A stretch of 64,000 nucleotides of DNA. Source: Syntrophotalea acetylenica (GTDB taxonomy: Bacteria; Desulfobacterota; Desulfuromonadia; Desulfuromonadales; Syntrophotaleaceae). The notes under the pieces were generated by a model that saw only the letters and a list, made by a program, of their open reading frames with translations, was not told where the DNA came from and made no database searches. Position numbers and translations under genes: made by a program. Positions 1 to 64,000 of the stretch are shown piece after piece. The number at the start of each line of letters is the position of its first letter. The stretch's first letter is position 1. The DNA is taken from contig NZ_CP015455.1 in the NCBI RefSeq assembly GCF_001888165.1, positions 2,350,001 through 2,414,000 of the forward strand. The letters run 5' to 3'.

Positions 1-2344
1 CAACTTCAACCTCTGCAAGAAACATTGCATAGTTGTGTTCGGGGGTTGGGTCACCGGCTCCGGTATTGGGATCAAGATCAATTGTAATATCTGTTGTGTC
101 AAACACACCGAGATATTTTGTCGGTATGTCTTCAGCAACCATTTCATCGTAGGTGCGGAAGGTGCCATCCGGTTTACGCATTGCCTCGAGCAGCTGTTTT
201 GCAGCATCCTTTGTTGCATTTCCAGCCATATAATGTGAACGGTTTGCGCCTGCAGGCCCTGTTATAGGACAAGTTTTGGTATCACACCTGATTATTTTGA
301 TTTGAGTATAATTGAGGTTGAGCTCTCTCAAGGCTTCATGCGTATGAACCAATGTGCCTACGTCAGCTCCCTGCCCCTGGTCTTCCCATCCGTTCCAGTG
401 AGTAATTGTTCCGTCTGGATTGAGTTCAAGGGCAACCTCTGCATGGTCATTGGGGTTCCCGGTAATGTTGTATCCGCCAATAGCGATACCGACACCACGT
501 TTCTTCTCGGGAGAGTCTTCCTTCTTGGCCCTGGCTACCGCCTCATTATAATAAAGACGCATTTTTTTCATGATTGCTTCATATGCGTACTCTTTATAAG
601 GATAGCTGTTGATATTCAGGTCTCCGGGTCTTGCGATATTGATCCACCTGAATTCGAAAGGATCAATCCCGGCTTTTTCTGCCAACATATCAACCATTGA
701 TTCGGACATGGTCATTGCCTGAGAGTTGCCGAATGATCGGTAAGCCGTACCGTATGTCTGATTTGAAGCACCGCAGCGGGCAATAGCTCTGGCATTCGGT
801 ATGTTATAGCCGTATCCTGCAAAACGGATAGCTTTGGAGGTAAGAACATCGCCCAGTTCTGAATAGGCACCGTGATCATATGCAAAATCAAACTCAAAAC
901 CGGTGATTTTCCCATCCTTATTACATCCGAGCCGTGCATTTGAATATGAAGCTGCACGCTTGCCGGTATATGCATTGTGCTCAGCATAGCTCATGGTCAA
1001 CGTTACAGGTTTTCCGTCGAGCGCCAAAGTACAAGCAGCTGCGAGAGCTGTGCTGGCAGGTGAAAGAGCATAGCCGAAGCTTGCTCCAACCGGGTTTTCA
1101 ATTACCCTTAAATTCCCTTCTGGGATCCCAAGTCCGGGACAAAGCATGATAAGTGCAAGAACCTGCGCAAGGTTTTTGTTGTGAACGGTAACCATTCCAT
1201 CCTCATCTATATAAGCCTGGGTAACCTCAGGCTCAATGACGAGATGCGGTTGGCTTGTAGTCTGAAAGCTTCCTTCTACAACATAATCGGATTTATCAAG
1301 TACCTCACGGGTGTCTTCACCTTTGAGTAGAGGCATTGTCAGATACATATTCGGAACTCCCGGGTGTATTTCGGCTGCTCCCGGTGCAACTGCTTCCAGA
1401 TAGCTCATGTAAACAGGCAACTCTTCAAGATCAAGTTTGACCCTTTTAGCTGCAGAACGTGCCTGATCTTCGGTTTCTGCCGCTACAACAGCAACAACAT
1501 CACCATATCGAAATACTTTTTCGTCAGCAATGATGGGACGGTCAATCCCATTAAATTTTGCACGCGGATGACCCAATGGGAACATAATTCTGTTGGTTCC
1601 CTTTATGTCTTTGGCGGTGATTACTTTAACAACGCCAGGCATTTTTTCCGCCTCTGAAGTGTCGATCCCCTTTATGTTGGCATGATTCACCCCAGGCTGC
1701 ACGATTGCCAAATGAAGTGTTCCGGGAGGCATTTTAAGCGCAACATCATCACCATAGTCGCAAGTACCTGTAACCTTGGCAAGCGCGGCGGGACGCGGTA
1801 CATTCGTTCCATAAATACGCCCGTCCTCAGGTACTTTGTACGTGATATCGTTCATTGTTTTTTCACCGCGCATAACTTTAGCGGCTTCCATTACGGCATC
1901 TACGAGCTGCTTGTATCCTGTGCAACGGCATGCATTCCTGTTTTTTGTGAACCAATCACGTACTTTTTCCCTGGTCGGGTTCAGGTTCTCTTGCAAAAGC
2001 GCATAAGAGGATACAATAAACCCAGGCGTGCAGAAGCCGCATTGCACCCCACCGTATGTGATCCAAGCCTGCTGCAAAGGATGCAGATTGGTAGGAGTCC
2101 CAATCCCTTCAATTGTGATAATTTTACTGTAGTCGGGAACGTTTTTGATCTTTTTTACACAGGAGCGCACTACCTTGCCGTCGAGTATCACGCTGCAAGA
2201 TCCGCATTGTCCTGTTCCGCAGCCAACTTTAGTGCCTGTGAGGCCTGCCCTTCTGATTACGTCCGCGAGTGAATCCTTCTCCGGATCACAAACCAGCATC
2301 CTGTCTGCTCCGTTCAAGTTGAGCCATATTTTTCTTAAAGCCAT
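1..2344 (-). CDS. mop: Mop-type molybdenum aldehyde oxidoreductase (partial, C-terminus outside window)
   Basis: Xanthine oxidase family enzyme that oxidises aldehydes to acids using a molybdopterin cofactor and two [2Fe-2S] clusters. I translated 781 continuous codons; the gene runs off the left edge. The N-terminal ferredoxin-like cluster ligands are C42, C47, C50 and C62, and the second cluster is given by QCGFC (C102, C105) and CRC (C139, C141), with the spacing of Desulfovibrio gigas Mop (907 aa). The molybdenum domain carries PVGASFGYALSP and AYRSFGNSQ, matching Mop substrate and cofactor loops. The catalytic Glu near residue 869 would lie outside the window. ATG at 2344 is preferred over the in-frame ATG at 2350 because a GAGAAAGG-type Shine-Dalgarno sequence then has proper spacing. 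It stands alone with a repeat-rich gap upstream. Confidence 0.93.
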   Translation of the reverse strand, partial: MALRKIWLNLNGADRMLVCDPEKDSLADVIRRAGLTGTKVGCGTGQCGSCSVILDGKVVRSCVKKIKNVPDYSKIITIEGIGTPTNLHPLQQAWITYGGVQCGFCTPGFIVSSYALLQENLNPTREKVRDWFTKNRNACRCTGYKQLVDAVMEAAKVMRGEKTMNDITYKVPEDGRIYGTNVPRPAALAKVTGTCDYGDDVALKMPPGTLHLAIVQPGVNHANIKGIDTSEAEKMPGVVKVITAKDIKGTNRIMFPLGHPRAKFNGIDRPIIADEKVFRYGDVVAVVAAETEDQARSAAKRVKLDLEELPVYMSYLEAVAPGAAEIHPGVPNMYLTMPLLKGEDTREVLDKSDYVVEGSFQTTSQPHLVIEPEVTQAYIDEDGMVTVHNKNLAQVLALIMLCPGLGIPEGNLRVIENPVGASFGYALSPASTALAAACTLALDGKPVTLTMSYAEHNAYTGKRAASYSNARLGCNKDGKITGFEFDFAYDHGAYSELGDVLTSKAIRFAGYGYNIPNARAIARCGASNQTYGTAYRSFGNSQAMTMSESMVDMLAEKAGIDPFEFRWINIARPGDLNINSYPYKEYAYEAIMKKMRLYYNEAVARAKKEDSPEKKRGVGIAIGGYNITGNPNDHAEVALELNPDGTITHWNGWEDQGQGADVGTLVHTHEALRELNLNYTQIKIIRCDTKTCPITGPAGANRSHYMAGNATKDAAKQLLEAMRKPDGTFRTYDEMVAEDIPTKYLGVFDTTDITIDLDPNTGAGDPTPEHNYAMFLAEVEV

Positions 2345-2414
2345 ACCCATCCACCTTTCTCTTTTAATGTCCTACGGTTGACATTGTCCCGGCTTTACGG
2401 ACACCGGGTGTAAA

Positions 2415-2513
2415 CTACACGTTTGAAGTGGGATGTTTCCCAATCGGTAGATTTTTGTAGCCGACAGTTGAGTGAAGACGCCGCCGGTTATAGCTGAGAA
2501 GCAGTACCGCTGA
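2415..2513 (-). pseudogene. IS3-family transposase C-terminal relic
   Basis: The minus-strand frame reads YNRRRLHSTVGYKNLP near its end. This matches the conserved end of the IS3-family integrase core (YNxxRxHSxxGYxSP). Only about 30 residues are recognisable, and no upstream DDE region or terminal inverted repeats are visible, so this is a remnant. Confidence 0.7.
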
Positions 2514-2580
2514 TCCAACTATTCGAAGCCAACTATTTTGTATTAAGGGCCAACAGTACCAGAGGGTTTCGCTCCCTCGC
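2501..2580. repeat. Diverged intergenic repeat, copy 1
   Basis: It shares an ordered set of words with 3265-3340: GTACyGCyGATCCAACT, then CCAAC..TTTTG.ATTAAGGG, then CAACAGTAC or CGACAGTAC followed by an AGAG..TTTC stretch. The two copies are collinear over about 75 bp. A short end copy occurs at 4869-4893. Confidence 0.6.
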
Positions 2581-3264
2581 TGTTTAAGCTTTGGCACCTT
2601 TTCGTAGCTGATCCTATGGCCAAGTTCCACGGGTGGTTATTTGCAACGGTCTTTTATCCCTTTGTGCAAATAACAAAAAAACCCACACCAAAATCCAGTA
2701 AATACCGGAATCAATGCGGGTTTCGCCAAGTCTGCCGAAGCAGAGGTCGAAGTAAGCGCGTAACTATTTAATTGTGGTATTGAGCTGCGGTTCAGCTACC
2801 TGCTTTGCTTTACCTTTTCGATATAATCGACGCCACCATCTTTCAAGGAAACAACCAATTTTCCGGAGACATCGTTTGTAAACCGCTCAATGTTTGCCAA
2901 GAATTTTTCTCAGTCGTATGTCCGACAGCACTGGAAAACCGTCCTCGCCAGATATAGTGCCGTTTCAAGTACCTTATCCTCCAGCGCCCTCGATTCAGCT
3001 GTTTGAAACCGAATGTTTTGAACCTGAATCCGTGGGGCGGCGGCGGATAAAGAGTGTAAGCGCTTGGCCTGGATAAGGTTTTCAAAAATCTGAGGTGCCC
3101 CCATAGGTTCACCGGCGATTTTGGGAAGCCTTAGGCGGGTCAATGGCTTGCGCTATTTACCGTCCAGGTCTCACGGATTCAGGCTGAAGCAAGGTTCGGC
3201 AGCACTGGGACACTCTCCATCCCCGGAATTAATGGAGTGGCCAAGGAGGACCCACCATTTCCCC

Positions 3265-3340
3265 CGGTACTGCCGATCCAACTGTTTAATCCAACGTTTT
3301 GAATTAAGGGTCGACAGTACTTCAGAGTTTCCCACCTCTG
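3265..3340. repeat. Diverged intergenic repeat, copy 2
   Basis: Second long copy of the repeat at 2501-2580, in the same orientation, with scattered substitutions and small gaps. Its origin (old insertion-sequence ends or a REP-like family) cannot be decided from this window. Confidence 0.55.
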
Positions 3341-3840
3341 GTGTAGCGGATTGCTCGGCGGATTCGCCGTTACCCCTCCAGCATTGCTGGCCCAACTAAT
3401 TTCAAAATTTTGGACAAACGAAGACCGTCAACAAAGCTTATGAACGTTTTATTCAACTTCCTGCAGTACTATTTTATTGATAAGTTCTACTACACAGCGA
3501 ACTTTCAAAATAACTGCAAGCTCCTCATCGTCTCTATGTGCAAATAGAAAGCAAGGAAAATGCCAATTGTAGAACTGCTGTTCATGTAAAAAATATATTT
3601 TAACTAGACAAAAAAAGAGAAGAGAACCTGTTGTAATATTGAGGATTTTTTTGGGGGTGTGGCGATGATAACAATTTATGGCCGTAATCTTTAAGGTTGT
3701 TTTGCTCCCGCGTGGTGTTAATATTTTTTACAACTGAACAGATGTGAGATTTCTTTACGTGAAGCATTTTTTGACATACGAACCAGATTGAACTGCACTG
3801 CGAAACACACCAAAGTTGAAACCACTGTTTCGTTTAGGCT

Positions 3841-3952
3841 GACTCGAGAAGGGTAACCACCGCTTCCAGGACAGGGAGGAGGCTCCGCGCACCGCCTGAA
3901 AAAGCCGGAGTCCGGCCGCTATCACCCGATGCGCCTCGTTCGAAGCGATCTG
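3841..3952. other. GC-rich multi-hairpin segment, possible structured RNA
   Basis: An abrupt GC-rich island in A/T-rich DNA with nested pairing: an outer GGGT/ACCC pair, an internal GGAG/CTCC hairpin, a perfect GCCGG-AGT-CCGGC hairpin and a CGCcTCG/CGAaGCG hairpin at the end. It lies between Mo- and W-enzyme genes. The words GAGGCTCC and CACCGCCTGA are loosely reminiscent of Moco-family riboswitches, which is a weak memory-based suggestion. No cofactor gene follows directly on either strand. Confidence 0.25.
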
Positions 3953-3958
3953 AAGCTA

Positions 3959-4005
3959 AATAATAAGACCTCATCCGCTGGTTAAATGGATGAGGTCTTA
4001 TTATT
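3959..4005 (-). terminator. Rho-independent terminator (perfect 18-bp stem)
   Basis: The arms 3959-3976 and 3988-4005 are perfect reverse complements around an 11-nt loop and end in an A/T-rich run. It lies just after the last gene of the leftward set (stop at 4059) and could act in both directions. Confidence 0.85.
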
Positions 4006-4058
4006 GAAGATTGAAATTTTTCTAGGTCGCTTTGCAGGAATCTGGCTGTCGAACTTTT

Positions 4059-4775
4059 TCAGACAGCCGCGGCTGTTGTCATCTTTTTTGGCTTGCTCAT
4101 CCCCGCTACAGCTAAAATAAGACCCAGAACGATTCCTAAAAGAGCGGCAAAAAGAATCTGAAAGTTAGGTGGAAGTAAAAAAGTAATGGTATGCGCCGGA
4201 ATCCAGAACAGAGGCAGAGTCTTCTTAAAAACGAACCCCCACATGACCGACCAGTCGATTTTCTTCAAAATTCTCGCAAAATCGATCTTGGAGAAATATC
4301 CACCCAACGTACCCCCTGTTTCCTCGATATGGATATCGGAAACTTTATGAAGGGTCATAAACAATGGTGCGAACATGAGGTTCATGCAGACGCTGATAGA
4401 GAAGGCGACCAAAACTTTCGCAGCAGTCAAGTTTCCTGCGAGGGGGTTTTCACCTAATTTATAAAAATAGTGATCAACCAGCATAGGAGAACCCGTTGCA
4501 AAAATCACAAATGCAATTTTGATCAGCACACCAGTAAAGCCCCAGAAAATTGCCCTAGGGAGAAGTCCGAAACCTTCCTTGGTATAAATTCCTTGTGAAA
4601 TTCGAAGCCCGATTACTTCACCCAGAGTTGCTAAAATAGAGAACTTTGCAAAACTCATAAGCAGAGCGTGCTGAGTTGTTGCTGTGTTGTAATAATACTG
4701 AGCGGTTTCCGATAGGAAAAAGGGGCTGAAAAAGGCTACTAGAATTACCAGAAACCAAAAGTCATTCTTTTTCAT
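4059..4775 (-). CDS. Integral membrane protein, possibly Mpv17-like
   Basis: A 238-aa hydrophobic protein with an N-terminal membrane segment and about five or six predicted spans. The C-terminal part has a tryptophan-proline motif (FWIPAHTITFLLPP) followed by a hydrophobic stretch, resembling the Mpv17/PMP22 signature. That assignment is tentative and comes from motif shape only. It is the last gene of the leftward aldehyde-metabolism set, followed by a strong terminator. About 110 bp separate it from the outer-membrane protein upstream, so co-transcription is likely but unproven. Its substrate or role cannot be inferred. Confidence 0.7.
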   Translation of the reverse strand: MKKNDFWFLVILVAFFSPFFLSETAQYYYNTATTQHALLMSFAKFSILATLGEVIGLRISQGIYTKEGFGLLPRAIFWGFTGVLIKIAFVIFATGSPMLVDHYFYKLGENPLAGNLTAAKVLVAFSISVCMNLMFAPLFMTLHKVSDIHIEETGGTLGGYFSKIDFARILKKIDWSVMWGFVFKKTLPLFWIPAHTITFLLPPNFQILFAALLGIVLGLILAVAGMSKPKKMTTAAAV

Positions 4776-4887
4776 AAAATATCCTTACTACAATTCGTAG
4801 ATTACCATTTAAGAGCCGGCAATATTTGAGATTTGCTCAATTGCTTGAAAGAAGACCCTTTAACTCCTATACTGCCGGCCCAACTGT

Positions 4888-5823
4888 TTAAAAAGCCCTG
4901 GTGATATTCAAACTGGTCATTATCCCTTCGGTACGGTCCACGGCTCCAAATTCGATGTTTGTCCGCATTTCGATCAAGGTTTTCCACTTGGGAATGGCAA
5001 ACCTAATTTCCGGACCAACGGCAAACACTCGGTCATGCACTTTATCCCATGTTACATCCTTGCCCCGGTCGTCCGTGATCTGGAACTGGGCATATCCCAC
5101 CACGCCGAGTTCAAAGCCCCGGAGCAGACCGATTCCCATCGAAGGAGGTAGAGCCTTTCCTATCCCCCACTCAAAGTGGAAGTCGTCACCGTACGTAACA
5201 TCGTGGCCACGCTGCTTGAAGTGCGTTTCATAACGACCAAGCCAGGACAGGCTCCATGTTTTTTCCTTGTCGGGGTAATAGGTGCCGCCAAGGTCGAACT
5301 GTGCTGTCCAGTAGCCTTTCCCCGCCCCCGCAGGATGGTCGGGATCATAGTGACCGACAGGCACCCAGGCCATCGCGCCGAATACCGCGTCCCACTGTTT
5401 TCCATGCCAGGCAATGGCAATAGGCTCAACAACACAGTCACCGAGGGAGACTCGTTCATCTGAAATGGAGAAAGAATCAAAATCAAGATCAAAATCCGTG
5501 TAGACAACTGGGATGACCACGTTGGGAAGCCAATCCCCGCCGAGAAGCTTGATATTAGTTACCCAGATTGGCCTGTGAACCTGAGCGAAGACAAATAGGT
5601 CCAGATCCCCAGACGAGTCCTTATGGCCATCTTTCAACGTGTCGACATGATAGAAGAAATTGTATAAGCGATAGTAAAAACCGGGAGGGCCAACCGTAGC
5701 CACCTTGATACCTTCACCGCCGTTGGTGAAATGATTGCCGGCGCCTCCACCGGCCACGGCCGTTCCTGTCCAGAAAAGCAGGCAAACCAGCAAAAGAAAA
5801 AAAATTTGTATTTTCAACTTCAT
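4888..5823 (-). CDS. Outer-membrane protein, phenol-degradation MetA-like family
   Basis: A 311-aa protein with a clear signal peptide (MKLKIQ, hydrophobic core, AVA cleavage-type end), then alternating aromatic and polar beta-strand-like segments and a C-terminal Phe, as usual for outer-membrane barrels. Overall pattern and length match the MetA-pathway phenol degradation-like family (Pfam Phenol_MetA_deg), often found beside catabolic operons and presumed to pass hydrophobic substrates. A strong AAGGGGGTGTT ribosome-binding site precedes the ATG. It lies 79 bp downstream of an MFS carrier gene, so the pair may give outer- and inner-membrane routes for the same substrate. Confidence 0.85.
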   Translation of the reverse strand: MKLKIQIFFLLLVCLLFWTGTAVAGGGAGNHFTNGGEGIKVATVGPPGFYYRLYNFFYHVDTLKDGHKDSSGDLDLFVFAQVHRPIWVTNIKLLGGDWLPNVVIPVVYTDFDLDFDSFSISDERVSLGDCVVEPIAIAWHGKQWDAVFGAMAWVPVGHYDPDHPAGAGKGYWTAQFDLGGTYYPDKEKTWSLSWLGRYETHFKQRGHDVTYGDDFHFEWGIGKALPPSMGIGLLRGFELGVVGYAQFQITDDRGKDVTWDKVHDRVFAVGPEIRFAIPKWKTLIEMRTNIEFGAVDRTEGIMTSLNITRAF

Positions 5824-5902
5824 AACACCCCCTTGTGTAATGCCTAGAACTTGTTCAAATCATGAGTGAATAATTTTTGGGTTACTAAACATTCCATTTC
5901 TC

Positions 5903-7177
5903 TCAAGAAGCTTCGGCGGCACACCGTTCATCTGAGACTGAAGTTTTTTTCTCTCGTATTAAAAGAATTATCGCCATCCCAAAAACCGAAACAATTGTAA
6001 TCATGGCAAGAGCCCAATAGAAACTGCCTGTCGTTGCGATTGCTTTACCACCCAGATAAAGACCCAAGGCACCGCCAAATGTGCCGACGCCATAACAAAA
6101 ACCAACCATTCGGCCGAGAATACTCGGTGGGTAATTCATGCTGATAAAGGCACTAAGGGAGGCGTTCATAAACGGAATCCCCCACCCAGCGATCATAAGA
6201 CACAACACCAAATACCCCATTTGGCTGAAAACGGGTTCCAGCAGAATCAAATAAGCGAACCCCCCTGAAATCAAAAAGCCAAAGAGTACTGCGGGCTTGG
6301 GGTTTCCACGAGCAATTTTATCGAAAAACAATCCGCCGACAAACGGAGCAAAGATTCCGACTGCAGTCAGTGCCAACGAAATATTACCTGCCGTTACCGG
6401 GGGCAATCCAACCCCCATGGACGCCGGCGATGCCAGATAAGGAGGAACCAAGTTGTATAAGACGTACAACCCCCAGGCATTGCAAACAATCACCAAGGTA
6501 ATTAGCCAAGTTTTTGGCAACGCGAGGGCCTTGATGAAAGAAACCTGAACGCCCGAAGCCATAACATCCCCAAGCGACTTAAGCACTGCGGGAGAGGGCT
6601 GCCTGCGGGTAAAGACCAAGGCAAGCACTATTGCTATCCACCCCGGGATCGACATAAACGCAACCATCTTTTGCCAACTCCCCAAAAGGGTAAGTAAGGC
6701 GGGAGAACAGACCACACCAACAGTGGAACCAAGCGAGAGGGAACCAAAAAGAATCCCTGCAGCCAGCCCCTGTTCTTTGGGGGGAAACCACAGAGCCATA
6801 ATCGGTCCTATTGTCGCAAATACAAAACCGACCGAGGCCCCTTGTACCAATCGACACAAAAAGACTGTTCCGTAGTTGCTTCCGATAATTGGCATCAAAA
6901 CCGCGGGGACTGAGGTGCAAAGCAATCCAAGTACAAGTGCGGCGGTAATCCCGCACTTATCACAAACGACGCCCCCGAAAGTCAGCACACACGCCACCGC
7001 CAGAACGAAACCCATCATAAGGTTGGTGGCTGAACCAACATCAATCTGCAAATTTGAGGCGATGTCACCGAGAACCGGGGCAAAAACAATCATGTTGATA
7101 TAAAGAGACAAAATGGCCACACTTCCAGCAAGCAACACCAACCATCGATAGTTTGAGTACACATTCTTATCTTCCAT
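5903..7177 (-). CDS. Major facilitator superfamily transporter
   Basis: A 424-aa, 12-span MFS carrier. The first-half loop after span 2 reads FGGVVCDKCGITAALVLG, a variant of the MFS motif A region, and the protein ends in a basic cytoplasmic tail. The pattern resembles organic-acid and oxalate/formate-type carriers, but the substrate is not determined. The ATG at 7177 is chosen over an in-frame GTG at 7183 because AGGAG lies 8 nt before it. A G8/C7 hairpin (7200-7217) sits just upstream. It lies between AOR and the MetA-like porin, so it could move the acid product or an aromatic or branched substrate across the inner membrane. Confidence 0.88.
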   Translation of the reverse strand: MEDKNVYSNYRWLVLLAGSVAILSLYINMIVFAPVLGDIASNLQIDVGSATNLMMGFVLAVACVLTFGGVVCDKCGITAALVLGLLCTSVPAVLMPIIGSNYGTVFLCRLVQGASVGFVFATIGPIMALWFPPKEQGLAAGILFGSLSLGSTVGVVCSPALLTLLGSWQKMVAFMSIPGWIAIVLALVFTRRQPSPAVLKSLGDVMASGVQVSFIKALALPKTWLITLVIVCNAWGLYVLYNLVPPYLASPASMGVGLPPVTAGNISLALTAVGIFAPFVGGLFFDKIARGNPKPAVLFGFLISGGFAYLILLEPVFSQMGYLVLCLMIAGWGIPFMNASLSAFISMNYPPSILGRMVGFCYGVGTFGGALGLYLGGKAIATTGSFYWALAMITIVSVFGMAIILLIREKKTSVSDERCAAEAS

Positions 7178-7199
7178 GCACACAACTCCTGTTCAGCAA

Positions 7200-7217
7200 G
7201 GGGGGGGAAGCCCCCCC
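7200..7217. other. G8-AAG-C7 hairpin upstream of the MFS gene
   Basis: Eight G, three bases, then seven C give a very stable stem between aor and the MFS gene, a few bases before the ribosome-binding site. It has no T tract, so it is more likely an mRNA processing or stability structure or a weak attenuator than a terminator. Such tracts are also prone to slippage and sequencing error. Confidence 0.5.
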
Positions 7218-7292
7218 TCCGGTTAGAAATGCCATTGTCCCGAAATTAATCAGCAAGAGACTTCTGCCAATTAAGGTGAGCATAAAACAACT

Positions 7293-8995
7293 CTAGAAAG
7301 GCAGTGCCGCATCGAGTTCTTCATTGGGAACGTCGAAAACATTTCCAGACTCAGGCAAAGCTTCCTCAGAGAAGAAAGCGGGGAGTCGGTCATCTTTTTC
7401 CGTGAAACCTGCCAATCGATTGAAGTTTTTCTCCAGAGAAAGGCACTGGACTCCTAAGCCCATCAGTTTTTCGATATCCCAATCGCCACCGTATTTAGCT
7501 CCTACCATCTCGGCAAGCAGTTGAATGTTTTCCGGGTTCTCAAAAGCGAAGCTGGCAAAGATACACATGCCCAAGGAATCCATCAATGCCATGGCAACTT
7601 GCGCATTCCGGGAAAGCTCGACCTTGCCTTCTTTGTCAGCGGGATCGCCAGGCATACCGATAACATTTCCGCATGTATGATCGCCTCCCATAGGCGAGGT
7701 GGCATAAGTCACGCCGGTACCCTTAAGACCCCGAGGATCATAGGCCGCAAGGGCCTGACCTTTAGCAGTGGGGATTCGCTTTACGCCAAAATGCTTGCCG
7801 GCAGTTTCAGTGCCATTACCAAGAATTCGGCCGCGTTCCGTACCATCAATCATTTCCTGAACGAGCTGAATGGCAGCCTCTCCGTCGCCCCAAGGAATTT
7901 CTCCGGCCTCCATGGCCACACCGATGGTACACCCTGCATCCATGGTATCAATTCCGAGGTCATCACACATCCGATCGATCCGTGCAATGGCGTCAATGTC
8001 TTTAATTTCGCAATTGGCCCCAACCAAACCTATGGTTTCGTATTCAAAGCCGGAAGTCAGATAGTTGCCGTCAGCATCGTTATAAATCTGTGAACACTTG
8101 ATGATGCAACCAGGGTGACAGGCATGTACCATTACTCCATTACGATCTCCCTGCAATTCGGCAATGTGTTCACCACTGATGGCCTCGGCATGCTCAAAGG
8201 TACCCTTGCTGAAATTTTTGGTGGTAAGAATCCCCATGCCATTGGTTACATTGACCAAAACAGCCGTACCCAGCGCGCGCAAGCCGCCGACAACGTGATT
8301 GCCAAGAAGCGCCTTAGAATAAGTTTTATTTCTTACCGCAAAGGCTGTCTTATCAAGCATCTCACCCCGGTAATTCCCTTTTTCTTTAATGACAAAGGCC
8401 TTGATTTTTTTGGAGCCCATAACTGCACCAAGCCCTCCGCGTGCCGCTGCTCTGGCGGGTTTCCCATCGGGATCTGTAATTTGAACCGTCGAATTGCGGT
8501 AGCCACGCTCACCCGCGCAACCGATCGATGCGATACTTATTTTGGCGCCAAACTCCTGCTGAAGACAGGCAACCAGCTCGTAATTATTCATGCCAAGATA
8601 CTTTTCAGCAGGCAGGAATTCGACAGAATCTTCTCCGAGCACGACAATGTGCCAATCGTCATCAGCAGGCTGGTCTTCGATGATGAAAGCCTTCAGGCCC
8701 AGGCTAAAAAGGTATTGGGCAAAAGTACCCCCGGCATTGGCCTCCTTGATGGTGCCGGTCAGGGGGCTTTTGCCACCAACGGAAAGTCGACCCGAGCAAG
8801 GCGCAGGCGTATCTGCCAGAAGGCCAACGCAAAATATAAGTTTGTTTTCCTTCCCCAAGGCATCACATTTGGGGTCAACCTCATCATTAAGAATTTTGGC
8901 GATGAGTGCTCGCCCACCAAACAGCTCCATCCCTTGGGGGGGGCGCTAAAAACGGCTGACTTGTCGGCCATGTTGATGCGCAGAAACTTCTTCAT
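7293..8995 (-). CDS. aor: Tungsten-type aldehyde:ferredoxin oxidoreductase, frame broken in a C8 tract
   Basis: Oxidises aldehydes to carboxylic acids with ferredoxin, using a tungstopterin and one [4Fe-4S] cluster. The N-terminus (MKKFLRINMADKSAVF, ATG at 8995, GAGGAG site 8 nt upstream) and the body (from MELFGGRALIAKIL near 8930) are in different frames. One extra base in the run of eight C (8936-8943) joins them into about 567 aa, near the family length. Cluster ligands are seen as CHPGCIIKC and the distal cysteine in LGMCIFA. Pterin-loop motifs include DPRGLKGTGVTYATS and GGDHTCGN. The ATG at 8930 alone lacks a spaced Shine-Dalgarno. It lies between the alcohol dehydrogenase and the MFS gene. 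The break may be a sequencing error, phase variation or inactivation. Confidence 0.88.
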
Positions 8996-9093
8996 TTATC
9001 TACTCCTCTGAAACTCGGACAACGAGTCAAAGCATGATTGGTATGCTAGAAATTTTATTACTGCTTAATACGAATTCTTTTTGATCTAATTAA

Positions 9094-9127
9094 GCGGAGG
9101 CGGGCCCTTCACCATGCCTACCTCCGC
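9094..9127 (-). terminator. Hairpin terminator between adh and aor
   Basis: GCGGAGG pairs with CCTCCGC across about 20 nt, with a weaker inner GGC/GCC pairing, and on the minus strand it is followed by TTAATTAG. It lies just after the alcohol dehydrogenase stop, so it may reduce read-through into aor and set their ratio. Confidence 0.55.
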
Positions 9128-9138
9128 AAATCATTTGC

Positions 9139-10284
9139 TTAATAGGCCTTTTCAAGGATTTGCAGTACATCCTCCTTGGTAACATCGCGAGGATTGAACA
9201 TGGTCGAAATTTCTTTCAGCGCATCCTCGGCCAGCCGATCAAACAAGTCTTTGGGAACATCCAAATCATGTAATTTGGGAATTTCCAGTTTTTTGGACAG
9301 AGATTTAACGGCTTCAACAGCAACAGTTACAGCCTCTTCAGCCGACTTGTCGGCTACGTCAAGCCCCATAGCCAAGGCAATATCCTTGGTTTTTTCTGGA
9401 ACGGCAACACCGTTGAATTCCATAACAAAAGGCAGACCAATAGCGTTTGCAACCCCATGAGGCAAGCCGCAATGAACGCTTAGGGGATGGGCGATACTGT
9501 GCACCAAGCCAAGTACAGCGCTGTTGAAGGCATAGCCGGCAAGCATAGAACCGAGCAACATATTTGTTCGGGCTTCCAGGTCCTGCCCGGTCTTGGTTGC
9601 TTTTTCCAAGTTTTTATAGATCAGTTCGATGGCCTTGAGGGCAAACAGGTCAGTGGGCACCATGGCCCCTTTGGAAACATAGGCTTCAATGGCATGAGTT
9701 AAGGCGTCCATACCCGTGGAAGCAGTAATAGCCGGCGGCATCCCCATGGTCATCTCGGGATCGGCCAGGGCCATGGTAGCACCGACAAATTGGCCACCGA
9801 TAACCATCTTCTTCTTTTTGGTAGTATCAGTGACAATGGAAAAAGCCGTTACTTCACTGGCAGTCCCGGAGGTGGTGGGGATAGCGATAAGCGGCTTGGT
9901 CGGATTTTTCACCAGATTAAGGCCATCATATTGATTGATAGGAGACGGGTTAGTCTGCAGAATGTTGATGGCTTTAGCGCAATCGATGGAGGAACCACCG
10001 CCGAGTGCCACCATAACATCAGCTTGAAAAGCTTTTGCCTTTTGGGCAGCTTCTTCAACAATAGTGTCAGGAGGATTGGGCAACACCTCGTCATATTCCA
10101 TAACCTCAAGACCCGCTTCCTTCAATGAACTGAGCACCACATCTGTCAAACCGGCGGCCTTGACACCTTTGTCATAGACAAAAAATACCTTTTTCGCTCC
10201 TAGCTGTTTTGCTACCTCACCGGTTTGTTTTGCAACGCCACAACCAAATTGAACAAAGCTAGGGATACCAAACATGAATTCCAT
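9139..10284 (-). CDS. Iron-containing (group III) alcohol dehydrogenase
   Basis: NAD(P)-dependent interconversion of an alcohol and an aldehyde. The 381-aa length is standard for the family. GGGSSIDCAKAI is the nucleotide-binding glycine motif. Metal ligands fit an Asp in LADPEMT, a His in DALTHAIEAYVS and two His in GLVHSIAHPLSVHCGLPHG, the Fe-ADH signature. I prefer the ATG at 10284 (MEFMFGIPSF) because GGAGAG lies about 8 nt before it; the in-frame start at 10302 overlaps that site. It is the first gene of the leftward set, with a sigma-54-like promoter at 10431-10446. It would reduce the decarboxylase's aldehyde product or oxidise an alcohol to feed AOR. Confidence 0.93.
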   Translation of the reverse strand: MEFMFGIPSFVQFGCGVAKQTGEVAKQLGAKKVFFVYDKGVKAAGLTDVVLSSLKEAGLEVMEYDEVLPNPPDTIVEEAAQKAKAFQADVMVALGGGSSIDCAKAINILQTNPSPINQYDGLNLVKNPTKPLIAIPTTSGTASEVTAFSIVTDTTKKKKMVIGGQFVGATMALADPEMTMGMPPAITASTGMDALTHAIEAYVSKGAMVPTDLFALKAIELIYKNLEKATKTGQDLEARTNMLLGSMLAGYAFNSAVLGLVHSIAHPLSVHCGLPHGVANAIGLPFVMEFNGVAVPEKTKDIALAMGLDVADKSAEEAVTVAVEAVKSLSKKLEIPKLHDLDVPKDLFDRLAEDALKEISTMFNPRDVTKEDVLQILEKAY

Positions 10285-10430
10285 TTCTTCTCTCCTAATC
10301 ACTTGAGGTTAATTTGATGTTGCCATATGTCTTTTACTTTATTTGTTACCGATTTCTTTATGCCCTTCCTAAAAGCACCTCCTTTCTTAATCTCCACCTA
10401 AGGACCAGGGCACACACTCATGGTCATTGT

Positions 10431-10446
10431 GCAAGGGGAGCACCAT
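10431..10446 (-). promoter_or_regulatory. Sigma-54 (-24/-12) promoter candidate for adh/aor
   Basis: On the minus strand it reads TGGTGC-TCCCC-TTGCA. This keeps the invariant GG and GC ten bases apart, a perfect TTGCA box and four of six bases of TGGCAC. The start site would be near 10419, about 135 nt before the ATG. Confidence 0.65.
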
Positions 10447-10757
10447 GTTTTTTTGCCAAGGCGGAAATTCGCCATTTTTCCGTACAACATCGTTTCATTT
10501 CCGTTTCAACCATTCGTTTTAATAGCACTTTCTTGAGAACGAAATGGAAATCCCCTATAGGGAATTCTGGAAAAGGAGAAGACAAAAACCTCTTGTTGAG
10601 AGTGTTAAAATTTTTAACGGGACAAAAAAACGGTTTAAATATTTACGGCTCTAAAAGGAAAGAAAGGTCTTAAGGACTACAAATATTAAGCACAGACATT
10701 TAAAATTCGGCATTAAAGACAACCTCGGCAAGAAAATATCATCATAGAGGAGTTGCT

Positions 10758-10773
10758 AGGAATAGGCCTTGCA
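10758..10773 (+). promoter_or_regulatory. Weaker sigma-54 promoter candidate for the decarboxylase
   Basis: AGGAAT-AGGCC-TTGCA has GG-N10-GC spacing and a perfect -12 box but only three of six bases in the -24 box. It would start transcripts about 40 nt before the ATG. Confidence 0.4.
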
Positions 10774-10825
10774 GCAGTTGTTCTGTTTAATTCCAAATCA
10801 ATGATGGATTAACAGGAGACAAAGA

Positions 10826-12502
10826 ATGAAAATGACAATTGGAAATTTTCTTTTTATGCGCCTCCAGCAGATTGGAGTAGGGCATATGTTTGGCGTTCCC
10901 GGTGACTACAATCTCCAGTTATTGGAGCAAATGAAAGAAGTGGATGGCATAGAATTTATCGGCACCTGTAATGAGTTGAACGCTGCCTATGCTGCGGATG
11001 GATACGCCCGCACAAACGGGGTTGGAGCGTTACTCACGACTTATGGCGTAGGAGATCTCAGCGCCGTCTGCGGGATTGCCGGCTCTTGTGCCGAACACGT
11101 TCCCGTCGTTTTCATCTCCGGTGTTCCCCCTCTCTACGCAATGAAGAATCGGTTGCGGGTCCATCACTCGCTAGCTGAAGGGGATTTCGATAATATTATG
11201 AATTGCCTCAAGGAATTCACGGTCGTGAACACAAGGCTGACTCCTGGCAATGCCGCGGAAGAAATAGACCGCGCTCTTATCCGCTGCTGGAGGGAAAAAA
11301 TGCCTGTCTACCTCCAAGTTCCTTCAAACATCTCGTACCTGATGGTCGACGTTTCGGACTTTAAGCTGGAACTGAAACTTCCCGCAAGCGATCCCGAACG
11401 CTTGGAGAGTGCCGCCAGACACATTGCCAAACTGTTGAATGAAGCCAAAAAACCAGCCCTGCTTATCGATATGGATGCCGACCGCTCCATGCTCGTAGAA
11501 GGTCTCACCTCAGTTGTGAAGAAAAGACAGGTGCCTTATGCCGCATTCCGTACCGGAAAGGCGCTTCTGAGTGAAACTGATCCTCTCTTTCTGGGCGTCT
11601 ACATCGGCGAGGCTTCAGAACTTTCAGTAAAAGAAGCGATTGGGACATCCGATTGCCTGATTGCAACAGCACCGTGCTTTGTCGAGAGCAGCCCGATGGT
11701 ATCACCGAGCGGCATTCCCATCACAGCCCACGTATATATTCGGGGGGGAGACGTCACCGTCGAGGGCGAGGTCTACGAAGGGGTGACGGCGAGAGAGTTG
11801 GTTTTCCGACTGACAGAACTGGTTGAGAGCTGTCCAGAAAGATTTGAGCAACCTACATCCTTCACAAATGTTCCCACCCCTCAACCTGGGGCTTCGTTGA
11901 CGCAGGCTCGCCTATGGCCGAGAATGAGAGGGTTCATTCGTCCGGGCGACGTTGTTGTCGCGGACAACGGCACCTCCAATATCTCCCTGACTGACGTGCG
12001 GTTGCCGGAAAATACCAAGTACATATCCCAACTCATCTGGGGTTCTATCGGTTATTCGCTACCAGCGCTGCTTGGTTCGATGATGGCCGCACGCGATCGA
12101 CGACACGTCCTGTTCATCGGCGACGGGTCGTTTCAACTCACAGGACAAGAACTATCGACAATCCTAAAATCGGAACTGAAACCCATCATTTTTCTACTGA
12201 ACAATCGCGGATACACAATAGAGCGCTATATACTGGGCATGCGCGAGGCCTATAACGACATCGCCAACTGGCGATACTCTGCGCTGCCTGCCGTCTTCGC
12301 GCCCGATATAGATACTTTTGTTGAAACTGTAGGAACTGAGGATAAGCTCGAAGAGGTCCTTCAAAAAGTCGAGGGATGCAACTGCGCCTGCTTCATTGAA
12401 CTTCTTCTGGATCCTGAGGATGCACCTGCAGCCCTGAAAACTTTCGGTCCCCTGACTGCGAAATTGGATTACGGACCTAGAGGCCCTCAACGCACCTCAT
12501 GA
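10826..12502 (+). CDS. Thiamine-diphosphate 2-keto-acid decarboxylase (pyruvate/indolepyruvate/phenylpyruvate type)
   Basis: A 558-aa cytoplasmic enzyme that removes CO2 from a 2-keto acid to give an aldehyde. The catalytic Glu is E50 in CNELNAAYAADGYAR, and the paired histidines H113-H114 (RVHHSLAEGDFDN) match the numbering of Zymomonas pyruvate decarboxylase. GDGSFQLTGQEL...LLNN is the thiamine diphosphate/Mg2+ motif. The family also includes IpdC and KdcA, and I cannot tell pyruvate from aromatic or branched substrates by eye. AGGAGA precedes the ATG. It is divergent from adh/aor across a shared control region, which argues for one pathway: keto acid to aldehyde here, then acid (AOR) or alcohol (ADH). 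Confidence 0.92.
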   Translation: MKMTIGNFLFMRLQQIGVGHMFGVPGDYNLQLLEQMKEVDGIEFIGTCNELNAAYAADGYARTNGVGALLTTYGVGDLSAVCGIAGSCAEHVPVVFISGVPPLYAMKNRLRVHHSLAEGDFDNIMNCLKEFTVVNTRLTPGNAAEEIDRALIRCWREKMPVYLQVPSNISYLMVDVSDFKLELKLPASDPERLESAARHIAKLLNEAKKPALLIDMDADRSMLVEGLTSVVKKRQVPYAAFRTGKALLSETDPLFLGVYIGEASELSVKEAIGTSDCLIATAPCFVESSPMVSPSGIPITAHVYIRGGDVTVEGEVYEGVTARELVFRLTELVESCPERFEQPTSFTNVPTPQPGASLTQARLWPRMRGFIRPGDVVVADNGTSNISLTDVRLPENTKYISQLIWGSIGYSLPALLGSMMAARDRRHVLFIGDGSFQLTGQELSTILKSELKPIIFLLNNRGYTIERYILGMREAYNDIANWRYSALPAVFAPDIDTFVETVGTEDKLEEVLQKVEGCNCACFIELLLDPEDAPAALKTFGPLTAKLDYGPRGPQRTS

Positions 12503-12748
12503 ACCACCCTTCCGACACCAAAGCCTCTGATTTGGCGAGCATGCGCAATCCGTTTTTACTGGATAGGATTTCCGGTCCTGATTTGACAGTGGTTTCACTT
12601 CGCTCTTCCTGCCCCTGGTTTATTCGGGGCCATTTGGGCTTATTTGATGCCCAAAAGAAGACAAAATTCTTTCTGGAGAGGGAAATATTCCCTTGTGCCA
12701 AACATTATGCCGCCCAGATCAAGTTATGTATCCTGACCAAATCGTAGA

Positions 12749-13672
12749 TCATTCATTTTCAAGGGTCACCATTTGTCGAAGGTTGGTGATATCGCGCATT
12801 GGAGGTGCACCGAATAGGCGACTGTACTCACGACTGAACTGGGTCGGACTCTCGTAGCCGACCTGAAAGGCGGCAGATGCGGCATCGATAGATTCGGACA
12901 GCATCAATCTCCGGGCTTCTTGCAGTCGCAGGTGCTTCTGGTACTGGAGTGGACTGAGCGCCGTCATGCTGCGAAAGTGGTGATGAAAGGTTGATGTGCC
13001 CATATTGGCCATTTCTGCAAGTTCGTCGACTCTTAACGGCTTTGAAAAGTTTGCTTTTAACCATGTTATGACTCGGGCAACTTGCTGGCTTTGGGTGCCC
13101 ATCGCTGCGAGTTGCCGCAACCTCGCCCCCTGATCTCCCACCAGTAATCGATAATAAATCTCACGCTGGATTACCGGCGCAAGTATTGGAATGTCTTGCT
13201 CGTCATCAAGCAGGTCCACCAGCCTTTGAAAAGCGTTCACTAAGGTCACTGTCAATTCCCCGGTAGCCATTCCCCTGTCTGTTTTCTGGGTTCGTGGAGG
13301 AGGGAGCAGGCTATCCGCCATGAGCTGGGAAATGTCGCGATAATCAAACGTCAGCTTAAGGCCCAGATACGGCTTTTCATGGCTGGCCTCGATTACCTGG
13401 GCAACGACAGGTAAATGCAGGCCGGCGAAAAGATAGTGGCTCGCATCGTATATGTAAGTGTCATTACCTAACTGTACTCGTTTAGCGCCCTGAGCAATCA
13501 AGCAGACACTCGGTTCGTACATCCCGGTAATCGGCTCGGAAGGCTCGGTTCTGCGAAAGAGCGATAGTTCGGGAATGGCTGTTGGTCGCAACTCTCCTTT
13601 CTCAGCTAACCGTGCAATGCTTTCCACCAGACCACCCATGGCAGAATCAAGCATTAGCTTCTGCCTTTTCAT
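12749..13672 (-). CDS. AraC-family transcriptional regulator
   Basis: A 307-aa regulator with an AraC_N-type cupin-like sensor half (EPSVCLIAQGAKRVQLG, YLFAGLHLPV) and two C-terminal helix-turn-helix motifs (residues about 215-300, FHHHFRSMTALSPLQYQK and VGYESPTQFSREYSRLFG). ATG at 13672 follows AAGGGG by 6 nt and is preferred to the in-frame TTG at 13678. It is divergent from the aldo/keto reductase operon (gap about 190 bp) and is its likely regulator. AraC_N members commonly control nearby aldo/keto reductase, alcohol dehydrogenase or flavodoxin genes, which fits here. Confidence 0.92.
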   Translation of the reverse strand: MKRQKLMLDSAMGGLVESIARLAEKGELRPTAIPELSLFRRTEPSEPITGMYEPSVCLIAQGAKRVQLGNDTYIYDASHYLFAGLHLPVVAQVIEASHEKPYLGLKLTFDYRDISQLMADSLLPPPRTQKTDRGMATGELTVTLVNAFQRLVDLLDDEQDIPILAPVIQREIYYRLLVGDQGARLRQLAAMGTQSQQVARVITWLKANFSKPLRVDELAEMANMGTSTFHHHFRSMTALSPLQYQKHLRLQEARRLMLSESIDAASAAFQVGYESPTQFSREYSRLFGAPPMRDITNLRQMVTLENE

Positions 13673-13768
13673 TGGCAACCCCTTGTTTTAGGTATCTTCT
13701 GTTTTTGAGATAACGGTACTCGCCTAAGCATGAAATATCAATCATTTTGCTCCATCCAAGACGAATAG

Positions 13769-14851
<1,083 letters not shown>

Positions 14852-14881
14852 ACGGCGGCTCGACCACAAGGAGAAGACATC

Positions 14882-15628
14882 GTGAACAACAACATCAAAG
14901 GAAAAGTCGTAGTCATTACTGGCGCAAGCAGCGGGCTGGGTGAGGCAACCGCCCGGCTCCTCTCGGCCCAGGGCGCAAGCGTCGTGCTGGGTGCGCGGCG
15001 TTTCGAGCGCCTCCAGACACTGGCAGAAGAGTTGAACCAGGGCGGTGGCAAGGTTTTGGCCATCCCTACGGACGTTACCGAACTCGACCAAGTGAAGCGA
15101 CTGGTCGACACTACCGTACAGACCTACGGGCGTATCGATGTCATCATCAACAATGCCGGGCTGATGCCGCTCTCGCTGCTTGAACGCCTCAAGATCGACG
15201 ACTGGAACCAAATGATTGACGTTAACATTAAGGGTGTGCTGAATGGCATCGCTGCGGCGCTCCCGTATATGCAGGAGCAGAAGAGCGGGCAGGTCATCAA
15301 TGTTTCCTCGGTGGCCGGGCACAAGGTCCGCCCCGGAAACGTGGTCTATGCGGCGACCAAGCACGCGGTGCGGGTTCTGTCTGAGGGACTCCGCCAGGAG
15401 GTAAAACCTTACAACATCAGAACGACAATAATCTCGCCGGGGGCGGTGGCCACGGAGCTGCCGGACAGTGTCACCGAGTCGGATGTCGCCGACAATATTC
15501 GCAATTTCTATGAGGCATATGCGATCCCGGCTGATTCCTTTGCGCGAGCGGTCGCCTTTGCCATGAGCCAGCCTGATAATGTGGATATAAACGAAATCCT
15601 GTATCGGCCGACGGCTCAGGAATTGTGA
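14882..15628 (+). CDS. Short-chain dehydrogenase/reductase (SDR)
   Basis: A 248-aa classical [13 protein letters not shown] at residues 13-22 binds NAD(P), NNAG follows near residue 90, and the active site Ser (VSSVAG) and YAATK supply the Ser-Tyr-Lys triad. The GTG start is set by AAGGAG 7 nt upstream. The SDR stop and the ATG of the next MFS gene overlap (TGATG), indicating translational coupling. It probably reduces small carbonyl compounds or quinones with the neighbouring aldo/keto reductase. Confidence 0.93.
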
Positions 15629-16854
15629 TGGCCTACTTGGATCAATTGAAGCCTCATGGGGATGCCGAGGCTCCACAGCCCCGTTTGTATGTACTCGCAG
15701 TCCTCAGCCTGTTGATGGGGTTTGCTTCCATTTCTACTGATCTTTATCTTCCCGCCATGCCCGCCATGGAGCGTTCCCTGCACGCAGATGCCGGCATGAT
15801 CGAATGGACGATCTCAGGCTATCTGATCGGCTTCAGCTCAGGTCAGTTGTTATGGGGGCCGATCAGTGACCGTTACGGTCGTCGACTGGCAGTCGGCAGC
15901 GGGCTGATCCTGTTTGTGATCGGCTCGGCCGGTTGTGCACTGTCGAACAGTGCGCTGATGATGATCGGTTGGCGGATCGTTCAGGCTCTTGGCGCTTGCG
16001 CCAGCGTTGCTCTTTCGCGTGCCATGGTGCGTGACCTTTATGAAGGAACCAAGGCCGCCCAGATGCTGTCGACCCTGATCACGGTGATGGCCATTATGCC
16101 GCTGGTCGGGCCGCTGGTCGGTGGTCAGATTGTGGCCATGGCCAGTTGGCGGGCTATTTTCTGGGTTCTGGTCGCAGTTGGTGTGGTGACCATGAGCGCT
16201 CTTTACACCATCCCCGAAACCCTGCCTGCACATAACCGCAACCCGGAGCCACTTGGTCGGGCACTGTTACGCTATGTCGAGCTACTGAAGAATCGCCGGT
16301 TGCTGGGATATCTCGGTGCAGGCGGTTTTCTCTATGCTGGCATGTTTGCTTACGTTGCCGGAACCCCCTTCGTCTACATCAGTTATTACCATTTCCCGGC
16401 TCGCTTTTATGGCCTCCTGTTCGGGCTCGGCATCATCGGCATCATGCTGGCCAACATCCTGAACCGGTGGCTGGTGGGTCATTACACTTATGACCGGATT
16501 CTGTTGCTCGGGACGGTGACCGCCATGTGCTCCGGTCTTTGGTCAGGTTTCGCTGCCTATAGCGGCCTGGGAGGACTGTGGGGACTGGTTGTGCCGCTGT
16601 TTCTGTTTGCGTCAACTACCGGTCTCATTGTCGCCAACTCGATTACCGGTGCCCTGGTCGACTTTCCGCAACGGGCCGGTGCCGTCTCCGCCTTAACCGG
16701 TGCCGTTCAGTACGGCAGCGGAATCTTCGGTTCCGGGCTGGTGGGGCTGTGGGCTGATGGCACGCCTTGGCCGTTGGGATTGGTGATTGCCATGAGCGGA
16801 CTCGGCTGTTTGCTGTCGATGTTGCTGTTGATTCCCGCCAGAGCTGGAAAATAA
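15628..16854 (+). CDS. Bcr/CflA-type multidrug efflux MFS transporter
   Basis: A 408-aa 12-span carrier. The first span contains STDLYLPAMPAM, typical of the Bcr/CflA drug-resistance subfamily. The motif A loop is GPISDRYGRRLAVG and span 5 has PLVGPLVGGQI, the antiporter motif C. Start ATG at 15628 overlaps the SDR stop. Its place among reductases and esterases suggests export of toxic carbonyl or xenobiotic compounds, but the substrate is unknown. Confidence 0.9.
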   Translation: MAYLDQLKPHGDAEAPQPRLYVLAVLSLLMGFASISTDLYLPAMPAMERSLHADAGMIEWTISGYLIGFSSGQLLWGPISDRYGRRLAVGSGLILFVIGSAGCALSNSALMMIGWRIVQALGACASVALSRAMVRDLYEGTKAAQMLSTLITVMAIMPLVGPLVGGQIVAMASWRAIFWVLVAVGVVTMSALYTIPETLPAHNRNPEPLGRALLRYVELLKNRRLLGYLGAGGFLYAGMFAYVAGTPFVYISYYHFPARFYGLLFGLGIIGIMLANILNRWLVGHYTYDRILLLGTVTAMCSGLWSGFAAYSGLGGLWGLVVPLFLFASTTGLIVANSITGALVDFPQRAGAVSALTGAVQYGSGIFGSGLVGLWADGTPWPLGLVIAMSGLGCLLSMLLLIPARAGK

Positions 16855-17735
<881 letters not shown>

Positions 17736-17796
17736 ATGCTCCGGGGCGGGCGGGCGTTTTATAACCAACATGACAAAGGAAAATAAGGAGAACACA

Positions 17797-18855
17797 ATGT
17801 CCAGTTTGAAAATCGTAACCTTGCTATTGGCAGCAATTATCAGCATTTCAGCAGGAACCGCGATGGCTGCAGATTACAAACTCAATCCGTTTACCCTGAC
17901 CTACGAAGGCGCGCTTACCGAGAATGTCAAAGGTGAAGTTAACATCCACCCGGTCACTTACAAACTGAATGGTCTCGATATTTCGGCCAACGTTTACACC
18001 CCGGCCAACTATGATCCCAGTCATAAATATCCGGCCGTGGTGGTGGCTCATCCCAATGGCGGTGTTAAAGAGCAGGTTGCCGGGCTGTATGCACAACGTC
18101 TGGCAGAGCAGGGATATATCACCATTACTGCGGACGCTGCATATCAGGGGGCCAGCGGTGGTCAGCCGCGCAATGTGGATAAACCGGCCAACCGGATTGA
18201 AGATATTCATGGCATGGCTGATTTCATCACGCAATATGCCGGGGTCGATGCCAACCGGCTGGCCCTCCTTGGTATCTGCGGCGGTGGCGGCTATTCTTTA
18301 AAAGCAGCACAAACCGACAAGCGTTTTAAGGCCATTGCCACCTTAAGCATGTTTAATTCCGGTCGGGTGAGACGCAACGGCTATATGGACTCGCAGATCG
18401 CCACCATCCAGAAACGTTTGCAGCAAGCCTCAGACGCCCGCGCACAAGAAGCGGCCGGAGGCGAAATACTCTATGCCGCCGATGCCAAGCTGACAGATGA
18501 ACAAATCGCCAAGCTGCCGTTTGATCTCTATCGTGAAGGGTTCGGGTACTACGGCAAGACGCACGCACACCCGGATTCAACGTTTCGGTACACCATGAGC
18601 AGCCTGCTCGATCTGATGAGATTTGATGCCGCCAGCAATATGGACCTGATCAACCAGCCGTTACTTATGATGGCAGGGGCCAAGGCCGATTCCCTGTACA
18701 TGACCCTGGATGCTTTCAAGGAAGCGCACAGTTCCAAAGATAAAGAGCTGTTTATGATCGCTGGTGCAACCCACATCGAAACCTATTGGAAGCGGCAATA
18801 TGTGGACCAGGCCATGGGCAAATTGACCGAGTTCTTCGGCAGGATGCTAAAATAA
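17797..18855 (+). CDS. Exported alpha/beta hydrolase (dienelactone-hydrolase/YcjY-like)
   Basis: A 352-aa protein with a signal peptide (MSSLKIVTLLLAAIISISAG, Ala-Met-Ala end). The nucleophile elbow is LLGICGGGGY, with Cys as the probable nucleophile as in dienelactone hydrolases, and the catalytic His is in GATHIETYW. The start is set by AAGGAG 6 nt before the ATG at 17797; the longer frame overlaps the upstream gene. It is one of four consecutive exported hydrolases or esterases. The substrate is unknown. Confidence 0.85.
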   Translation: MSSLKIVTLLLAAIISISAGTAMAADYKLNPFTLTYEGALTENVKGEVNIHPVTYKLNGLDISANVYTPANYDPSHKYPAVVVAHPNGGVKEQVAGLYAQRLAEQGYITITADAAYQGASGGQPRNVDKPANRIEDIHGMADFITQYAGVDANRLALLGICGGGGYSLKAAQTDKRFKAIATLSMFNSGRVRRNGYMDSQIATIQKRLQQASDARAQEAAGGEILYAADAKLTDEQIAKLPFDLYREGFGYYGKTHAHPDSTFRYTMSSLLDLMRFDAASNMDLINQPLLMMAGAKADSLYMTLDAFKEAHSSKDKELFMIAGATHIETYWKRQYVDQAMGKLTEFFGRMLK

Positions 18856-18866
18856 GGAGCTGAACC

Positions 18867-19964
18867 ATGAAGAAGAAAACCTTTCGTAGCTTAATCGTTG
18901 CGCTCACGCTGATATTGGTCAGCTTGAGCTTCTCCGCCGGTGCCGTCGCCCAGAGTAGTGGCAAACTTGAACCGCTGGTCATTCAGCAGCAAGGCAGTTT
19001 TGCCGTTGGTGGAACGGTCATCAGCACACCAGGCACCTTTAACCCGAACAAACCGTTTGAACCGGCCGGGCAGACCCTGCACGGCGACCATGCCTACGTA
19101 TTTTACCAGAAGCCGGTGAACGCCCGCAAATATCCCCTCACCTTCCTGCACGGAGCCGGACAGTTTTCCAAAACCTGGGAGAGCACGCCCGACGGTCGTG
19201 AGGGATTTCAAAACATCTTCCTGCGGCGCAATTTCAGCGTTTACCTGCTCGACCAGCCCCGCCGCGGTGACGCCGGGCGCAGTACCGTGGCCATGAACCT
19301 TACCCCGAATACGGATGAGCAGATGTGGTTCCAGCAATTTCGCCTCGGCGTATGGCCCGATTTCTATCCGGGAGTGCAGTTTCCGAAGAACGAGGAATCC
19401 CTGAACCAATACTTCCGCCAGATGACGCCCAACACCGGCCCGTTCGACATGGATGTGATATCCGACGCCATCGCGGCGTTGTACGCCAGGACCGGACCGG
19501 GAATCCTGGTCACACACTCCCAAGGCGGCGGGCCGGGCTGGGCTTCCGTTATGAAAAGCCCGAACATCAAAGCCGTGGTGACCTATGAATCGGGCAGCGG
19601 CTTTCCCTTTCCTGATAACAAGGTTCCTACGCCCATTCCCAACAGGTTCAACAAAAAACTCGAAGCCTACGGCGTTCCGATGGAAGACTTCAAAAAGCTG
19701 ACTCGGATTCCCATCGTCATCTACTACGGTGACAATATCCCCGACACCCGCCACGAAAATCCCGCCCTGGATTACTGGTACGCCGCTGTTCAAATGGCGG
19801 AAAAGTGGGCCGAGACGGTCAACAAACACGGCGGAGACGTGACAGTCGTGCACCTGCCCAAGGTTGGGATCAAGGGCAACACGCATTTTCCGTTCTCGGA
19901 TCTGAACAATGTTGAGGTCGCGGATCATTTATCCGCCTGGCTGGCAAAGAAAGAGCTGGATTAA
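18867..19964 (+). CDS. Exported alpha/beta hydrolase (esterase-like)
   Basis: A 365-aa protein with an N-terminal signal peptide (KKKTFRS, long hydrophobic core, AVA). FLHGAGQFSKTWES forms an oxyanion-like loop, the nucleophile elbow is VTHSQGGGPG, and a C-terminal GNTHFPFSD His is the probable base. AAGGAG precedes the ATG and it follows the previous hydrolase by 11 bp, so they are co-transcribed. It resembles uncharacterised bacterial secreted esterases; the reaction is not known. Confidence 0.85.
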   Translation: MKKKTFRSLIVALTLILVSLSFSAGAVAQSSGKLEPLVIQQQGSFAVGGTVISTPGTFNPNKPFEPAGQTLHGDHAYVFYQKPVNARKYPLTFLHGAGQFSKTWESTPDGREGFQNIFLRRNFSVYLLDQPRRGDAGRSTVAMNLTPNTDEQMWFQQFRLGVWPDFYPGVQFPKNEESLNQYFRQMTPNTGPFDMDVISDAIAALYARTGPGILVTHSQGGGPGWASVMKSPNIKAVVTYESGSGFPFPDNKVPTPIPNRFNKKLEAYGVPMEDFKKLTRIPIVIYYGDNIPDTRHENPALDYWYAAVQMAEKWAETVNKHGGDVTVVHLPKVGIKGNTHFPFSDLNNVEVADHLSAWLAKKELD

Positions 19965-20034
19965 GGCTAGCAGCGTGGGGTTTAAGCCGAGCGAACAAGA
20001 ACAACCTATGTCTTCCCAGCAAGAATATGGAGCA

Positions 20035-21051
20035 ATGAGCAGATCGATATTCATCCTGATGCTATTTCTGACCTGTTTCACGGGTGGTGTCGCCATGGCG
20101 GAAGCAAAGACAGGCGCATCCTTGGGTACAAAAGGAAACGGGCAAGGACGTTATGCCCATCTTACGACCGCTGGTTCGGTTCGTGACATCGTGGAGCACC
20201 CGGCTTTTGAAAGCTTCAGTCAGCTCATCCTACCGACAGAGCAAGACACTCGTTACCTCGATACGCCGCTCAGCAATGTCCGCTCGCTCATGCCTTACCA
20301 CGGCCACGTGCACCCCGACACCGTTGTCGGGGCGCTGAACCGTATGATTGATGATGTCAACGACGGCAAGGCTGTTTTCTACGACTTCTACGCCGAACAG
20401 CAAAAGCGGGACGACTTCGCAAAAGAGAACACCGGACTCTTCTTCTATCGGGGCGAAAAGGGGGCACCGTTTGCCATTGTCTGTCCTGGCGGAGGGTTTT
20501 CCTATATCGGCTCTCTGCATGAAGGATATCCGCTTGCTTTGGAAATCAGCAAAAAGAAGTACAACGCCTTTGTCATAAGATACCGCATCGGTAGCCAGCA
20601 AAAGGCGACGGAGGACCTGGCGGCGGCTATAACCTATATCTTCGAGAATGCGGAAGCACTCGGGGTCAGCACTGCCGGTTACTCACTATGGGGCGGCTCT
20701 GCCGGAGCCAGGATGGTTGGCAATATCGCCTTAAGCGGAGTCGCCGCGTATCAGGGCGACGATCTGCCGAAACCGTCAACCGCTGTTATCGCCTATACCG
20801 GCCAGTCCAGTTTCTCTGAAGATTTTCCGCCGACATTTATGACAACCAGCGCAAATGACGGTATTGCAAATGTCTTGTCTGTCGACAGACGCGTCAAGAA
20901 TCTGTGTGAAGCCGGAGTTGAGGTCGAATATCGACGCTATAGAACGGCCGGTCACGGTTTCGGGCTAGGCACAGGCACAGACGCCGAAGGATGGCTGGAT
21001 CTTGCGGTTCAATTCTGGGAAAAACACTTGAATGAAACGATCAGTCACTGA
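20035..21051 (+). CDS. Exported alpha/beta hydrolase (acetylesterase/BD-FAE-like)
   Basis: A 338-aa protein. A signal peptide (MSRSIFILMLFLTCFTGG) is clean if translation begins at ATG 20035. ATG 20008 is in frame and also possible, since neither has a strong ribosome-binding site. CPGGGFSYIGSLHEG is an HGG-like oxyanion hole, LWGGSAGARM is the nucleophile elbow and GHGFGLG holds the catalytic His. Its 3' end is duplicated about 1.8 kb downstream. It lies in the hydrolase run between two other esterase genes. Confidence 0.82.
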   Translation: MSRSIFILMLFLTCFTGGVAMAEAKTGASLGTKGNGQGRYAHLTTAGSVRDIVEHPAFESFSQLILPTEQDTRYLDTPLSNVRSLMPYHGHVHPDTVVGALNRMIDDVNDGKAVFYDFYAEQQKRDDFAKENTGLFFYRGEKGAPFAIVCPGGGFSYIGSLHEGYPLALEISKKKYNAFVIRYRIGSQQKATEDLAAAITYIFENAEALGVSTAGYSLWGGSAGARMVGNIALSGVAAYQGDDLPKPSTAVIAYTGQSSFSEDFPPTFMTTSANDGIANVLSVDRRVKNLCEAGVEVEYRRYRTAGHGFGLGTGTDAEGWLDLAVQFWEKHLNETISH

Positions 21052-21076
21052 ATGACGAGATAAAAACGGAGATTAC

Positions 21077-22696
21077 ATGATGAAAAACTTGACCATTATT
21101 ATTGCGATACTACTTGTCGCAGTAGGTTGCACAACGAACATTCATGAAAAACGGGCTACGGGCGGGAACGGAATTGTACTGACAGAATACGGAGCCCTCC
21201 AAGGCGGCAAAAGTGGCGGGATTTATACCTATTTCGGAGTCCCTTATGCCGAAGCCAACGAACGTTTTGTCCCTGCAGAAAAAGCAAAGCCCTGGAGCGG
21301 TGTGCGTAATGCCGTCGAATACGGATCAATATCATTGCAGTCATCTGCATCAGGTTTTCCTGTCCCAGAGGGTACTCAGAACAATAACTGCCAGAACCTC
21401 AATATCTGGACTCCGGGTCTTGACGGTAAGAAACGGGCTGTCATGGTGTGGCTGCACGGCGGTGGCTTTTCATCTGGTTCAGCCCAGGAATCGCCTTCCT
21501 ACAACGGAGAAAAGCTGAGCAGAAAAGGCGATGTGGTCGTCGTCTCGGTTAATCACCGTCTCAATATCATGGGGCATTTTGATCTTTCCGCCTATGAAGA
21601 GAAATACAGATACTCCGCAAATGTCGGCGTGCAGGACATCGTTGATTCCCTGCAATGGATACAGGAAAACATCGCGAGTTTCGGCGGTGATCCCAGCAAC
21701 GTAACACTGTTCGGAGAGTCCGGCGGTGGTGCCAAAATACTGGCGCTGATGACAAGTCCTTATGCCAAGGGACTGTTTCATAAAGGTATTGTGCAAAGCG
21801 GGGCTACAGAATCAATGGGAGTGAATTTTACTATCCTTGAGGCCAGCCGCCGTCTTGGAGAATTGACGCTTGCAAATCTTGGCATCACACCGGAAAACAT
21901 CGATGCGATCCAGACTGTCCCTTACGAAAAGCTGGTAGAAGCAACACAGAAGGCTATGGTTAAGACTGCCGGTGAGTTTGGGCTCTTGGGCGCCTTGAGC
22001 GGCCAGGTTTCCATGGATTGGGAACCGGTTGTGGATGGTGATTTTCTGCCGACGAATCCTGTGACAGCCGATTCATTTGCTGCTGCCGGAAAAGATATTT
22101 CCCTGCTCATTGGGACAAATCTCAATGAGTGGGCCTCGCTGAATCTTGTTATGGGCCCTGATAAAGGAAAAACCTTTACCGATGCGGAGATTGAAGCACG
22201 TCTGCAGGCTACTTATGGTGATAAAAAGGACCGGGTAGTTGAAGAGTTCCTTAAGGCTTATCCGTCAAAAACAAAACGCGACGCCCTGCATTTTGATACT
22301 TTTCTCCGCCTGCCAATTCTAAAGATCATGAGCCATAAGGCTGATCAGAACGGTGCTCCCGTATTCGGCTACGTCTTCACCTACGGATCTCCCCTTGCCG
22401 TTCATACGGCGGAAATACCGTATGTGTTCAATAACGTCAGAGAACCATCTCCTATTTCCGCAAACACTGAAAGAACCGAGGCGGAATGGGATGAGGCCGC
22501 ACAGGTCGCTGATACCGTAAGCAATGCATGGATTTCTTTTGCCAAGACCGGAAAGCCTGCAGCGACAGCATTACCTACCTGGGAACCATATACTAGGGCT
22601 GCTGAAGCAACCATGATTTTGGACACAAAAAGCACTCTCGTACATGGGCATGACCGGAATCTGATTAAGATCCTTGCACCTGAGTATCAGTGGTAA
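21077..22696 (+). CDS. Carboxylesterase type B, predicted lipoprotein
   Basis: A 539-aa esterase. The N-terminus has a lipobox-like end (LLVAVGC, Cys about residue 18), so it is probably anchored in a membrane. WLHGGGFSSGS is the oxyanion hole, FGESGGGAKI holds the nucleophile Ser, GTNLNEW the acidic residue region and AVHTAEIPYVF the catalytic His, all in the order of the cholinesterase/type B family. The length is standard. It appears to sit between two copies of the preceding gene's 3' end, suggesting it arrived with or during a duplication. Confidence 0.92.
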   Translation: MMKNLTIIIAILLVAVGCTTNIHEKRATGGNGIVLTEYGALQGGKSGGIYTYFGVPYAEANERFVPAEKAKPWSGVRNAVEYGSISLQSSASGFPVPEGTQNNNCQNLNIWTPGLDGKKRAVMVWLHGGGFSSGSAQESPSYNGEKLSRKGDVVVVSVNHRLNIMGHFDLSAYEEKYRYSANVGVQDIVDSLQWIQENIASFGGDPSNVTLFGESGGGAKILALMTSPYAKGLFHKGIVQSGATESMGVNFTILEASRRLGELTLANLGITPENIDAIQTVPYEKLVEATQKAMVKTAGEFGLLGALSGQVSMDWEPVVDGDFLPTNPVTADSFAAAGKDISLLIGTNLNEWASLNLVMGPDKGKTFTDAEIEARLQATYGDKKDRVVEEFLKAYPSKTKRDALHFDTFLRLPILKIMSHKADQNGAPVFGYVFTYGSPLAVHTAEIPYVFNNVREPSPISANTERTEAEWDEAAQVADTVSNAWISFAKTGKPAATALPTWEPYTRAAEATMILDTKSTLVHGHDRNLIKILAPEYQW

Positions 22697-22726
22697 ATGT
22701 TCTCCGGTAAAAAGCAAATTTACTCA

Positions 22727-22895
22727 TCTGTGTGAAACCGGCGTTGAGATCAAATGATTTCGCTATAGAACGGCCGGTTTCGGGCTAGGCACAGGCACAG
22801 ACGCCGAAGGATGGCTGGATCTTGCGGTTCAGTTCTGGGAACAACATTTGAACACAGCAATCAGTCACTGACTGGCGAGATGAAAAGGAAAGAAC
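22727..22895 (+). repeat. Duplicated 3' tail of the upstream hydrolase gene
   Basis: This noncoding stretch is a diverged copy of 20901-21076. It keeps CTATAGAACGGCCGGT, then TTTCGGGCTAGGCACAGG and the following coding tail through CAGTCACTGA and part of the leader before the next ATG. A six-base deletion (the His codon region) and an early TGA show it is not functional. The arrangement is gene tail, esterase, gene tail. Confidence 0.9.
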
Positions 22896-24065
22896 ATGAA
22901 AAAATACGCAAAAACTATCACGACATTGATGGTTGTACTGGTCTCTATTGTGAGCTTTTCTCAAGCACAGGCTGATGAAAACAAAACCTTGACCACCAAG
23001 GAGAAAGGAATCATTCCCATCGCCGCTTTCACGGCAACGGGAAATTTACCACAGCTGGAAACCGCCCTTGCTGAGGGGTTAAACGCCGGTCTGACAATTA
23101 ATGAAATCAAGGAAATACTGGTGCACTCCTATGCCTATGCCGGTTTCCCCCGCGCCCTTAACGGCATTAATACCTTTATGGCGGTGCTGGATCAGCGCCG
23201 GGAGCAGGGAATAAGCGACACCCCAGGTAAAGAAGCAAGTCCCTTACCTGCCGATTTTGATCGAAATGCCTATGGCCATCAGGTTCGGAACGCCCTTGTC
23301 GGCAGGGATATCTCAAACCGTACCAGCGGGTATGCGGTATTTACGCCCGTTATCGATCAGTTTTTAGTGGAGCATCTGTTTGCCGAGATTTTTGTCAGAG
23401 ATGTTCTCACTCATCAGGAACGTCAACTGGTGACTATCAGTATTCTGGCCGCGAAGACAGGGACAGAACCCCAGCTACGATCCCATTTCGGAGTTTCCAT
23501 GAACGTAGGGTGGAGCAAATCCCAGCTCGCTGATTTTATCCAAGTGCTGGAACAAAAAGTCAATGTAGAGACAGCTCAAAGAGCCGCTGACACACTCAAC
23601 GATTTCCTGGGTATCAACCTTCCTGAGAGCCGGAATCCATCCGTCAAGGTCATCAAAAATCAAGCACCGACAAAAGGCTCGGAGGATTATTTCACCGGCA
23701 ATGTCACTGTCGAATCGAGGTTTTCTTCAGAAACACCTGACAGCTATCGCGGCGGAATCGTGAATTTCGAACCCAGGGCACGCACCGCATGGCATACCCA
23801 TCCTTTCGGACAGACTTTGATCGTTATTTCCGGGCGGGGACTGGTGCAATCTGAAGGAGATGCCATACAGGAAATTCTGCCGGGAGACGTGGTCTGGATT
23901 CCAGCAAATGAGCGCCATTGGCACGGTGCTACGCCGGATAGCCCTATGTCGCATGTGGCAATTTCCGATCCCATGAATGGTTCTACCGTGGAGTGGATGG
24001 AACATGTCCGCGACGAGCAATACGCCAGCAGGTCATCCTTTAAAAACGAGGAAGAAAAACCATGA
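22896..24065 (+). CDS. Exported double carboxymuconolactone decarboxylase-like plus cupin protein
   Basis: A 389-aa protein with a signal peptide (MKKYAKTITT, hydrophobic core, QAQA). Two CMD/AhpD-like helical domains follow (about residues 35-110 and 130-225; HSYAYAGFPRALNG and ERQLVTISILAAKTG). A C-terminal cupin (about 265-365) has metal-ligand motifs WHTHPFGQTLIVISG and HWHGATPDS. CMD-cupin fusions are known, but an exported one is less usual. The second CMD helix lacks the CxxC of peroxidase AhpD. It overlaps the flavodoxin gene by 4 bp (ATGA). It may act on a small aromatic or lactone, or sense quinones. Confidence 0.87.
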   Translation: MKKYAKTITTLMVVLVSIVSFSQAQADENKTLTTKEKGIIPIAAFTATGNLPQLETALAEGLNAGLTINEIKEILVHSYAYAGFPRALNGINTFMAVLDQRREQGISDTPGKEASPLPADFDRNAYGHQVRNALVGRDISNRTSGYAVFTPVIDQFLVEHLFAEIFVRDVLTHQERQLVTISILAAKTGTEPQLRSHFGVSMNVGWSKSQLADFIQVLEQKVNVETAQRAADTLNDFLGINLPESRNPSVKVIKNQAPTKGSEDYFTGNVTVESRFSSETPDSYRGGIVNFEPRARTAWHTHPFGQTLIVISGRGLVQSEGDAIQEILPGDVVWIPANERHWHGATPDSPMSHVAISDPMNGSTVEWMEHVRDEQYASRSSFKNEEEKP

Positions 24066-24739
24066 AAACAATCTTGTTTACAACTGTGATCCTCGCTGCG
24101 TTGGCGTGTAGCACCATCGGCTTCAGCAAAGAAGCAAAGGGAAACGAGACTGAAATGAAAAGCAATCCAGAAAGCCTCACAACTGTTTCTGGAAAGAAAT
24201 CCTTGATTGTCTACTTCTCCATGCCGGAGACCACCGACCCCAACAAAATGACCACCGATGAGGACAACAGCGTCGTGGTCATCGACGGCAAGGTGTTGGG
24301 CAACACCCAGTACATGGCCTATGTAATTCAGAAGACCACTGGGGCGGACATCTTCCGCATCGAGCCGGTAACCCCCTATCCCACCAATCATGCGACACTG
24401 GTCGACCGGGCAGAGGACGAAAAGGATGCAAACGCCCGCCCAGCCACTGCGAAGCAGATTGAAAACTTCGCGCAGTACGACACGGTCTTCATCGGCTATC
24501 CCATCTGGTGGAGCGATATGCCCATGATTCTGTATACCTTCTTTGAGGGATACGACTTCGCTGGAAAAACCATTGTGCCCTTCAGCACCCTCGGCGGCAG
24601 CAGATTTGCCAGAACGCCCAAGACGATCCAGCAACTGGAGCCGGAGGCGAAGATTCTGGACGGTCTCACTATCTCTCGTGACCGCATTCAAAACGCAGAG
24701 CAGCGGATTGTAAACTGGGTGAACAGGCTTGACCTGTGA
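24062..24739 (+). CDS. Exported flavodoxin-like protein
   Basis: A 225-aa flavodoxin-fold protein. After a signal-like N-terminus with a possible lipobox (AALAC) and a polar linker, KSLIVYFSMPETTDPNK is the FMN phosphate-binding loop start, and YDTVFIGYPIWWSDMPM and FSTLGGSRF are flavin-contact loops of the long flavodoxin_4 type. It is translationally coupled to the CMD-cupin gene (ATGA overlap) and ends the operon before the terminator at 24805. A membrane-attached flavoprotein next to an AraC-controlled reductase set suggests quinone or xenobiotic reduction in the envelope. Confidence 0.87.
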   Translation: MKTILFTTVILAALACSTIGFSKEAKGNETEMKSNPESLTTVSGKKSLIVYFSMPETTDPNKMTTDEDNSVVVIDGKVLGNTQYMAYVIQKTTGADIFRIEPVTPYPTNHATLVDRAEDEKDANARPATAKQIENFAQYDTVFIGYPIWWSDMPMILYTFFEGYDFAGKTIVPFSTLGGSRFARTPKTIQQLEPEAKILDGLTISRDRIQNAEQRIVNWVNRLDL

Positions 24740-24804
24740 TCCAAGAAAGGAAATTTTCCTATGAAAAAAAGCCAGCCCTAAAGTTCACGAGTTCTAAAAC
24801 ACAC

Positions 24805-24836
24805 AAACCCTGTCCGGTTCGCCAGGCGGGGTTTTC
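24805..24836 (+). terminator. Terminator after the flavodoxin operon
   Basis: AAACCC pairs with GGGTTT outside, and CCGG-TTCG-CCAGG (one bulged A) forms an inner stem, followed by TTTTCT. The 3' half (GCCAGGCGGG then TTTTCT) is shared with the terminator at 29662-29706. Confidence 0.75.
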
Positions 24837-24995
24837 TGTTATGTCAGGGATTGTTGGAAATGCCGGCCATACTCGTCTGATCCGCTCATAATGCCATCCG
24901 ACATATCTTTTAGGACAGTCGTGGAACTTGACCAATGATTTTTAATGCACTACATTGACATCGTCTTATTTGGGTGGATTTGCAGGAGGGTGGAC
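24812..24995 (+). repeat. Terminator-promoter block, copy A
   Basis: Runs from GTCCGG through the terminator half, the promoter (24928-24956) and a leader ribosome-binding site. Copy B is at 29683-29864. The distance from GTCCGG to TTGACC is 116 bp here and 115 bp in B, and from TACATT to the leader Shine-Dalgarno the copies align without a gap (TTATTT.G.TGGATTT..GGAGGGT). The middle has diverged strongly. Confidence 0.7.
24928..24956 (+). promoter_or_regulatory. Sigma-70 promoter A
   Basis: TTGACC, 17-bp spacer, TACATT. The same two hexamers with the same spacer length occur at 29798-29826 while the spacer bases differ, which is good evidence that the hexamers are under selection. Confidence 0.75.
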
Positions 24996-25052
24996 GTGGT
25001 TAGCAGAATCAAGGTCACCGCAAATTTAAAAAATCGAACTCCAGACCGCTAG
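24996..25052 (+). CDS. Short leader ORF A (18 aa)
   Basis: GTG start 5 nt after GGAGGGT. The stop codon TAG lies inside the following terminator stem. The peptide begins MVSRIKVTAN. It has no recognisable family; its value is in its position, matching the leader ORF at 29865-29897. Confidence 0.4.
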   Translation: MVSRIKVTANLKNRTPDR

Positions 25053-25080
25053 ATCGGCATTAGCCGACTGGCGGTTTTTT
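25046..25080 (+). terminator. Strong terminator/attenuator after leader ORF A
   Basis: A 12-bp stem with one bulged A: CCGC/GCGG, a three-pair middle, then TCGGC-ATTA-GCCGA, followed by six T. It would end transcripts from promoter A about 125 nt after their start, before the PHP-ATPase gene. Either it attenuates that gene or the product is a short RNA. Confidence 0.88.
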
Positions 25081-25343
25081 ATTTTTTGAGCGAGGATTAT
25101 CCCTGATCCACTGGGGCATGCTAATTCAATAAAGCAAGAATGTCCCCGTGAGCCATCCCCGTCTGTGAAAAATTGAAAAGCAAAATCTAAATTGCGGTGT
25201 GGCCGTAACTTTGCGTCGCCACCAGTTATTGCGAACCGTTATAGAGCGAGTGGGAAATGCAGAACGTTTGCGTCGCTTGGCGTGCAGTGGAGACTATGCT
25301 GCCAGCCGAGGGCGGGTGCTATCTTTGAACCGAAAACCGAGAG
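25081..25343. other. Leader region before the PHP-ATPase gene
   Basis: About 260 bp with no gene. I see no clear second promoter. With 24740-25080 it makes the 600-bp gap between the flavodoxin operon and the defence island. Confidence 0.5.
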
Positions 25344-27680
25344 GTGGATTCTTTGGAACCTGTATACCTAGACCTTCATATACACACGTCTAAGGACCCC
25401 GATCAACTTAATGCTGAATACGACATTGCCACGCTGCAAAAAAAAGTTCAGGAATGCGCTATGGGATCGCCGTGTCTCATCTCGCTGACTGATCATAACA
25501 CCATAAACAAGGTGGCCTACTTAAATGCTGCGTCCTTGTTTCCCCATATGTTGATTGGGGCAGAGTTGCACGTTCGCAACTACCGAGATGAGCCGCCATA
25601 CCATTGCCACATCTTCTTTCGCAGTTCGGTCGACGCAGTCACCATCGACGCCTTGAATATGGTCCTTGACGCGCTGTATCCCAAGAAGACAGTGTGTGCC
25701 TCCGACCAGATTCCAAGTATCGAGGAGATTGCGAAGCACTTTGATGCCTACGAATTCGTCCTCCTCCCTCACGGCGGCCAATCGCATTCCACCTTCGATA
25801 AGTCGATTCCAAAGGGTGTGCAGTTTGACACCACAATTGAGCGGAGCATTTACTACAATCACTTCGACGGTTTTACAGCACGCAGCAATTCTGGTTTGGA
25901 GGATACACAGGACTACTTACGCCGGCTTGGCATCTCAGATTTCGTCAACCTCATCACCTCGACCGACAACTACAATCCGAAGAAGTATCCAGAGTCGAAG
26001 GCAACGCAGGCAGAGCCTTTTGTTACCACTTGGATGCTAGCGAGTCCGACTTTCAATGGACTGCGCTTATCGCTGTCGGAGTCGGATCGTCTTGTATACG
26101 GAACACGGCCAGACACTTGGGCTGAATTCATACGTCACGTATCGCTATCGAATGACTATCTGGATATTGATGCGGCTCTTACGCCGGGACTCAATGTGGT
26201 CATCGGAGGATCATCCAGCGGTAAGACACTGTTCGTCGACTCGGTGTACCGGAGGCTCCGGGGGGACTTCTCAGACAGCAACTATCTTGCATATGGCGTT
26301 GACCAAATATTAGTTGATAGCCCCACAGGTCAGGTGCCGCACTTCTTGGAGCAAAACTACATCGTCAAGGTGTGTGATCAGAAAGACCACGACAACACGA
26401 TTGACAGCATCGCCCTGCTGCGGAGGCTCTTCCCTGGAGACAAGGATGAAAGGACCGCAATTGATACAGGGCTGACCCAACTGAGCGAGAGTCTCAGCCA
26501 GATGGTGGAAGCCGCGGAGAAGATAGAGGCTATTGAAGAAGAGTTGAAAACAATTCCAGTGCTGTCGCGACTTGTGGTGACCACACTTATCAAGCGGAAC
26601 CCCCTGAAATATCTCAAGCCGACCGACTCAAACGTAGAAACCTTTGAGTATTCTGAGGCCACTTACTTGCAGCATAAGAAGTCGCTAGATGTCATCGAGA
26701 GTTTTCTCGAAACGAACCCGTTTGTCGACCACGACAAGGCCCTCGTAGAAGGACTGAAGGCAGAACTTGATGTGGCGCGTTCAACGGCACGCTTTGAATC
26801 GAACGTCCGTCAGGTGATCATCGAGCACGCTGACACTATACACCAGTTGCAGACTCGCGAAAACCGTGAGACGAAGACAAAGAGTTACCAGTTTGACACT
26901 CTACTAAGGGCGATTCGAAACTACCTGAGATACACCCGGGTGTTTTACGCATCTCGAGACCGAATCGCGAAATTCTCCATAACGTGCAGCACCAGAGTTG
27001 TCGAGTCCATGGGACACCGACTGTTCATCGAAAATGCCTTCGAACTCTCTCCCGCCAAGTTCGTTGAAATTCTGAACCAGACCCTCCTGTCTGGTCATCA
27101 AATTCGCAATTTCGAGGAAATTACTCCTGCGGCCCTTTCATCCGTTGGATTCCGGAAGAGAGCGCCTAAGGTTACCAACTACGCAGACCTACATCGTGAG
27201 GTTCTAAATCGATTTCAAGCGATGAACCGGAAGAAGTACCGCATCACCACCTGCGAAGGAAAGGATTTCGATCAGCTAAGCGCTGGATGGAAGACATCGG
27301 TGATACTCGACCTCGTATTGGGATGTGCAACCGACACGGCTCCACTGATCATTGATCAGCCAGAGGACAATCTCGCGACTACTTACATCAATACAGGACT
27401 TCTCAAGGCAATCAAGCAGTGCAAGGCAGCACGGCAGATCATCTTAGTCTCACACAACGCAACGATACCGATGTTGGGCGACGCTCAGAACGTGATTGTG
27501 TGTAGGACTGAGGACAAGTTCATGACGATTCGATCAAGCCCTCTTGAAGGTGAGATAGAAGACCTCGATGTTGTGGATGTGATAGCAGCCACTACCGACG
27601 GCGGAAAGTCATCAATCAAGAAGCGCGTAAAAAAATACAACCTCAAGCGGTTCAGGGGGGAAAATGAAACTCGTGTTTAG
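25344..27680 (+). CDS. PHP-domain/SMC-like ATPase fusion (TrlF-like)
   Basis: A 778-aa protein. An N-terminal PHP phosphoesterase domain (about 1-240) keeps the metal-binding set: H12 and H14 (LDLHIHTS), Asp-His (SLTDHNT), Glu and His (GAELHV), His (LLPHGGQSH) and Asp (TSTDNYN). A split ABC/SMC-type ATPase follows, with Walker A GGSSSGKT near residue 290, a coiled helical insert (about 385-560), a signature-like QLSAGWKTSVIL near 650 and Walker B PLIIDQPEDNL near 668. The order matches proteins that RefSeq calls TrlF family, found in defence islands. GTG 25344 is given; TTG 25353 with GAGGTGG upstream is an alternative. Inferred role: ATP-gated nucleic-acid or nucleotide hydrolysis in phage or plasmid defence. 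Confidence 0.85.
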   Translation: MDSLEPVYLDLHIHTSKDPDQLNAEYDIATLQKKVQECAMGSPCLISLTDHNTINKVAYLNAASLFPHMLIGAELHVRNYRDEPPYHCHIFFRSSVDAVTIDALNMVLDALYPKKTVCASDQIPSIEEIAKHFDAYEFVLLPHGGQSHSTFDKSIPKGVQFDTTIERSIYYNHFDGFTARSNSGLEDTQDYLRRLGISDFVNLITSTDNYNPKKYPESKATQAEPFVTTWMLASPTFNGLRLSLSESDRLVYGTRPDTWAEFIRHVSLSNDYLDIDAALTPGLNVVIGGSSSGKTLFVDSVYRRLRGDFSDSNYLAYGVDQILVDSPTGQVPHFLEQNYIVKVCDQKDHDNTIDSIALLRRLFPGDKDERTAIDTGLTQLSESLSQMVEAAEKIEAIEEELKTIPVLSRLVVTTLIKRNPLKYLKPTDSNVETFEYSEATYLQHKKSLDVIESFLETNPFVDHDKALVEGLKAELDVARSTARFESNVRQVIIEHADTIHQLQTRENRETKTKSYQFDTLLRAIRNYLRYTRVFYASRDRIAKFSITCSTRVVESMGHRLFIENAFELSPAKFVEILNQTLLSGHQIRNFEEITPAALSSVGFRKRAPKVTNYADLHREVLNRFQAMNRKKYRITTCEGKDFDQLSAGWKTSVILDLVLGCATDTAPLIIDQPEDNLATTYINTGLLKAIKQCKAARQIILVSHNATIPMLGDAQNVIVCRTEDKFMTIRSSPLEGEIEDLDVVDVIAATTDGGKSSIKKRVKKYNLKRFRGENETRV

Positions 27681-27906
27681 GAAAAACGACCAAGAGGAGA
27701 TCACCGTCCTTCAGTCGGTCGATGGCAATGAGCGTACCTTCATCTATGCCGAAATGATCAAGGTGCTGCTTGAGGATGGCGAGCTTGAAGCGCCAGTTGT
27801 TGAAGGTGATTTCACAGAGGAAGAGAGCCGCAGTATCAAAAACATGGTCCATGAGATCAATAAGGTCACGGAAGAAACGTTGAAGGCAAGTGCTGGTTCG
27901 GATTGA
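27664..27906 (+). CDS. Small acidic partner protein of the PHP-ATPase
   Basis: An 80-aa acidic protein with no recognised domain: a short beta-like start (KLVFRKNDQEEITVLQ), then predicted helices. It overlaps the PHP-ATPase gene by 17 bp, and GGGGGG lies 4 nt before its ATG, so it is translationally coupled and probably an accessory or regulatory subunit. It ends about 20 bp before the attC-like site, so it would be the last gene of the unit to the left of that site. Confidence 0.75.
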   Translation: MKLVFRKNDQEEITVLQSVDGNERTFIYAEMIKVLLEDGELEAPVVEGDFTEEESRSIKNMVHEINKVTEETLKASAGSD

Positions 27907-27924
27907 CCAAGCACTGCTCTATTT

Positions 27925-27998
27925 CCCTAACAAGGCAAATTAACTCGGGTGCAAACTCCACTGCGCTCCCTTTGCACCGGTTATTTTCAAGGTTAGCT
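27925..27998 (+). other. Integron attC-like site inside the defence island
   Basis: It starts with CCCTAAC and ends with GTTAGCT, whose inner five bases (CTAAC/GTTAG) pair. An imperfect stem lies between (AACTCGGGTGCAAA against TTTGCACCGGTT with unpaired bases), with a CTCCACTGCGCTCCC loop like the variable ends of attC sites. The next gene begins 6-12 bp after it, as in cassette arrays. The last base of the GTTRRRY core is atypical. Confidence 0.6.
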
Positions 27999-28003
27999 CT
28001 AGG

Positions 28004-29128
28004 ATGAGAATGAAATTCGTTGATACATTTGAAAAACACCAACGCGAGCCATACAAGTCGGCAGACGCGTACGCGAAGGAGAGGAGGCTTGAGTTGGGGG
28101 CTGGTCTCCTCCCTACGAAAAAAATCTACCTTGATACAAAATATTGGCTACTGTTGCGCGATGCAAAGCTTGGACGGGCGAGAGATGAAAAGCAAGTTCA
28201 GATGCTAGCCCTAGCAGAGCGAGTTTCATCGTCAGGACGGTACATCTTTCCGATATGTGAAGATATTTTTGTAGAGGTCTTAAAGCAGACAGATCCAGAC
28301 ACCTTAAGATCTACTGTGGTTTTGATCGACTCTTTTTCGAAAGGAGTATCTCTTCTCTCAGGAGAGGAAAGAATTCGCTTGGAGATGTTTCACTTTTTGG
28401 AGACATGCCTCGGCAGTTCTGTTTTCTGTCTGCAGGAGCTGGTTTGGACGAAGGTGGCGTACAATCTTGGGTACTCGTCTCCCTATCATGACAAATTTCC
28501 TAAACACACCAACACTCTGATTCAAAAGGCATTTTTTGATCAAATGTGGTCCGCGTCACTGATGGATATAGTTGAAACAATGTCCCGGAATGGTGCGCCT
28601 AATTTCCCGCCTATCCGAGGTTATTCGGAGCGACTGAATGCCGGGAAATTTGCGCATATGCACCAAAACAATACATTCAATGAAATGTTTCTATCTGAAA
28701 TTGCAGGCATGGTTGACTCTTATAAGGCCGACTTTAAGGACCTATTCGCTTACAAATTTGAGAAACAATATGGTTGCCCACCAAATCCAGACGAACTTGA
28801 ACAGAGTGAATCAGGCCAACTGTTCGCAAACATGATATACAATCTGTTCAAGCTCAACAAAGTCAAACAGGAGCTTCCATCATTCAGAATTCATGCGGGG
28901 CTTCATGCGGCTGTTAGATGGGATAAGAAACAAAAATATCAAGACAATGATATGCATGATTTCCGACATGCGACGGCTGCACTCGGGTATTGTGACTATT
29001 TCTTCACTGAAAAAAGGCTATGTCATCTTGTGACACAGGCCCTGCTTAAATACGACAAGTTATTCAACTGCAAGACCCTTTGGAGAGTTGATGATGCTGT
29101 CGAATGCCTCAGAACGATAGAGAGCTAA
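28004..29128 (+). CDS. PIN-like domain protein, probable ribonuclease or toxin
   Basis: A 374-aa protein. KKIYLDTKYWLLL (D44) resembles the first acidic strand of PIN nucleases, and NDMHDFRHATAALGYCDYFFTE near residue 315-335 resembles the later acidic helix and strand, so the fold is probably PIN-like with a large helical insert. This is inferred by pattern, not by alignment. ATG 28010 (AGGA 5 nt upstream) may be the true start. The gene begins directly after an attC-like site, and its TAA stop sits inside AGCTAAC, an attC left core, which suggests it arrived as an integron cassette. An HEXXH peptidase gene follows. It could be an RNA-cutting effector. Confidence 0.7.
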   Translation: MRMKFVDTFEKHQREPYKSADAYAKERRLELGAGLLPTKKIYLDTKYWLLLRDAKLGRARDEKQVQMLALAERVSSSGRYIFPICEDIFVEVLKQTDPDTLRSTVVLIDSFSKGVSLLSGEERIRLEMFHFLETCLGSSVFCLQELVWTKVAYNLGYSSPYHDKFPKHTNTLIQKAFFDQMWSASLMDIVETMSRNGAPNFPPIRGYSERLNAGKFAHMHQNNTFNEMFLSEIAGMVDSYKADFKDLFAYKFEKQYGCPPNPDELEQSESGQLFANMIYNLFKLNKVKQELPSFRIHAGLHAAVRWDKKQKYQDNDMHDFRHATAALGYCDYFFTEKRLCHLVTQALLKYDKLFNCKTLWRVDDAVECLRTIES

Positions 29129-29129
29129 C
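29123..29129 (+). other. Half attC core at the end of the PIN-like gene
   Basis: AGCTAAC is the exact reverse complement of the GTTAGCT core at 27992-27998 and contains the gene's TAA stop, a common arrangement in cassettes. No matching GTTRRRY core follows before the next gene, so the site looks truncated. Confidence 0.4.
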
Positions 29130-29188
29130 CCGCGGGGGCAGCGGTCTCAGGACCTTCCCCTGATAAAATAGACACCTCAACCTAACTT

Positions 29189-29653
29189 GTGGGTATCCCA
29201 AAAATTACGAATAGTGAACCAGTGACTGCTATATTTTCACCCTTCTGGACACAGCTTGAAGCTCTTGTTGCGGAGTTCGGCCTGCCCATTGATGCGCTGG
29301 TCATCCTCGGGAATCAGTCGATTCGCGAATACTGTTCACAGATTGGATTTCCAGAGCTTGAGACAAGCAACACTCGCGCCGCGAAGTGCATCAAGTCTGT
29401 CTCTGGCCCCATGTTTCTTCTGTGGGATCACACCGACCCGGTCGACGCGATGGTTCCAATTTGCGGACGAGGCTTCCCACGCGAAGACATAGAAAAGTTA
29501 GATGATCCGGCCGTTTTTGCAATGCACCTGCTGCTTCACGAAATTGCACACTACTTAAGGCTTGATTTGCACCAGGACTTGCCAACCGGAGAGATTGAGC
29601 GAGATTGCGATGCCTGGGCATTCGAACAGCTAAAGAGGTTTCGGTCGGCTTAA
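29189..29653 (+). CDS. Small HEXXH metallopeptidase-like protein
   Basis: A 154-aa protein. The zinc motif HEIAHYLRLDL (H117, E118, H121) is followed by EIERDCDAWAFEQL, giving the downstream acidic residue and Asp-Ala pattern seen in ImmA/IrrE-type peptidases. There is no signal peptide. The start is a GTG without a clear ribosome-binding site; TAA 6 bp upstream in frame excludes a longer protein. It lies 60 bp after the PIN-like gene and ends before a terminator, so the two may form a pair in which the peptidase destroys an inhibitor or antirepressor. That role is inference from ImmA/IrrE biology. Confidence 0.7.
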   Translation: MGIPKITNSEPVTAIFSPFWTQLEALVAEFGLPIDALVILGNQSIREYCSQIGFPELETSNTRAAKCIKSVSGPMFLLWDHTDPVDAMVPICGRGFPREDIEKLDDPAVFAMHLLLHEIAHYLRLDLHQDLPTGEIERDCDAWAFEQLKRFRSA

Positions 29654-29661
29654 AATTTACT

Positions 29662-29706
29662 GCCCGTCAGACACCAATGTACGTCCGGACTGCCAGGCGG
29701 GCTTTT
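29662..29706 (+). terminator. Terminator after module A
   Basis: GCCCG (29662-29666) pairs with CGGGC (29698-29702), with a GTCCGGAC palindrome inside the loop, then TTTTCT. It ends the peptidase transcript and forms the left end of repeat copy B. Confidence 0.75.
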
Positions 29707-29864
29707 CTCTCAGACCAGGGGATCTGAGATCAGAGATGCCATCCCTCCGATTCCCTCTACTGCTAACCTAGGAAAAATTATCAGACGGTTGGAAAGATTG
29801 ACCGAGGCTTCCTGCTAGGTTACATTGGGGTTACTTTATTTAGATGGATTTCCTGGAGGGTAAA
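29683..29864 (+). repeat. Terminator-promoter block, copy B
   Basis: Diverged copy of 24812-24995; see that entry. Here the block drives a leader ORF coupled to a PIN-like gene. Confidence 0.7.
29798..29826 (+). promoter_or_regulatory. Sigma-70 promoter B
   Basis: TTGACC, 17-bp spacer, TACATT, the same hexamers and spacing as promoter A. It would start the transcript of the three-gene module B. Confidence 0.75.
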
Positions 29865-29897
29865 ATGAGCAATCCAGATAGATTCCGAATTAGGTGA
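29865..29897 (+). CDS. Short leader ORF B (10 aa) coupled to the PIN-like gene
   Basis: ATG 4 nt after GGAGGGT, encoding MSNPDRFRIR. Its stop overlaps the GTG of the next gene (GTGA), so it may serve to load ribosomes onto that gene. Confidence 0.5.
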   Translation: MSNPDRFRIR

Positions 29898-30508
29898 GTA
29901 GACTGATGCCATCTAAAGTTGCTTTTCTGGACTATCAAGTTATAGACCACCTGCACCGCATGGCGAACGGGATTTACAAAGGGCAGCATGTTGACGCTCT
30001 ACGGCTCTTTGAGTTTGAGGCTTTGATGGGGCACTACGAATTATGGATGGCCGAGATCACACAAGTCGAGATGATCATCGGTCGTGAAAATCCGCGTATC
30101 GACCCAGACCGGATTCCTGAATTTGCCCAGAGAGATCAAGCAAAACTCGCGATTGCGGAAAGACTAGGCGTTCGCTGGCTAGGCTATCCCTGTAGCAAAA
30201 CAGACGACCAATACTCACGCCTTGATGTTTCTTTCCGTATTGCTGGACCTGACTGGGCAATTGCTGAAGCATTTGAACAGCGTATTGAACAAATGCCTGG
30301 CGTGTCTGTCGGCGATGCACGCCAAGTCGCTTCATTGATCTATGGATTTGATGATGCCGACGTCTCGTTCCGGCCAGAGATTCAATGGCTGGTCACCGAA
30401 GACGAGCCATTGCGCGCGGCGCTCCGTCGTGAAATCAATGCTGGACAGCTCACCGAGCTTTCACAAATCCAAGTAGTGTCAGTCGCGGAACTCGTAGCGG
30501 CCTCTTAA
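29894..30508 (+). CDS. PIN-like domain protein, first gene of module B
   Basis: A 204-aa protein. KVAFLDYQVIDHL (D13) is a typical PIN first strand, E54 or E59 (MAEITQVEMI) would be the second acidic position, D141 (VSVGDARQVASLIYG) the third, and WLVTEDEPL (E169/D170) the fourth strand. This order and length fit a complete PIN-like nuclease, though no close family is recognised. GTG 29894 overlaps the leader stop; ATG 29906 is an alternative. About 90 bp separate it from the 651-aa gene, in the same direction and apparently one operon. Likely function: RNA or DNA cleavage as an effector. Confidence 0.72.
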   Translation: MSRLMPSKVAFLDYQVIDHLHRMANGIYKGQHVDALRLFEFEALMGHYELWMAEITQVEMIIGRENPRIDPDRIPEFAQRDQAKLAIAERLGVRWLGYPCSKTDDQYSRLDVSFRIAGPDWAIAEAFEQRIEQMPGVSVGDARQVASLIYGFDDADVSFRPEIQWLVTEDEPLRAALRREINAGQLTELSQIQVVSVAELVAAS

Positions 30509-30599
30509 AAAGCGTTCCATCAACAACTTATCACTTTCCCGATAGCGACCACCGAAAAGACTTCGACCAATCACCGATTCACGGGGAAATGAGGCTCTG

Positions 30600-32555
30600 A
30601 TGTCAGTGAATCAACCCACCACTCAGGCGCTACTTACGCTCGCTTGGCACATTTGGTCCGGTGACGGTTCCCCAGCCCAAGTTGATGATGCAGGCACCCG
30701 CGCAGAGCTCGAGCCCGCGGTTCGGGCCGGAATACTTTTAGAGGATGAGAAGAGGTACCGTTTTGCAAACGAATCACCTTACATCGAAGCGGTCGTTCAG
30801 TACATCTTTCAAGCCGAGGGGCCACTCCTGACCAGTGCGCCTAAAACCTGTTTTGAAGAACTAAATGAGATTTATAAGAAGGAAATCGGAAAGAAAGAGA
30901 GGGTATCTGGGCGTGTACTCGCCCGTTTACACAACTCTGAAAAAATCGACGCGTATGATTGGGGCAGACAGGCAATCATTGCAGGTGTCAGGGTATTCAC
31001 TGTCCTTCACGTGATGGAAGGGGCCGTCAATAATTTCGATACTGCTCGACCAGAATCAATTCTTCAATTCTTCGCTGGCCACTACGACAATGTCAAAAAT
31101 GATCTCGCTGGGGGCATGATTTTTTCAAATCTTAGGCCTTGGTTTGCTGAACATCCTGACATTGCGCGAAAGGTTATCCTGCGCCACGAGAGCAACCCTG
31201 ATGAGAAATGCCATGGTCTATATGCTTGCTCCCTGCATGGTTTGAGTGCGACGGAGTTTTCGGGTGCCTTTGAACTATTGGAAAGTGCCAGTCATTCACC
31301 GAATATATGGATTTCAAGACCAGCCGTCCATGTAATGGGGTTGGTTGATTACACCGACCCATCTCGCAGCGCTGCGTTGAATAAAGCTGTTCAAATATGC
31401 AGTGAAATTATCCGAACAAATGACCATCAATTGCTCGGCACGGCTGTACGCACGCTATGTAATCTGGTCTTTCTGAGTGAAAACGATATTGTCAGCATGC
31501 TTGACGAGGTTGGAAAAAGAGCGGAGCCGGAGGCTCTTTTGGCTCTGTCGGATTTTCTTTTGAGAGAGGAAAAATCAGTCGAGACTAAAGAATGGTTTTG
31601 GCCTATGTTTCTTTATTTGGTTTCTGCCAAAGCTGAGCATAAGGGTATACTCGAAAACATCGACATGGTGCTAGACGGCTGGGTGGCGGTCTCCGAGAAA
31701 ACCCCACGTGTTATTGAATTTTTAAACAGGTGGATTTCCAAACAACCCATGCATGTCTTCAAAGAAGATGGCTTGGAAGAATATTACTCAGCCACAATGC
31801 ATGGATTGGCAAATAAACCAGATATTCTTACCCGAGTAATTACGGAATGGCTTCTGCACGACGATACCCGTTATCCACTGGTAGCACAAAAACTGCTTTC
31901 CCGCTTTCTTGCGGAAAGCCCCACCCTTGAACTCGACCACGCGATTATTGGCCAGCTAAGAGACGAGGATATTCAGTTCCTCCTGCGCCGCATTCTTGGG
32001 TATGTCATCGGTTATAAAGCGGAGATTCAACTTGTTTTCTCTCTGGTTCGTACTCGGGATGCGGAAATCAGAACTTTCGGGTATGTTGCATCGGTGCTAC
32101 TGGACCAAGTCGGGTATAACTATCCTTCCCAAACAATAGAGTACCTTAAAGCTCAGCAGATCGATGAAAACGAATCCGACCAAATAAAGGCGCTTTGCGG
32201 CCAGGTAATTGCCGACTTGCAAGCCGGTTTGGATGCCCTCGATAACCTCCCCGATCTCAAAGAATTTCATCCGTCATCATTGAAAAGGCGCCATTTTGTG
32301 AAGGAACGGAGGCGTCAAATGGATGAAGCTATTGAGGAGGCGAGTAAAAACTCAATTTTCTACCGGCTTGCAACACGCATCCCTTTGAAGGCGGGGGTGC
32401 GGAGTTTTCAAACGATAGAAGGAAAGTATACCGACCCGATGGAGTTGAAGGGGATGTCGCATTCGATTCCCTTACCGCGAAGTGTAATCTCTGATCCGGC
32501 CGGAGCAGAGCGCGACAGGCTGCTTTTTCGGAGAGCCAAAAGGGATAAAAAATGA
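30600..32555 (+). CDS. Large helical-repeat protein of unknown family (module B)
   Basis: A 651-aa soluble protein, almost entirely predicted alpha-helix, with repeating pairs of amphipathic helices between about 160 and 560 (for example SRSAALNKAVQICSEIIR, ATMHGLANKPDILTRVITEW) that suggest a HEAT/ARM- or TPR-like solenoid. The first 70 residues look like a small winged-helix or helical cap. The basic C-terminus (residues 560-651) contains HPSSLKRRHFVKERRRQMDE. I see no enzyme motif. It overlaps the next gene by 4 bp (ATGA), so the two products are made together and probably form a complex. A scaffold or sensor role is inference. Confidence 0.82.
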   Translation: MSVNQPTTQALLTLAWHIWSGDGSPAQVDDAGTRAELEPAVRAGILLEDEKRYRFANESPYIEAVVQYIFQAEGPLLTSAPKTCFEELNEIYKKEIGKKERVSGRVLARLHNSEKIDAYDWGRQAIIAGVRVFTVLHVMEGAVNNFDTARPESILQFFAGHYDNVKNDLAGGMIFSNLRPWFAEHPDIARKVILRHESNPDEKCHGLYACSLHGLSATEFSGAFELLESASHSPNIWISRPAVHVMGLVDYTDPSRSAALNKAVQICSEIIRTNDHQLLGTAVRTLCNLVFLSENDIVSMLDEVGKRAEPEALLALSDFLLREEKSVETKEWFWPMFLYLVSAKAEHKGILENIDMVLDGWVAVSEKTPRVIEFLNRWISKQPMHVFKEDGLEEYYSATMHGLANKPDILTRVITEWLLHDDTRYPLVAQKLLSRFLAESPTLELDHAIIGQLRDEDIQFLLRRILGYVIGYKAEIQLVFSLVRTRDAEIRTFGYVASVLLDQVGYNYPSQTIEYLKAQQIDENESDQIKALCGQVIADLQAGLDALDNLPDLKEFHPSSLKRRHFVKERRRQMDEAIEEASKNSIFYRLATRIPLKAGVRSFQTIEGKYTDPMELKGMSHSIPLPRSVISDPAGAERDRLLFRRAKRDKK

Positions 32556-34510
32556 GGCTCGTTATCAGGGAATACCTCGGCATGCTGAAAGAATCAGGGG
32601 AGTTCGATGCTTTGCTCCCCGATCTTCTGCTGGCAATGAATCTTGTCCCAGTTAGCAAACCCCAAGTGGGCGTCAGGCAAGCCGGCGTAGACATAGCCGC
32701 TGTGGGAAATGATGACGCCGGTCAAAAGACACTATGGCTTTTTCTCCTCAAGCGAGGCGACCTCGGGCGACGTGACTGGGACACCGGGTCTCAGTCAGTC
32801 CGCCAGTCTTTAGATGAGGTTAAGGACGTTTATCTGCGCAATCATGTTGCCCCGGAGCATGCGGAACTGCCGGTTAAAATTGTCGTAGCTACCACCGGTG
32901 ATTTTAAACAGGACTTTGAGCAAAATCGGGTTGGCTACACAGATGCGAATACCCAACCAGGAAGGGCATACGAGTTCTGGAATGGCGATCGAGTTGCGGC
33001 TTTACTTGAGAAGCATCTCTTCAACGAATACGCGCTTCCCCCTGAAGCTCGCTCTCACCTGCGCCGCGCACTCTCACTCATTGGCGAGCCCGATTACGAC
33101 TTGGAGCATTATTTTGACCTTTTAAAAATTTTACTCAATTGGGGAGAGAGTAAGCCTGACAAGAAGGCAAAGAATAAACGCGAATGCCATCGCTCACTCG
33201 TCACGACCGGCCTTGCGCTGGGCGTTGTCTGTCGATGGGCTGACCAAGAAGGAAACTTGCGAAACGCTGTAATCGCTTGTGAAAGAACGCTTCTTTGGGC
33301 ATGGAATGCTATTAGAGATGGAGATTTCGCGCGTGACAAAAAGATTCTTACGGGATACATGAGGCTTATCGACCTCTATTTTAGAACTACTGTGGAGTAC
33401 TTCAATAAGGTTCAGGACCACCTCCACACGAGGGATTCATTGACCCGGTATTATTCGGAATCGGCACTCCTTACCGAGCGTGTCTTTGAGGAGATCGGTC
33501 GAATTTCATGCATCGGTCTCTCCCATTTTCTCTGGGGGGCTGAGACTAAGGATCAAAACCGCATTGAGGGTGCTCGAGCGGTAGCCGATACCCTCAATGC
33601 GTTTCTTCATTCGCATCGATGTTCCGGGTCGCCCTGCTACGATGGGCAAGTTGCAGACATCTCTCTAGGGCTGCTACTTCTAGTTCTCGCTGGCCGAAGG
33701 GAGGATGCAAAGGCTTGGTTGAGAGAATTGATCGGCCGGCTTAATTTTGGGTTTCGAGTCGGCCGATGGTTCCCTCTTTCTACCGATTCTTTCGACGATC
33801 TTGTTGCATTCGAAATCGACAGGCAGGATGTGGACATGGCCAAGCTGAAAGAAACCTCTTGGATGATACCGATCATTGCTCAATGGGCTGCAGTATTGGG
33901 TGAAGACCAAGCATATGTAAATTTGGTGGCGTTCCTAAAAGATGCGCTGAAAGGCACTTGCTTTCAGATTTGGTACCCAGACCAGAAAACCGATGACTTC
34001 ATGTATCTGGGGCCGGCTCAGTGGGACAGTGGTATTTCAGAGGCGCCAGTGGATGTACCATCGGAGGCCGAGGAAATGCGAAAGAAAATCATAAGGACAC
34101 GCGCTGAATCTCCCGTCAAGGAGCCATTCGAATCATCTGCCAGCAAAGCCGGTCTGGTATGGCTGGATCTCCTTGCGAGTCGACATTTTCGAACTCCCAT
34201 AGATCCAGCATTTTGGCAATGCCTCGTGGACATTAAGCCTGATGAGGTTCTCCAAGAACCTGAGAAAACGAACGCTTCCGAAAAAGTCAAGGCTTTGATT
34301 TCTGCTCTTAAGGGTGAAATGAGTCGAAATGATGTTCAAGCTACCCTAGGTTTGGGAAATGGTAGGCACCTAAACTCTTATCTCCAACCTGCCCTGGATG
34401 CTGGATTGGTAGAAATGACCATACCGGGCAAACCTCGCAGCAGCAAGCAGCGCTATCGCCTGACCGACAAGGGGCGGAAACTGCTCGACGAGCACGAAAG
34501 GGCAAAGTGA
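32552..34510 (+). CDS. Nuclease-like N-terminus plus winged-helix C-terminus, unknown family (module B)
   Basis: A 652-aa protein. Residues 1-150 look like a restriction-endonuclease fold: GVDIAAVG (D47), then a strand LWLFLLKRGD with K67, the D-xn-xxK order of PD-(D/E)XK enzymes, but the position before K67 is Leu instead of Glu or Gln. A hydrophobic strand VKIVVATTGDF follows at 113-123. The middle (190-560) is helical. Residues 585-650 form a winged helix-turn-helix (MSRNDVQATLGLGNGRHLN, YRLTDKGRKLLDEH). It overlaps the solenoid gene (ATGA). An atypical DNA-targeting effector partner is plausible but not proven. Confidence 0.8.
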   Translation: MRLVIREYLGMLKESGEFDALLPDLLLAMNLVPVSKPQVGVRQAGVDIAAVGNDDAGQKTLWLFLLKRGDLGRRDWDTGSQSVRQSLDEVKDVYLRNHVAPEHAELPVKIVVATTGDFKQDFEQNRVGYTDANTQPGRAYEFWNGDRVAALLEKHLFNEYALPPEARSHLRRALSLIGEPDYDLEHYFDLLKILLNWGESKPDKKAKNKRECHRSLVTTGLALGVVCRWADQEGNLRNAVIACERTLLWAWNAIRDGDFARDKKILTGYMRLIDLYFRTTVEYFNKVQDHLHTRDSLTRYYSESALLTERVFEEIGRISCIGLSHFLWGAETKDQNRIEGARAVADTLNAFLHSHRCSGSPCYDGQVADISLGLLLLVLAGRREDAKAWLRELIGRLNFGFRVGRWFPLSTDSFDDLVAFEIDRQDVDMAKLKETSWMIPIIAQWAAVLGEDQAYVNLVAFLKDALKGTCFQIWYPDQKTDDFMYLGPAQWDSGISEAPVDVPSEAEEMRKKIIRTRAESPVKEPFESSASKAGLVWLDLLASRHFRTPIDPAFWQCLVDIKPDEVLQEPEKTNASEKVKALISALKGEMSRNDVQATLGLGNGRHLNSYLQPALDAGLVEMTIPGKPRSSKQRYRLTDKGRKLLDEHERAK

Positions 34511-34535
34511 GCAAGACGGCATTCCAACTAATCTG

Positions 34536-34670
34536 ACACAGACAGCCAAAGAACTCCGCAGGAACTCAACAGACGCCGAACGGCTCCTGTGGCGACACTA
34601 GTAAGGAAAACGACAGGCTTTCAAGTTGTTAAGTTGAAGAAAATCTCATTCCCTATAATTCACGATTTAA
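34536..34670 (+). pseudogene. Remnant of a DUF559 (Vsr-like) endonuclease gene
   Basis: TAKELRRNSTDAERLLWRH followed by TAG matches the conserved start of DUF559 proteins (LRxxxTxAExxLWxxLR). After the stop, GFQVVKLKKISFPIIHDL recalls the next conserved segment (G-F-K-F..P-I-x-x-D). No start codon or C-terminal half remains. Confidence 0.6.
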
Positions 34671-34682
34671 ATAACACCAAAT

Positions 34683-34711
34683 AGCCCAATCTATTTCACT
34701 CAGGTTGGGCT
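34683..34711 (+). terminator. Terminator at the right end of the defence island
   Basis: AGCCCAA pairs with TTGGGCT across a 15-nt loop, followed by a T-rich GTCTTGTATTTTG. It probably ends module B transcription. Confidence 0.65.
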
Positions 34712-34916
34712 GTCTTGTATTTTGTCTCAAATTGCTTCTCACTTTATCTAAGAGATGTTGGACCGGCTTCCGGCAATAATCGGAAGATTATTTTGGTCCC
34801 ATCCTTCCCCTTTGGCTTTTTAAGCCTCCCCTCTTTTACTACGTTCCCGTGTTCCCGATCAAAACTGGAAAAGGTTAAAAATTGGTTTTTCTACCAACAA
34901 AAATAAGGATTTTGAA

Positions 34917-35291
34917 ATGGAATTTTTACCGATTTTCCTCATCTTTTTTGGAGGCACTGCGGTCATATTGCTGATCAACGCGGGAATTCTGACGGCATCC
35001 AGAAAAAGGGCGAAGAACCAAGAGTGGGATTTTCTGAATGGTCGAAAGAACCAATCCCAGCAAACGCAAAGCGAGGAAAAGCAGGAAAAAGAAAACACCC
35101 AGGACAAACCTTTCCCGGGCTCGCTGCTGGATGTTGGTTTGGCGCGGGCCCATGGCGTCCGTAGTGGCCTTGGCACCATAGAAGTTGGCCTACCCGTGCT
35201 TATAGAGCAGGTTCGTCTGCTACGGGAAGAGGTAGTCTTGTTAAGGAAAGACTTGAGGAAACATGAAACCGACCCGGTAAAAAAAAAATGA
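34917..35291 (+). CDS. Small single-pass membrane protein with coiled coil
   Basis: A 124-aa protein with one N-terminal membrane span (residues about 4-27), a Lys/Gln/Glu-rich linker, then an amphipathic coiled-coil-like helix (LIEQVRLLREEVVLLRKDL). AAGGA lies 8 nt before the ATG. It is convergent with traG and separated from the defence island by a terminator. The family is not recognised; it could belong to the conjugation or entry-exclusion functions, but nothing in the sequence proves this. Confidence 0.6.
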   Translation: MEFLPIFLIFFGGTAVILLINAGILTASRKRAKNQEWDFLNGRKNQSQQTQSEEKQEKENTQDKPFPGSLLDVGLARAHGVRSGLGTIEVGLPVLIEQVRLLREEVVLLRKDLRKHETDPVKKK

Positions 35292-35346
35292 ACAAAAAAT
35301 GAACAAGATCGCCAATGTGCCATCCGTATGAATCCAATTCCTTGAA

Positions 35347-38300
35347 TCAATATTTATCCAACTCCTTCAATTTCTCCTCCAGCTTGGAAAAGGCTTCCAT
35401 ATCCAGATTGCTCAAATTAGGCTTCTTTTTTATTTGAGTCTGCTTCAGTGACTGAAGCGAATTATCACGAACCTGCCGCAGCGAAGATCCAGATTTTGCC
35501 GGGTCATAGGCTTCGGGGCGCAGCGAAAATCCAGGTTTTGCAGCATCGTAGGTCCCAGGCTGCAAAAATGAGCGGGATTTTTCTGGATCATAGGCTCCGG
35601 GACGCAATGAAGCTCCGGAATTTGCCGGATCATAGGCTTCAGGGCGCAGCGAAAATCCAGGTTTTGGCTTGTCCGGATTTGAGTTCGTCTCGGAACCCTT
35701 CGGATCAGTCAAGGATTCCAGCGCCTTCCGTCGAGCTTCCCTTTTCTTTGCCACGGAATCGGTGGGAGCATTAAGGTTCCCCGGTCGGGGATCGGCAAAG
35801 GAAATTTCCGCGACGGCCTCTCTGGCCCGCTCGGCAGCACCCTCTCCCAAGTCCCTTCTTTGTCCCAACTGCTGGCCCACCCGGTTGTGAATCGCGGCCT
35901 GGTCCCGCAGAACCCAGTTACCGTCTTTTTCCGTGTCGAGAAGCTTGTACCGCTCGGCCAGCCAGCCCTGAATATCCTTATTGAGCGCATTCTGTTCTTG
36001 GCCACTACCGCCCCTTGCTGCGGCCATGTCATCCAGTACCGCCATTATGGCTTGCTCGCTGACAATGCCATACTGGCTCTGCGCCCGGTCTATCGCATAG
36101 GCCGTCATCAGTTCCATGTTTTGATCGGCAGAGGTCGTGTCCCGGGTCGCAGCCTCGCGCAGATGGCTCCACCCCTCGGCGGCGTTGGCCTGGGCGGCCG
36201 TGGACGCGGCATAAGCGCGGCCAGCCGAGGTATTCATGGTTTTCACCAGAGCCTCCTTGCGGATGCTTGCTGCCGTATTTTCAAGAGCAGATATTTCCTC
36301 TTCGCTGGCCTTGAACGTGGCCGATTGCCCCTTGGAATTTCGCATCTGGTACTCTCCACTTACCCCGGCTTTAATCTCCAGCATGCCCAGGGTAAGGTTT
36401 TTCAAAAGGGCACCCGCGTTGAGTCCAATGCTTGCCCCCGCTTTAAAAAGGCGGTCCCTGGTCTGCTTTGACACCTGGTCGAAGGCCGAACCGTTTGCCA
36501 CCCGTTGCGTGACGGAATCCTTGATGGAGTTGCTCAGTTCCTCCTGGTAGGAGCGGGCTTCCCCGCTGTTGGTTCTGCTTTCTTCCAGTGCCTGCCAGTG
36601 CTGATTCCAGTTTTTGCCGGCCGATAGCGTATGCGCCCCTTTCTCGATGGCCAGCTCCTGGTAAGCCTTTCCAAACCTGGCGCCCATGCCCGCAGCCTCG
36701 ACACGCCAGCGCTCCTGGCCGCCCTGTTCGATCAGATGGTGTATCTTTCCAACCGCTTCACTGGAAAGACTCCGGTTTTCCGCCAGAACATTCCCCGAAG
36801 CATCCTTTTCAGCGTTCGCGTCCAGTTTCCAGCCGGCACCAAGGGTGGTCGCGGTAGTATGCCCGCCGCGCAGCGCGGATGTCACAAGCCCGCCTTCCGT
36901 GCCGCCAAAGCTCAACGTGCCTTGTTCGGTCTGGATGGCGCCTCCCATCTGCGAGCGCCGCATGTAATGACCCAGGCTGCTCATGTCGCTCATGCCCGTC
37001 GGCATCTGCCCAGCCTGTTGCAGGTTTCCGATGTTGCGGCGCACGGCGGCAGCGCCTTCGACCCCGCGAACCTGATTGACCATGCCTTCATCCATCATCG
37101 GGCCAAATCCGTAACGCGGATGGTTGGCAATGGTTTCCGTTGGCATGGACCAGGCGTTGGATTTGAGGGCGGAAGCCCGACCGGAAGGGTCCTCCGTCAT
37201 ATTGGCGGCCAGCTGCCCGGCTGTCTTGATCTGCCCGGTCAAATTTCCCGCCAGCGTCGCCAGGGCATGGCCTCCGAATTTGACCAGAATGCCTGTCATG
37301 ACGGTGGCCAGCATCAGGCCCGACATTCTCACCGTGCCGAACATGCCCAGAACCTTGACCATCTCTCCCGGCACGAAATAAAAAGCGTCCATGCCCAAGC
37401 CGCTGCCCTTCGCCGGCAGGCCTTCAAGCACCTTGGTGCCATAGTCCATCAGAAACTGATGCAGCAAAGCGTCCGTAATCCCCCAGGATGCCAGCCAGAT
37501 AAAGAACCCGAGCATGACACTCAATGCCTTCCCGAACAGGGGTGTCGGAATGAACAACGCCAGAAACGGGACCAGGCCGAGAGCAATCGCCGTCAGCACC
37601 CCTTTCATGACCGGCAGCCATTCGTTGGCCGCCTTCATGCTGCCGCTCGCCCCGGTCAGGAATTTGTAGTTGGCAACAGCGGCGGTATCGCCCGAACGGA
37701 ACACATCGTGGAGTCGCTGCGAGAGATACGCCTGGCGCATGAAATCGTCCGTGGTCATGCCGCTGACTCCAAGATCCTGCAAGGTGGCCTGAAGATCCGA
37801 TTTGCACTTTTGGTAGCTTGCGGTGTCGCCGGAGTCATAGCCAAGCTGGGAACAAATCCCCTTCAGGTTTTCCTCCAGGTGGGCCGGCGACGCGAGATAG
37901 GTGTTTATGTTGCCCCATGCCTCCTGGCAGGTCATGGTCTGGCCCTGCGGCATGGCCAGGTCGTAATACACCGTATAGATGGCGGGAGAATCGGCCTTTG
38001 CAAAAGAAGAGGAAAAATCCGTGGCAGTGCGGCGCAGTTCATCCACGGTCAGGGTGGCCCCCGGCCGGTTGATCTCAAACGCCACGCAGTCTTCCAGGTA
38101 CTTGTTGATCGAGCTGTCGATCAGGGTGTCATCGGAAGTGAGAACCTTGGTGGTTGCCTGAAACAGTCCGAGAAAACCGCTGCCACCAGCCTGGTTGATG
38201 TAGCTTCGGGGATCGCCAGAGGTTGCGATGATCTCCGTCATGCCCCGCTCCACCAGGTTCAGTATGCCGGCTACGGCCACGATGCCATCCGGAATGCCCG

Positions 38301-38667
38301 CCACGGCCTGATAGCGGTTGGTGGTGGGGTCGTAGATATGAACGGTTCCCGTCGGGATGACCAGACTCAGGTAAAGGATCACCCCAACCATGATGGGCAC
38401 CATCCAGGTAATGGGATTGGCCCGGGCTCCGGTGGCGGCCCGAACGGTTATGGCCAGTCCACCCAGAATCAGGGCCATTATGACAACCGAGAAAAACAGG
38501 CCCTTGTAACCACCATCGCTGAAAATCAGCGCCAGCCGCTGAAAACCGCTGACCACCGGATCGAAGCCGTTGTAGGTGTGGAATTCAGCGTCCAGGGAAA
38601 AACCCGGGGCGGGCACCGCCAGGATGGCGCACAAGGTGCCGAAAAGGGGTACAAGGGATTTAGGCAT
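35347..38667 (-). CDS. traG: F-type conjugative transfer protein TraG
   Basis: A 1106-aa inner-membrane protein. The N-terminal half (TraG_N) has a signal-like start and clusters of membrane spans near 55-110 and 340-480. The large hydrophilic C-terminal half would lie in the periplasm or enter the mating partner, as in F TraG (938 aa), which acts in pilus assembly and mating-pair stabilisation. The start at 38667 (MPKSLVPLFG) has GGAG 8 nt upstream; the in-frame ATG at 38691 has none. It is the last gene of the leftward tra operon. The extreme C-terminus carries 15-aa tandem repeats not expected in F TraG. Confidence 0.9.
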   Translation of the reverse strand: MPKSLVPLFGTLCAILAVPAPGFSLDAEFHTYNGFDPVVSGFQRLALIFSDGGYKGLFFSVVIMALILGGLAITVRAATGARANPITWMVPIMVGVILYLSLVIPTGTVHIYDPTTNRYQAVAGIPDGIVAVAGILNLVERGMTEIIATSGDPRSYINQAGGSGFLGLFQATTKVLTSDDTLIDSSINKYLEDCVAFEINRPGATLTVDELRRTATDFSSSFAKADSPAIYTVYYDLAMPQGQTMTCQEAWGNINTYLASPAHLEENLKGICSQLGYDSGDTASYQKCKSDLQATLQDLGVSGMTTDDFMRQAYLSQRLHDVFRSGDTAAVANYKFLTGASGSMKAANEWLPVMKGVLTAIALGLVPFLALFIPTPLFGKALSVMLGFFIWLASWGITDALLHQFLMDYGTKVLEGLPAKGSGLGMDAFYFVPGEMVKVLGMFGTVRMSGLMLATVMTGILVKFGGHALATLAGNLTGQIKTAGQLAANMTEDPSGRASALKSNAWSMPTETIANHPRYGFGPMMDEGMVNQVRGVEGAAAVRRNIGNLQQAGQMPTGMSDMSSLGHYMRRSQMGGAIQTEQGTLSFGGTEGGLVTSALRGGHTTATTLGAGWKLDANAEKDASGNVLAENRSLSSEAVGKIHHLIEQGGQERWRVEAAGMGARFGKAYQELAIEKGAHTLSAGKNWNQHWQALEESRTNSGEARSYQEELSNSIKDSVTQRVANGSAFDQVSKQTRDRLFKAGASIGLNAGALLKNLTLGMLEIKAGVSGEYQMRNSKGQSATFKASEEEISALENTAASIRKEALVKTMNTSAGRAYAASTAAQANAAEGWSHLREAATRDTTSADQNMELMTAYAIDRAQSQYGIVSEQAIMAVLDDMAAARGGSGQEQNALNKDIQGWLAERYKLLDTEKDGNWVLRDQAAIHNRVGQQLGQRRDLGEGAAERAREAVAEISFADPRPGNLNAPTDSVAKKREARRKALESLTDPKGSETNSNPDKPKPGFSLRPEAYDPANSGASLRPGAYDPEKSRSFLQPGTYDAAKPGFSLRPEAYDPAKSGSSLRQVRDNSLQSLKQTQIKKKPNLSNLDMEAFSKLEEKLKELDKY
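35473..35667 (-). repeat. 45-bp coding tandem repeat in traG
   Basis: About 4.3 copies of a 15-residue unit near [PG]xSLRPxAYDPxKS, differing by a few substitutions per copy. The repeats are proline- and tyrosine-rich and precede a Lys-rich tail. They are coding, in frame and unlikely to be a CRISPR or iteron array. Confidence 0.9.
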
Positions 38668-38753
38668 TGATGCAACTCCATTGGTCGGCATGGTGCGAAT
38701 GTTTTGCTTCGCCTATGATCGCTGTTGTGGCGGCCTCTTTCCCCTCAGGCGGA

Positions 38754-39476
38754 TCAATCGACATGTACCACACCCGCTTCGATTAGCTTGCGGTTGCGGC
38801 GGGTCGCCAGGAGCAGGGCAACGGTTGGGATGGCGATGAACACGGCGGTCACGCCCAAAACCAGCCAGGCCGAGGTCAGCAAGACCGGCTTGAAGCCATA
38901 GACCCAGTGATAAATGGCCAGAACCGCGGACTGGGGGACGTGGAGCCTGTACAGCGCCTTTGCCGCCCACTGCATATGTGCGTCCGACAGCACCGCGAAA
39001 TAAAGGAAATGAAAGGCAATGAAGGCCAGAATCGCTTTCAGGATCGCGCCGGCCACCACACCGCCCAGCAGGTTGCGAATCATCGCCTTGGTGTAGTTGC
39101 CGATGAACTTGGTGGCGGCGTAGGCCAGAAAGATACCGAACCCGAGCGAATACCCCACAGCCAGCAGAAAGGCGAAAACCAGGTCAAAAGTGTCGGGATC
39201 GGTGGAGCCAAATACGGGGATGTAGCGTTCCACGACGCCGATTGCGACAGGGGTCAAAAGCGCCGCGATCAGACCCGAAAGAAAGGAACTGCGAAAGCCG
39301 ACCTCGAAAAACTCGATACGCTGCTTCGTCGTCAGGAAGGTATCGCGGATAACCGCGCCTCCCAGTTCATTGGCGAAATTCTGCTCGATGAATGAAATCG
39401 CCTCCAAAAACCCTTTCGGATGGATCTCCTGGCCGGGCGGCATGGGCATGATGTCGGGGCTTGCACCTCTGCTCAC
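38754..39476 (-). CDS. Transfer-region polytopic membrane protein
   Basis: A 240-aa protein with a 60-residue cytoplasmic N-terminus and about five membrane spans (roughly 65-85, 98-120, 135-160, 195-225), ending in a basic tail. The GTG start follows AGGAGGTTGTT. It lies between the small membrane protein and traG in the same operon direction. I do not recognise the family; a part in the mating-pair channel or in lipid and murein handling is possible. Confidence 0.8.
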   Translation of the reverse strand: MSRGASPDIMPMPPGQEIHPKGFLEAISFIEQNFANELGGAVIRDTFLTTKQRIEFFEVGFRSSFLSGLIAALLTPVAIGVVERYIPVFGSTDPDTFDLVFAFLLAVGYSLGFGIFLAYAATKFIGNYTKAMIRNLLGGVVAGAILKAILAFIAFHFLYFAVLSDAHMQWAAKALYRLHVPQSAVLAIYHWVYGFKPVLLTSAWLVLGVTAVFIAIPTVALLLATRRNRKLIEAGVVHVD

Positions 39477-39485
39477 AACAACCTC

Positions 39486-39740
39486 CTACCGGGCCAGAAG
39501 CCCGAAAAACCGGAACAATGCCGCGCCATAAGCAATGAATCCGGCGATAAGGAACGTCCAGAAGCCGACGATGAAATTGCGACGGCGAATGCCATACCAA
39601 AACGACAGAGCCAGAAAGGCAACGGCAAAGGCCCGGCTCCAGAAGCCGAGAAAGATGGTGGCGAAAAGCGTTTGCCAGAAGTTGGCGTACTCTGCGTTTT
39701 CCACATGGGTCAATGGATTGAACGTGTCGAGCCAGGACAT
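39486..39740 (-). CDS. Small transfer-region membrane protein
   Basis: An 84-aa protein with two predicted spans (about 20-45 and 55-78) joined by a basic turn (GIRRRN). ATG 39740 follows AGGAG at 7 nt spacing. The larger open frame extends back into the S26 peptidase gene and is rejected. It lies between the peptidase gene (11 bp) and the 240-aa membrane protein. No family recognised. Confidence 0.75.
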   Translation of the reverse strand: MSWLDTFNPLTHVENAEYANFWQTLFATIFLGFWSRAFAVAFLALSFWYGIRRRNFIVGFWTFLIAGFIAYGAALFRFFGLLAR

Positions 39741-39750
39741 GCGAACGCTC

Positions 39751-40254
39751 CTAGAAGATGGGCCTTGCCCAGGCCAGGAATTGATCTTTTGAAACCAGGC
39801 CAAAATAACGCGAGTCGAAGCTGTCCGGATTGTCGCCAATCAAAAAGGCGCTCCCCGCCGGAATCCGTCCGGAAATATCGGCCGGTGTCAATAGCTCGCC
39901 TGACAATGATTTCTCCTTGGCAATCCCCAGAAACTCCCGACCGCAGTAGAAAACCCTGCCCCGCCGACGCAGCACTTGCCCCTCATCGCAGCCGATCCGC
40001 TTGATGGCCCGTATGTCTTCTCCCTGTCGAACCGCTTCGGAGACCCGCACGCCTTTGGCCTTATCCCCTGGAAGCCGGAACAGCACATACCGTCCACGCT
40101 GAACCTGAGCCAGATCGTCCGACAGCCACCATATCCGGTATTTTACCGAGGGCGTCAGGGTGATACTGACACGCCGGAGAGCCAGGCCCGCCCCCGAAGC
40201 AAGCAGCAACGCCAGAAGAAAAGCCAGACGCTTTTTTGCCGGAAACCCGATCAA
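39751..40254 (-). CDS. traF: S26-family conjugative signal peptidase (TraF/TrhF-type)
   Basis: A 167-aa protein with an N-terminal membrane anchor. The catalytic Ser is in LTPSVKYRIWW, the Lys base in IRAIKRIGC, and GDNPDSFDSRYFG is the conserved S26 box III. Peptidases of this kind process or cyclise pilins in conjugation systems (RP4 TraF, R27/SXT homologues); it is not related to the thioredoxin-like TraF of F. The start is TTG at 40254, overlapping the TrbI stop (TTGA), so translation is coupled. Its probable substrate is the TraA-like pilin at 52223-52513. Confidence 0.85.
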   Translation of the reverse strand: MIGFPAKKRLAFLLALLLASGAGLALRRVSITLTPSVKYRIWWLSDDLAQVQRGRYVLFRLPGDKAKGVRVSEAVRQGEDIRAIKRIGCDEGQVLRRRGRVFYCGREFLGIAKEKSLSGELLTPADISGRIPAGSAFLIGDNPDSFDSRYFGLVSKDQFLAWARPIF

Positions 40255-40621
40255 GGCTTGATCACCTCAACATGGCGAATCACTACGTCCCCCATGAGCA
40301 CCGCATACCGGGAAGGGATGGTGTCCACGACTTTCTCCAGGCGATCCATGCGGCGCTCCAGTTCCCTCTCGTCGATGGCGCCGCGAAGGAACTCCTGCTT
40401 TTGGATATCGAGAAAGCCCTGGATGTCCACCGCAACGACCTTTTGGGCGAAGTAGCGGTCATAGGCCCAGACAGAGCCGATGGAGACAGAAAGAGAAACC
40501 AGAGCGATCAGAAAAAATAGCCGGACCGGTCCCCGACCTGCCCTCGGAGGGGGAGTGGCAGGCTTAGGTCCGGCCCGGGGGAGGAAGCGTTTCCGGGTGG
40601 CTGGCGGGGCGACTCGTTCAC
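40251..40621 (-). CDS. trbI: TrbI-like transfer protein, apparent frameshift
   Basis: The C-terminal 80 residues are clear: a membrane span (LFFLIALVSLSVSIGSVWAY), a TrbI-like FLDIQKQEFLRGAID segment and an end at VIKP. This frame has no ATG, GTG or TTG near its N-terminus. A GTG at 40621 with GAGGAG 6 nt upstream opens another frame (NESPRQPPGN) that stops early. One extra base in the intervening C/G-rich run would join them into about 123 aa, the usual TrbI size. It lies between trbC and the S26 peptidase, with which it overlaps. Either the sequence lacks a base or the gene is damaged. Confidence 0.7.
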
Positions 40622-40738
40622 GAAGAACTCCTCTCCATTTTCCAGAGATAAGAACTACTCTTTATTATGTTCAGCGATTTCCAGATTCGAATTTTGCGAT
40701 TTCCAGAGAAGAAGTGTTTTCCCCCTCTTTCTCCCTTG

Positions 40739-41518
40739 CTAATCGGGCCAGGGGGAAGACCGGCCCCTGAGCCTTTCCGCGACCCCGGCCAGTTTCTTGC
40801 CGGCCCCTTCCCGCGCGAACAACTCCAGGATGTACCCAAGGCTGGCATCGCCGTAAGCGATCATGGCTTCAGCCTCGTTGGTGGCGGGCGCGAACACCAC
40901 GGCCGGAACCTGTGAAATGCCGAATTTCCGGAACAGCATCGGGTCGACGATGAACGAAAGATTCCGCAGGGAACAGCCACCCCTCGCCAAATCGCAAGCC
41001 GGTCGGGTCTTCAGGACCTCCCCGGCCAGTTTGGCCGTTGGCCCGATTCTCTTGGCCCCGCCGACAAACCCGCGCAGCACCATCACAACGGCCTGGTCGC
41101 CCAACCGCTCCATGTCGGCGGCATAGTTGCGTAGCGCATTCAAGGGCATGGAGGAGGAAACAAAGATGTAAATCCGCCCACCGGGGGGCAGAACGCCGCC
41201 TTGATCCGGTTTCGATTCTTTGTGAATATCCTCGGCTGTCTTCTGCCCGAAAAAGGTTTCTGCAAGCCTTTGGCGCTCTTTCTGAAGCTCTCTTTGGAAC
41301 TCCGGGGACTGGTATTGCCGCATCAAATCCCTGGCGGCATCTTTTCCTTCCGGATCGAATTTCGGCATTCGCACTTCCATCTTTTTTGCCTGCTGCACCA
41401 GTTCCCCGGCGCGGGCCTCGATAGAACCCTCCCCTGCAACCGCAAGGGACAGCGGCAGCAGTGCCGCAAGGCTCGCAACAGCTATGCGTGAAAGCCACAT
41501 GGCTTTGTCCCCTGTCAT
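40739..41518 (-). CDS. trbC: F-type conjugative transfer protein TrbC
   Basis: A 259-aa periplasmic protein. After a signal peptide (RIAVASLAALLPLSLAVAG) it has a helical spacer and a thioredoxin-like domain typical of F TrbC: IYIFVSSSMPLNALRNYA, VMVLRGFVGG, then IVDPMLFRKFGISQVPAVVF. In the F system TrbC helps assemble the pilus with TraW. The ATG at 41518 overlaps the TraU stop (ATGA); longer in-frame starts lie within traU. Confidence 0.93.
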   Translation of the reverse strand: MTGDKAMWLSRIAVASLAALLPLSLAVAGEGSIEARAGELVQQAKKMEVRMPKFDPEGKDAARDLMRQYQSPEFQRELQKERQRLAETFFGQKTAEDIHKESKPDQGGVLPPGGRIYIFVSSSMPLNALRNYAADMERLGDQAVVMVLRGFVGGAKRIGPTAKLAGEVLKTRPACDLARGGCSLRNLSFIVDPMLFRKFGISQVPAVVFAPATNEAEAMIAYGDASLGYILELFAREGAGKKLAGVAERLRGRSSPWPD

Positions 41519-42531
41519 GGCGAATAACCCACGCAGCACTTGTTCTTCCGCGTCAGCACCCACAGGAAATTGCTTTCCGAATTCGCCCCCGCCCCACCCG
41601 GGGGATTCTTGCCAGAGCCCCACAGCAGGTCACTGCGTCCGATGGGCACACAGTCGCTGCCTCGCACCGGCCTGGCAATCTGCAGGCGGTAGTGGCTCTT
41701 GCGCCAGATGGGGGACATGACCGCCCCGCAGGCGTTGCTGCCGGTATCCCACAGCAGCATTTCCCGGCCCAGCTTGAACAGCATCCGCGCCGCCAGTCCC
41801 GCGTTGGCCGTGATCGGATTGCGGTCCGCGATCGTCCCGGTCAAAGGATAAGCGCTGCCCCAGCTCCCCATGCACCAGAACAGCGAATCAAGCGGATAGC
41901 CCAGCGCCGCCGCCGTGCTGTCCGGTATGCAGGAAAGCTGCGAGGCCGGATTGGCAAACAACAGGGCTTCGGGATTGATCAGGAACGCCAAGGAATCGTT
42001 ACTCCACAGAGGATCGATTTCGGTCATGTAGGCCAGGTCGAACCCCTCCTGCTCCAGGCAGGGCAAATCAAAAAACAGATCCATCATGCTGAATACCGGC
42101 AGGATGTAGTAATGTGCCTGCTGAAACGTCTGGGTGCCGCCCGTCAAATCCATGCCATCGGTGGAACCGCTGAGCAGGCCCGGCTGCGGATTGCTGATCG
42201 ATGCTCCCAGCGAGGGGAAACAGTAGGCATCGCTTACCGTCTCGATCATTCGGGCCGGCTCGTAAAAACTTACCGTCACCCCGATGGTCAGGCTTCCTCC
42301 GTTGAGACAGGCACAGACCGGCGGAGACATATCCTCCGGCGGTTCATCCCCCTGAAAATTCCCCATCGTCAGCCGACCGCCCATCTGGACCGGAAAAATG
42401 CACTGCCAGCAGATATCCGTAACCGGGTTGATTGGACGCCCTGTGCATTTCGCCACGCTTGTCCAGGGCAGGCCGAGACACGCCAGCAGCGCCAGCCCCT
42501 GAACCAGATATCTACTTGACCGGAATCTCAA
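41515..42531 (-). CDS. traU: Conjugative transfer protein TraU
   Basis: A 338-aa periplasmic protein with a signal peptide and the TraU start region NPVTDICWQCIFPVQMGG, rich in cysteines (about a dozen) that need disulphide formation. TraU acts in DNA transfer and mating-pair stabilisation in F. It overlaps traW by 20 bp and trbC by 4 bp. A DsbC-like isomerase gene is in the same operon, which fits the cysteine content. Confidence 0.94.
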   Translation of the reverse strand: MRFRSSRYLVQGLALLACLGLPWTSVAKCTGRPINPVTDICWQCIFPVQMGGRLTMGNFQGDEPPEDMSPPVCACLNGGSLTIGVTVSFYEPARMIETVSDAYCFPSLGASISNPQPGLLSGSTDGMDLTGGTQTFQQAHYYILPVFSMMDLFFDLPCLEQEGFDLAYMTEIDPLWSNDSLAFLINPEALLFANPASQLSCIPDSTAAALGYPLDSLFWCMGSWGSAYPLTGTIADRNPITANAGLAARMLFKLGREMLLWDTGSNACGAVMSPIWRKSHYRLQIARPVRGSDCVPIGRSDLLWGSGKNPPGGAGANSESNFLWVLTRKNKCCVGYSP

Positions 42532-43126
42532 TTTCCCGCACCTCCATCATACGGCCCTGACGGCGAATCACGCACGGCACCGCTTTCAGTTGAAATCGTT
42601 CGACAAGCCCCCGGACCGCATAAAATACCGCCCGCCCCAATTTCTGACCGATCTCGGAGAACGCGCCACCACTCAAAAGAATCAACGTGTCCGGCTGGCC
42701 GACCCATGGGGAAGCCTTGAGCCAGTCCACCTGCTCCGGGTCCTCGCCGTCGATCACCACCAGTGTTTGATTGAACGGCACGTAATCCAGAGGGTTAAAC
42801 CGGAACCCCCTTGGATAGAGGATGCCTCCTTGGCCGTCCGGAATGTTGAAGTCGAGGGTGTAGGTCATGTCCACCAGAAAGAATCGTTCCCGGGCGGCCC
42901 TGGGCAGAGGGACCAGATTCGGCGGCCTGAAATTCTCCGGACGTTGCTCGTTCAGAGCGGACTGCCAATCGACTTGTCCGGCCCGCTCCTCGATCTCCTC
43001 CAGCGCATCCCTTTCGGCAATCGGATAGACCTTGCCGACAACGCCGAGGGTTTTCGCGTGAACCGTCCCGGAGAAAAACAGGCAGAGAGCCAGAGCCGGC
43101 ATGCATCGCAATATCGTCATCGCCAT
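42512..43126 (-). CDS. traW: Conjugative transfer protein TraW
   Basis: A 204-aa periplasmic protein: signal peptide (ending VHAKTLG), VVGKVYPIAERDALEEIEER near the start, then FLVDMTYTLDFNIPDGQG and YPRGFRFNPLDYVPF, conserved blocks of the TraW family. In F, TraW works with TrbC in pilus assembly. The ATG shares its A with the TAA stop of the second TraN-like gene, a one-base overlap. Confidence 0.93.
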   Translation of the reverse strand: MAMTILRCMPALALCLFFSGTVHAKTLGVVGKVYPIAERDALEEIEERAGQVDWQSALNEQRPENFRPPNLVPLPRAARERFFLVDMTYTLDFNIPDGQGGILYPRGFRFNPLDYVPFNQTLVVIDGEDPEQVDWLKASPWVGQPDTLILLSGGAFSEIGQKLGRAVFYAVRGLVERFQLKAVPCVIRRQGRMMEVREIEIPVK

Positions 43127-44550
43127 TATCTGACCTGCTCATAGTGTCGCTGGATGCCCTGTTGAATCCGATCCTGTGTGCCCTGGATCTTTTGCGACAT
43201 ATCCCTGGTGATGTCTCCAAAATATTCGGAGAGATCAATTTTTGCGAAGTCGAGCTGCTGGAATTCCTCGGGCGTAAACCCCCGGCAGTTGGGGTTCTTC
43301 TTGTCGCCCCACCCGCCATCGGGTCCGAAGGCCTTGAGTTGCGGGCGGCCCTGCTCATGGATAATCCGCGCCATTTTGCTGTTGAAGCAGCAGAACCTTC
43401 TGGATCTCTGGACGCAACCCACCATCGCCCATCTTTTTTCGCAGACCGACCCGAGGTAAACGCAGTAGTCCGAATCGTTGAGCAGAGCGGTTTCGACATC
43501 TCTCTGGTCGCAGCCACCGCCGAACAGCACCTTCATAGCCACCATCACCGCCACGGATACCGCGATGGTGCCCGGGTTGATCAGAGCGCCGGCATAACTT
43601 TGAAGCCCGGCGCTGACGGCGCCGCTGGCGGTGGCCCCTCCCGCGACCGCTCCTTCGGCGGCCACAACCCCCGCGCCAATGGCCGAGCCCGATCCGAAGG
43701 TGGCGACTGTTGCTCCTGTTGTGGTATTCACGATGGCAACGGCACCGCCCGCTCCCTGCACGGCCGTCATGGCTCCCGAGGCAATCTGGTAGGAGTAGTA
43801 CGCTACCTTGGCGACCTCGTAGCTTCGCTTGGCGGCGTTCACCATGGTGGTGACACGGCTGCCGGTTGTCGGGTCGCTTAAGGCCTGGGCATCGTTGTCA
43901 CAGCAATCGTTGAGATAGCCGACCGTTACCCCGGGCGGCCGGCAGCGGGTCGCCTTTCCGGAAAAAATATAAAGCTGCCCGAGGCAGTTGCCGTCCTCGT
44001 CGAGTTCGCCGTCGTTCTGATACATGGCGTCTTCCTCAGGCAACTCCATTATCTCGTTGCCGGGCTCGGACAAATCGATGCAGACATTGGGCGAGCATCG
44101 GGACGCTCCCGGCGCACCGACACAGGGGTACTGTGCCCCCAGAGGACAGGTCTCCTCCCCCAGGCACAGGTCGCCCTCCGGATCGTAGGTCGTTCCCTGC
44201 GGGCAGGAAAAATCTGCTGCGCACCTGTCCTCTAAAGGTTGATACGTGTAGCCGGCGGGACAGGAAGGGGTGGTGTCCGCCAGGCACACGTCAAGATCAG
44301 GGCTGAATGTGCCACCCGGAGGGCAAACCGGCGCGGATTGGGTGTGGCTGCAAGCAACCGCGCCTACCGGGCAGAACCAGCCGCCGCCCGTCCCGAGGCA
44401 AAGGGCGGTTTCCCCTTGTCCGTCGGCAAACCCGTCGCCGTCCAGATCCTGGCCGCAGGCATAATCGGCCAGGGCGTGGCCCGAACCTGTCAGCAGGTAA
44501 ACGCCAAGGGTGAAAAGAGCGATGGCCTTGCTTCGCATTTCGCTTCTCAT
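43126..44550 (-). CDS. traN: TraN-like outer-membrane adhesin, second copy (C-terminal type)
   Basis: A 474-aa protein. A signal peptide (MRSEMRSKAIALFTLGVYLL) is followed by a cysteine-rich segment with repeated CPxGTxYxPxxxxC units (residues 50-145), then YLNDCCDND, a small-residue hydrophobic stretch (about 240-310), and the TraN C-terminal block CEKRWAMVGC...FCCFNSKMARIIHEQGR...CRGFTPEEFQQLDF. TraN stabilises mating pairs at the recipient surface. ATG 44550 gives the signal peptide; the longer frame overlaps the upstream TraN-like gene. It starts 10 bp after that gene. Confidence 0.88.
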   Translation of the reverse strand: MRSEMRSKAIALFTLGVYLLTGSGHALADYACGQDLDGDGFADGQGETALCLGTGGGWFCPVGAVACSHTQSAPVCPPGGTFSPDLDVCLADTTPSCPAGYTYQPLEDRCAADFSCPQGTTYDPEGDLCLGEETCPLGAQYPCVGAPGASRCSPNVCIDLSEPGNEIMELPEEDAMYQNDGELDEDGNCLGQLYIFSGKATRCRPPGVTVGYLNDCCDNDAQALSDPTTGSRVTTMVNAAKRSYEVAKVAYYSYQIASGAMTAVQGAGGAVAIVNTTTGATVATFGSGSAIGAGVVAAEGAVAGGATASGAVSAGLQSYAGALINPGTIAVSVAVMVAMKVLFGGGCDQRDVETALLNDSDYCVYLGSVCEKRWAMVGCVQRSRRFCCFNSKMARIIHEQGRPQLKAFGPDGGWGDKKNPNCRGFTPEEFQQLDFAKIDLSEYFGDITRDMSQKIQGTQDRIQQGIQRHYEQVR

Positions 44551-44560
44551 TACCGGGCTC

Positions 44561-46578
44561 CTACGGCGTCTTGGGAATCCCGTCCGAGCAGATCGTGTCC
44601 TGTCCGGCCAGTCTGAGCATCTGGATGATGGACGCCGCCTCGGCAAACTCGTTGAGGCATTGGCAGTCCTTCAGTATCTCCTCGCCGGGCTCCACCGGGC
44701 ACCGGCCATCGACACAGGTGTGATAAACGATGTCATAGCTGGCCGTGTCGGTCTGGAACTGCTCGGAATGTCCCGCCAGAACCACCTGTGAGTCCAACCG
44801 GGGCTTTCGCGTCTTGCACGCCTTCTCGCATTCATCGTGGACAGGGAGGGACATTCGATCAAACGATTCCGAGGTCGATGCCCATCCACCGGGGACTTTC
44901 AGGGCATCCTGGTAGCAGGCTGAGGTTCCGTCCTCGTGCAGGCTGCCGACAACCTGGCCGAATCTGGTTTTGGCGTCGGAAAAGTCATAAGCGGGGGCGT
45001 CGCAAAGGTAGACGCGCTGTTTTCCCCACCAGTCCTGGAGGAGATCTTCGGAACAGTTGCCCTGATGGATGCTCCTCATGGAGGGTAGTGGCGCAAGGCT
45101 GGTCGGGTTGGCATTGCGGTAGGTATAAACACCGTCAACCTTCTCTTCCTGGAGGGTGCAATCGGAGCGGGAAGCGAGCGCGTCGCAGCCGTCCAGAATT
45201 GTTATCGATGAGACGCACAAGTTGTCCTTGAGCCGAACCCGGATGAACGCAAAGCCTTCCCCCTTGTCGGTAACGGAAACCCTTATTTTGGCTTGCACCT
45301 CGCCATGCTTCCGGAAATAGCCGGTCACATCCTTGTTGGGATTCCGGTTCCAGTTTGTATTCAATTCGCAGGCTCCCCCGGTTTCTGGCGGGAAGTTGTC
45401 GTTGGGGCCACTCCACGCTTTCTCGCCGCCGATCCAGACCTGCATGTAGTCATCCCATTTGGCCCGTATGATGGTTGCCGACTTGATCAGTTCCGGAAAA
45501 TGGATGTAAAAACGAAAATCCCTTTCGAAAATGGTGCAGTTGCCTGACCAGTAGTTGTCCCCTATCCTTCCCAGAACCACGTCGATGCAGCCCGGGCCGC
45601 AGTACTGGACGGACCCTGTTCCGCCCAGTGGCGTGATAACGTCATGGATGGTTTTTTCCTCGATAACGACCTGCTTGTGGATTTCGCACTGATTCCGCTG
45701 CTGGCCCGTGCCCATCCCGCTGACCAGGCTGTAAAGGCTCTTCGCGTCCCCGCTCTGGGCGGCGACCGTGTTTTGGGCCGCATCCCGGATTTCCAGGGGA
45801 GCCGACAGGTAGGCCGCCTGCGCCGGCGGAACAGGCGACGCGGCGGAAGGGGTTCCGTCAGGGCCGGTGGTTCGGGTGGTGTCCTGTCCGTAATAGGCGA
45901 TGGTCGTATCTTCAACGTTCACGTCGGAAACGGTAAAGCCAGAATTGGCCTGTTGCATCGCGCCGACAATCCCGCCGCCAAGATCCTGAAGCACGACCTT
46001 CGCATTGCTCCAGACCAGATTGCTGCCGCAATCGCTGTTGATGCAGTAACAGCCACCGGTTCGGTTATAAAAGTCCTCCTGCAGGCAGATTCGGCCCTCC
46101 GGGTCCGCCTGCCAGATGTATCGCCGGCAATCGCTCCAGGTTCCGGGTGTGCAGGATATGACGCCGTTTCCACACACGCCGGAGACGGGAAAGGGAACCT
46201 GGTAGGAATAATCGGTCGTCCCGTCGAAATCCAGATCCGCCCCGATAATCACCGTCGCCAGATCCCCGGTCGGACCCGGCTGCATGAAGGCTTCGAGGAA
46301 CTTTTTCGAACTGGGAAACAGCATTTGCCCGGGAAAGGCCGTGTCATCGTCCAGGGTCCTCAGGGGGTTCCAGAAGAGGTTGCCGGATTCAGGATGTTCT
46401 GCCGCAGAAGGTCCTTGCTGCCGAACTTGCTTCGTATCATCTGCCCGGCGGCTTGGCCGCTGCCTCGTCCTTCCGCCATGGATTCCGCCTCATCCCCGCA
46501 CGCCACGCCCGTTTGCAGCGCCAGGGCAAAACTAGCCGCGACGATACCTGTCCACCATCGCTTTGATCGCATCCGCAT
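44561..46578 (-). CDS. traN: TraN-like outer-membrane protein, first copy, apparent frameshift
   Basis: The 5' part (MRMRSKRWWTGIVAASFALAL, signal peptide, GRGSGQAAGQMIRSKFG) ends at a TGA after NILNPATSSGTP. The large frame beginning RTLDDDTAFPGQMLFPSSKKFL follows in another frame. One more C in the CCCCC run near 46365 fuses them into about 672 aa. The body is cysteine-rich and ends with DCQCLNEFAEAASIIQMLRL, a conserved TraN block. The ATG at 46578 has GGGAGGG 7 nt upstream and lies inside the end of traC. With the next gene it may represent a TraN split into two secreted proteins. Confidence 0.82.
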
Positions 46579-48973
46579 AGGACAGCCCTCCCTGCACCAG
46601 TTCCTCGATTTCGGCTATTTCGTCGCCGTCTGACGTAAAGGCGTAGTAGCTGAACGGATCGACCATCAGGCGCCCTACGCCGAAGCCGAACGGGGTATCC
46701 ATGAAAATTTCCGAATAATGCGGCTTGCGGCTTTTGACGCTCTTGAGCATCCGCAACGCGAACTCGTCGTAGGTGATGATCTTTTCCGCCGCCGCCCTTT
46801 CGAAGTCGCCGGATTCCAGGAAGAACTTGAAGGCGCTGTTGCCCTGGATGACGTCCCCCACCGGGCCGAACTGCTTGATGTCCAGAGGCGACTGGGTGAT
46901 GATGGAAAAACTTCCCTTGTACTTTCTGGCCCTCCGGTAGCCCTCCTCGATGACCTCGCGCAGATGTCCGGCCTTGCCGAGAAACTTCCAGGCTTCATCG
47001 AAAATGATGAACCGGGGCGTTTTACGGTTGGAAAGATACAGGTCCTTGGTGACGGCATTGATGATCTGCAGGGTTACCACCCGGAACAGTTCCTTCTTCG
47101 GCTCCAGGTGCTCCAGTTCCAGAACCACGAATTCATCGCTGGAGATGTCGAAGGTGGAAGGGCCGTTGAAGAAACGCCCAAAAGGCCCTCGGCGGGTGAA
47201 ATCCTCGATGTTGAAGGCCAGCTTCCGTGCCGCCTCCAGAATCTCCCCGTCGTGCCCGTGGTTTCGGAATTCGGACAGATAGCGGTGAACGGTATCCACC
47301 TCCGCCTCCGTACCCTCTTGCGCCCACGCCCACCGCACCGCGTTTTTGAGCAGCGTCATCTCGATTTCCGTGGGCGCGGTCCCCGTCGAGGAGTAGGCCA
47401 TCTGGCCGATGATGGGGGCAATGACCGGAATATCGTGCTCGGCATCGACGACCCGCGAGAACGGGTTGATGCAGATACTCGATGCGTCGGTGAAGTCCAG
47501 GTATCGGGCGCCGCACATCTTGGTCATCTTCTTGTAGCTGCCGCCGATGTCGATGATGCGGATCTTGGCCCCGGCGGCGAAATAGTTGGTGACCAGGTAA
47601 TTGAGGAAAAAGGATTTGCCGGAACCGGAGGTGGCGGCAATGAACGCATTATGGTTGTTGGCGCCCCTGGCCATCAGGTCCAGGCCGGCAACCTGCCCTT
47701 TGCGCGAGACAAAGAGCAGTTGCGGGCTGCCAACGCCGTTGAAATCCCCCTGTACCGGCAGGATCGAGGAAAGGGTGTCGGCGGGAACGATATAGTCGCG
47801 GTCAAGCTGCTCGATATTTTTCCCGACATCGTACAGTCCGAAGGGCAACGACGAGATCAGCAGCACCGGCAGGATGCCACGGTCCTCCTGCATCAGATAA
47901 CCCTGGCTCTCCCACAGCCTCCGGGCGCGATCCAGTGCCCGCCGGGACTTTTCCGCGGTGTCGTAGACCCACATCACCGGCAGGATTTTATAAAACCGCG
48001 AGCCTTTGTCGAGTTCCCCCGTCGCCCACAGGTATTCCTCTTTTTTCCGCGCCAGGCTCGGGGCGAAGGAACCGACGCCCTGCTGCATCAGAATCATGTT
48101 GCACTTGGCGTGGAGCCGGGTTTTCTGATCGTCCAGCAGAATGTTGAGACAATAGAGAAAGGGGCCGGGAATCTGGTCGGCGTCCGAGGTTCCCCCTTCG
48201 ACCCCACCGAAAAGCTGGTTGGTCTGAAACAGGTTGACGGCGGGCGGATACCCCTTCGGCGTCAGGCAGCGCCACTCCTTTTGCCCGATCCGCACATGAT
48301 CGAAGGCCTTGCGGGTGACCGTTTCCCCGAACAGAGCCTGCTTGCTGATCGGCACGGTTTCGTCATAGTGGCTCAGTTCGCCGGTTGGCTTATCGTTCAG
48401 GAGCCGGCGCAGCCATTCCAGCAGGCTGCCGGGCTTCACCAGGCGGGGATGCAGGGAGGCGCCGGCCAGGGATTCCTCCGCCATGCTGATGATGTCGGCC
48501 AGGTTGGCGCGTCTTTTCTGGGGCCATTTGACAGCCACGAAGGCCCGGAAGTTTCGCAGGACCGGACCAACGCTCCAATGGCCCGCCGCCCCAGCCTGGA
48601 AATGCTCGGACAAGGCGCCGGAAATCCTGTTGAACAATGCGTCATCCCGGACTTTGAGCGTCTGGTAGCAATCCAGGATCGGATCAATGTGCGAATCACC
48701 GTGCAGAATGAACTGTGCGATGGTGCCGGGCGGGAACCCGATCCTGAAAAAGCCGTTCAGCGCCATGATGGTCTTCTCGCCGGCAAAAACCAGCGCGGGG
48801 GAACATTCCCAGAGCACGCCAACCGTATCGTCGCTGTTGACATACACGCCCGTATCCGGGTCCCAGGCGACATACGGCAGATAATCCGACAGTTTGCTGC
48901 GGCGGGTATCGGCCTTGAGCTGCGCCTTGGCAAGGCCTCCGTCGTCACCGAAAAACAAGGAAAGCAGGCCCAC
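46532..48973 (-). CDS. traC: Conjugative transfer ATPase TraC (VirB4-like)
   Basis: An 813-aa cytoplasmic ATPase that powers pilus assembly. Walker A is ATSGSGKSFFLNYL near residue 445, Walker B RFIIFDEAWKFLG near 660, and ITQSPLDIKQ follows as the RecA-like switch. The N-terminal TraC_F_IV domain includes YVAWDPDTGVYVNSDDTVG. The length is close to F TraC (875 aa). It lies 10 bp after traV. A long plus-strand open frame inside it is a codon-bias shadow. Confidence 0.96.
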   Translation of the reverse strand: MGLLSLFFGDDGGLAKAQLKADTRRSKLSDYLPYVAWDPDTGVYVNSDDTVGVLWECSPALVFAGEKTIMALNGFFRIGFPPGTIAQFILHGDSHIDPILDCYQTLKVRDDALFNRISGALSEHFQAGAAGHWSVGPVLRNFRAFVAVKWPQKRRANLADIISMAEESLAGASLHPRLVKPGSLLEWLRRLLNDKPTGELSHYDETVPISKQALFGETVTRKAFDHVRIGQKEWRCLTPKGYPPAVNLFQTNQLFGGVEGGTSDADQIPGPFLYCLNILLDDQKTRLHAKCNMILMQQGVGSFAPSLARKKEEYLWATGELDKGSRFYKILPVMWVYDTAEKSRRALDRARRLWESQGYLMQEDRGILPVLLISSLPFGLYDVGKNIEQLDRDYIVPADTLSSILPVQGDFNGVGSPQLLFVSRKGQVAGLDLMARGANNHNAFIAATSGSGKSFFLNYLVTNYFAAGAKIRIIDIGGSYKKMTKMCGARYLDFTDASSICINPFSRVVDAEHDIPVIAPIIGQMAYSSTGTAPTEIEMTLLKNAVRWAWAQEGTEAEVDTVHRYLSEFRNHGHDGEILEAARKLAFNIEDFTRRGPFGRFFNGPSTFDISSDEFVVLELEHLEPKKELFRVVTLQIINAVTKDLYLSNRKTPRFIIFDEAWKFLGKAGHLREVIEEGYRRARKYKGSFSIITQSPLDIKQFGPVGDVIQGNSAFKFFLESGDFERAAAEKIITYDEFALRMLKSVKSRKPHYSEIFMDTPFGFGVGRLMVDPFSYYAFTSDGDEIAEIEELVQGGLSYADAIKAMVDRYRRG

Positions 48974-48983
48974 GTCAAACCTC

Positions 48984-49379
48984 CTACCGTTGGCTTTTTT
49001 GGAGGGGATCGCTCAATACCCAGCGAGGCGGCTCGGTGAAGATATAGGCATAACGCAGCATGAACAGCTCATTTCCCTCCCCCTCGTAAGGGAGCATCAG
49101 CACCCGCATGACCTTCGGCGGCACCACCACGGGCGTTTCCGGCTCCCGCAGAAGGCCGGCGATTCTCCCCAAAAGGGCATCCTGGTACTCCGAGCTGTCC
49201 GCCCGGCGCTGTGGCCGGGCCGGATCGAGCCGGGACTCCATGGATTCCGTATAGGCGTCCTCCATGGACACGCATTTGCCGTTATCCGGATCGGGACAGG
49301 CAAACTTGCTCGCGTAGGGATTCATGCACCCGGCCATGGGCAGGGCCAGAAGCAGCAGAAGCATTGTCCGCAAGCGCAT
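48984..49379 (-). CDS. traV: Conjugative transfer lipoprotein TraV
   Basis: A 131-aa outer-membrane lipoprotein (VirB7-like). The lipobox is LPMAGC at residue 18, followed by the TraV core MNPYASKFACPDPDNGKC and a C-terminal segment FTEPPRWVLSDP. It forms the outer core complex with TraK and TraB. Its ATG overlaps the TraB stop by one base. Confidence 0.94.
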   Translation of the reverse strand: MRLRTMLLLLLALPMAGCMNPYASKFACPDPDNGKCVSMEDAYTESMESRLDPARPQRRADSSEYQDALLGRIAGLLREPETPVVVPPKVMRVLMLPYEGEGNELFMLRYAYIFTEPPRWVLSDPLQKSQR

Positions 49380-50554
49380 CAGTTGACCTCCTTGGTCGGG
49401 TCGCGCAATTCGAGAGTGACCCCTTCTTCTATAACCAGCGTTATGTCCTTGGTCGCTCCGACCTCGATGACCGGCAGGGCCTGCTTGGCCAGTTCCAGGT
49501 AGAATTTCTGGGTGTCCTTGAAGGCGGCGGCCAGGCCGCTGCCGACGCCGTACTGCACCGCGCTTCCGGGGTCGATGGTCTGGGTCGTCCCAAGGGGGCT
49601 GGAGCTGACGATGGTGTTCTGGGAGGCGACATACTCGCCCATGCCGCCGAAGAACCCGGCGATCATTGATCGGGCGATGGCGGCGCCCATGCGGCTGACC
49701 ACCCTGCCCTTCAGGCCGATCTTGCCGTCCTGGTCCACCAGGAACCCCTTGACCTTGTGGTCGATTACCGCCTGTCCCTCCCGGGTCAGGCAGGACAGGG
49801 ACACTGCCCGCATGTGGGCCCGTTCGTCAGCGAGGTTGCCAAGACCCTCCGCGATAACGAAGCAGCCTTTGAGGTCCGCCTTGACGCTGTTCGGCAATAC
49901 TGCCAGATCCTTGATCCGCAACAGCGCCGGAACCGGATTGCCCCGCGCCGATTCCGCCGTCGGCGCGTCCAGGCCGGAAAGCAGGGTCGCCGCCATGAAG
50001 GAGGGAGGCAGGTAAATCGACTGTTTCCGTTCGGCTTTTTTTTTACTCTCGTCCGGGATGGCGCCTGCAGGTGCGGACACGGTGCTGATGCCGCCCACCA
50101 CGACCATTTCCTCCGGAACCGCAGCCGGCACAGAAGCGGAGGAAGCTCCGGCGTGCGGGTTGACCGTGCCTGGCGGGGGCGGAGGCGGATAGGAGGGCAG
50201 CCCGGCAGGAGACCGGGACGCTTCGCTGGCGGGTTCGAGAGCCGGTTCAACCTGTTTTTGCCGATCCTGCAGAACCATTTCGTCAAGTTGCCGGCGCAAT
50301 TCCTCCATCTGCCGGTCACGGCGCTCCATCTCCTGCCGGCTTTTCTGGTAAAGCGATTTTTCCAGAAGATGCGCATCGGAGGTCAGGGAGACCGGCTTTT
50401 CCGCCACGGGAGGTGGCGGCGCCGGCTTGGACCGTGCCATGTACGCAAGGGTCGCCAAAAGCAGCACCCCGGCAATGCCGAGGATCTGAACGGCTTTTTT
50501 CCGGGTCCCGGGTTCCAGATTTCGCCAAGCCACTTTCAGCCGTTTAAAATCCAT
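49379..50554 (-). CDS. traB: Conjugative transfer protein TraB (VirB10-like)
   Basis: A 391-aa protein anchored in the inner membrane by one span (about 20-40), then a coiled coil (QKSRQEMERRDRQMEELRRQ), a proline-rich linker (YPPPPPPGT near 130) and the beta-rich VirB10 domain (IKDLAVLPNSVKADLKGC, CVIAEGLGNL, GRVVSRMG). It spans the envelope and joins the inner and outer core. ATG 50554 follows GGGGGCGGTC; it overlaps traK by 11 bp. A longer in-frame start lies inside traK and is rejected. Confidence 0.94.
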   Translation of the reverse strand: MDFKRLKVAWRNLEPGTRKKAVQILGIAGVLLLATLAYMARSKPAPPPPVAEKPVSLTSDAHLLEKSLYQKSRQEMERRDRQMEELRRQLDEMVLQDRQKQVEPALEPASEASRSPAGLPSYPPPPPPGTVNPHAGASSASVPAAVPEEMVVVGGISTVSAPAGAIPDESKKKAERKQSIYLPPSFMAATLLSGLDAPTAESARGNPVPALLRIKDLAVLPNSVKADLKGCFVIAEGLGNLADERAHMRAVSLSCLTREGQAVIDHKVKGFLVDQDGKIGLKGRVVSRMGAAIARSMIAGFFGGMGEYVASQNTIVSSSPLGTTQTIDPGSAVQYGVGSGLAAAFKDTQKFYLELAKQALPVIEVGATKDITLVIEEGVTLELRDPTKEVN

Positions 50555-51344
50555 GACCGCCCCCCTTTCCGACCCAGGCCGGAGCATGGTTCTCGTCGCG
50601 GCACTCCACAATGAATGCCCGGGTTATCCCTCCTGGTTCCAGCAGGGGCTCGTCCAGTGCCACGGCCAGCGGGCTGCGGGTCAGTTCCTTGCGCAGCAAC
50701 GCCTGCTCGGAAAGCCGCAGCGCCTCGATGCCCGACTTCAGCGACACCAGAAATTCCCGGACGACCAGTCCTTCTCCTTCGACAATGATGTCCTGTCGGG
50801 CGGTCACCCAAAGATCCCGGAAGAGATCCATCTGTCTGCCAACCGGCCGAATCGTGTAGCTCTCCGGGATATCCCCCGCATAAGCCTGCTTTATCAGGGT
50901 CAGGATCTTCTTCTCCAAAGGCAGCCCCGCGAACAGGGACAGGTTTTTCTCAATACGCTTCTTCCGCCCGGACGACAGCCGGATGGTTTGGGTGGGCACC
51001 CTCTGGGGAAGTCCGACAAGCGTGTAAATTTCATCGCCGCAGACAACATGAAACTCGGAAGGAACCTCGGTGTAAAACAACTGGTCCCCGCGTTTCAAAG
51101 CCGTGAACTTGATAAAGGCGTCACGCCCGGAAATCTTGACTTCGATGCCCTTCTCCTTGCTGTACACCACGTCCTTGATGCTCTCCTCGCAGACCAGCCG
51201 GTTCACGTCCGTGTTCGACAGCCGGATTCTGGTGGCAACCTCTGGCGGCACCACGGAAGGCCAGAGCTCCGTACTTTCGGAGGAAGCCGCCAAACAGGGA
51301 GACGCGGCCAGCAAAGCCAGCGTCACAATGAGAAACCTGCGCAC
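50544..51344 (-). CDS. traK: Conjugative transfer protein TraK (VirB9-like)
   Basis: A 266-aa secreted protein (signal peptide RRFLIVTLALLAASPCLA) of the outer core complex. TraK features include NRLVCEESIKDVVYSKEKG and IEVKISGRDAFIKF in the N-terminal domain and a C-terminal EGLVVREFLVSLKSG segment. The GTG at 51344 follows AAGGAGG by 6 nt and lies right after the TraE stop. Longer frames run into traE. Confidence 0.92.
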   Translation of the reverse strand: MRRFLIVTLALLAASPCLAASSESTELWPSVVPPEVATRIRLSNTDVNRLVCEESIKDVVYSKEKGIEVKISGRDAFIKFTALKRGDQLFYTEVPSEFHVVCGDEIYTLVGLPQRVPTQTIRLSSGRKKRIEKNLSLFAGLPLEKKILTLIKQAYAGDIPESYTIRPVGRQMDLFRDLWVTARQDIIVEGEGLVVREFLVSLKSGIEALRLSEQALLRKELTRSPLAVALDEPLLEPGGITRAFIVECRDENHAPAWVGKGGGHGF

Positions 51345-51345
51345 C

Positions 51346-51903
51346 TCAACCCTCCTTTTCCATAAAGCCAGTGATCCAGAAACGGCCATCCCGAATCTTG
51401 TAGGACAATCGGTAAGCCATTCGCTTGTCCTCGGTTTTCTGGTCCCTGACGTACAACTCCATCCGGCCGGGAATTTCCAGGCACTGCTGTTGCGGAAAGT
51501 GGATCATGTCCTCCAGGTGAAACACGCTGGTGGCTCCGGTCATTTCCACGGCATCCGCGATGCGATAAAGCTCTTTATTGAGGGACGGATATTCCTCGGG
51601 GGCCACCAGCGGCAGCAGTTCATCGAACTGCTTTCGGACGGTAGCGGGGGTGTAATTCAGACGCAGACCGGTGACATATCTGCCCATCAGCCGCAGGTAG
51701 TCTGGATCGGCGGTCGAACCCGCCACTTCGGCCTGGCCGGCAAGGGCCGGCGGAACCAGAATCGTACGCTGGCGGTCCATGGCAGCAAACAGCAGCAGGC
51801 AGTTCAGGGCGGTCAGTCCGCCAATCAGTATCACCATCAGCCGCAGCAACCTGCGCTCGGCAAACAGGTTGCTGGTTTTCGACAGGAAAAAATCGAGTCT
51901 CAT
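51346..51903 (-). CDS. traE: Conjugative transfer protein TraE (VirB5/8-type pilus assembly)
   Basis: A 185-aa protein with one N-terminal inner-membrane span (about 22-42) and a periplasmic NTF2-like domain containing RTILVPPALAG and YLRLMGRYVTGLRLNYTP, standard for F TraE. The ATG at 51903 overlaps the TraL stop (ATGA). It belongs to the TraA-L-E-K-B-V block seen in all F-type systems. Confidence 0.95.
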   Translation of the reverse strand: MRLDFFLSKTSNLFAERRLLRLMVILIGGLTALNCLLLFAAMDRQRTILVPPALAGQAEVAGSTADPDYLRLMGRYVTGLRLNYTPATVRKQFDELLPLVAPEEYPSLNKELYRIADAVEMTGATSVFHLEDMIHFPQQQCLEIPGRMELYVRDQKTEDKRMAYRLSYKIRDGRFWITGFMEKEG

Positions 51904-52166
51904 TCGAAGAATTCCTCTTCGTAATAGCTGGGATAGCCTCGCAGGTCGGTCCAGCCGGCCACATAGAACATGTGGCGCAGAAAGCCTCTGGGATAGCGAC
52001 GCTTGATCTTGCCGTAGGCAACCGGTGCGGCAATCATCACCACCCAGAAGATCCCGCCGAAAATCATGGCCAGCATGTAGCCGACAACCATGATGCCCAA
52101 ATCGTCCGGCTCGAACCATAGAAGCTGATAGGGGGCGGTGAGGTATTGAGGCATCTTCTTGTCCAT
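51900..52166 (-). CDS. traL: Conjugative transfer protein TraL (VirB3-like)
   Basis: An 88-aa inner-membrane protein: APYQLLWFEPDDLGIM near the start, one or two spans, then YPRGFLRHMFYVAGW, typical of TraL. ATG 52166 has GGAG 5 nt upstream; GTG 52172 is an in-frame alternative. It is coupled to traE by a 4-bp overlap. Confidence 0.93.
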   Translation of the reverse strand: MDKKMPQYLTAPYQLLWFEPDDLGIMVVGYMLAMIFGGIFWVVMIAAPVAYGKIKRRYPRGFLRHMFYVAGWTDLRGYPSYYEEEFFE

Positions 52167-52222
52167 GGTCACTCCAGAAGAAAACGGTGGGAAACGGGAG
52201 GGGACGGGGGCCCCTCCTTGGG

Positions 52223-52513
52223 TCAGATCAACATTCCCAGGCTGGAGACGATGGAGTCAGCCTTGATGATTGCCCCACCGGCGACGATGCAGAAAACCGC
52301 CGGCAGCCAGGCGCCACGCGGCAGCATGCTGGCTCCCCAGATGATCAGGGCCAAGGCCCCGACAAAACCGAAGGCACCCTGGAGCATGTTGACAACGAAG
52401 ATGTCATAAACGGTGTAGCCGAAACTGCCGGATGTCGGCGCGGTGATAGCGAAAGACGGGCCGGCCAACGCCATCAGCAGCAGGGCGGTCAACAACGACG
52501 TGCGTTTAATCAT
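52223..52513 (-). CDS. traA: Probable pilin (TraA-like)
   Basis: A 96-aa protein with a signal peptide (MIKRTSLLTALLLMALAGPS) and two long hydrophobic segments separated by a short polar turn (MLPRGAW), the layout of conjugative pilins. It is directly upstream of traL, the usual place of traA. The S26 peptidase downstream may mature it. It overlaps the DsbC gene by 8 bp. Confidence 0.82.
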   Translation of the reverse strand: MIKRTSLLTALLLMALAGPSFAITAPTSGSFGYTVYDIFVVNMLQGAFGFVGALALIIWGASMLPRGAWLPAVFCIVAGGAIIKADSIVSSLGMLI

Positions 52514-53252
52514 TGGTTGCTCTCCTTTTCTTGGCTTGAACCTTTGCGTTCGGGTTGTCCAGAATCGAGGCGATGGCCTCGATGTTCGCTCCTCCGATCC
52601 TTTTTCCGTTGACCCAGAGAGTAGGCGTCCCCCGCACGCCTACGGCACCGGCAAGTCTCAGGTGTTCATCGAGGAGGGTTGTTGAACAGTTCTTCAGAGA
52701 AGGCCGGGTTCCGTCCCACATTCCGGTGAAGACCTCGTGTTTTGCTGTTTCCCGGTCTGTACTGCACAGGATGTACAGGGCCTTGTCGCGGGCCTGAGGA
52801 TGAGTTTCCAGTGGGCAAAAAAAGATGTGCCGGGTGATATCTTCCCGGGCGCTCAGGTAGTCGTCGAGCTTGCGACAGTAGGGGCAGTCCGGATCGGTGA
52901 ACTCAATGACCTGATGAGGCCCGTTGCCGATCGTCACGGCTTTATCCAGGGGCAGCTCTTTTACCTTCCCGGCCAGGATTTGTTCCCGCCTTTGGGCGGT
53001 AATGCTTTGGCCGTCCTTGCTCCAGATTTCTCCCAGCACCAGATAGCCCTCGGGGCTGAAGTAGAAAATCTGGCCACCCGCAGTCACCTCGTAAAGGCCT
53101 GGAATGGGAGAAGGCAGAAAGCCGTCGATACCCGTCTGCGGGAACATCCGCTTCATTTGGGCAGCAGCCTCTGCCCCATTGCCGGATGCGGCAGACGTGG
53201 ACGGTCCCGTCAGCAGCAAGGCCCCAAGAGCCGCACAGAGACAACTTCTCAT
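52506..53252 (-). CDS. Periplasmic disulphide isomerase, DsbC family
   Basis: A 248-aa secreted thioredoxin-fold protein. The N-terminal dimerisation half (PIPGLYEVTAGGQIFYFSPEG) precedes the catalytic half with TDPDCPYCRKL (CPYC active site) and the cis-proline loop GTPTLWVNGK. Conjugation operons often carry their own DsbC to fold cysteine-rich TraU and TraN, both present here. It overlaps the OmpA-like gene (ATGA). Confidence 0.93.
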   Translation of the reverse strand: MRSCLCAALGALLLTGPSTSAASGNGAEAAAQMKRMFPQTGIDGFLPSPIPGLYEVTAGGQIFYFSPEGYLVLGEIWSKDGQSITAQRREQILAGKVKELPLDKAVTIGNGPHQVIEFTDPDCPYCRKLDDYLSAREDITRHIFFCPLETHPQARDKALYILCSTDRETAKHEVFTGMWDGTRPSLKNCSTTLLDEHLRLAGAVGVRGTPTLWVNGKRIGGANIEAIASILDNPNAKVQAKKRRATND

Positions 53253-53848
53253 TTGGCGCTCTCCTTTACCTGTTCAACGACCGCGCGGCGATTAAGGGAC
53301 AGGTTGTCCGTGGAGATCGGACAGCATTCGCCTCGGCCGTTTTTGGACATCACGGTGACGCCGCGATCCTGAAGGTAGGCACTCACACTTTCTGCGCGGT
53401 ACCGCGACAGATCCCGGTTATGTTGCTCGCTACCGAGCCGACACGCATACCCGGCAACTCGAACTTTGGCCGTGCAAGGAACTTCATCGAGGACGGCTTT
53501 GGACGATTCGCTCAGTTCCGCCCGGTCAAAATCGAACCAGACTGTCCAGGTCGACGAATCTCTCTTGGGATCGAGGTTCGATCTGTTGGAATTAGCCTCC
53601 GGTGGAAAAGAACCCGTTTCTATTGCACTGGCAGTTGCCGTCTGCTGTCCAACCCGCACGGAAAGGGATACGGACCGCTGAGCCGGAAGATTGGGTTCCT
53701 CGCAAACGTTGGTGATGACGAACGCTTTGGCGGAATAGCTGGTGGCGGCAGCGCCGAAGTCGGCATTGTGATACTGGCGGCAGATGGTATCTGCCCATGC
53801 CGGAACAGACAGGGATGCCAGAAGCAAAACAACATAAAACAGCCGCAC
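53249..53848 (-). CDS. OmpA-C-like periplasmic protein, first gene of the tra operon
   Basis: A 199-aa secreted protein. A signal peptide (RLFYVVLLLASLSVPAWA) is followed by a short cysteine-containing domain and an OmpA-like murein-binding domain (about 95-190: TVWFDFDRAELSESSKAVLD, SRYRAESVSAYLQDRGV, NRRAVVEQ). The GTG at 53848 follows AAGGAGG at 5 nt, and the longer frame upstream has no start signals. It may anchor the transfer apparatus to the cell wall. Its stop overlaps the DsbC start. Confidence 0.85.
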   Translation of the reverse strand: MRLFYVVLLLASLSVPAWADTICRQYHNADFGAAATSYSAKAFVITNVCEEPNLPAQRSVSLSVRVGQQTATASAIETGSFPPEANSNRSNLDPKRDSSTWTVWFDFDRAELSESSKAVLDEVPCTAKVRVAGYACRLGSEQHNRDLSRYRAESVSAYLQDRGVTVMSKNGRGECCPISTDNLSLNRRAVVEQVKESAK

Positions 53849-54189
53849 AAGAACCTCCTTCCCGTTTCCTGACAAAGGGATATGGATCTCTTCCTCATAT
53901 TCGGGCCGCAGGGAAGGAGTCTTGCCAAGGGGGACGCAGGAATCACGGAAACCAATACGATCTGAGGTGGGTGGGCTCAGTGGATCGGGACGTTGGATTA
54001 TTAAAATTCTGGAACTTTTCCTCAAAAGGCATATAGTGTGAACCCAGCCTAAGAGATGTTGCATCGTTCCCGTGAAACTTTTTTCAGAGATCTGCAACGA
54101 CATCAATTCTGAAGGCGGCCATGCCAAACCTGTCAGAAACGATGCCTTCTGTCTTTCTTTTGCCATCCATCAGCTGGAGGACGGCTGAA

Positions 54190-54212
54190 CGATTCAAGCG
54201 ATCCTTGAATCG
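54190..54212. repeat. Perfect 9-bp inverted repeat
   Basis: CGATTCAAG and CTTGAATCG flank five bases. Without a T tract it is more likely an operator or recombination site than a terminator. Confidence 0.6.
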
Positions 54213-54276
54213 CTGTCTAATAAAGCCAAATGAGGCTGATAAATGCTTGTGGTCTTAAAGAAAGAGACCAAGGATT

Positions 54277-54298
54277 GTGCAGTCCGTGTGCAGTCCGG
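54277..54298 (+). repeat. 11-bp tandem direct repeat
   Basis: TGTGCAGTCCG occurs twice in a row, about 35 bp before the left end of the IS. Two copies only; it could be a regulator site or part of the target region. Confidence 0.6.
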
Positions 54299-54331
54299 AT
54301 GATTTTATTTATTGGATATATACAGACTCAG

Positions 54332-55660
54332 TAGTGTCCCAACGTTTAGTTGAATAAAAACAACTGGTTATCGTTTTCCGTTGATGCGGCTGTGTAATCC
54401 GCGTCAACAAGTAGCTGATTTAACTGAATTCTCTCGAACGAGGTTACGCTTAATATCTGTAAAATTGTGTAGAGACTGGCCTCGATCTTGAGCCGTTTTT
54501 TCATAATGGCCACCAGCAGATAAACGGTTACTGCGATCCAGATCTGGGTTTTGACCGCATTTTCGCTGGTGCCGTAAAAACTCTTAATCCGCAGGTTCTG
54601 TTTGATCCAGCGGAAGAACTGCTCGATGTACCACCGGCGACGATAAAGCAAAGCAATCGATTCCGCCGGGAGCGTGAAGTTGTTGCTCAGAATGACGATG
54701 GTTTTGTCGGTCTCCAGGTCGCGCACTCTGACGCGACGTAGTTTCTCCGGATAATCGCGTGTCGCGTAATGCCCGGTGAACTTGACTGTTTGATCGCAAA
54801 GCAACCCGGTTTCTCGGTTTACGGGAGCGGAATAGAGTCGCCGGAAGGCCATGTTCTTCTTGGCCCGAATGACAAAGAAGGCATGGGCCTTGGTCATCCG
54901 ATAAAGACGAAAATAGTCGAGGTAGCCACGATCCATCACATAGGTGGCTCCGGCTTCCAAAGGCAGATCGTCGAAAACTGCGACCTCGTGCTCTTTGCCG
55001 TCTGAGATGTAAATGAACGTAGGAATGCTGCCGCGCAGATCCAGAAGGGTGTGTAGCTTGATTGCGCTCTTGGTCTGCCGAAACTCGGCCCATGGAAACA
55101 GCGTCAGACACAAATCGATTGTCGTTGCGTCCAAGGCATAGGCGGCCTGGTCGAGTTCGATGCCAAAATCCTCGTCCAGGTAGAGGCTGCGCGCCACCGG
55201 AATGAGGCTGTGAGCCAAGTCGGCATAAATTCGCCAGTCGCGGACCTTGTTGGCGTTGGCCAGAGTGTTCCTCGATACCTGGCTGCGGATGCCCATGTGA
55301 TAGAGCTTGTTGCTCTGTGCACGAAGACAGGCTTCGATATCGCGCAAGCTTTCGCGATACGTCAGTTGGGCGAAGGCCATACAGAGAAACTGGTCGAGAC
55401 AGGTGAATGACTTGACCTTGCGGTTTCCCTGGTAGCGTTTCACGCATTGCCGAAACGTGTGCAAGGGAAGATGGTCGATGACTTGAGAGAAAACCAGCTT
55501 GCCGGTGGCCATAGCACAGCTCCTGTCGTGAGGTAATGCAACCACACGCAGGATGATGCTGAAGCAGATTTTGTTTCAAGTCGATAACAGCCATTTTTTC
55601 TCGATAGTTTATTTATATCAGTTAGTTATGAACAATTTTTGATTTAACGTTGGGACACCA
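54332..55660 (-). mobile_element. IS4-family insertion sequence (about 1.33 kb)
   Basis: The ends are imperfect inverted repeats: TAGTGTCCCAACGTTTA on the left and, read inwards, TGGTGTCCCAACGTTAA on the right, bracketing one intact transposase gene. No clear target duplication is visible at the two junctions, although similar ATACAGACT words occur on both sides, so the ends may have been altered. Confidence 0.9.
54346..55512 (-). CDS. IS4-family DDE transposase
   Basis: A 388-aa intact transposase. The N-terminal DUF4372-type region (GKLVFSQVIDHLPLHTF, FAQLTYRESLRDIE) is followed by the DDE core: Asp in YALDATTID, Asp in YVMDRGYLDYF and the Y(2)R(3)E(6)K signature YRRRWYIEQFFRWIK. This resembles the ISPepr1 group of IS4. 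ATG 55512 (MATGKLVF) is the likely start. Its left inverted repeat lies just after the stop. Confidence 0.95.
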   Translation of the reverse strand: MATGKLVFSQVIDHLPLHTFRQCVKRYQGNRKVKSFTCLDQFLCMAFAQLTYRESLRDIEACLRAQSNKLYHMGIRSQVSRNTLANANKVRDWRIYADLAHSLIPVARSLYLDEDFGIELDQAAYALDATTIDLCLTLFPWAEFRQTKSAIKLHTLLDLRGSIPTFIYISDGKEHEVAVFDDLPLEAGATYVMDRGYLDYFRLYRMTKAHAFFVIRAKKNMAFRRLYSAPVNRETGLLCDQTVKFTGHYATRDYPEKLRRVRVRDLETDKTIVILSNNFTLPAESIALLYRRRWYIEQFFRWIKQNLRIKSFYGTSENAVKTQIWIAVTVYLLVAIMKKRLKIEASLYTILQILSVTSFERIQLNQLLVDADYTAASTENDNQLFLFN

Positions 55661-55663
55661 CTG

Positions 55664-55811
55664 ATACAGACTGTATAAATCGGGAAAAAAAATGTCTAAA
55701 AAATATATAGAACGTTGAATTTTTAGGTTTTGTCGGCGTTTTGATTTATTCCTAAAATCTTGCTTATATAGACCAGAAGAGCTTTATTAGTTGTCTTATA
55801 CAAACTGTATA
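55664..55811 (+). promoter_or_regulatory. Two dyad operators upstream of the HNH gene
   Basis: ATACA-GAC-TGTAT at 55664-55676 and TATACA-AAC-TGTATA at 55797-55811 share arms and spacer length. A third, half-preserved word (ATATACAGACT) lies left of the IS at 54319-54329. Similar TATACA/TGTATA arms with a 4-bp spacer precede the repressor gene at 62398-62413. Confidence 0.45.
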
Positions 55812-55849
55812 TTTCTAGTTGGCCTGCAAACAGAGGGAAGAGAAAGCTG

Positions 55850-56689
55850 ATGGCAACGCGAGACGATTTTCTAAAGCCAGTGAGGGAACTGCTTGCGCGA
55901 CGTGTCGGCTATCGATGCTCAAATCCCAATTGCCGAGTACTCACGGCTGGCCCAGGCGATGGTGACGACGGAACGGTTGACGTGGGTGTTGCGGCACATA
56001 TCACTGCCGCGGCGAAGGGCGGAAAACGCTATGACCCGCATTTAACGAAGGAAGAGCGGCGTTCGGCAGAGAACGGTATCTGGCTTTGCCAAGTACACGC
56101 TAAGCTTGTCGACGATGCACCGGAACGTTTCACGGTCGAACTGCTTCGCGAATGGAAGCGACTGTCAGAGCAAGCTGCGCGGCTCGAGATTGAAGAGCTT
56201 GACAAAGGACTACCAGCCCGGCAGGCGGCTGATATTGAGGCACTCAAAATCTATGCGGGGGCCTTTGATCGGAGTGCATTCAAAGACCATTTCCACGTTG
56301 AGATGAGCATGTCGGCCTTTGATCGGGCGATCCAGGATTCAGTCGTGGCACTTTCAACCGGCACGCTTCGAGACCGTGATGGGAATGTGCTGGCGCAGAC
56401 AATTGGGCGTTCAGCTTTGGAAAACCGGTCATGGCGCGAGAAGATCGGGGCCGTAATCGACTTGCTGAACACGATCGTGCGCCGTTTTGAGATCGCAGCA
56501 GCTTCAGGAGCAATCAAAATCCACGGTCGCGGCCGTGACCTGGAAACCTACTGCATTAATGATCACGAACTGGGGCACTGGATGGATGCGACTCGGGGTG
56601 AGGCCCTGAAGTTGTTTTCGGAGGTGCTGGCTGAGGCCGGACTCGACCCTTTGCCGTGGGCCCCATATCGACACTTCTCCCGTTGGTAA
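55850..56689 (+). CDS. HNH nuclease-like protein in an integron cassette
   Basis: A 279-aa protein. Residues 20-100 form an HNH-like zinc nuclease: CSNPNC, AAHITAAAKGGKRYDP (the AHI..A histidine) and ENGIWLCQVHAKLVDD (the Asn and final His). The rest (130-279) is a helical domain I do not recognise. It may be a standalone nuclease or an effector with a C-terminal sensor. The ATG follows GAGGGAAGAGAAAGCTG. An attC-like site starts 16 bp after its stop, so it belongs to a gene cassette. Confidence 0.82.
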   Translation: MATRDDFLKPVRELLARRVGYRCSNPNCRVLTAGPGDGDDGTVDVGVAAHITAAAKGGKRYDPHLTKEERRSAENGIWLCQVHAKLVDDAPERFTVELLREWKRLSEQAARLEIEELDKGLPARQAADIEALKIYAGAFDRSAFKDHFHVEMSMSAFDRAIQDSVVALSTGTLRDRDGNVLAQTIGRSALENRSWREKIGAVIDLLNTIVRRFEIAAASGAIKIHGRGRDLETYCINDHELGHWMDATRGEALKLFSEVLAEAGLDPLPWAPYRHFSRW

Positions 56690-56705
56690 CTGTACATAAA
56701 GAAAG

Positions 56706-56777
56706 GGCCAACAACGCCATGTACTCGGACGGGAATTCCGCTGCGCTTCATTCTCGCCGGTGATGGCCACGTTAGGC
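56706..56777 (+). other. attC site 1 (integron cassette recombination site)
   Basis: It ends in GTTAGGC (core R') and starts with GGCCAAC (R'', one base off consensus). Inner boxes CGCCAT and ATGGCC pair, with an imperfect stem and a loop between. The length of 72 bp is in the normal range. Confidence 0.75.
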
Positions 56778-56916
56778 CCAAATTTGCGATTTATAACTCT
56801 TATCAAAGGAGGAAAAAATGTGAAGGGCCATAAATAAAGAAACGTAAAGGGTCGATTTTGTTTTCTTATTTTGCTGAATGGTAAGAGTTTTCTAAGGATT
56901 CGATTAAGGAGAAACC

Positions 56917-57141
56917 ATGGGTTTTTTTAGCTCAGATAAATGCGATTGTTGCGGTGCAAAAGTAAATACGGGAATGAAATCAAAGCATTGTGGCCACTGG
57001 ATATGCTCCAACTGCATTGTTCAACGTAGTACCCGTACTTCTCATATGTTTGGAAAGGATACTATGCTTTGTCCTGTTTGCGGAAAGGATACTGGCATTC
57101 ACCATGATGCCATTGTGGCCAGAATGCAGGGAAGGGGCTAA
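56917..57141 (+). CDS. Small zinc-binding cassette protein
   Basis: A 74-aa protein with eight or more zinc-type ligands: CDCCGAK, CGHWICSNC and CPVCGK, like a compact RING or zinc ribbon. AAGGAG precedes the ATG. An attC site begins 4 bp after its stop, so it is a cassette gene. The target is unknown; a nucleic-acid or protein adaptor role is possible. Confidence 0.8.
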   Translation: MGFFSSDKCDCCGAKVNTGMKSKHCGHWICSNCIVQRSTRTSHMFGKDTMLCPVCGKDTGIHHDAIVARMQGRG

Positions 57142-57145
57142 TTCT

Positions 57146-57226
57146 GCCTAACAGCATAACCAGCTGGGGAAAGCTGCTCCGCTTCGCTATGCAGTTTTCC
57201 CCAGCTGGTTATGCTGAGCGTTAGGT
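57146..57226 (+). other. attC site 2 (textbook)
   Basis: GCCTAAC at the start and GTTAGGT at the end fit RYYYAAC and GTTRRRY. Between them a perfect 20-bp stem (AGCATAACCAGCTGGGGAAA and its complement) encloses a CTGCTCCGCTTCGCTATG-type loop common in attC sites. Confidence 0.93.
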
Positions 57227-57232
57227 TGGAGA

Positions 57233-57556
57233 ATGGAAATGATTACAGACATACCAGAAGAACTTGCACAAGACCCATGGTTCAAGATCGTTGATTTCTT
57301 ACAGCAGAACTGGGCTGTTGTGCTCGAGCGAGAAGACGACGTTCTTGTCGTGTTCTACGACGACACATGCGGAGTGTTTGACAAAATGCCGTTCCCCACG
57401 TCTGATAAAGCTGAGCAAGCACTGCGGCGCAACGGTTTCTCAAAATTTCTTGAGGATAAGAGAGCGCAGGAGTTCATTGGTTTACCAAGAGGGGAGTTCG
57501 CTGAGCGATCTCATCCAAATGGAAAGATCTACTCTAGTGGACGATTCTGGCACTGA
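57233..57556 (+). CDS. Cassette protein of unknown function
   Basis: A 107-aa acidic-aromatic protein (EDDVLVVFYDDTCGVFDKM), with no known domain. It starts 7 bp after attC site 2 and ends 5 bp before another attC left core, so it is a complete cassette gene. Many integron cassettes carry short proteins of this kind, often toxins, antitoxins or antiphage factors; none of these roles can be shown here. Confidence 0.78.
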   Translation: MEMITDIPEELAQDPWFKIVDFLQQNWAVVLEREDDVLVVFYDDTCGVFDKMPFPTSDKAEQALRRNGFSKFLEDKRAQEFIGLPRGEFAERSHPNGKIYSSGRFWH

Positions 57557-57560
57557 GAAA

Positions 57561-57600
57561 GCCTAACCCTTATCAGGACCCCGTTCGTCAAGAGCGCAAT
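57561..57600 (+). other. Truncated attC site 3
   Basis: GCCTAAC starts the site, but no GTTRRRY core or complementary arm is found before the partition genes, so the array was cut here by a deletion or rearrangement. Confidence 0.6.
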
Positions 57601-57689
57601 AGCCCCGCGAATAAAAAGATCAAATTTTTTTGCACATTGAATTTCAATCGACACATTTCGCGATCTTTTGCCAGTTTCGCACATCTTTT

Positions 57690-57965
57690 TCATCGAAAAA
57701 TATCGTCCAGATTTGTTTTGGACGCCTTTGCTTCTTCACAATCTTCTGTGATTGCAGGTTCCAGCATCTCTGGTTTGAGTTCCACCTCCTGAGGATGAAC
57801 GGTCCTTAGAAAAGCAGCCAGTTGTGCTTGGCCTTCCTCCGTCCGAAGATAGTGCCGCAACGCAGCGACAACAAACGCAGACTGTTTCCTTGCCCCCCGC
57901 AGAGCATCCAACGCCTTGAGAATATCGGGATCATGAACGGTGAGCCGTAAAAGACAGGTTGCCAT
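57690..57965 (-). CDS. parR: ParR/StbB-like partition adaptor
   Basis: A 91-aa protein with a ribbon-helix-helix-like start (ATCLLRLTVHDPDILKALDAL, then ARKQSAFVVAALRHYL) and an acidic C-terminal tail, as in ParR/StbB adaptors that link centromere DNA to ParM filaments. The start is ATG 57965, 13 bp after the ParM stop; the longer frame extends into parM. The pairing with a ParM gene supports the call. Confidence 0.82.
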   Translation of the reverse strand: MATCLLRLTVHDPDILKALDALRGARKQSAFVVAALRHYLRTEEGQAQLAAFLRTVHPQEVELKPEMLEPAITEDCEEAKASKTNLDDIFR

Positions 57966-57978
57966 GCGCCTCACCTCC

Positions 57979-58854
57979 TTAACCGTCCGCCAGGGCAAAC
58001 CCTGAAGCATTGGCGAACTCGGGTTCAGCCAGGATCTTGATGGTCACCTTCGTCGATGAGATGGTGTCCCTGATCAAGGTCGCCCCTCCCCCGAAAATCA
58101 ACACCGTTCCGAAATCGGCCTTAAGTCCCAGGTGGGCCTGAAGTTCCCCGTGGATATCCCGCAGAACGTCCTCGATGTACGTCTTGGCCGCTTTTTCGAT
58201 GTCATGACGGATATCGTGGCGGTCGAAGCCGTACTGGATATAGCCCTGCTCGATCAGGTAGCTGACCTCGACCGGCGTAAAGGTGCGCGAGGGCGCGAAA
58301 TCCCGGATGTTCGGCAGGAGCAGTTGGGTTGCCATCTGATGGACGCCACGCTTGTAGAAGGTGTCGCCGTAGATGATCTCCCGGTTGGCTCCGGAAAAGA
58401 GCGTAAAGATGACCGTGTTGAATCCGATATCCACTGCCAGGACATTTCCATTCTCATCGGGATGCTGGCTAAGAAAAAGCCGGATGCCACCAAGCCCTTG
58501 CGGAAGCACTCGAACATCAGTCCACCCGCTGCCGTTAAGCACTTTGGTCAACGTCCTTATCAAACCGGCCGGCCGCCCCTTGTCGGTAGTCCAGGCCCCG
58601 TAGGGAACGCCGACCACCAACGGAGAGTCTTGCGTAACATTTCCTGCCGAGGCAGCTGCTTCGACAAACACCGGATAGCAGTGAACCAGTTCTTCCACCG
58701 TTTTGATATAGCTGGACCCGGCGCTGAGAAGTGCCTCGTCACCCACGACCGTTTGGCCGTCCGAGCCGCGCCGGTAGGCGGAAAAGATTCTTCCTCTTTT
58801 TTCCCCATAGATCCATTTCAGCGAGGAAAATCCCAAATCGCATACAAAAAGCAT
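57979..58854 (-). CDS. parM: ParM/StbA-like plasmid partition actin
   Basis: A 291-aa actin-like ATPase that pushes plasmid copies apart. Phosphate 1 loop VCDLGFSSLKW near residue 4, phosphate 2 loop LAVDIGFNTVIF near 140 and an adenosine motif IFGGGATLIRDT near 253. The length is normal. GGGAGG precedes the ATG. It heads a two-gene operon with parR. A centromere would be expected upstream (58855-59171), but I could not define repeats there. Confidence 0.92.
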   Translation of the reverse strand: MLFVCDLGFSSLKWIYGEKRGRIFSAYRRGSDGQTVVGDEALLSAGSSYIKTVEELVHCYPVFVEAAASAGNVTQDSPLVVGVPYGAWTTDKGRPAGLIRTLTKVLNGSGWTDVRVLPQGLGGIRLFLSQHPDENGNVLAVDIGFNTVIFTLFSGANREIIYGDTFYKRGVHQMATQLLLPNIRDFAPSRTFTPVEVSYLIEQGYIQYGFDRHDIRHDIEKAAKTYIEDVLRDIHGELQAHLGLKADFGTVLIFGGGATLIRDTISSTKVTIKILAEPEFANASGFALADG

Positions 58855-59171
58855 CTTGATCCTCCCTTGTTTACAAAAATGTTGACGGCGCCGGTAGTGT
58901 GTCTACTTCAGTTGACCGTTTCGGCTACTAAGATGTGGAGATGTACGTGTTTTATGGCTTTTTGTCTCCTAAAAAATCAACTTAGCCGAAAATGTAAATA
59001 TGCCCTCTGAATATGGATCGGGAAAAGGGGGAGGAATTTGCGGAAGAAAATTCAGAGAACCATGATGCTGCCAAGAGGACGTCAACGCTCTCGGCAATAT
59101 TTTGCCTGTTTTAATGCAGCGCGGGGATGTGATAGGCTGCCTTGCAACATTGCATACAAAAGGCAAGAACC
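58855..59171. other. Gap between parM and the zinc-ribbon gene
   Basis: About 320 bp carrying the divergent promoters and possibly the parC centromere. No clear iterated repeat was found by eye. No gene seen. Confidence 0.4.
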
Positions 59172-59411
59172 ATGGCACGAATAGGAATTTGCAAAAAGTG
59201 TGGCATAAAGGCCGAGGTGTCCATCAAGGGATATTGCCGGAAGTGCTTCTCTCTTGGGGAAAACCGTTACCGATATGATAAACGCAAGAAACGCGTTTGC
59301 CGGATCTGCCACAAGCTGGAGGTTATTGCCGCCCATGGCGCATGTAATCGTTGCTACCAGCGTCTTTACCGTCGCCAATACCGTGCGAAGCAGCGCAGAC
59401 CGTTAAAATAA
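59172..59411 (+). CDS. Small basic zinc-ribbon protein
   Basis: A 79-aa protein with two CxxC...CxxC zinc ribbons (CKKCGI...CRKC and CRICHK...CNRC) and a very basic C-terminus, suggesting nucleic-acid binding. The ATG at 59172 is preferred to the earlier in-frame start. It is transcribed alone, convergent with the gene at 59464-59886. Such small plasmid zinc-finger proteins are common, with unknown roles. Confidence 0.72.
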   Translation: MARIGICKKCGIKAEVSIKGYCRKCFSLGENRYRYDKRKKRVCRICHKLEVIAAHGACNRCYQRLYRRQYRAKQRRPLK

Positions 59412-59463
59412 ATCATCATGAACAGGAAGAGCCGGTTTCCGGCCTCAACGAGACAGTCCCTGT

Positions 59464-59886
59464 CTATTCCTTTGCCTCTCGAAAATCCAGGCGCTTGCCA
59501 CGGCGAATGTCGTAGGCTATCGTCCTTACCTTTTTAACCTGTTCTTCTGAAAGATTCGCGCCCAGATAGTGCCTGACCCTGCCAATAATGTCCCTGGTGT
59601 ACACGCGGGTGCCTTTCTTCGCATTCAAATAACAGGAAAGCGCATATCTCTCGGCCCGGCTCAAATCGGGCTCCAGAAGCAGCTTCCGGCGATAATCCTT
59701 GCTAAGTGGCGCCAACATCCTTCGCGCGTACCAGGGCTTCCCCCAGACATGCCCGAGGAGCACAAGGCCGCGCAGGTCGTCGTCGGAAACAGGATCTGTG
59801 ATTACGCCATCCCTGTGCAAGCGGGACAGGACCGCTTTCGGAAGCTCAACAAGCTGTGCGGCAAGTTTGATTGGCGTTCCCTGCAT
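59464..59886 (-). CDS. Hypothetical basic protein of the rep operon
   Basis: A 140-aa basic, helical protein. GGAGG lies 5 nt before the ATG. It overlaps the end of the XRE regulator gene by about 40 bp, so it is the last gene of the operon. No domain recognised; its start (LAAQLVELPKAVLSRLHRDG) looks like a possible winged-helix or short HTH. Confidence 0.7.
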   Translation of the reverse strand: MQGTPIKLAAQLVELPKAVLSRLHRDGVITDPVSDDDLRGLVLLGHVWGKPWYARRMLAPLSKDYRRKLLLEPDLSRAERYALSCYLNAKKGTRVYTRDIIGRVRHYLGANLSEEQVKKVRTIAYDIRRGKRLDFREAKE

Positions 59887-60334
59887 CGCGTCCTCCGTTT
59901 TTTGATTTGGGCTCCAGAAGGTCTACCAGATTCTTGATGATCTCCCCGGCACGTTGCGGGTCAACTTCATACAGCACGGCCTGCTCATAGGCCATGGCCA
60001 GCATTTTTCCAAACCGTGGGCCAAGCCCGGGAGGAGCCAGCTCGCGGGCAGCGCTGCCGATATGTTCAAGAAGGGGTCTTTTGTACCCCACTTTCAGCGC
60101 GGGCTTTTCGTTTTCTGAAATGCCCAGGAGCAGCCAGTCGGCATTTACCTGCTCGAGATGGCAAAGTTTGATCAGAAAATTTGAATTCGGCGGCCTCTCC
60201 CCTCTTTCGTAATTCAGCAGGGTGTTTGCGTGGACCCCAAGCTTCTCGGCGTATTCGGCGGCTTTTTTCGTGCCTCGCAGGTATCGGATTCTCTTGCCCA
60301 GGGTCGAAAATTTTTCAGGCAATTCGGTATTCAT
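59846..60334 (-). CDS. XRE-family helix-turn-helix regulator
   Basis: A 162-aa protein with an N-terminal XRE domain (LGKRIRYLRGTKKAAEYAEKLGV, HANTLLNYERGERPP) and a helical C-terminal half without a peptidase motif. It overlaps the sigma-like gene upstream (20 bp) and the small basic gene downstream. It probably controls plasmid maintenance or transfer genes together with the S24 repressor at 62489. Confidence 0.88.
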   Translation of the reverse strand: MNTELPEKFSTLGKRIRYLRGTKKAAEYAEKLGVHANTLLNYERGERPPNSNFLIKLCHLEQVNADWLLLGISENEKPALKVGYKRPLLEHIGSAARELAPPGLGPRFGKMLAMAYEQAVLYEVDPQRAGEIIKNLVDLLEPKSKNGGRDAGNANQTCRTAC

Positions 60335-60998
60335 GGATTTTGTTGCCCCTCGACTTGCTTAAATGTTGATGTGTCGGTCGGGATAGCCCATCGATAACAG
60401 CCAGCCTGCGGGTCTCGATGTCTGCCTTTTGAATCGCCAATTGTCGATTGGCAACAAGGCGAGCCAGGCGGCGGTATACCCGATTCAGCGATTGCCTGAC
60501 ATTGGCTGGAGAGCATTCCAGATTTCGCGCGATTTCCCTGATAGCCTGCCGCCCGCCGTGGATACCGAGCGCCCTGGACAGAACCTTCTTTTCCGCCTCA
60601 GTCAGGTGATGTTGAATAAGCAGGTAGAGCCGGTCGATGTCGACCTGGGATCTGGATTTGTCCTGCCGGTCCACAAAATCCCAGGGGCGGTCGTCCTCTG
60701 AGTGGCAGATAGTTGCCGGAGGCGATTTGGACCCCCCGTGGTGTTTCGATTCCGGATGGGGAGTCACTTCCGTTATGCGGCGTCTGAAAATAATCCAGAA
60801 ACAGGGCACGAAAGGTATGTGCCGATCTCTGGCGATTTGAACTGCCGCCAACGCCGCTGCATAGGCATCCTGAAGATAGTCCTCCTGGTCGTAGGGGCCA
60901 AAGGGAAGGTATTTCCGTATATGGCCAAGGATAGTCTTCGCGTTTTGATTTACCCACCGAACCGCCTCCTCGCTCGTGGGTTCCTTGTTTTTCATCAT
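60315..60998 (-). CDS. Sigma-70-family-like factor
   Basis: A 227-aa protein with sigma region 2 (ILGHIRKYLPFGPYDQEDYLQ, DRHIPFVPCFWIIFRRRIT) and region 4 (LTEAEKKVLSRAL, QAIREIARNLECSPANVRQSL), separated by a polar linker. ATG 60998 follows GGGAGG. It is encoded downstream of repA and its iterons and overlaps the XRE gene. Plasmid sigma-like proteins of this type are seldom studied; it may direct transcription of transfer genes. Confidence 0.8.
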   Translation of the reverse strand: MMKNKEPTSEEAVRWVNQNAKTILGHIRKYLPFGPYDQEDYLQDAYAAALAAVQIARDRHIPFVPCFWIIFRRRITEVTPHPESKHHGGSKSPPATICHSEDDRPWDFVDRQDKSRSQVDIDRLYLLIQHHLTEAEKKVLSRALGIHGGRQAIREIARNLECSPANVRQSLNRVYRRLARLVANRQLAIQKADIETRRLAVIDGLSRPTHQHLSKSRGNKIHEYRIA

Positions 60999-61167
60999 GT
61001 TGCCTCCCTGATTCCGCTCAATCTTCCAGTGGAACATCGGAAAATCTGGCTGCCGGTGACCCCTCTGGCCACCTGCGCGTTAAAGATTTTAAGGTTTAAA
61101 GTTAAACGCGCGCGCGTGTTACGGGTTTTGCAACTACCTGTCGTTTTTAAACTTTTTGCCTGTTTGT

Positions 61168-61253
61168 GCATCTAAAAGTACGTGTCGGGGCGCATGTGAA
61201 AGTACGTGCCTATCCACAGGTTCAGCGCACGTGAAAGTACGTGTCTATCCACA
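61168..61253. other. oriV: Probable replication origin: three iterons and two DnaA-box-like sites
   Basis: GCAYSTRAAAGTACGTGYC occurs at 61168, 61192 and 61227. The second and third copies are each followed directly by CTATCCACA, one base from the DnaA box TTATCCACA. It lies 25 bp after the repA stop, near an A/T-rich stretch and an alternating CG run (61108-61118). Iterons next to DnaA boxes by an initiator gene are the standard mark of theta-type origins. Confidence 0.8.
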
Positions 61254-61278
61254 GATCGGGAGCCTTTGAAGCCATGGG

Positions 61279-62136
61279 TCATCGGCCCTGCCTCCGCCTG
61301 GGTTTGTCCAGCTTCGCAACCAGGTCGGCCATTTGCGCCTTGGCCCCCTTTGTTGCTCGGACGTAGAATGTCACCGCGTCGGCCTCGGGGTCGTAATCCA
61401 CGCGGTAGTCGGGCAGTTCGTTGGTTCTGGTAAGTTTTTTGATATCGCCCCTGAAGTTTCGCAGTGGCGCGGTGCTGCCACTTTTCTCGTGCAATGCCTT
61501 GAGTTTTACCCGCCACTTGGGTTGTCCTCCGCAATGCTTGCGTGCCAGTTCATAAAGGCGCCGCTCGAGCGGCTTGCGCAGATGGAAATACTCCCGGCTC
61601 AGGGTCAGCACATGACGGGCTTTCACTGAGCGCCACAGCCATTCGGGAAGCGTTACTTCGACGGCCACCATACGGTTGTCTTCGTTGCGTTCGATGACGC
61701 GCCAGGATTCGACCAGCCCGAAACCGCGCCGCTCGCGGTAATCGTCCGTTTTGATGTTTGTCTCGATCCGCGTCCCGGCGAGGCGTCCTAGCGCTTCGGT
61801 CATGCGCTGATAGCCCACACCAGCGGTGGGGCGGTTCGTGGTTACCAGGAAATCGTAGGCCGTGAAACGCACGGTACGCCCCACATCCTCCCGGCCCCTG
61901 TTGATCGCCTCCATGAGATGGCTGATGCAGTAAATCCACAAATCCTTGTCGTGGATGGTTGCGCAGCCGCTATGCCCCGGTTTGATGGTCACGGAGAAAC
62001 CGTTTCTTCCGTAGCTGCGGATTCGCTTGTCGCCTGATTTCAGGGCAAATAGCGGATGCTCCATGCTGGTCATGTCTGCTTTCGGTGAAGGATCGAGGAT
62101 GTCCGCTACGAAGAAATCGCGCTGCGGGTGAGCCAT
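61279..62136 (-). CDS. repA: Replication initiator RepA (RPA family)
   Basis: A 285-aa initiator: SVTIKPGHSGCATIHDKDLW, AYDFLVTTNRPTAGVGYQ, VTLPEWLWRSV, HVLTLSREYFHLRKPLERRL, all blocks of the plasmid replication initiator protein A family (PF10134), a double winged-helix protein that binds iterons. AAAGG lies 8 nt before the ATG. Its iterons lie just beyond its stop codon. Its presence means the whole window is probably plasmid-borne. Confidence 0.92.
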   Translation of the reverse strand: MAHPQRDFFVADILDPSPKADMTSMEHPLFALKSGDKRIRSYGRNGFSVTIKPGHSGCATIHDKDLWIYCISHLMEAINRGREDVGRTVRFTAYDFLVTTNRPTAGVGYQRMTEALGRLAGTRIETNIKTDDYRERRGFGLVESWRVIERNEDNRMVAVEVTLPEWLWRSVKARHVLTLSREYFHLRKPLERRLYELARKHCGGQPKWRVKLKALHEKSGSTAPLRNFRGDIKKLTRTNELPDYRVDYDPEADAVTFYVRATKGAKAQMADLVAKLDKPRRRQGR

Positions 62137-62488
62137 GTCGGTAACCTTTTTGCTGTCACAAGCGCCCGCTGGTTAGATTGTTGCGGTTTTTTGTTGCCGC
62201 GATATCTGACTTCTCCACCATTTACCGATGCAACGCTTCGACGAAAATCCTCATAATCCGAATGTGTTTAGCCTTCACCAGGTCGGGGTCAACCTCGCGA
62301 AATTCAAATGTTGCTTTGGAAAAACAAGAATTTGTGTTAGCATGAGTCATTTTTAAACTTGGATAAATTGGGCCAGCTATATGAAAATAATTTTATCTAT
62401 ACAATTGTGTATAAAATAGCCATACGTGTATGTCAAGAAAATTTTATGTTTGGATTTAGACAAACGTATAAATATGGGGTCTGGTGAT
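62137..62488. promoter_or_regulatory. Divergent control region between repA and the S24 repressor
   Basis: A 350-bp A/T-rich gap. It contains the dyads TATACA-ATTG-TGTATA (62398-62413) and CATAC-GT-GTATG (62421-62432), and a further ACGTATA-like half site at 62464. These are likely operators for the adjacent repressor, placed to control its own promoter and perhaps repA. Confidence 0.55.
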
Positions 62489-63136
62489 ATGGCGCATATC
62501 GGGGATCGCATCAGAGAACTTCGGGGCAATATCCACCTGGACCAACTCGCCGAAAAATTGGGGGTTCACCCGAACACGATCAGGAATTACGAAAACGGCA
62601 AAAGGTCGCCTGACACCGAATTTCTTGCGAAATTGCTTGAGGAAATTCCCGGCACGAATCCCGGATGGCTGCTGACGGGAGAAGGAGCCAGACACAGAGG
62701 GGACCATCAGGCACAGGAGGGCTATGTCATGTTTCCGCGTTATGAAATTCAGGCAGGAGCTGGCCCGGGCCGGCTTGTGGAAAGCGAGCAGGTTGTCGAT
62801 TTTGTGTCGTTCAAGGAGGACTGGGTGCGCAGCTACTTGCGCGTGCCCCGCCAGAAGCTGGCCCTGCTGAACGTAAAGGGCGACAGCATGTCTCCAACCA
62901 TGAATGACGGTGATCTCATTCTGATCGATATGAGGTCAGACCGGATCGAGGACAGCGCCATTTACGTCATCGAGTTCGACGAGGCCCTTCTGGTCAAAAG
63001 GATTCAGAGGCGCTTCGATGGTTCGGTGGCCATCAAAAGCGACAATCCGTTTTACGAACCGGAGATCATCCCCAAGGAAAGAGCACAGTCGCTGCGGATT
63101 GTCGGGCGTGTCATCTGGACCGGCAAAAAGGTGTGA
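62489..63136 (+). CDS. CI/LexA-like repressor: XRE DNA-binding plus S24 peptidase
   Basis: A 215-aa regulator. The N-terminal XRE domain (IGDRIRELRGNIHLDQLAEKLGV, HPNTIRNYENGKRSP) is joined to an S24 self-cleaving domain: cleavage-type Ala-Gly in EIQAGAGPG, nucleophile Ser in GDSMSPTMNDGD and Lys in LLVKRIQRR. Such repressors cut themselves after DNA damage and release plasmid or phage genes. ATG 62489 is chosen; ATG 62474 is possible and the longer frame is unlikely. Dyad operators lie directly upstream. Confidence 0.9.
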   Translation: MAHIGDRIRELRGNIHLDQLAEKLGVHPNTIRNYENGKRSPDTEFLAKLLEEIPGTNPGWLLTGEGARHRGDHQAQEGYVMFPRYEIQAGAGPGRLVESEQVVDFVSFKEDWVRSYLRVPRQKLALLNVKGDSMSPTMNDGDLILIDMRSDRIEDSAIYVIEFDEALLVKRIQRRFDGSVAIKSDNPFYEPEIIPKERAQSLRIVGRVIWTGKKV

Positions 63137-63577
63137 AAAGAGGCGGTCGCTTTTGCTTGTCCTGCTTGGACATGGAACACTACCTGTCTTTTCTGGACAG
63201 AGTACACACAAACGTGTAGAGAGCTTTTCATCTGTGTGAGAAAAATGGAAGTAGGGATCTGGATCAGAATGTCCACGAAGAACCAGGCGCGCGGGGGGAG
63301 TCCCCTAAGAACCACGAAGCCAGATCCCGGATGGATGCTGAAATCAAGCGCTGGAAGGTGGTGGAGTGCATGATCTGTCGGGCGTGTCGGGGAAGCAGGT
63401 TTCCGAGCACCCGGCGGCCCAGGCGATGTTTTCCGATGTGGCCCATGTCAGTGCCGGAAGACCATGATGGAATCCTCGTCCGACCTGATCCGGTGCCATG
63501 ACGACAACGAAGGCACCAAGGCCAGAGAATATAGCCGCCCATGTTGAACGACCATAGCCTATTTGAAAAACAAACAA
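63137..63577. other. Intergenic stretch before the last gene
   Basis: 440 bp without a convincing gene. Fragments such as CGPCQCRKTMMES in one plus frame look like protein remains but have no start or family. A short CTGTC/GACAG hairpin near 63187 could weakly end the repressor transcript. Confidence 0.4.
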
Positions 63578-64000
63578 ATGACTGTCGAACATGATCTGAA
63601 ATCCAGGTTCGCGGCGTTGAAACGCAGCAGACGCTTCGTCCGCTGGGGTGAATCGGCGGTGCTGGCACGGGAGTTGCGCGAGCTCCTGCAGCAGATCGAG
63701 AATCAGGTGGAGGATGCCAAGTCCGGCTGCACGCTGGTGGCCGATTTCTACACTAGCGACCGCAGCATCTTCGACCGATGCGACGATTCCAGCGGTCATG
63801 TGGGGGATATCTACCGCTATGACGCCTGTGAGCTGTTCGTCAGCTACGCGAAGCGCTGCGCCGACAAGTCCTGGCTCGCCAAGCTGATCCTCAAGACCAG
63901 CCTGAAAGATGATTACGGCGTGCGCGATGTCCTGGTGAAAAGCGCCGTCGATTTCCTGCCGGAAGCGCAACTGCGTTGGCTGATCGATCAGTGCCAGCAG
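63578..64000 (+). CDS. DUF6880-like protein (partial, C-terminus outside window)
   Basis: 141 codons are open from ATG 63578 to the right edge. LKRSRRFVRWGESAVLARELRELL near residues 14-37 and FDRCDDSSGHVGDIYR near 67-82 recall bacterial proteins filed under DUF6880, rich in helical repeats and sometimes fused to SWIM zinc fingers. A TGA at 63545 limits the start to ATG 63578 or TTG 63563, and neither has a clear ribosome-binding site. Function unknown. Confidence 0.65.
   Translation, partial: MTVEHDLKSRFAALKRSRRFVRWGESAVLARELRELLQQIENQVEDAKSGCTLVADFYTSDRSIFDRCDDSSGHVGDIYRYDACELFVSYAKRCADKSWLAKLILKTSLKDDYGVRDVLVKSAVDFLPEAQLRWLIDQCQQ

Follow-up and report, generated by a model that had tools for sequence, protein, structure and literature searches.

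A probable sigma-54 promoter and enhancer unit of an aldehyde-metabolism regulon in Syntrophotalea acetylenica

The intergenic region between an alcohol dehydrogenase gene (adh) and a divergent 2-keto-acid decarboxylase gene in Syntrophotalea acetylenica DSM 3246, previously known as Pelobacter acetylenicus DSM 3246, is very probably a sigma-54 promoter and enhancer unit of an aldehyde-metabolism regulon that includes an activator, four operons, and a possible decarboxylase arm. The region lies in the 64-kb stretch of DNA analysed here (the window), which corresponds to C1:2350001-2414000 of the two-contig genome. Comparison with orthologous loci supports the assignment of the adh-aor promoter, of its enhancer palindrome (UAS), and of their link to the activator (Table 1).

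Table 1 Positions of genes and regulatory elements (window coordinates except where C1 or L027 is given).
Feature	Position	Strand	Basis or remark
Activator gene	C1:2344965-2347025 (L027:8965-11025; window -5035 to -2975)		DhaR/AcoR type
mop, molybdopterin aldehyde oxidoreductase	1..2350, continuing leftwards to about -514	minus	NCBIfam NF045668
mop sigma-54 box TGGCATTTTCCTTGCT	3550..3565	minus	Pattern and score search
mop UAS copy	3717..3731	.	151 bp from mop sigma-54 box
Membrane protein, adh-aor operon	4059..4775	minus	No Pfam match; orthologue about 60% identical in G578 and G582
Porin-like protein (Phenol_MetA_deg family), adh-aor operon	4888..5823	minus	PF13557; orthologue 74-77% identical
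MFS carrier, adh-aor operon	5903..7183	minus	Pfam MFS_1; orthologue 69% identical in G578 and G582
aor, tungsten-type aldehyde:ferredoxin oxidoreductase	7293..8995	minus	Pfam AFOR_N, AFOR_C; frame interrupted
adh, Fe-dependent alcohol dehydrogenase	9139..10284	minus	Pfam PF00465, PF25137; start MEFMFGIPSF
Sigma-54 -24/-12 box TGGTGCTCCCCTTGCA	10445-10430	minus	Faces adh-aor; pattern search, orthologue spacing, alignment
UAS palindrome GTTAAAAATTTTAAC (minus-strand reading)	10604..10618	.	Between the two divergent promoters; matrix scan, genome search, alignment
Weak sigma-54-like box AGGAATAGGCCTTGCA	10758..10773	plus	Faces decarboxylase; score 10.4
ThDP-dependent 2-keto-acid decarboxylase, divergent	10826..12502	plus	Pfam TPP_enzyme N, M, C

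Promoter and enhancer of the adh-aor operon

The -24/-12 match that the initial annotation placed in front of adh and aor is present, with the GG and GC doublets and the TGG-N8-TTGC spacing. Taken by itself the box is weak and marginal evidence, only moderately unlikely to have arisen by chance: the sigma-54 pattern with one mismatch occurs at 6 sites in the window compared with 7.3 expected, and the best sigma-54 score of the 541-bp region is equalled in 2.8% of shuffled regions. Over the whole 3.2-Mb genome, which encodes sigma-54 itself, the strict pattern gives 74 matches compared with 28 for a reversed control. Four of these 74 lie within 16 kb on one strand, at C1:2344481 before a butyrate kinase-pta-acylating aldehyde dehydrogenase operon, at C1:2349120 before a gene whose 492-aa product matches no family and is probably an outer-membrane protein, at C1:2353550 before mop, whose leader is long (1.2 kb), and at C1:2360430 before adh-aor. 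The weight matrix for sigma-54 followed the published consensus, and that for the UAS was built from sequence copies as described below.

Reading of the upstream regions of these four island promoters revealed a common AT-rich palindrome of the form GTTAAA-N3-TTTAAC, whose copy at 10604-10618 had been overlooked in the initial annotation. Nowhere else in the genome is GTWAAAAAWTTTAAC matched exactly, and with at most one mismatch there are six places, five of them inside a 21-kb area. Because the palindrome was derived by inspecting the four promoters, an independent test was needed, and a weight matrix trained only on copies from genomes of another family was scanned over 199 kb of DSM 3246. 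The top score, 23.3 bits, fell on the same 15 positions, with the runner-up at 18.5 bits, and four of the top six matches sit 151-158 bp from a sigma-54 box. At this distance the motif learned from the other genomes also lies upstream of the sigma-54 sites of buk-pta, the 492-aa protein gene, and mop. From the palindrome between the divergent genes it is 158 bp to the adh-facing box and 139 bp to the decarboxylase-facing box. Two matches, at C1:2215354 and 2339194, have no properly placed sigma-54 box, the latter lying inside a reading frame.

The other genomes come from a sample of 277 genomes of the class which, like a further sample of 13 relatives in the family, is not exhaustive, so that absence from either means absence at the thresholds used. 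Three of the 277, all in one genus of another family, encode full-length orthologues of the activator (48% identical), and in 3/3 (G578, G582 and G583) an adh orthologue is next downstream. The interval between the two genes contains two UAS copies followed by a box, TGGTATCACCTTTGCT or TGGTATTGCATTTGCT, of the type TGGTAT-N5-TTGCT. One UAS copy is perfect or nearly so, and one copy in G583 is degenerate. From GC(-12) to the adh ATG there are 147 bp in DSM 3246 and 145, 143, and 144 bp in the three orthologous operons, with a leader of ~130 nt predicted 5' of adh, and the UAS centre lies 160-177 bp from the -24 GG across the four genomes, with a second copy 39-40 bp farther upstream in the three others. 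Aligning the promoters of the four genomes (65% mean identity) shows two clear invariant stretches, the UAS (GTTAAA...TTTAACA) and the TGG...TTGC box; no other invariant block from adh up to the UAS is as long. All main copies of the UAS keep GT-N11-AC, with the full TGT-N11-ACA found only in some (mop and one copy in G578).

Because orthologous operons share both its position and its enhancer, and four such sites cluster within 16 kb, the adh-aor sigma-54 site can be regarded as real. These comparisons give strong support to the control of adh-aor by sigma-54, and the palindrome is likely to be the enhancer of its promoter. It is very improbable that the boxes are chance matches in a region under ordinary sigma-70 control, as the frequency of one-mismatch matches in the window might suggest, because box, UAS, and spacing are conserved in three other genomes and the UAS is common to four promoters. 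The initial annotation had drawn attention to other elements between the boxes, namely CGTTTCA repeats and the palindrome CCCTATAGGG. Both are present, the former at 10491 and 10502 (among 12 occurrences in the window over both strands) and the latter at 10553, but they are not conserved in the four-genome alignment and were rejected as enhancers. No IHF consensus site was found in the four promoters.

The genes of the operon are conserved together with its promoter. The adh orthologues are 71-74% identical and share the same start; those of aor (71-72%), the porin, the membrane protein, and the MFS carrier lie on the same contig in G578 and G582, the contig of G583 ending within adh. The aor orthologues have an unbroken reading frame, whereas in DSM 3246 the frame opening with the ATG at 8995 and that of MELFGGRALI (8930) are one base apart, with the break at a run of eight C at 8936-8943. 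As the DSM 3246 genome is a PacBio-only assembly rich in pseudogenes (132, compared with 44 in a sister strain; PMC5331499), the break may be a sequencing error, a pseudogene or a variable tract being the alternatives.

The activator and its predicted regulon

The initial annotation had remarked that no enhancer-binding protein gene is present in the window, and a search of the 64 kb for sigma-54 activator domains likewise found none. This absence is an edge effect, since the activator gene lies ~3 kb to the left of the window. The activator has the GAF-PAS-AAA+-HTH architecture, with a PF00158 domain in which the AAA+ GAFTGA loop is intact, and an HTH_8 match of 19.4 bits that falls under the 22-bit cut-off. 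A model of its N-terminus (pLDDT 76) has E. coli DhaR(N) as best structural match, while the NCBIfam DhaR model NF008485 scores 318.7 bits against a cut-off of 551, which places the protein outside the DhaR equivalog. All four activator orthologues share the recognition helix GISKPTLY, which differs in three relatives of the paralogue type. About 20 other full-length sigma-54 activator domains are encoded in the DSM 3246 genome. Among the 13 family relatives no counterpart of the activator was found at E <= 1e-90, and a search for a close homologue in a metagenome-assembled genome (L041) gave only activators that match over the shared AAA+/HTH part.

In the proposed mechanism, the activator would bind GTTAAA-N3-TTTAAC at 10604-10618, and a DNA loop would bring it to sigma-54 RNA polymerase at the adh-facing box, upon which transcription of adh, aor, and the genes for the MFS carrier, porin, and membrane protein would start. 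The same activator, using copies of this palindrome at a like distance from the box, may also control the buk-pta-acylating aldehyde dehydrogenase operon, the 492-aa protein gene, and mop. The signal for the activator could be an aldehyde or an alcohol.

The enzymes of the predicted regulon could be classified from family models. With 1226 bits against a cut-off of 1100 for NF045668, mop encodes a Mop-type molybdenum aldehyde oxidoreductase, and the kinase is a butyrate kinase (472.8 bits against a cut-off of 289 for TIGR02707, compared with 78 for the acetate kinase model). Between mop and its sigma-54 box, the ~1.2 kb at 2351-3549 contains no convincing gene and includes two similar ~60-bp pieces near 2500-2560 and 3280-3340; this segment looks like an insertion remnant. 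Acetylene hydratase, whose sequence matches PDB 2e7z over the whole chain, was considered as a further member and rejected, since the surroundings of ahy contain neither a strict UAS copy nor a sigma-54 box that would fit.

The divergent decarboxylase

The initial annotation had proposed divergent sigma-54 control from the intergenic region, and the evidence for the decarboxylase side differs from that for adh-aor. The decarboxylase-facing box is on the right strand, has GG-N10-GC spacing, and places GC(-12) at a normal 54 bp from the ATG, with 0.017 matches of such a score expected by chance in that stretch. However, AGG replaces TGG, the score is low, the UAS lies at 139 bp compared with 151-158 bp for the other promoters, and no orthologue with a similar upstream sequence was found for comparison. 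It is plausible, with the chances about evenly balanced, that one UAS drives both divergent promoters. The adh-aor half of the earlier proposal stands, and the decarboxylase half has a box that is present but weak. Somewhat below an even chance is the alternative that sigma-54 serves adh-aor only, the decarboxylase being transcribed from another promoter and the weak box being a coincidence. The spacing of its UAS, unlike that of the other four promoters, would fit this alternative, as would the absence of the decarboxylase from orthologous operons, which would have left the divergent side little time to evolve; the geometry and rarity of the box speak against it, and the sigma-70-like matches listed included none from the intergenic region.

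Its distribution marks the decarboxylase as an addition in this lineage. No relative was found elsewhere at E <= 1e-110 among the 277 class genomes, and family members have only a relative of 31-33% identity, which DSM 3246 also possesses. This family-wide relative (31%; L068:5284-15946, C1:3015284-3025946) lies near genes for a sigma-54 response regulator, pta, and a probable histidine kinase. The nearest named relatives of the decarboxylase itself are found in a metagenome-assembled deltaproteobacterium (74%; L041), Gluconacetobacter (56%), and Kocuria (53%). None of the loci L041-L057 shows synteny with adh-aor, and the 74% relative is in a different neighbourhood. None of the three orthologous adh-aor operons includes the gene. 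In Gluconacetobacter sacchari (L042:7659-11695), the gene for the 56% decarboxylase relative has, two genes upstream, one that encodes a 31% relative of the operon's 238-aa membrane protein, which hints that the two proteins may be functionally connected.

For the reading with a shared enhancer, the palindrome would probably also fire the weaker sigma-54 promoter of the decarboxylase, and the enzyme, added to the regulon in this lineage, would feed aldehyde into it. We tentatively suggest, at rather less than even confidence, that one bidirectional sigma-54 enhancer captured a horizontally gained and functionally new decarboxylase clade into an alcohol and aldehyde regulon. If so, a single activator co-ordinates aldehyde production, tungsten- and molybdenum-dependent oxidation, ATP formation via butyrate kinase, and transport.

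The closest solved relatives of the decarboxylase are KdcA, the nearest, and indolepyruvate decarboxylase, which share its fold family, ThDP dependence, and catalytic residues. In KdcA numbering, D26, E49, H112, H113, N455, and E462, residues with well-known roles in catalysis, are all kept. In contrast, the KdcA pocket residues Q377, F381, F382, V461, M538, and F542 are replaced by N, N, I, I, F, and T, and the TIGR03393 model for indolepyruvate decarboxylase scores 455 against a cut-off of 946, outside that equivalog. None of the characterised enzymes in this comparison has a matching pocket. A prediction of substrate from the pocket was attempted and was not possible; given the changes relative to KdcA, a claim can be made neither for pyruvate nor for branched or aromatic keto acids.

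Two pathways can be weighed, each with a presumed direction of flux. A credible reading, if not quite a probable one, is that the regulon serves C2 metabolism of ethanol and acetaldehyde, including acetaldehyde from acetylene, and that the decarboxylase turns pyruvate, rather than amino-acid-derived keto acids, into acetaldehyde. This species ferments acetylene through acetaldehyde to ethanol and acetate (PMC5331499), alongside pta the regulon includes an acetaldehyde-type acylating aldehyde dehydrogenase, and its pair of tungsten and molybdenum aldehyde oxidoreductases resembles the two types of acetaldehyde oxidoreductase, W- and Mo-dependent, found in P. carbinolicus (PMC4275255). However, the kinase of the operon is a butyrate kinase and not an acetate kinase, which points to C4 or branched acids, and the nearest solved decarboxylase, despite its different pocket, is the branched-chain enzyme KdcA. 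These two features instead fit, together with the similarity to indolepyruvate decarboxylase, the Ehrlich-like route put forward in the initial annotation, in which branched or aromatic keto acids would yield aldehydes that are converted to acids, with ATP formed through the acylating dehydrogenase, Pta, and butyrate kinase or with oxidation by AOR or Mop, or else to alcohols. The decarboxylase is catalytically intact, but the route as a whole we regard as rather doubtful, with Q377, F381, F382, M538, and F542 of the KdcA pocket all changed, no decarboxylase in the orthologous operons, and neither an aminotransferase nor an amino-acid transporter evident in the examined genes.

Mobile DNA and relation to known systems

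The initial annotation placed the region on mobile DNA, a claim with partial support. Genes of F-type conjugation (TraG, TraN, TraC, and coupling protein) flank the island on both sides, a tyrosine recombinase and IS transposases also surround it (all within window 35347-54166, L066:9966-11342, and C1:2337441), and neither the activator nor the decarboxylase has a close counterpart in the 13 family relatives. Elsewhere in the genome, a second alcohol dehydrogenase/AOR cluster (L067:5923-16074; C1:2321923-2332074) carries a histidine kinase and a sigma-54 response regulator of its own, as well as two porin-like genes, and its AOR is 71% identical to an AOR near the activator locus in G578. Ahead of the acetylene hydratase gene (L103:13368-15560) lie a tyrosine recombinase-like gene (3829-4941) and a putative reverse-transcriptase-like ORF (L103:10042-11295), which suggests that acetylene hydratase too is within mobile DNA (L103:3829-15560).

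A study of Pelobacter acetaldehyde metabolism from 2014 rested on enzyme activities and 2D gels. For P. acetylenicus, there is now a specific activator with a predicted binding site and with predicted targets in four to five operons, including those of tungsten and molybdenum oxidoreductases, which makes the regulation of aldehyde oxidoreductases directly testable. The decarboxylase falls in a clade with uncharacterised enzymes of acetic acid bacteria and Kocuria. The activator, of the DhaR/AcoR type, resembles DhaR in its N-terminal fold, going by the predicted model and DhaR(N), while its gene context is not that of dihydroxyacetone or acetoin metabolism. The DVU2275 regulon of Desulfovibrio vulgaris differs in targeting pyruvate formate-lyase (PMC4641369).

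Control of alcohol dehydrogenase and aldehyde oxidoreductase genes by sigma-54 and an activator is already known in Clostridiales, tested for AdhR and predicted for AorR, with UAS of the form TGT-N10-12-ACA (PMC7017808; PMC6615313). In Clostridium beijerinckii, mutants, EMSA, and reporters support the control of adhA1 and adhA2 by AdhR, likewise a GAF-PAS-AAA+-HTH activator, with a sigma-54 box and, as here, an iron-type alcohol dehydrogenase gene that has several copies of the UAS in front of it (PMC7017808). The present system differs in phylum, in its AT-rich UAS, and in including AOR, a molybdenum aldehyde oxidoreductase, the buk-pta-acylating aldehyde dehydrogenase genes, a carrier, and outer-membrane genes. 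In Clostridium and Geosporobacter, sigma-54 and a dedicated activator, AorR, are predicted to control an aldehyde oxidoreductase, as here, but that regulon consists of aor-moaD only and its UAS is TGT-N10-12-ACA (PMC6615313). The evidence across four genomes thus points to a counterpart in Desulfuromonadia of the clostridial control of AOR and alcohol dehydrogenase, in which a GT-N11-AC palindrome with an AT-rich core would represent a variant of the known control with a wider regulon.
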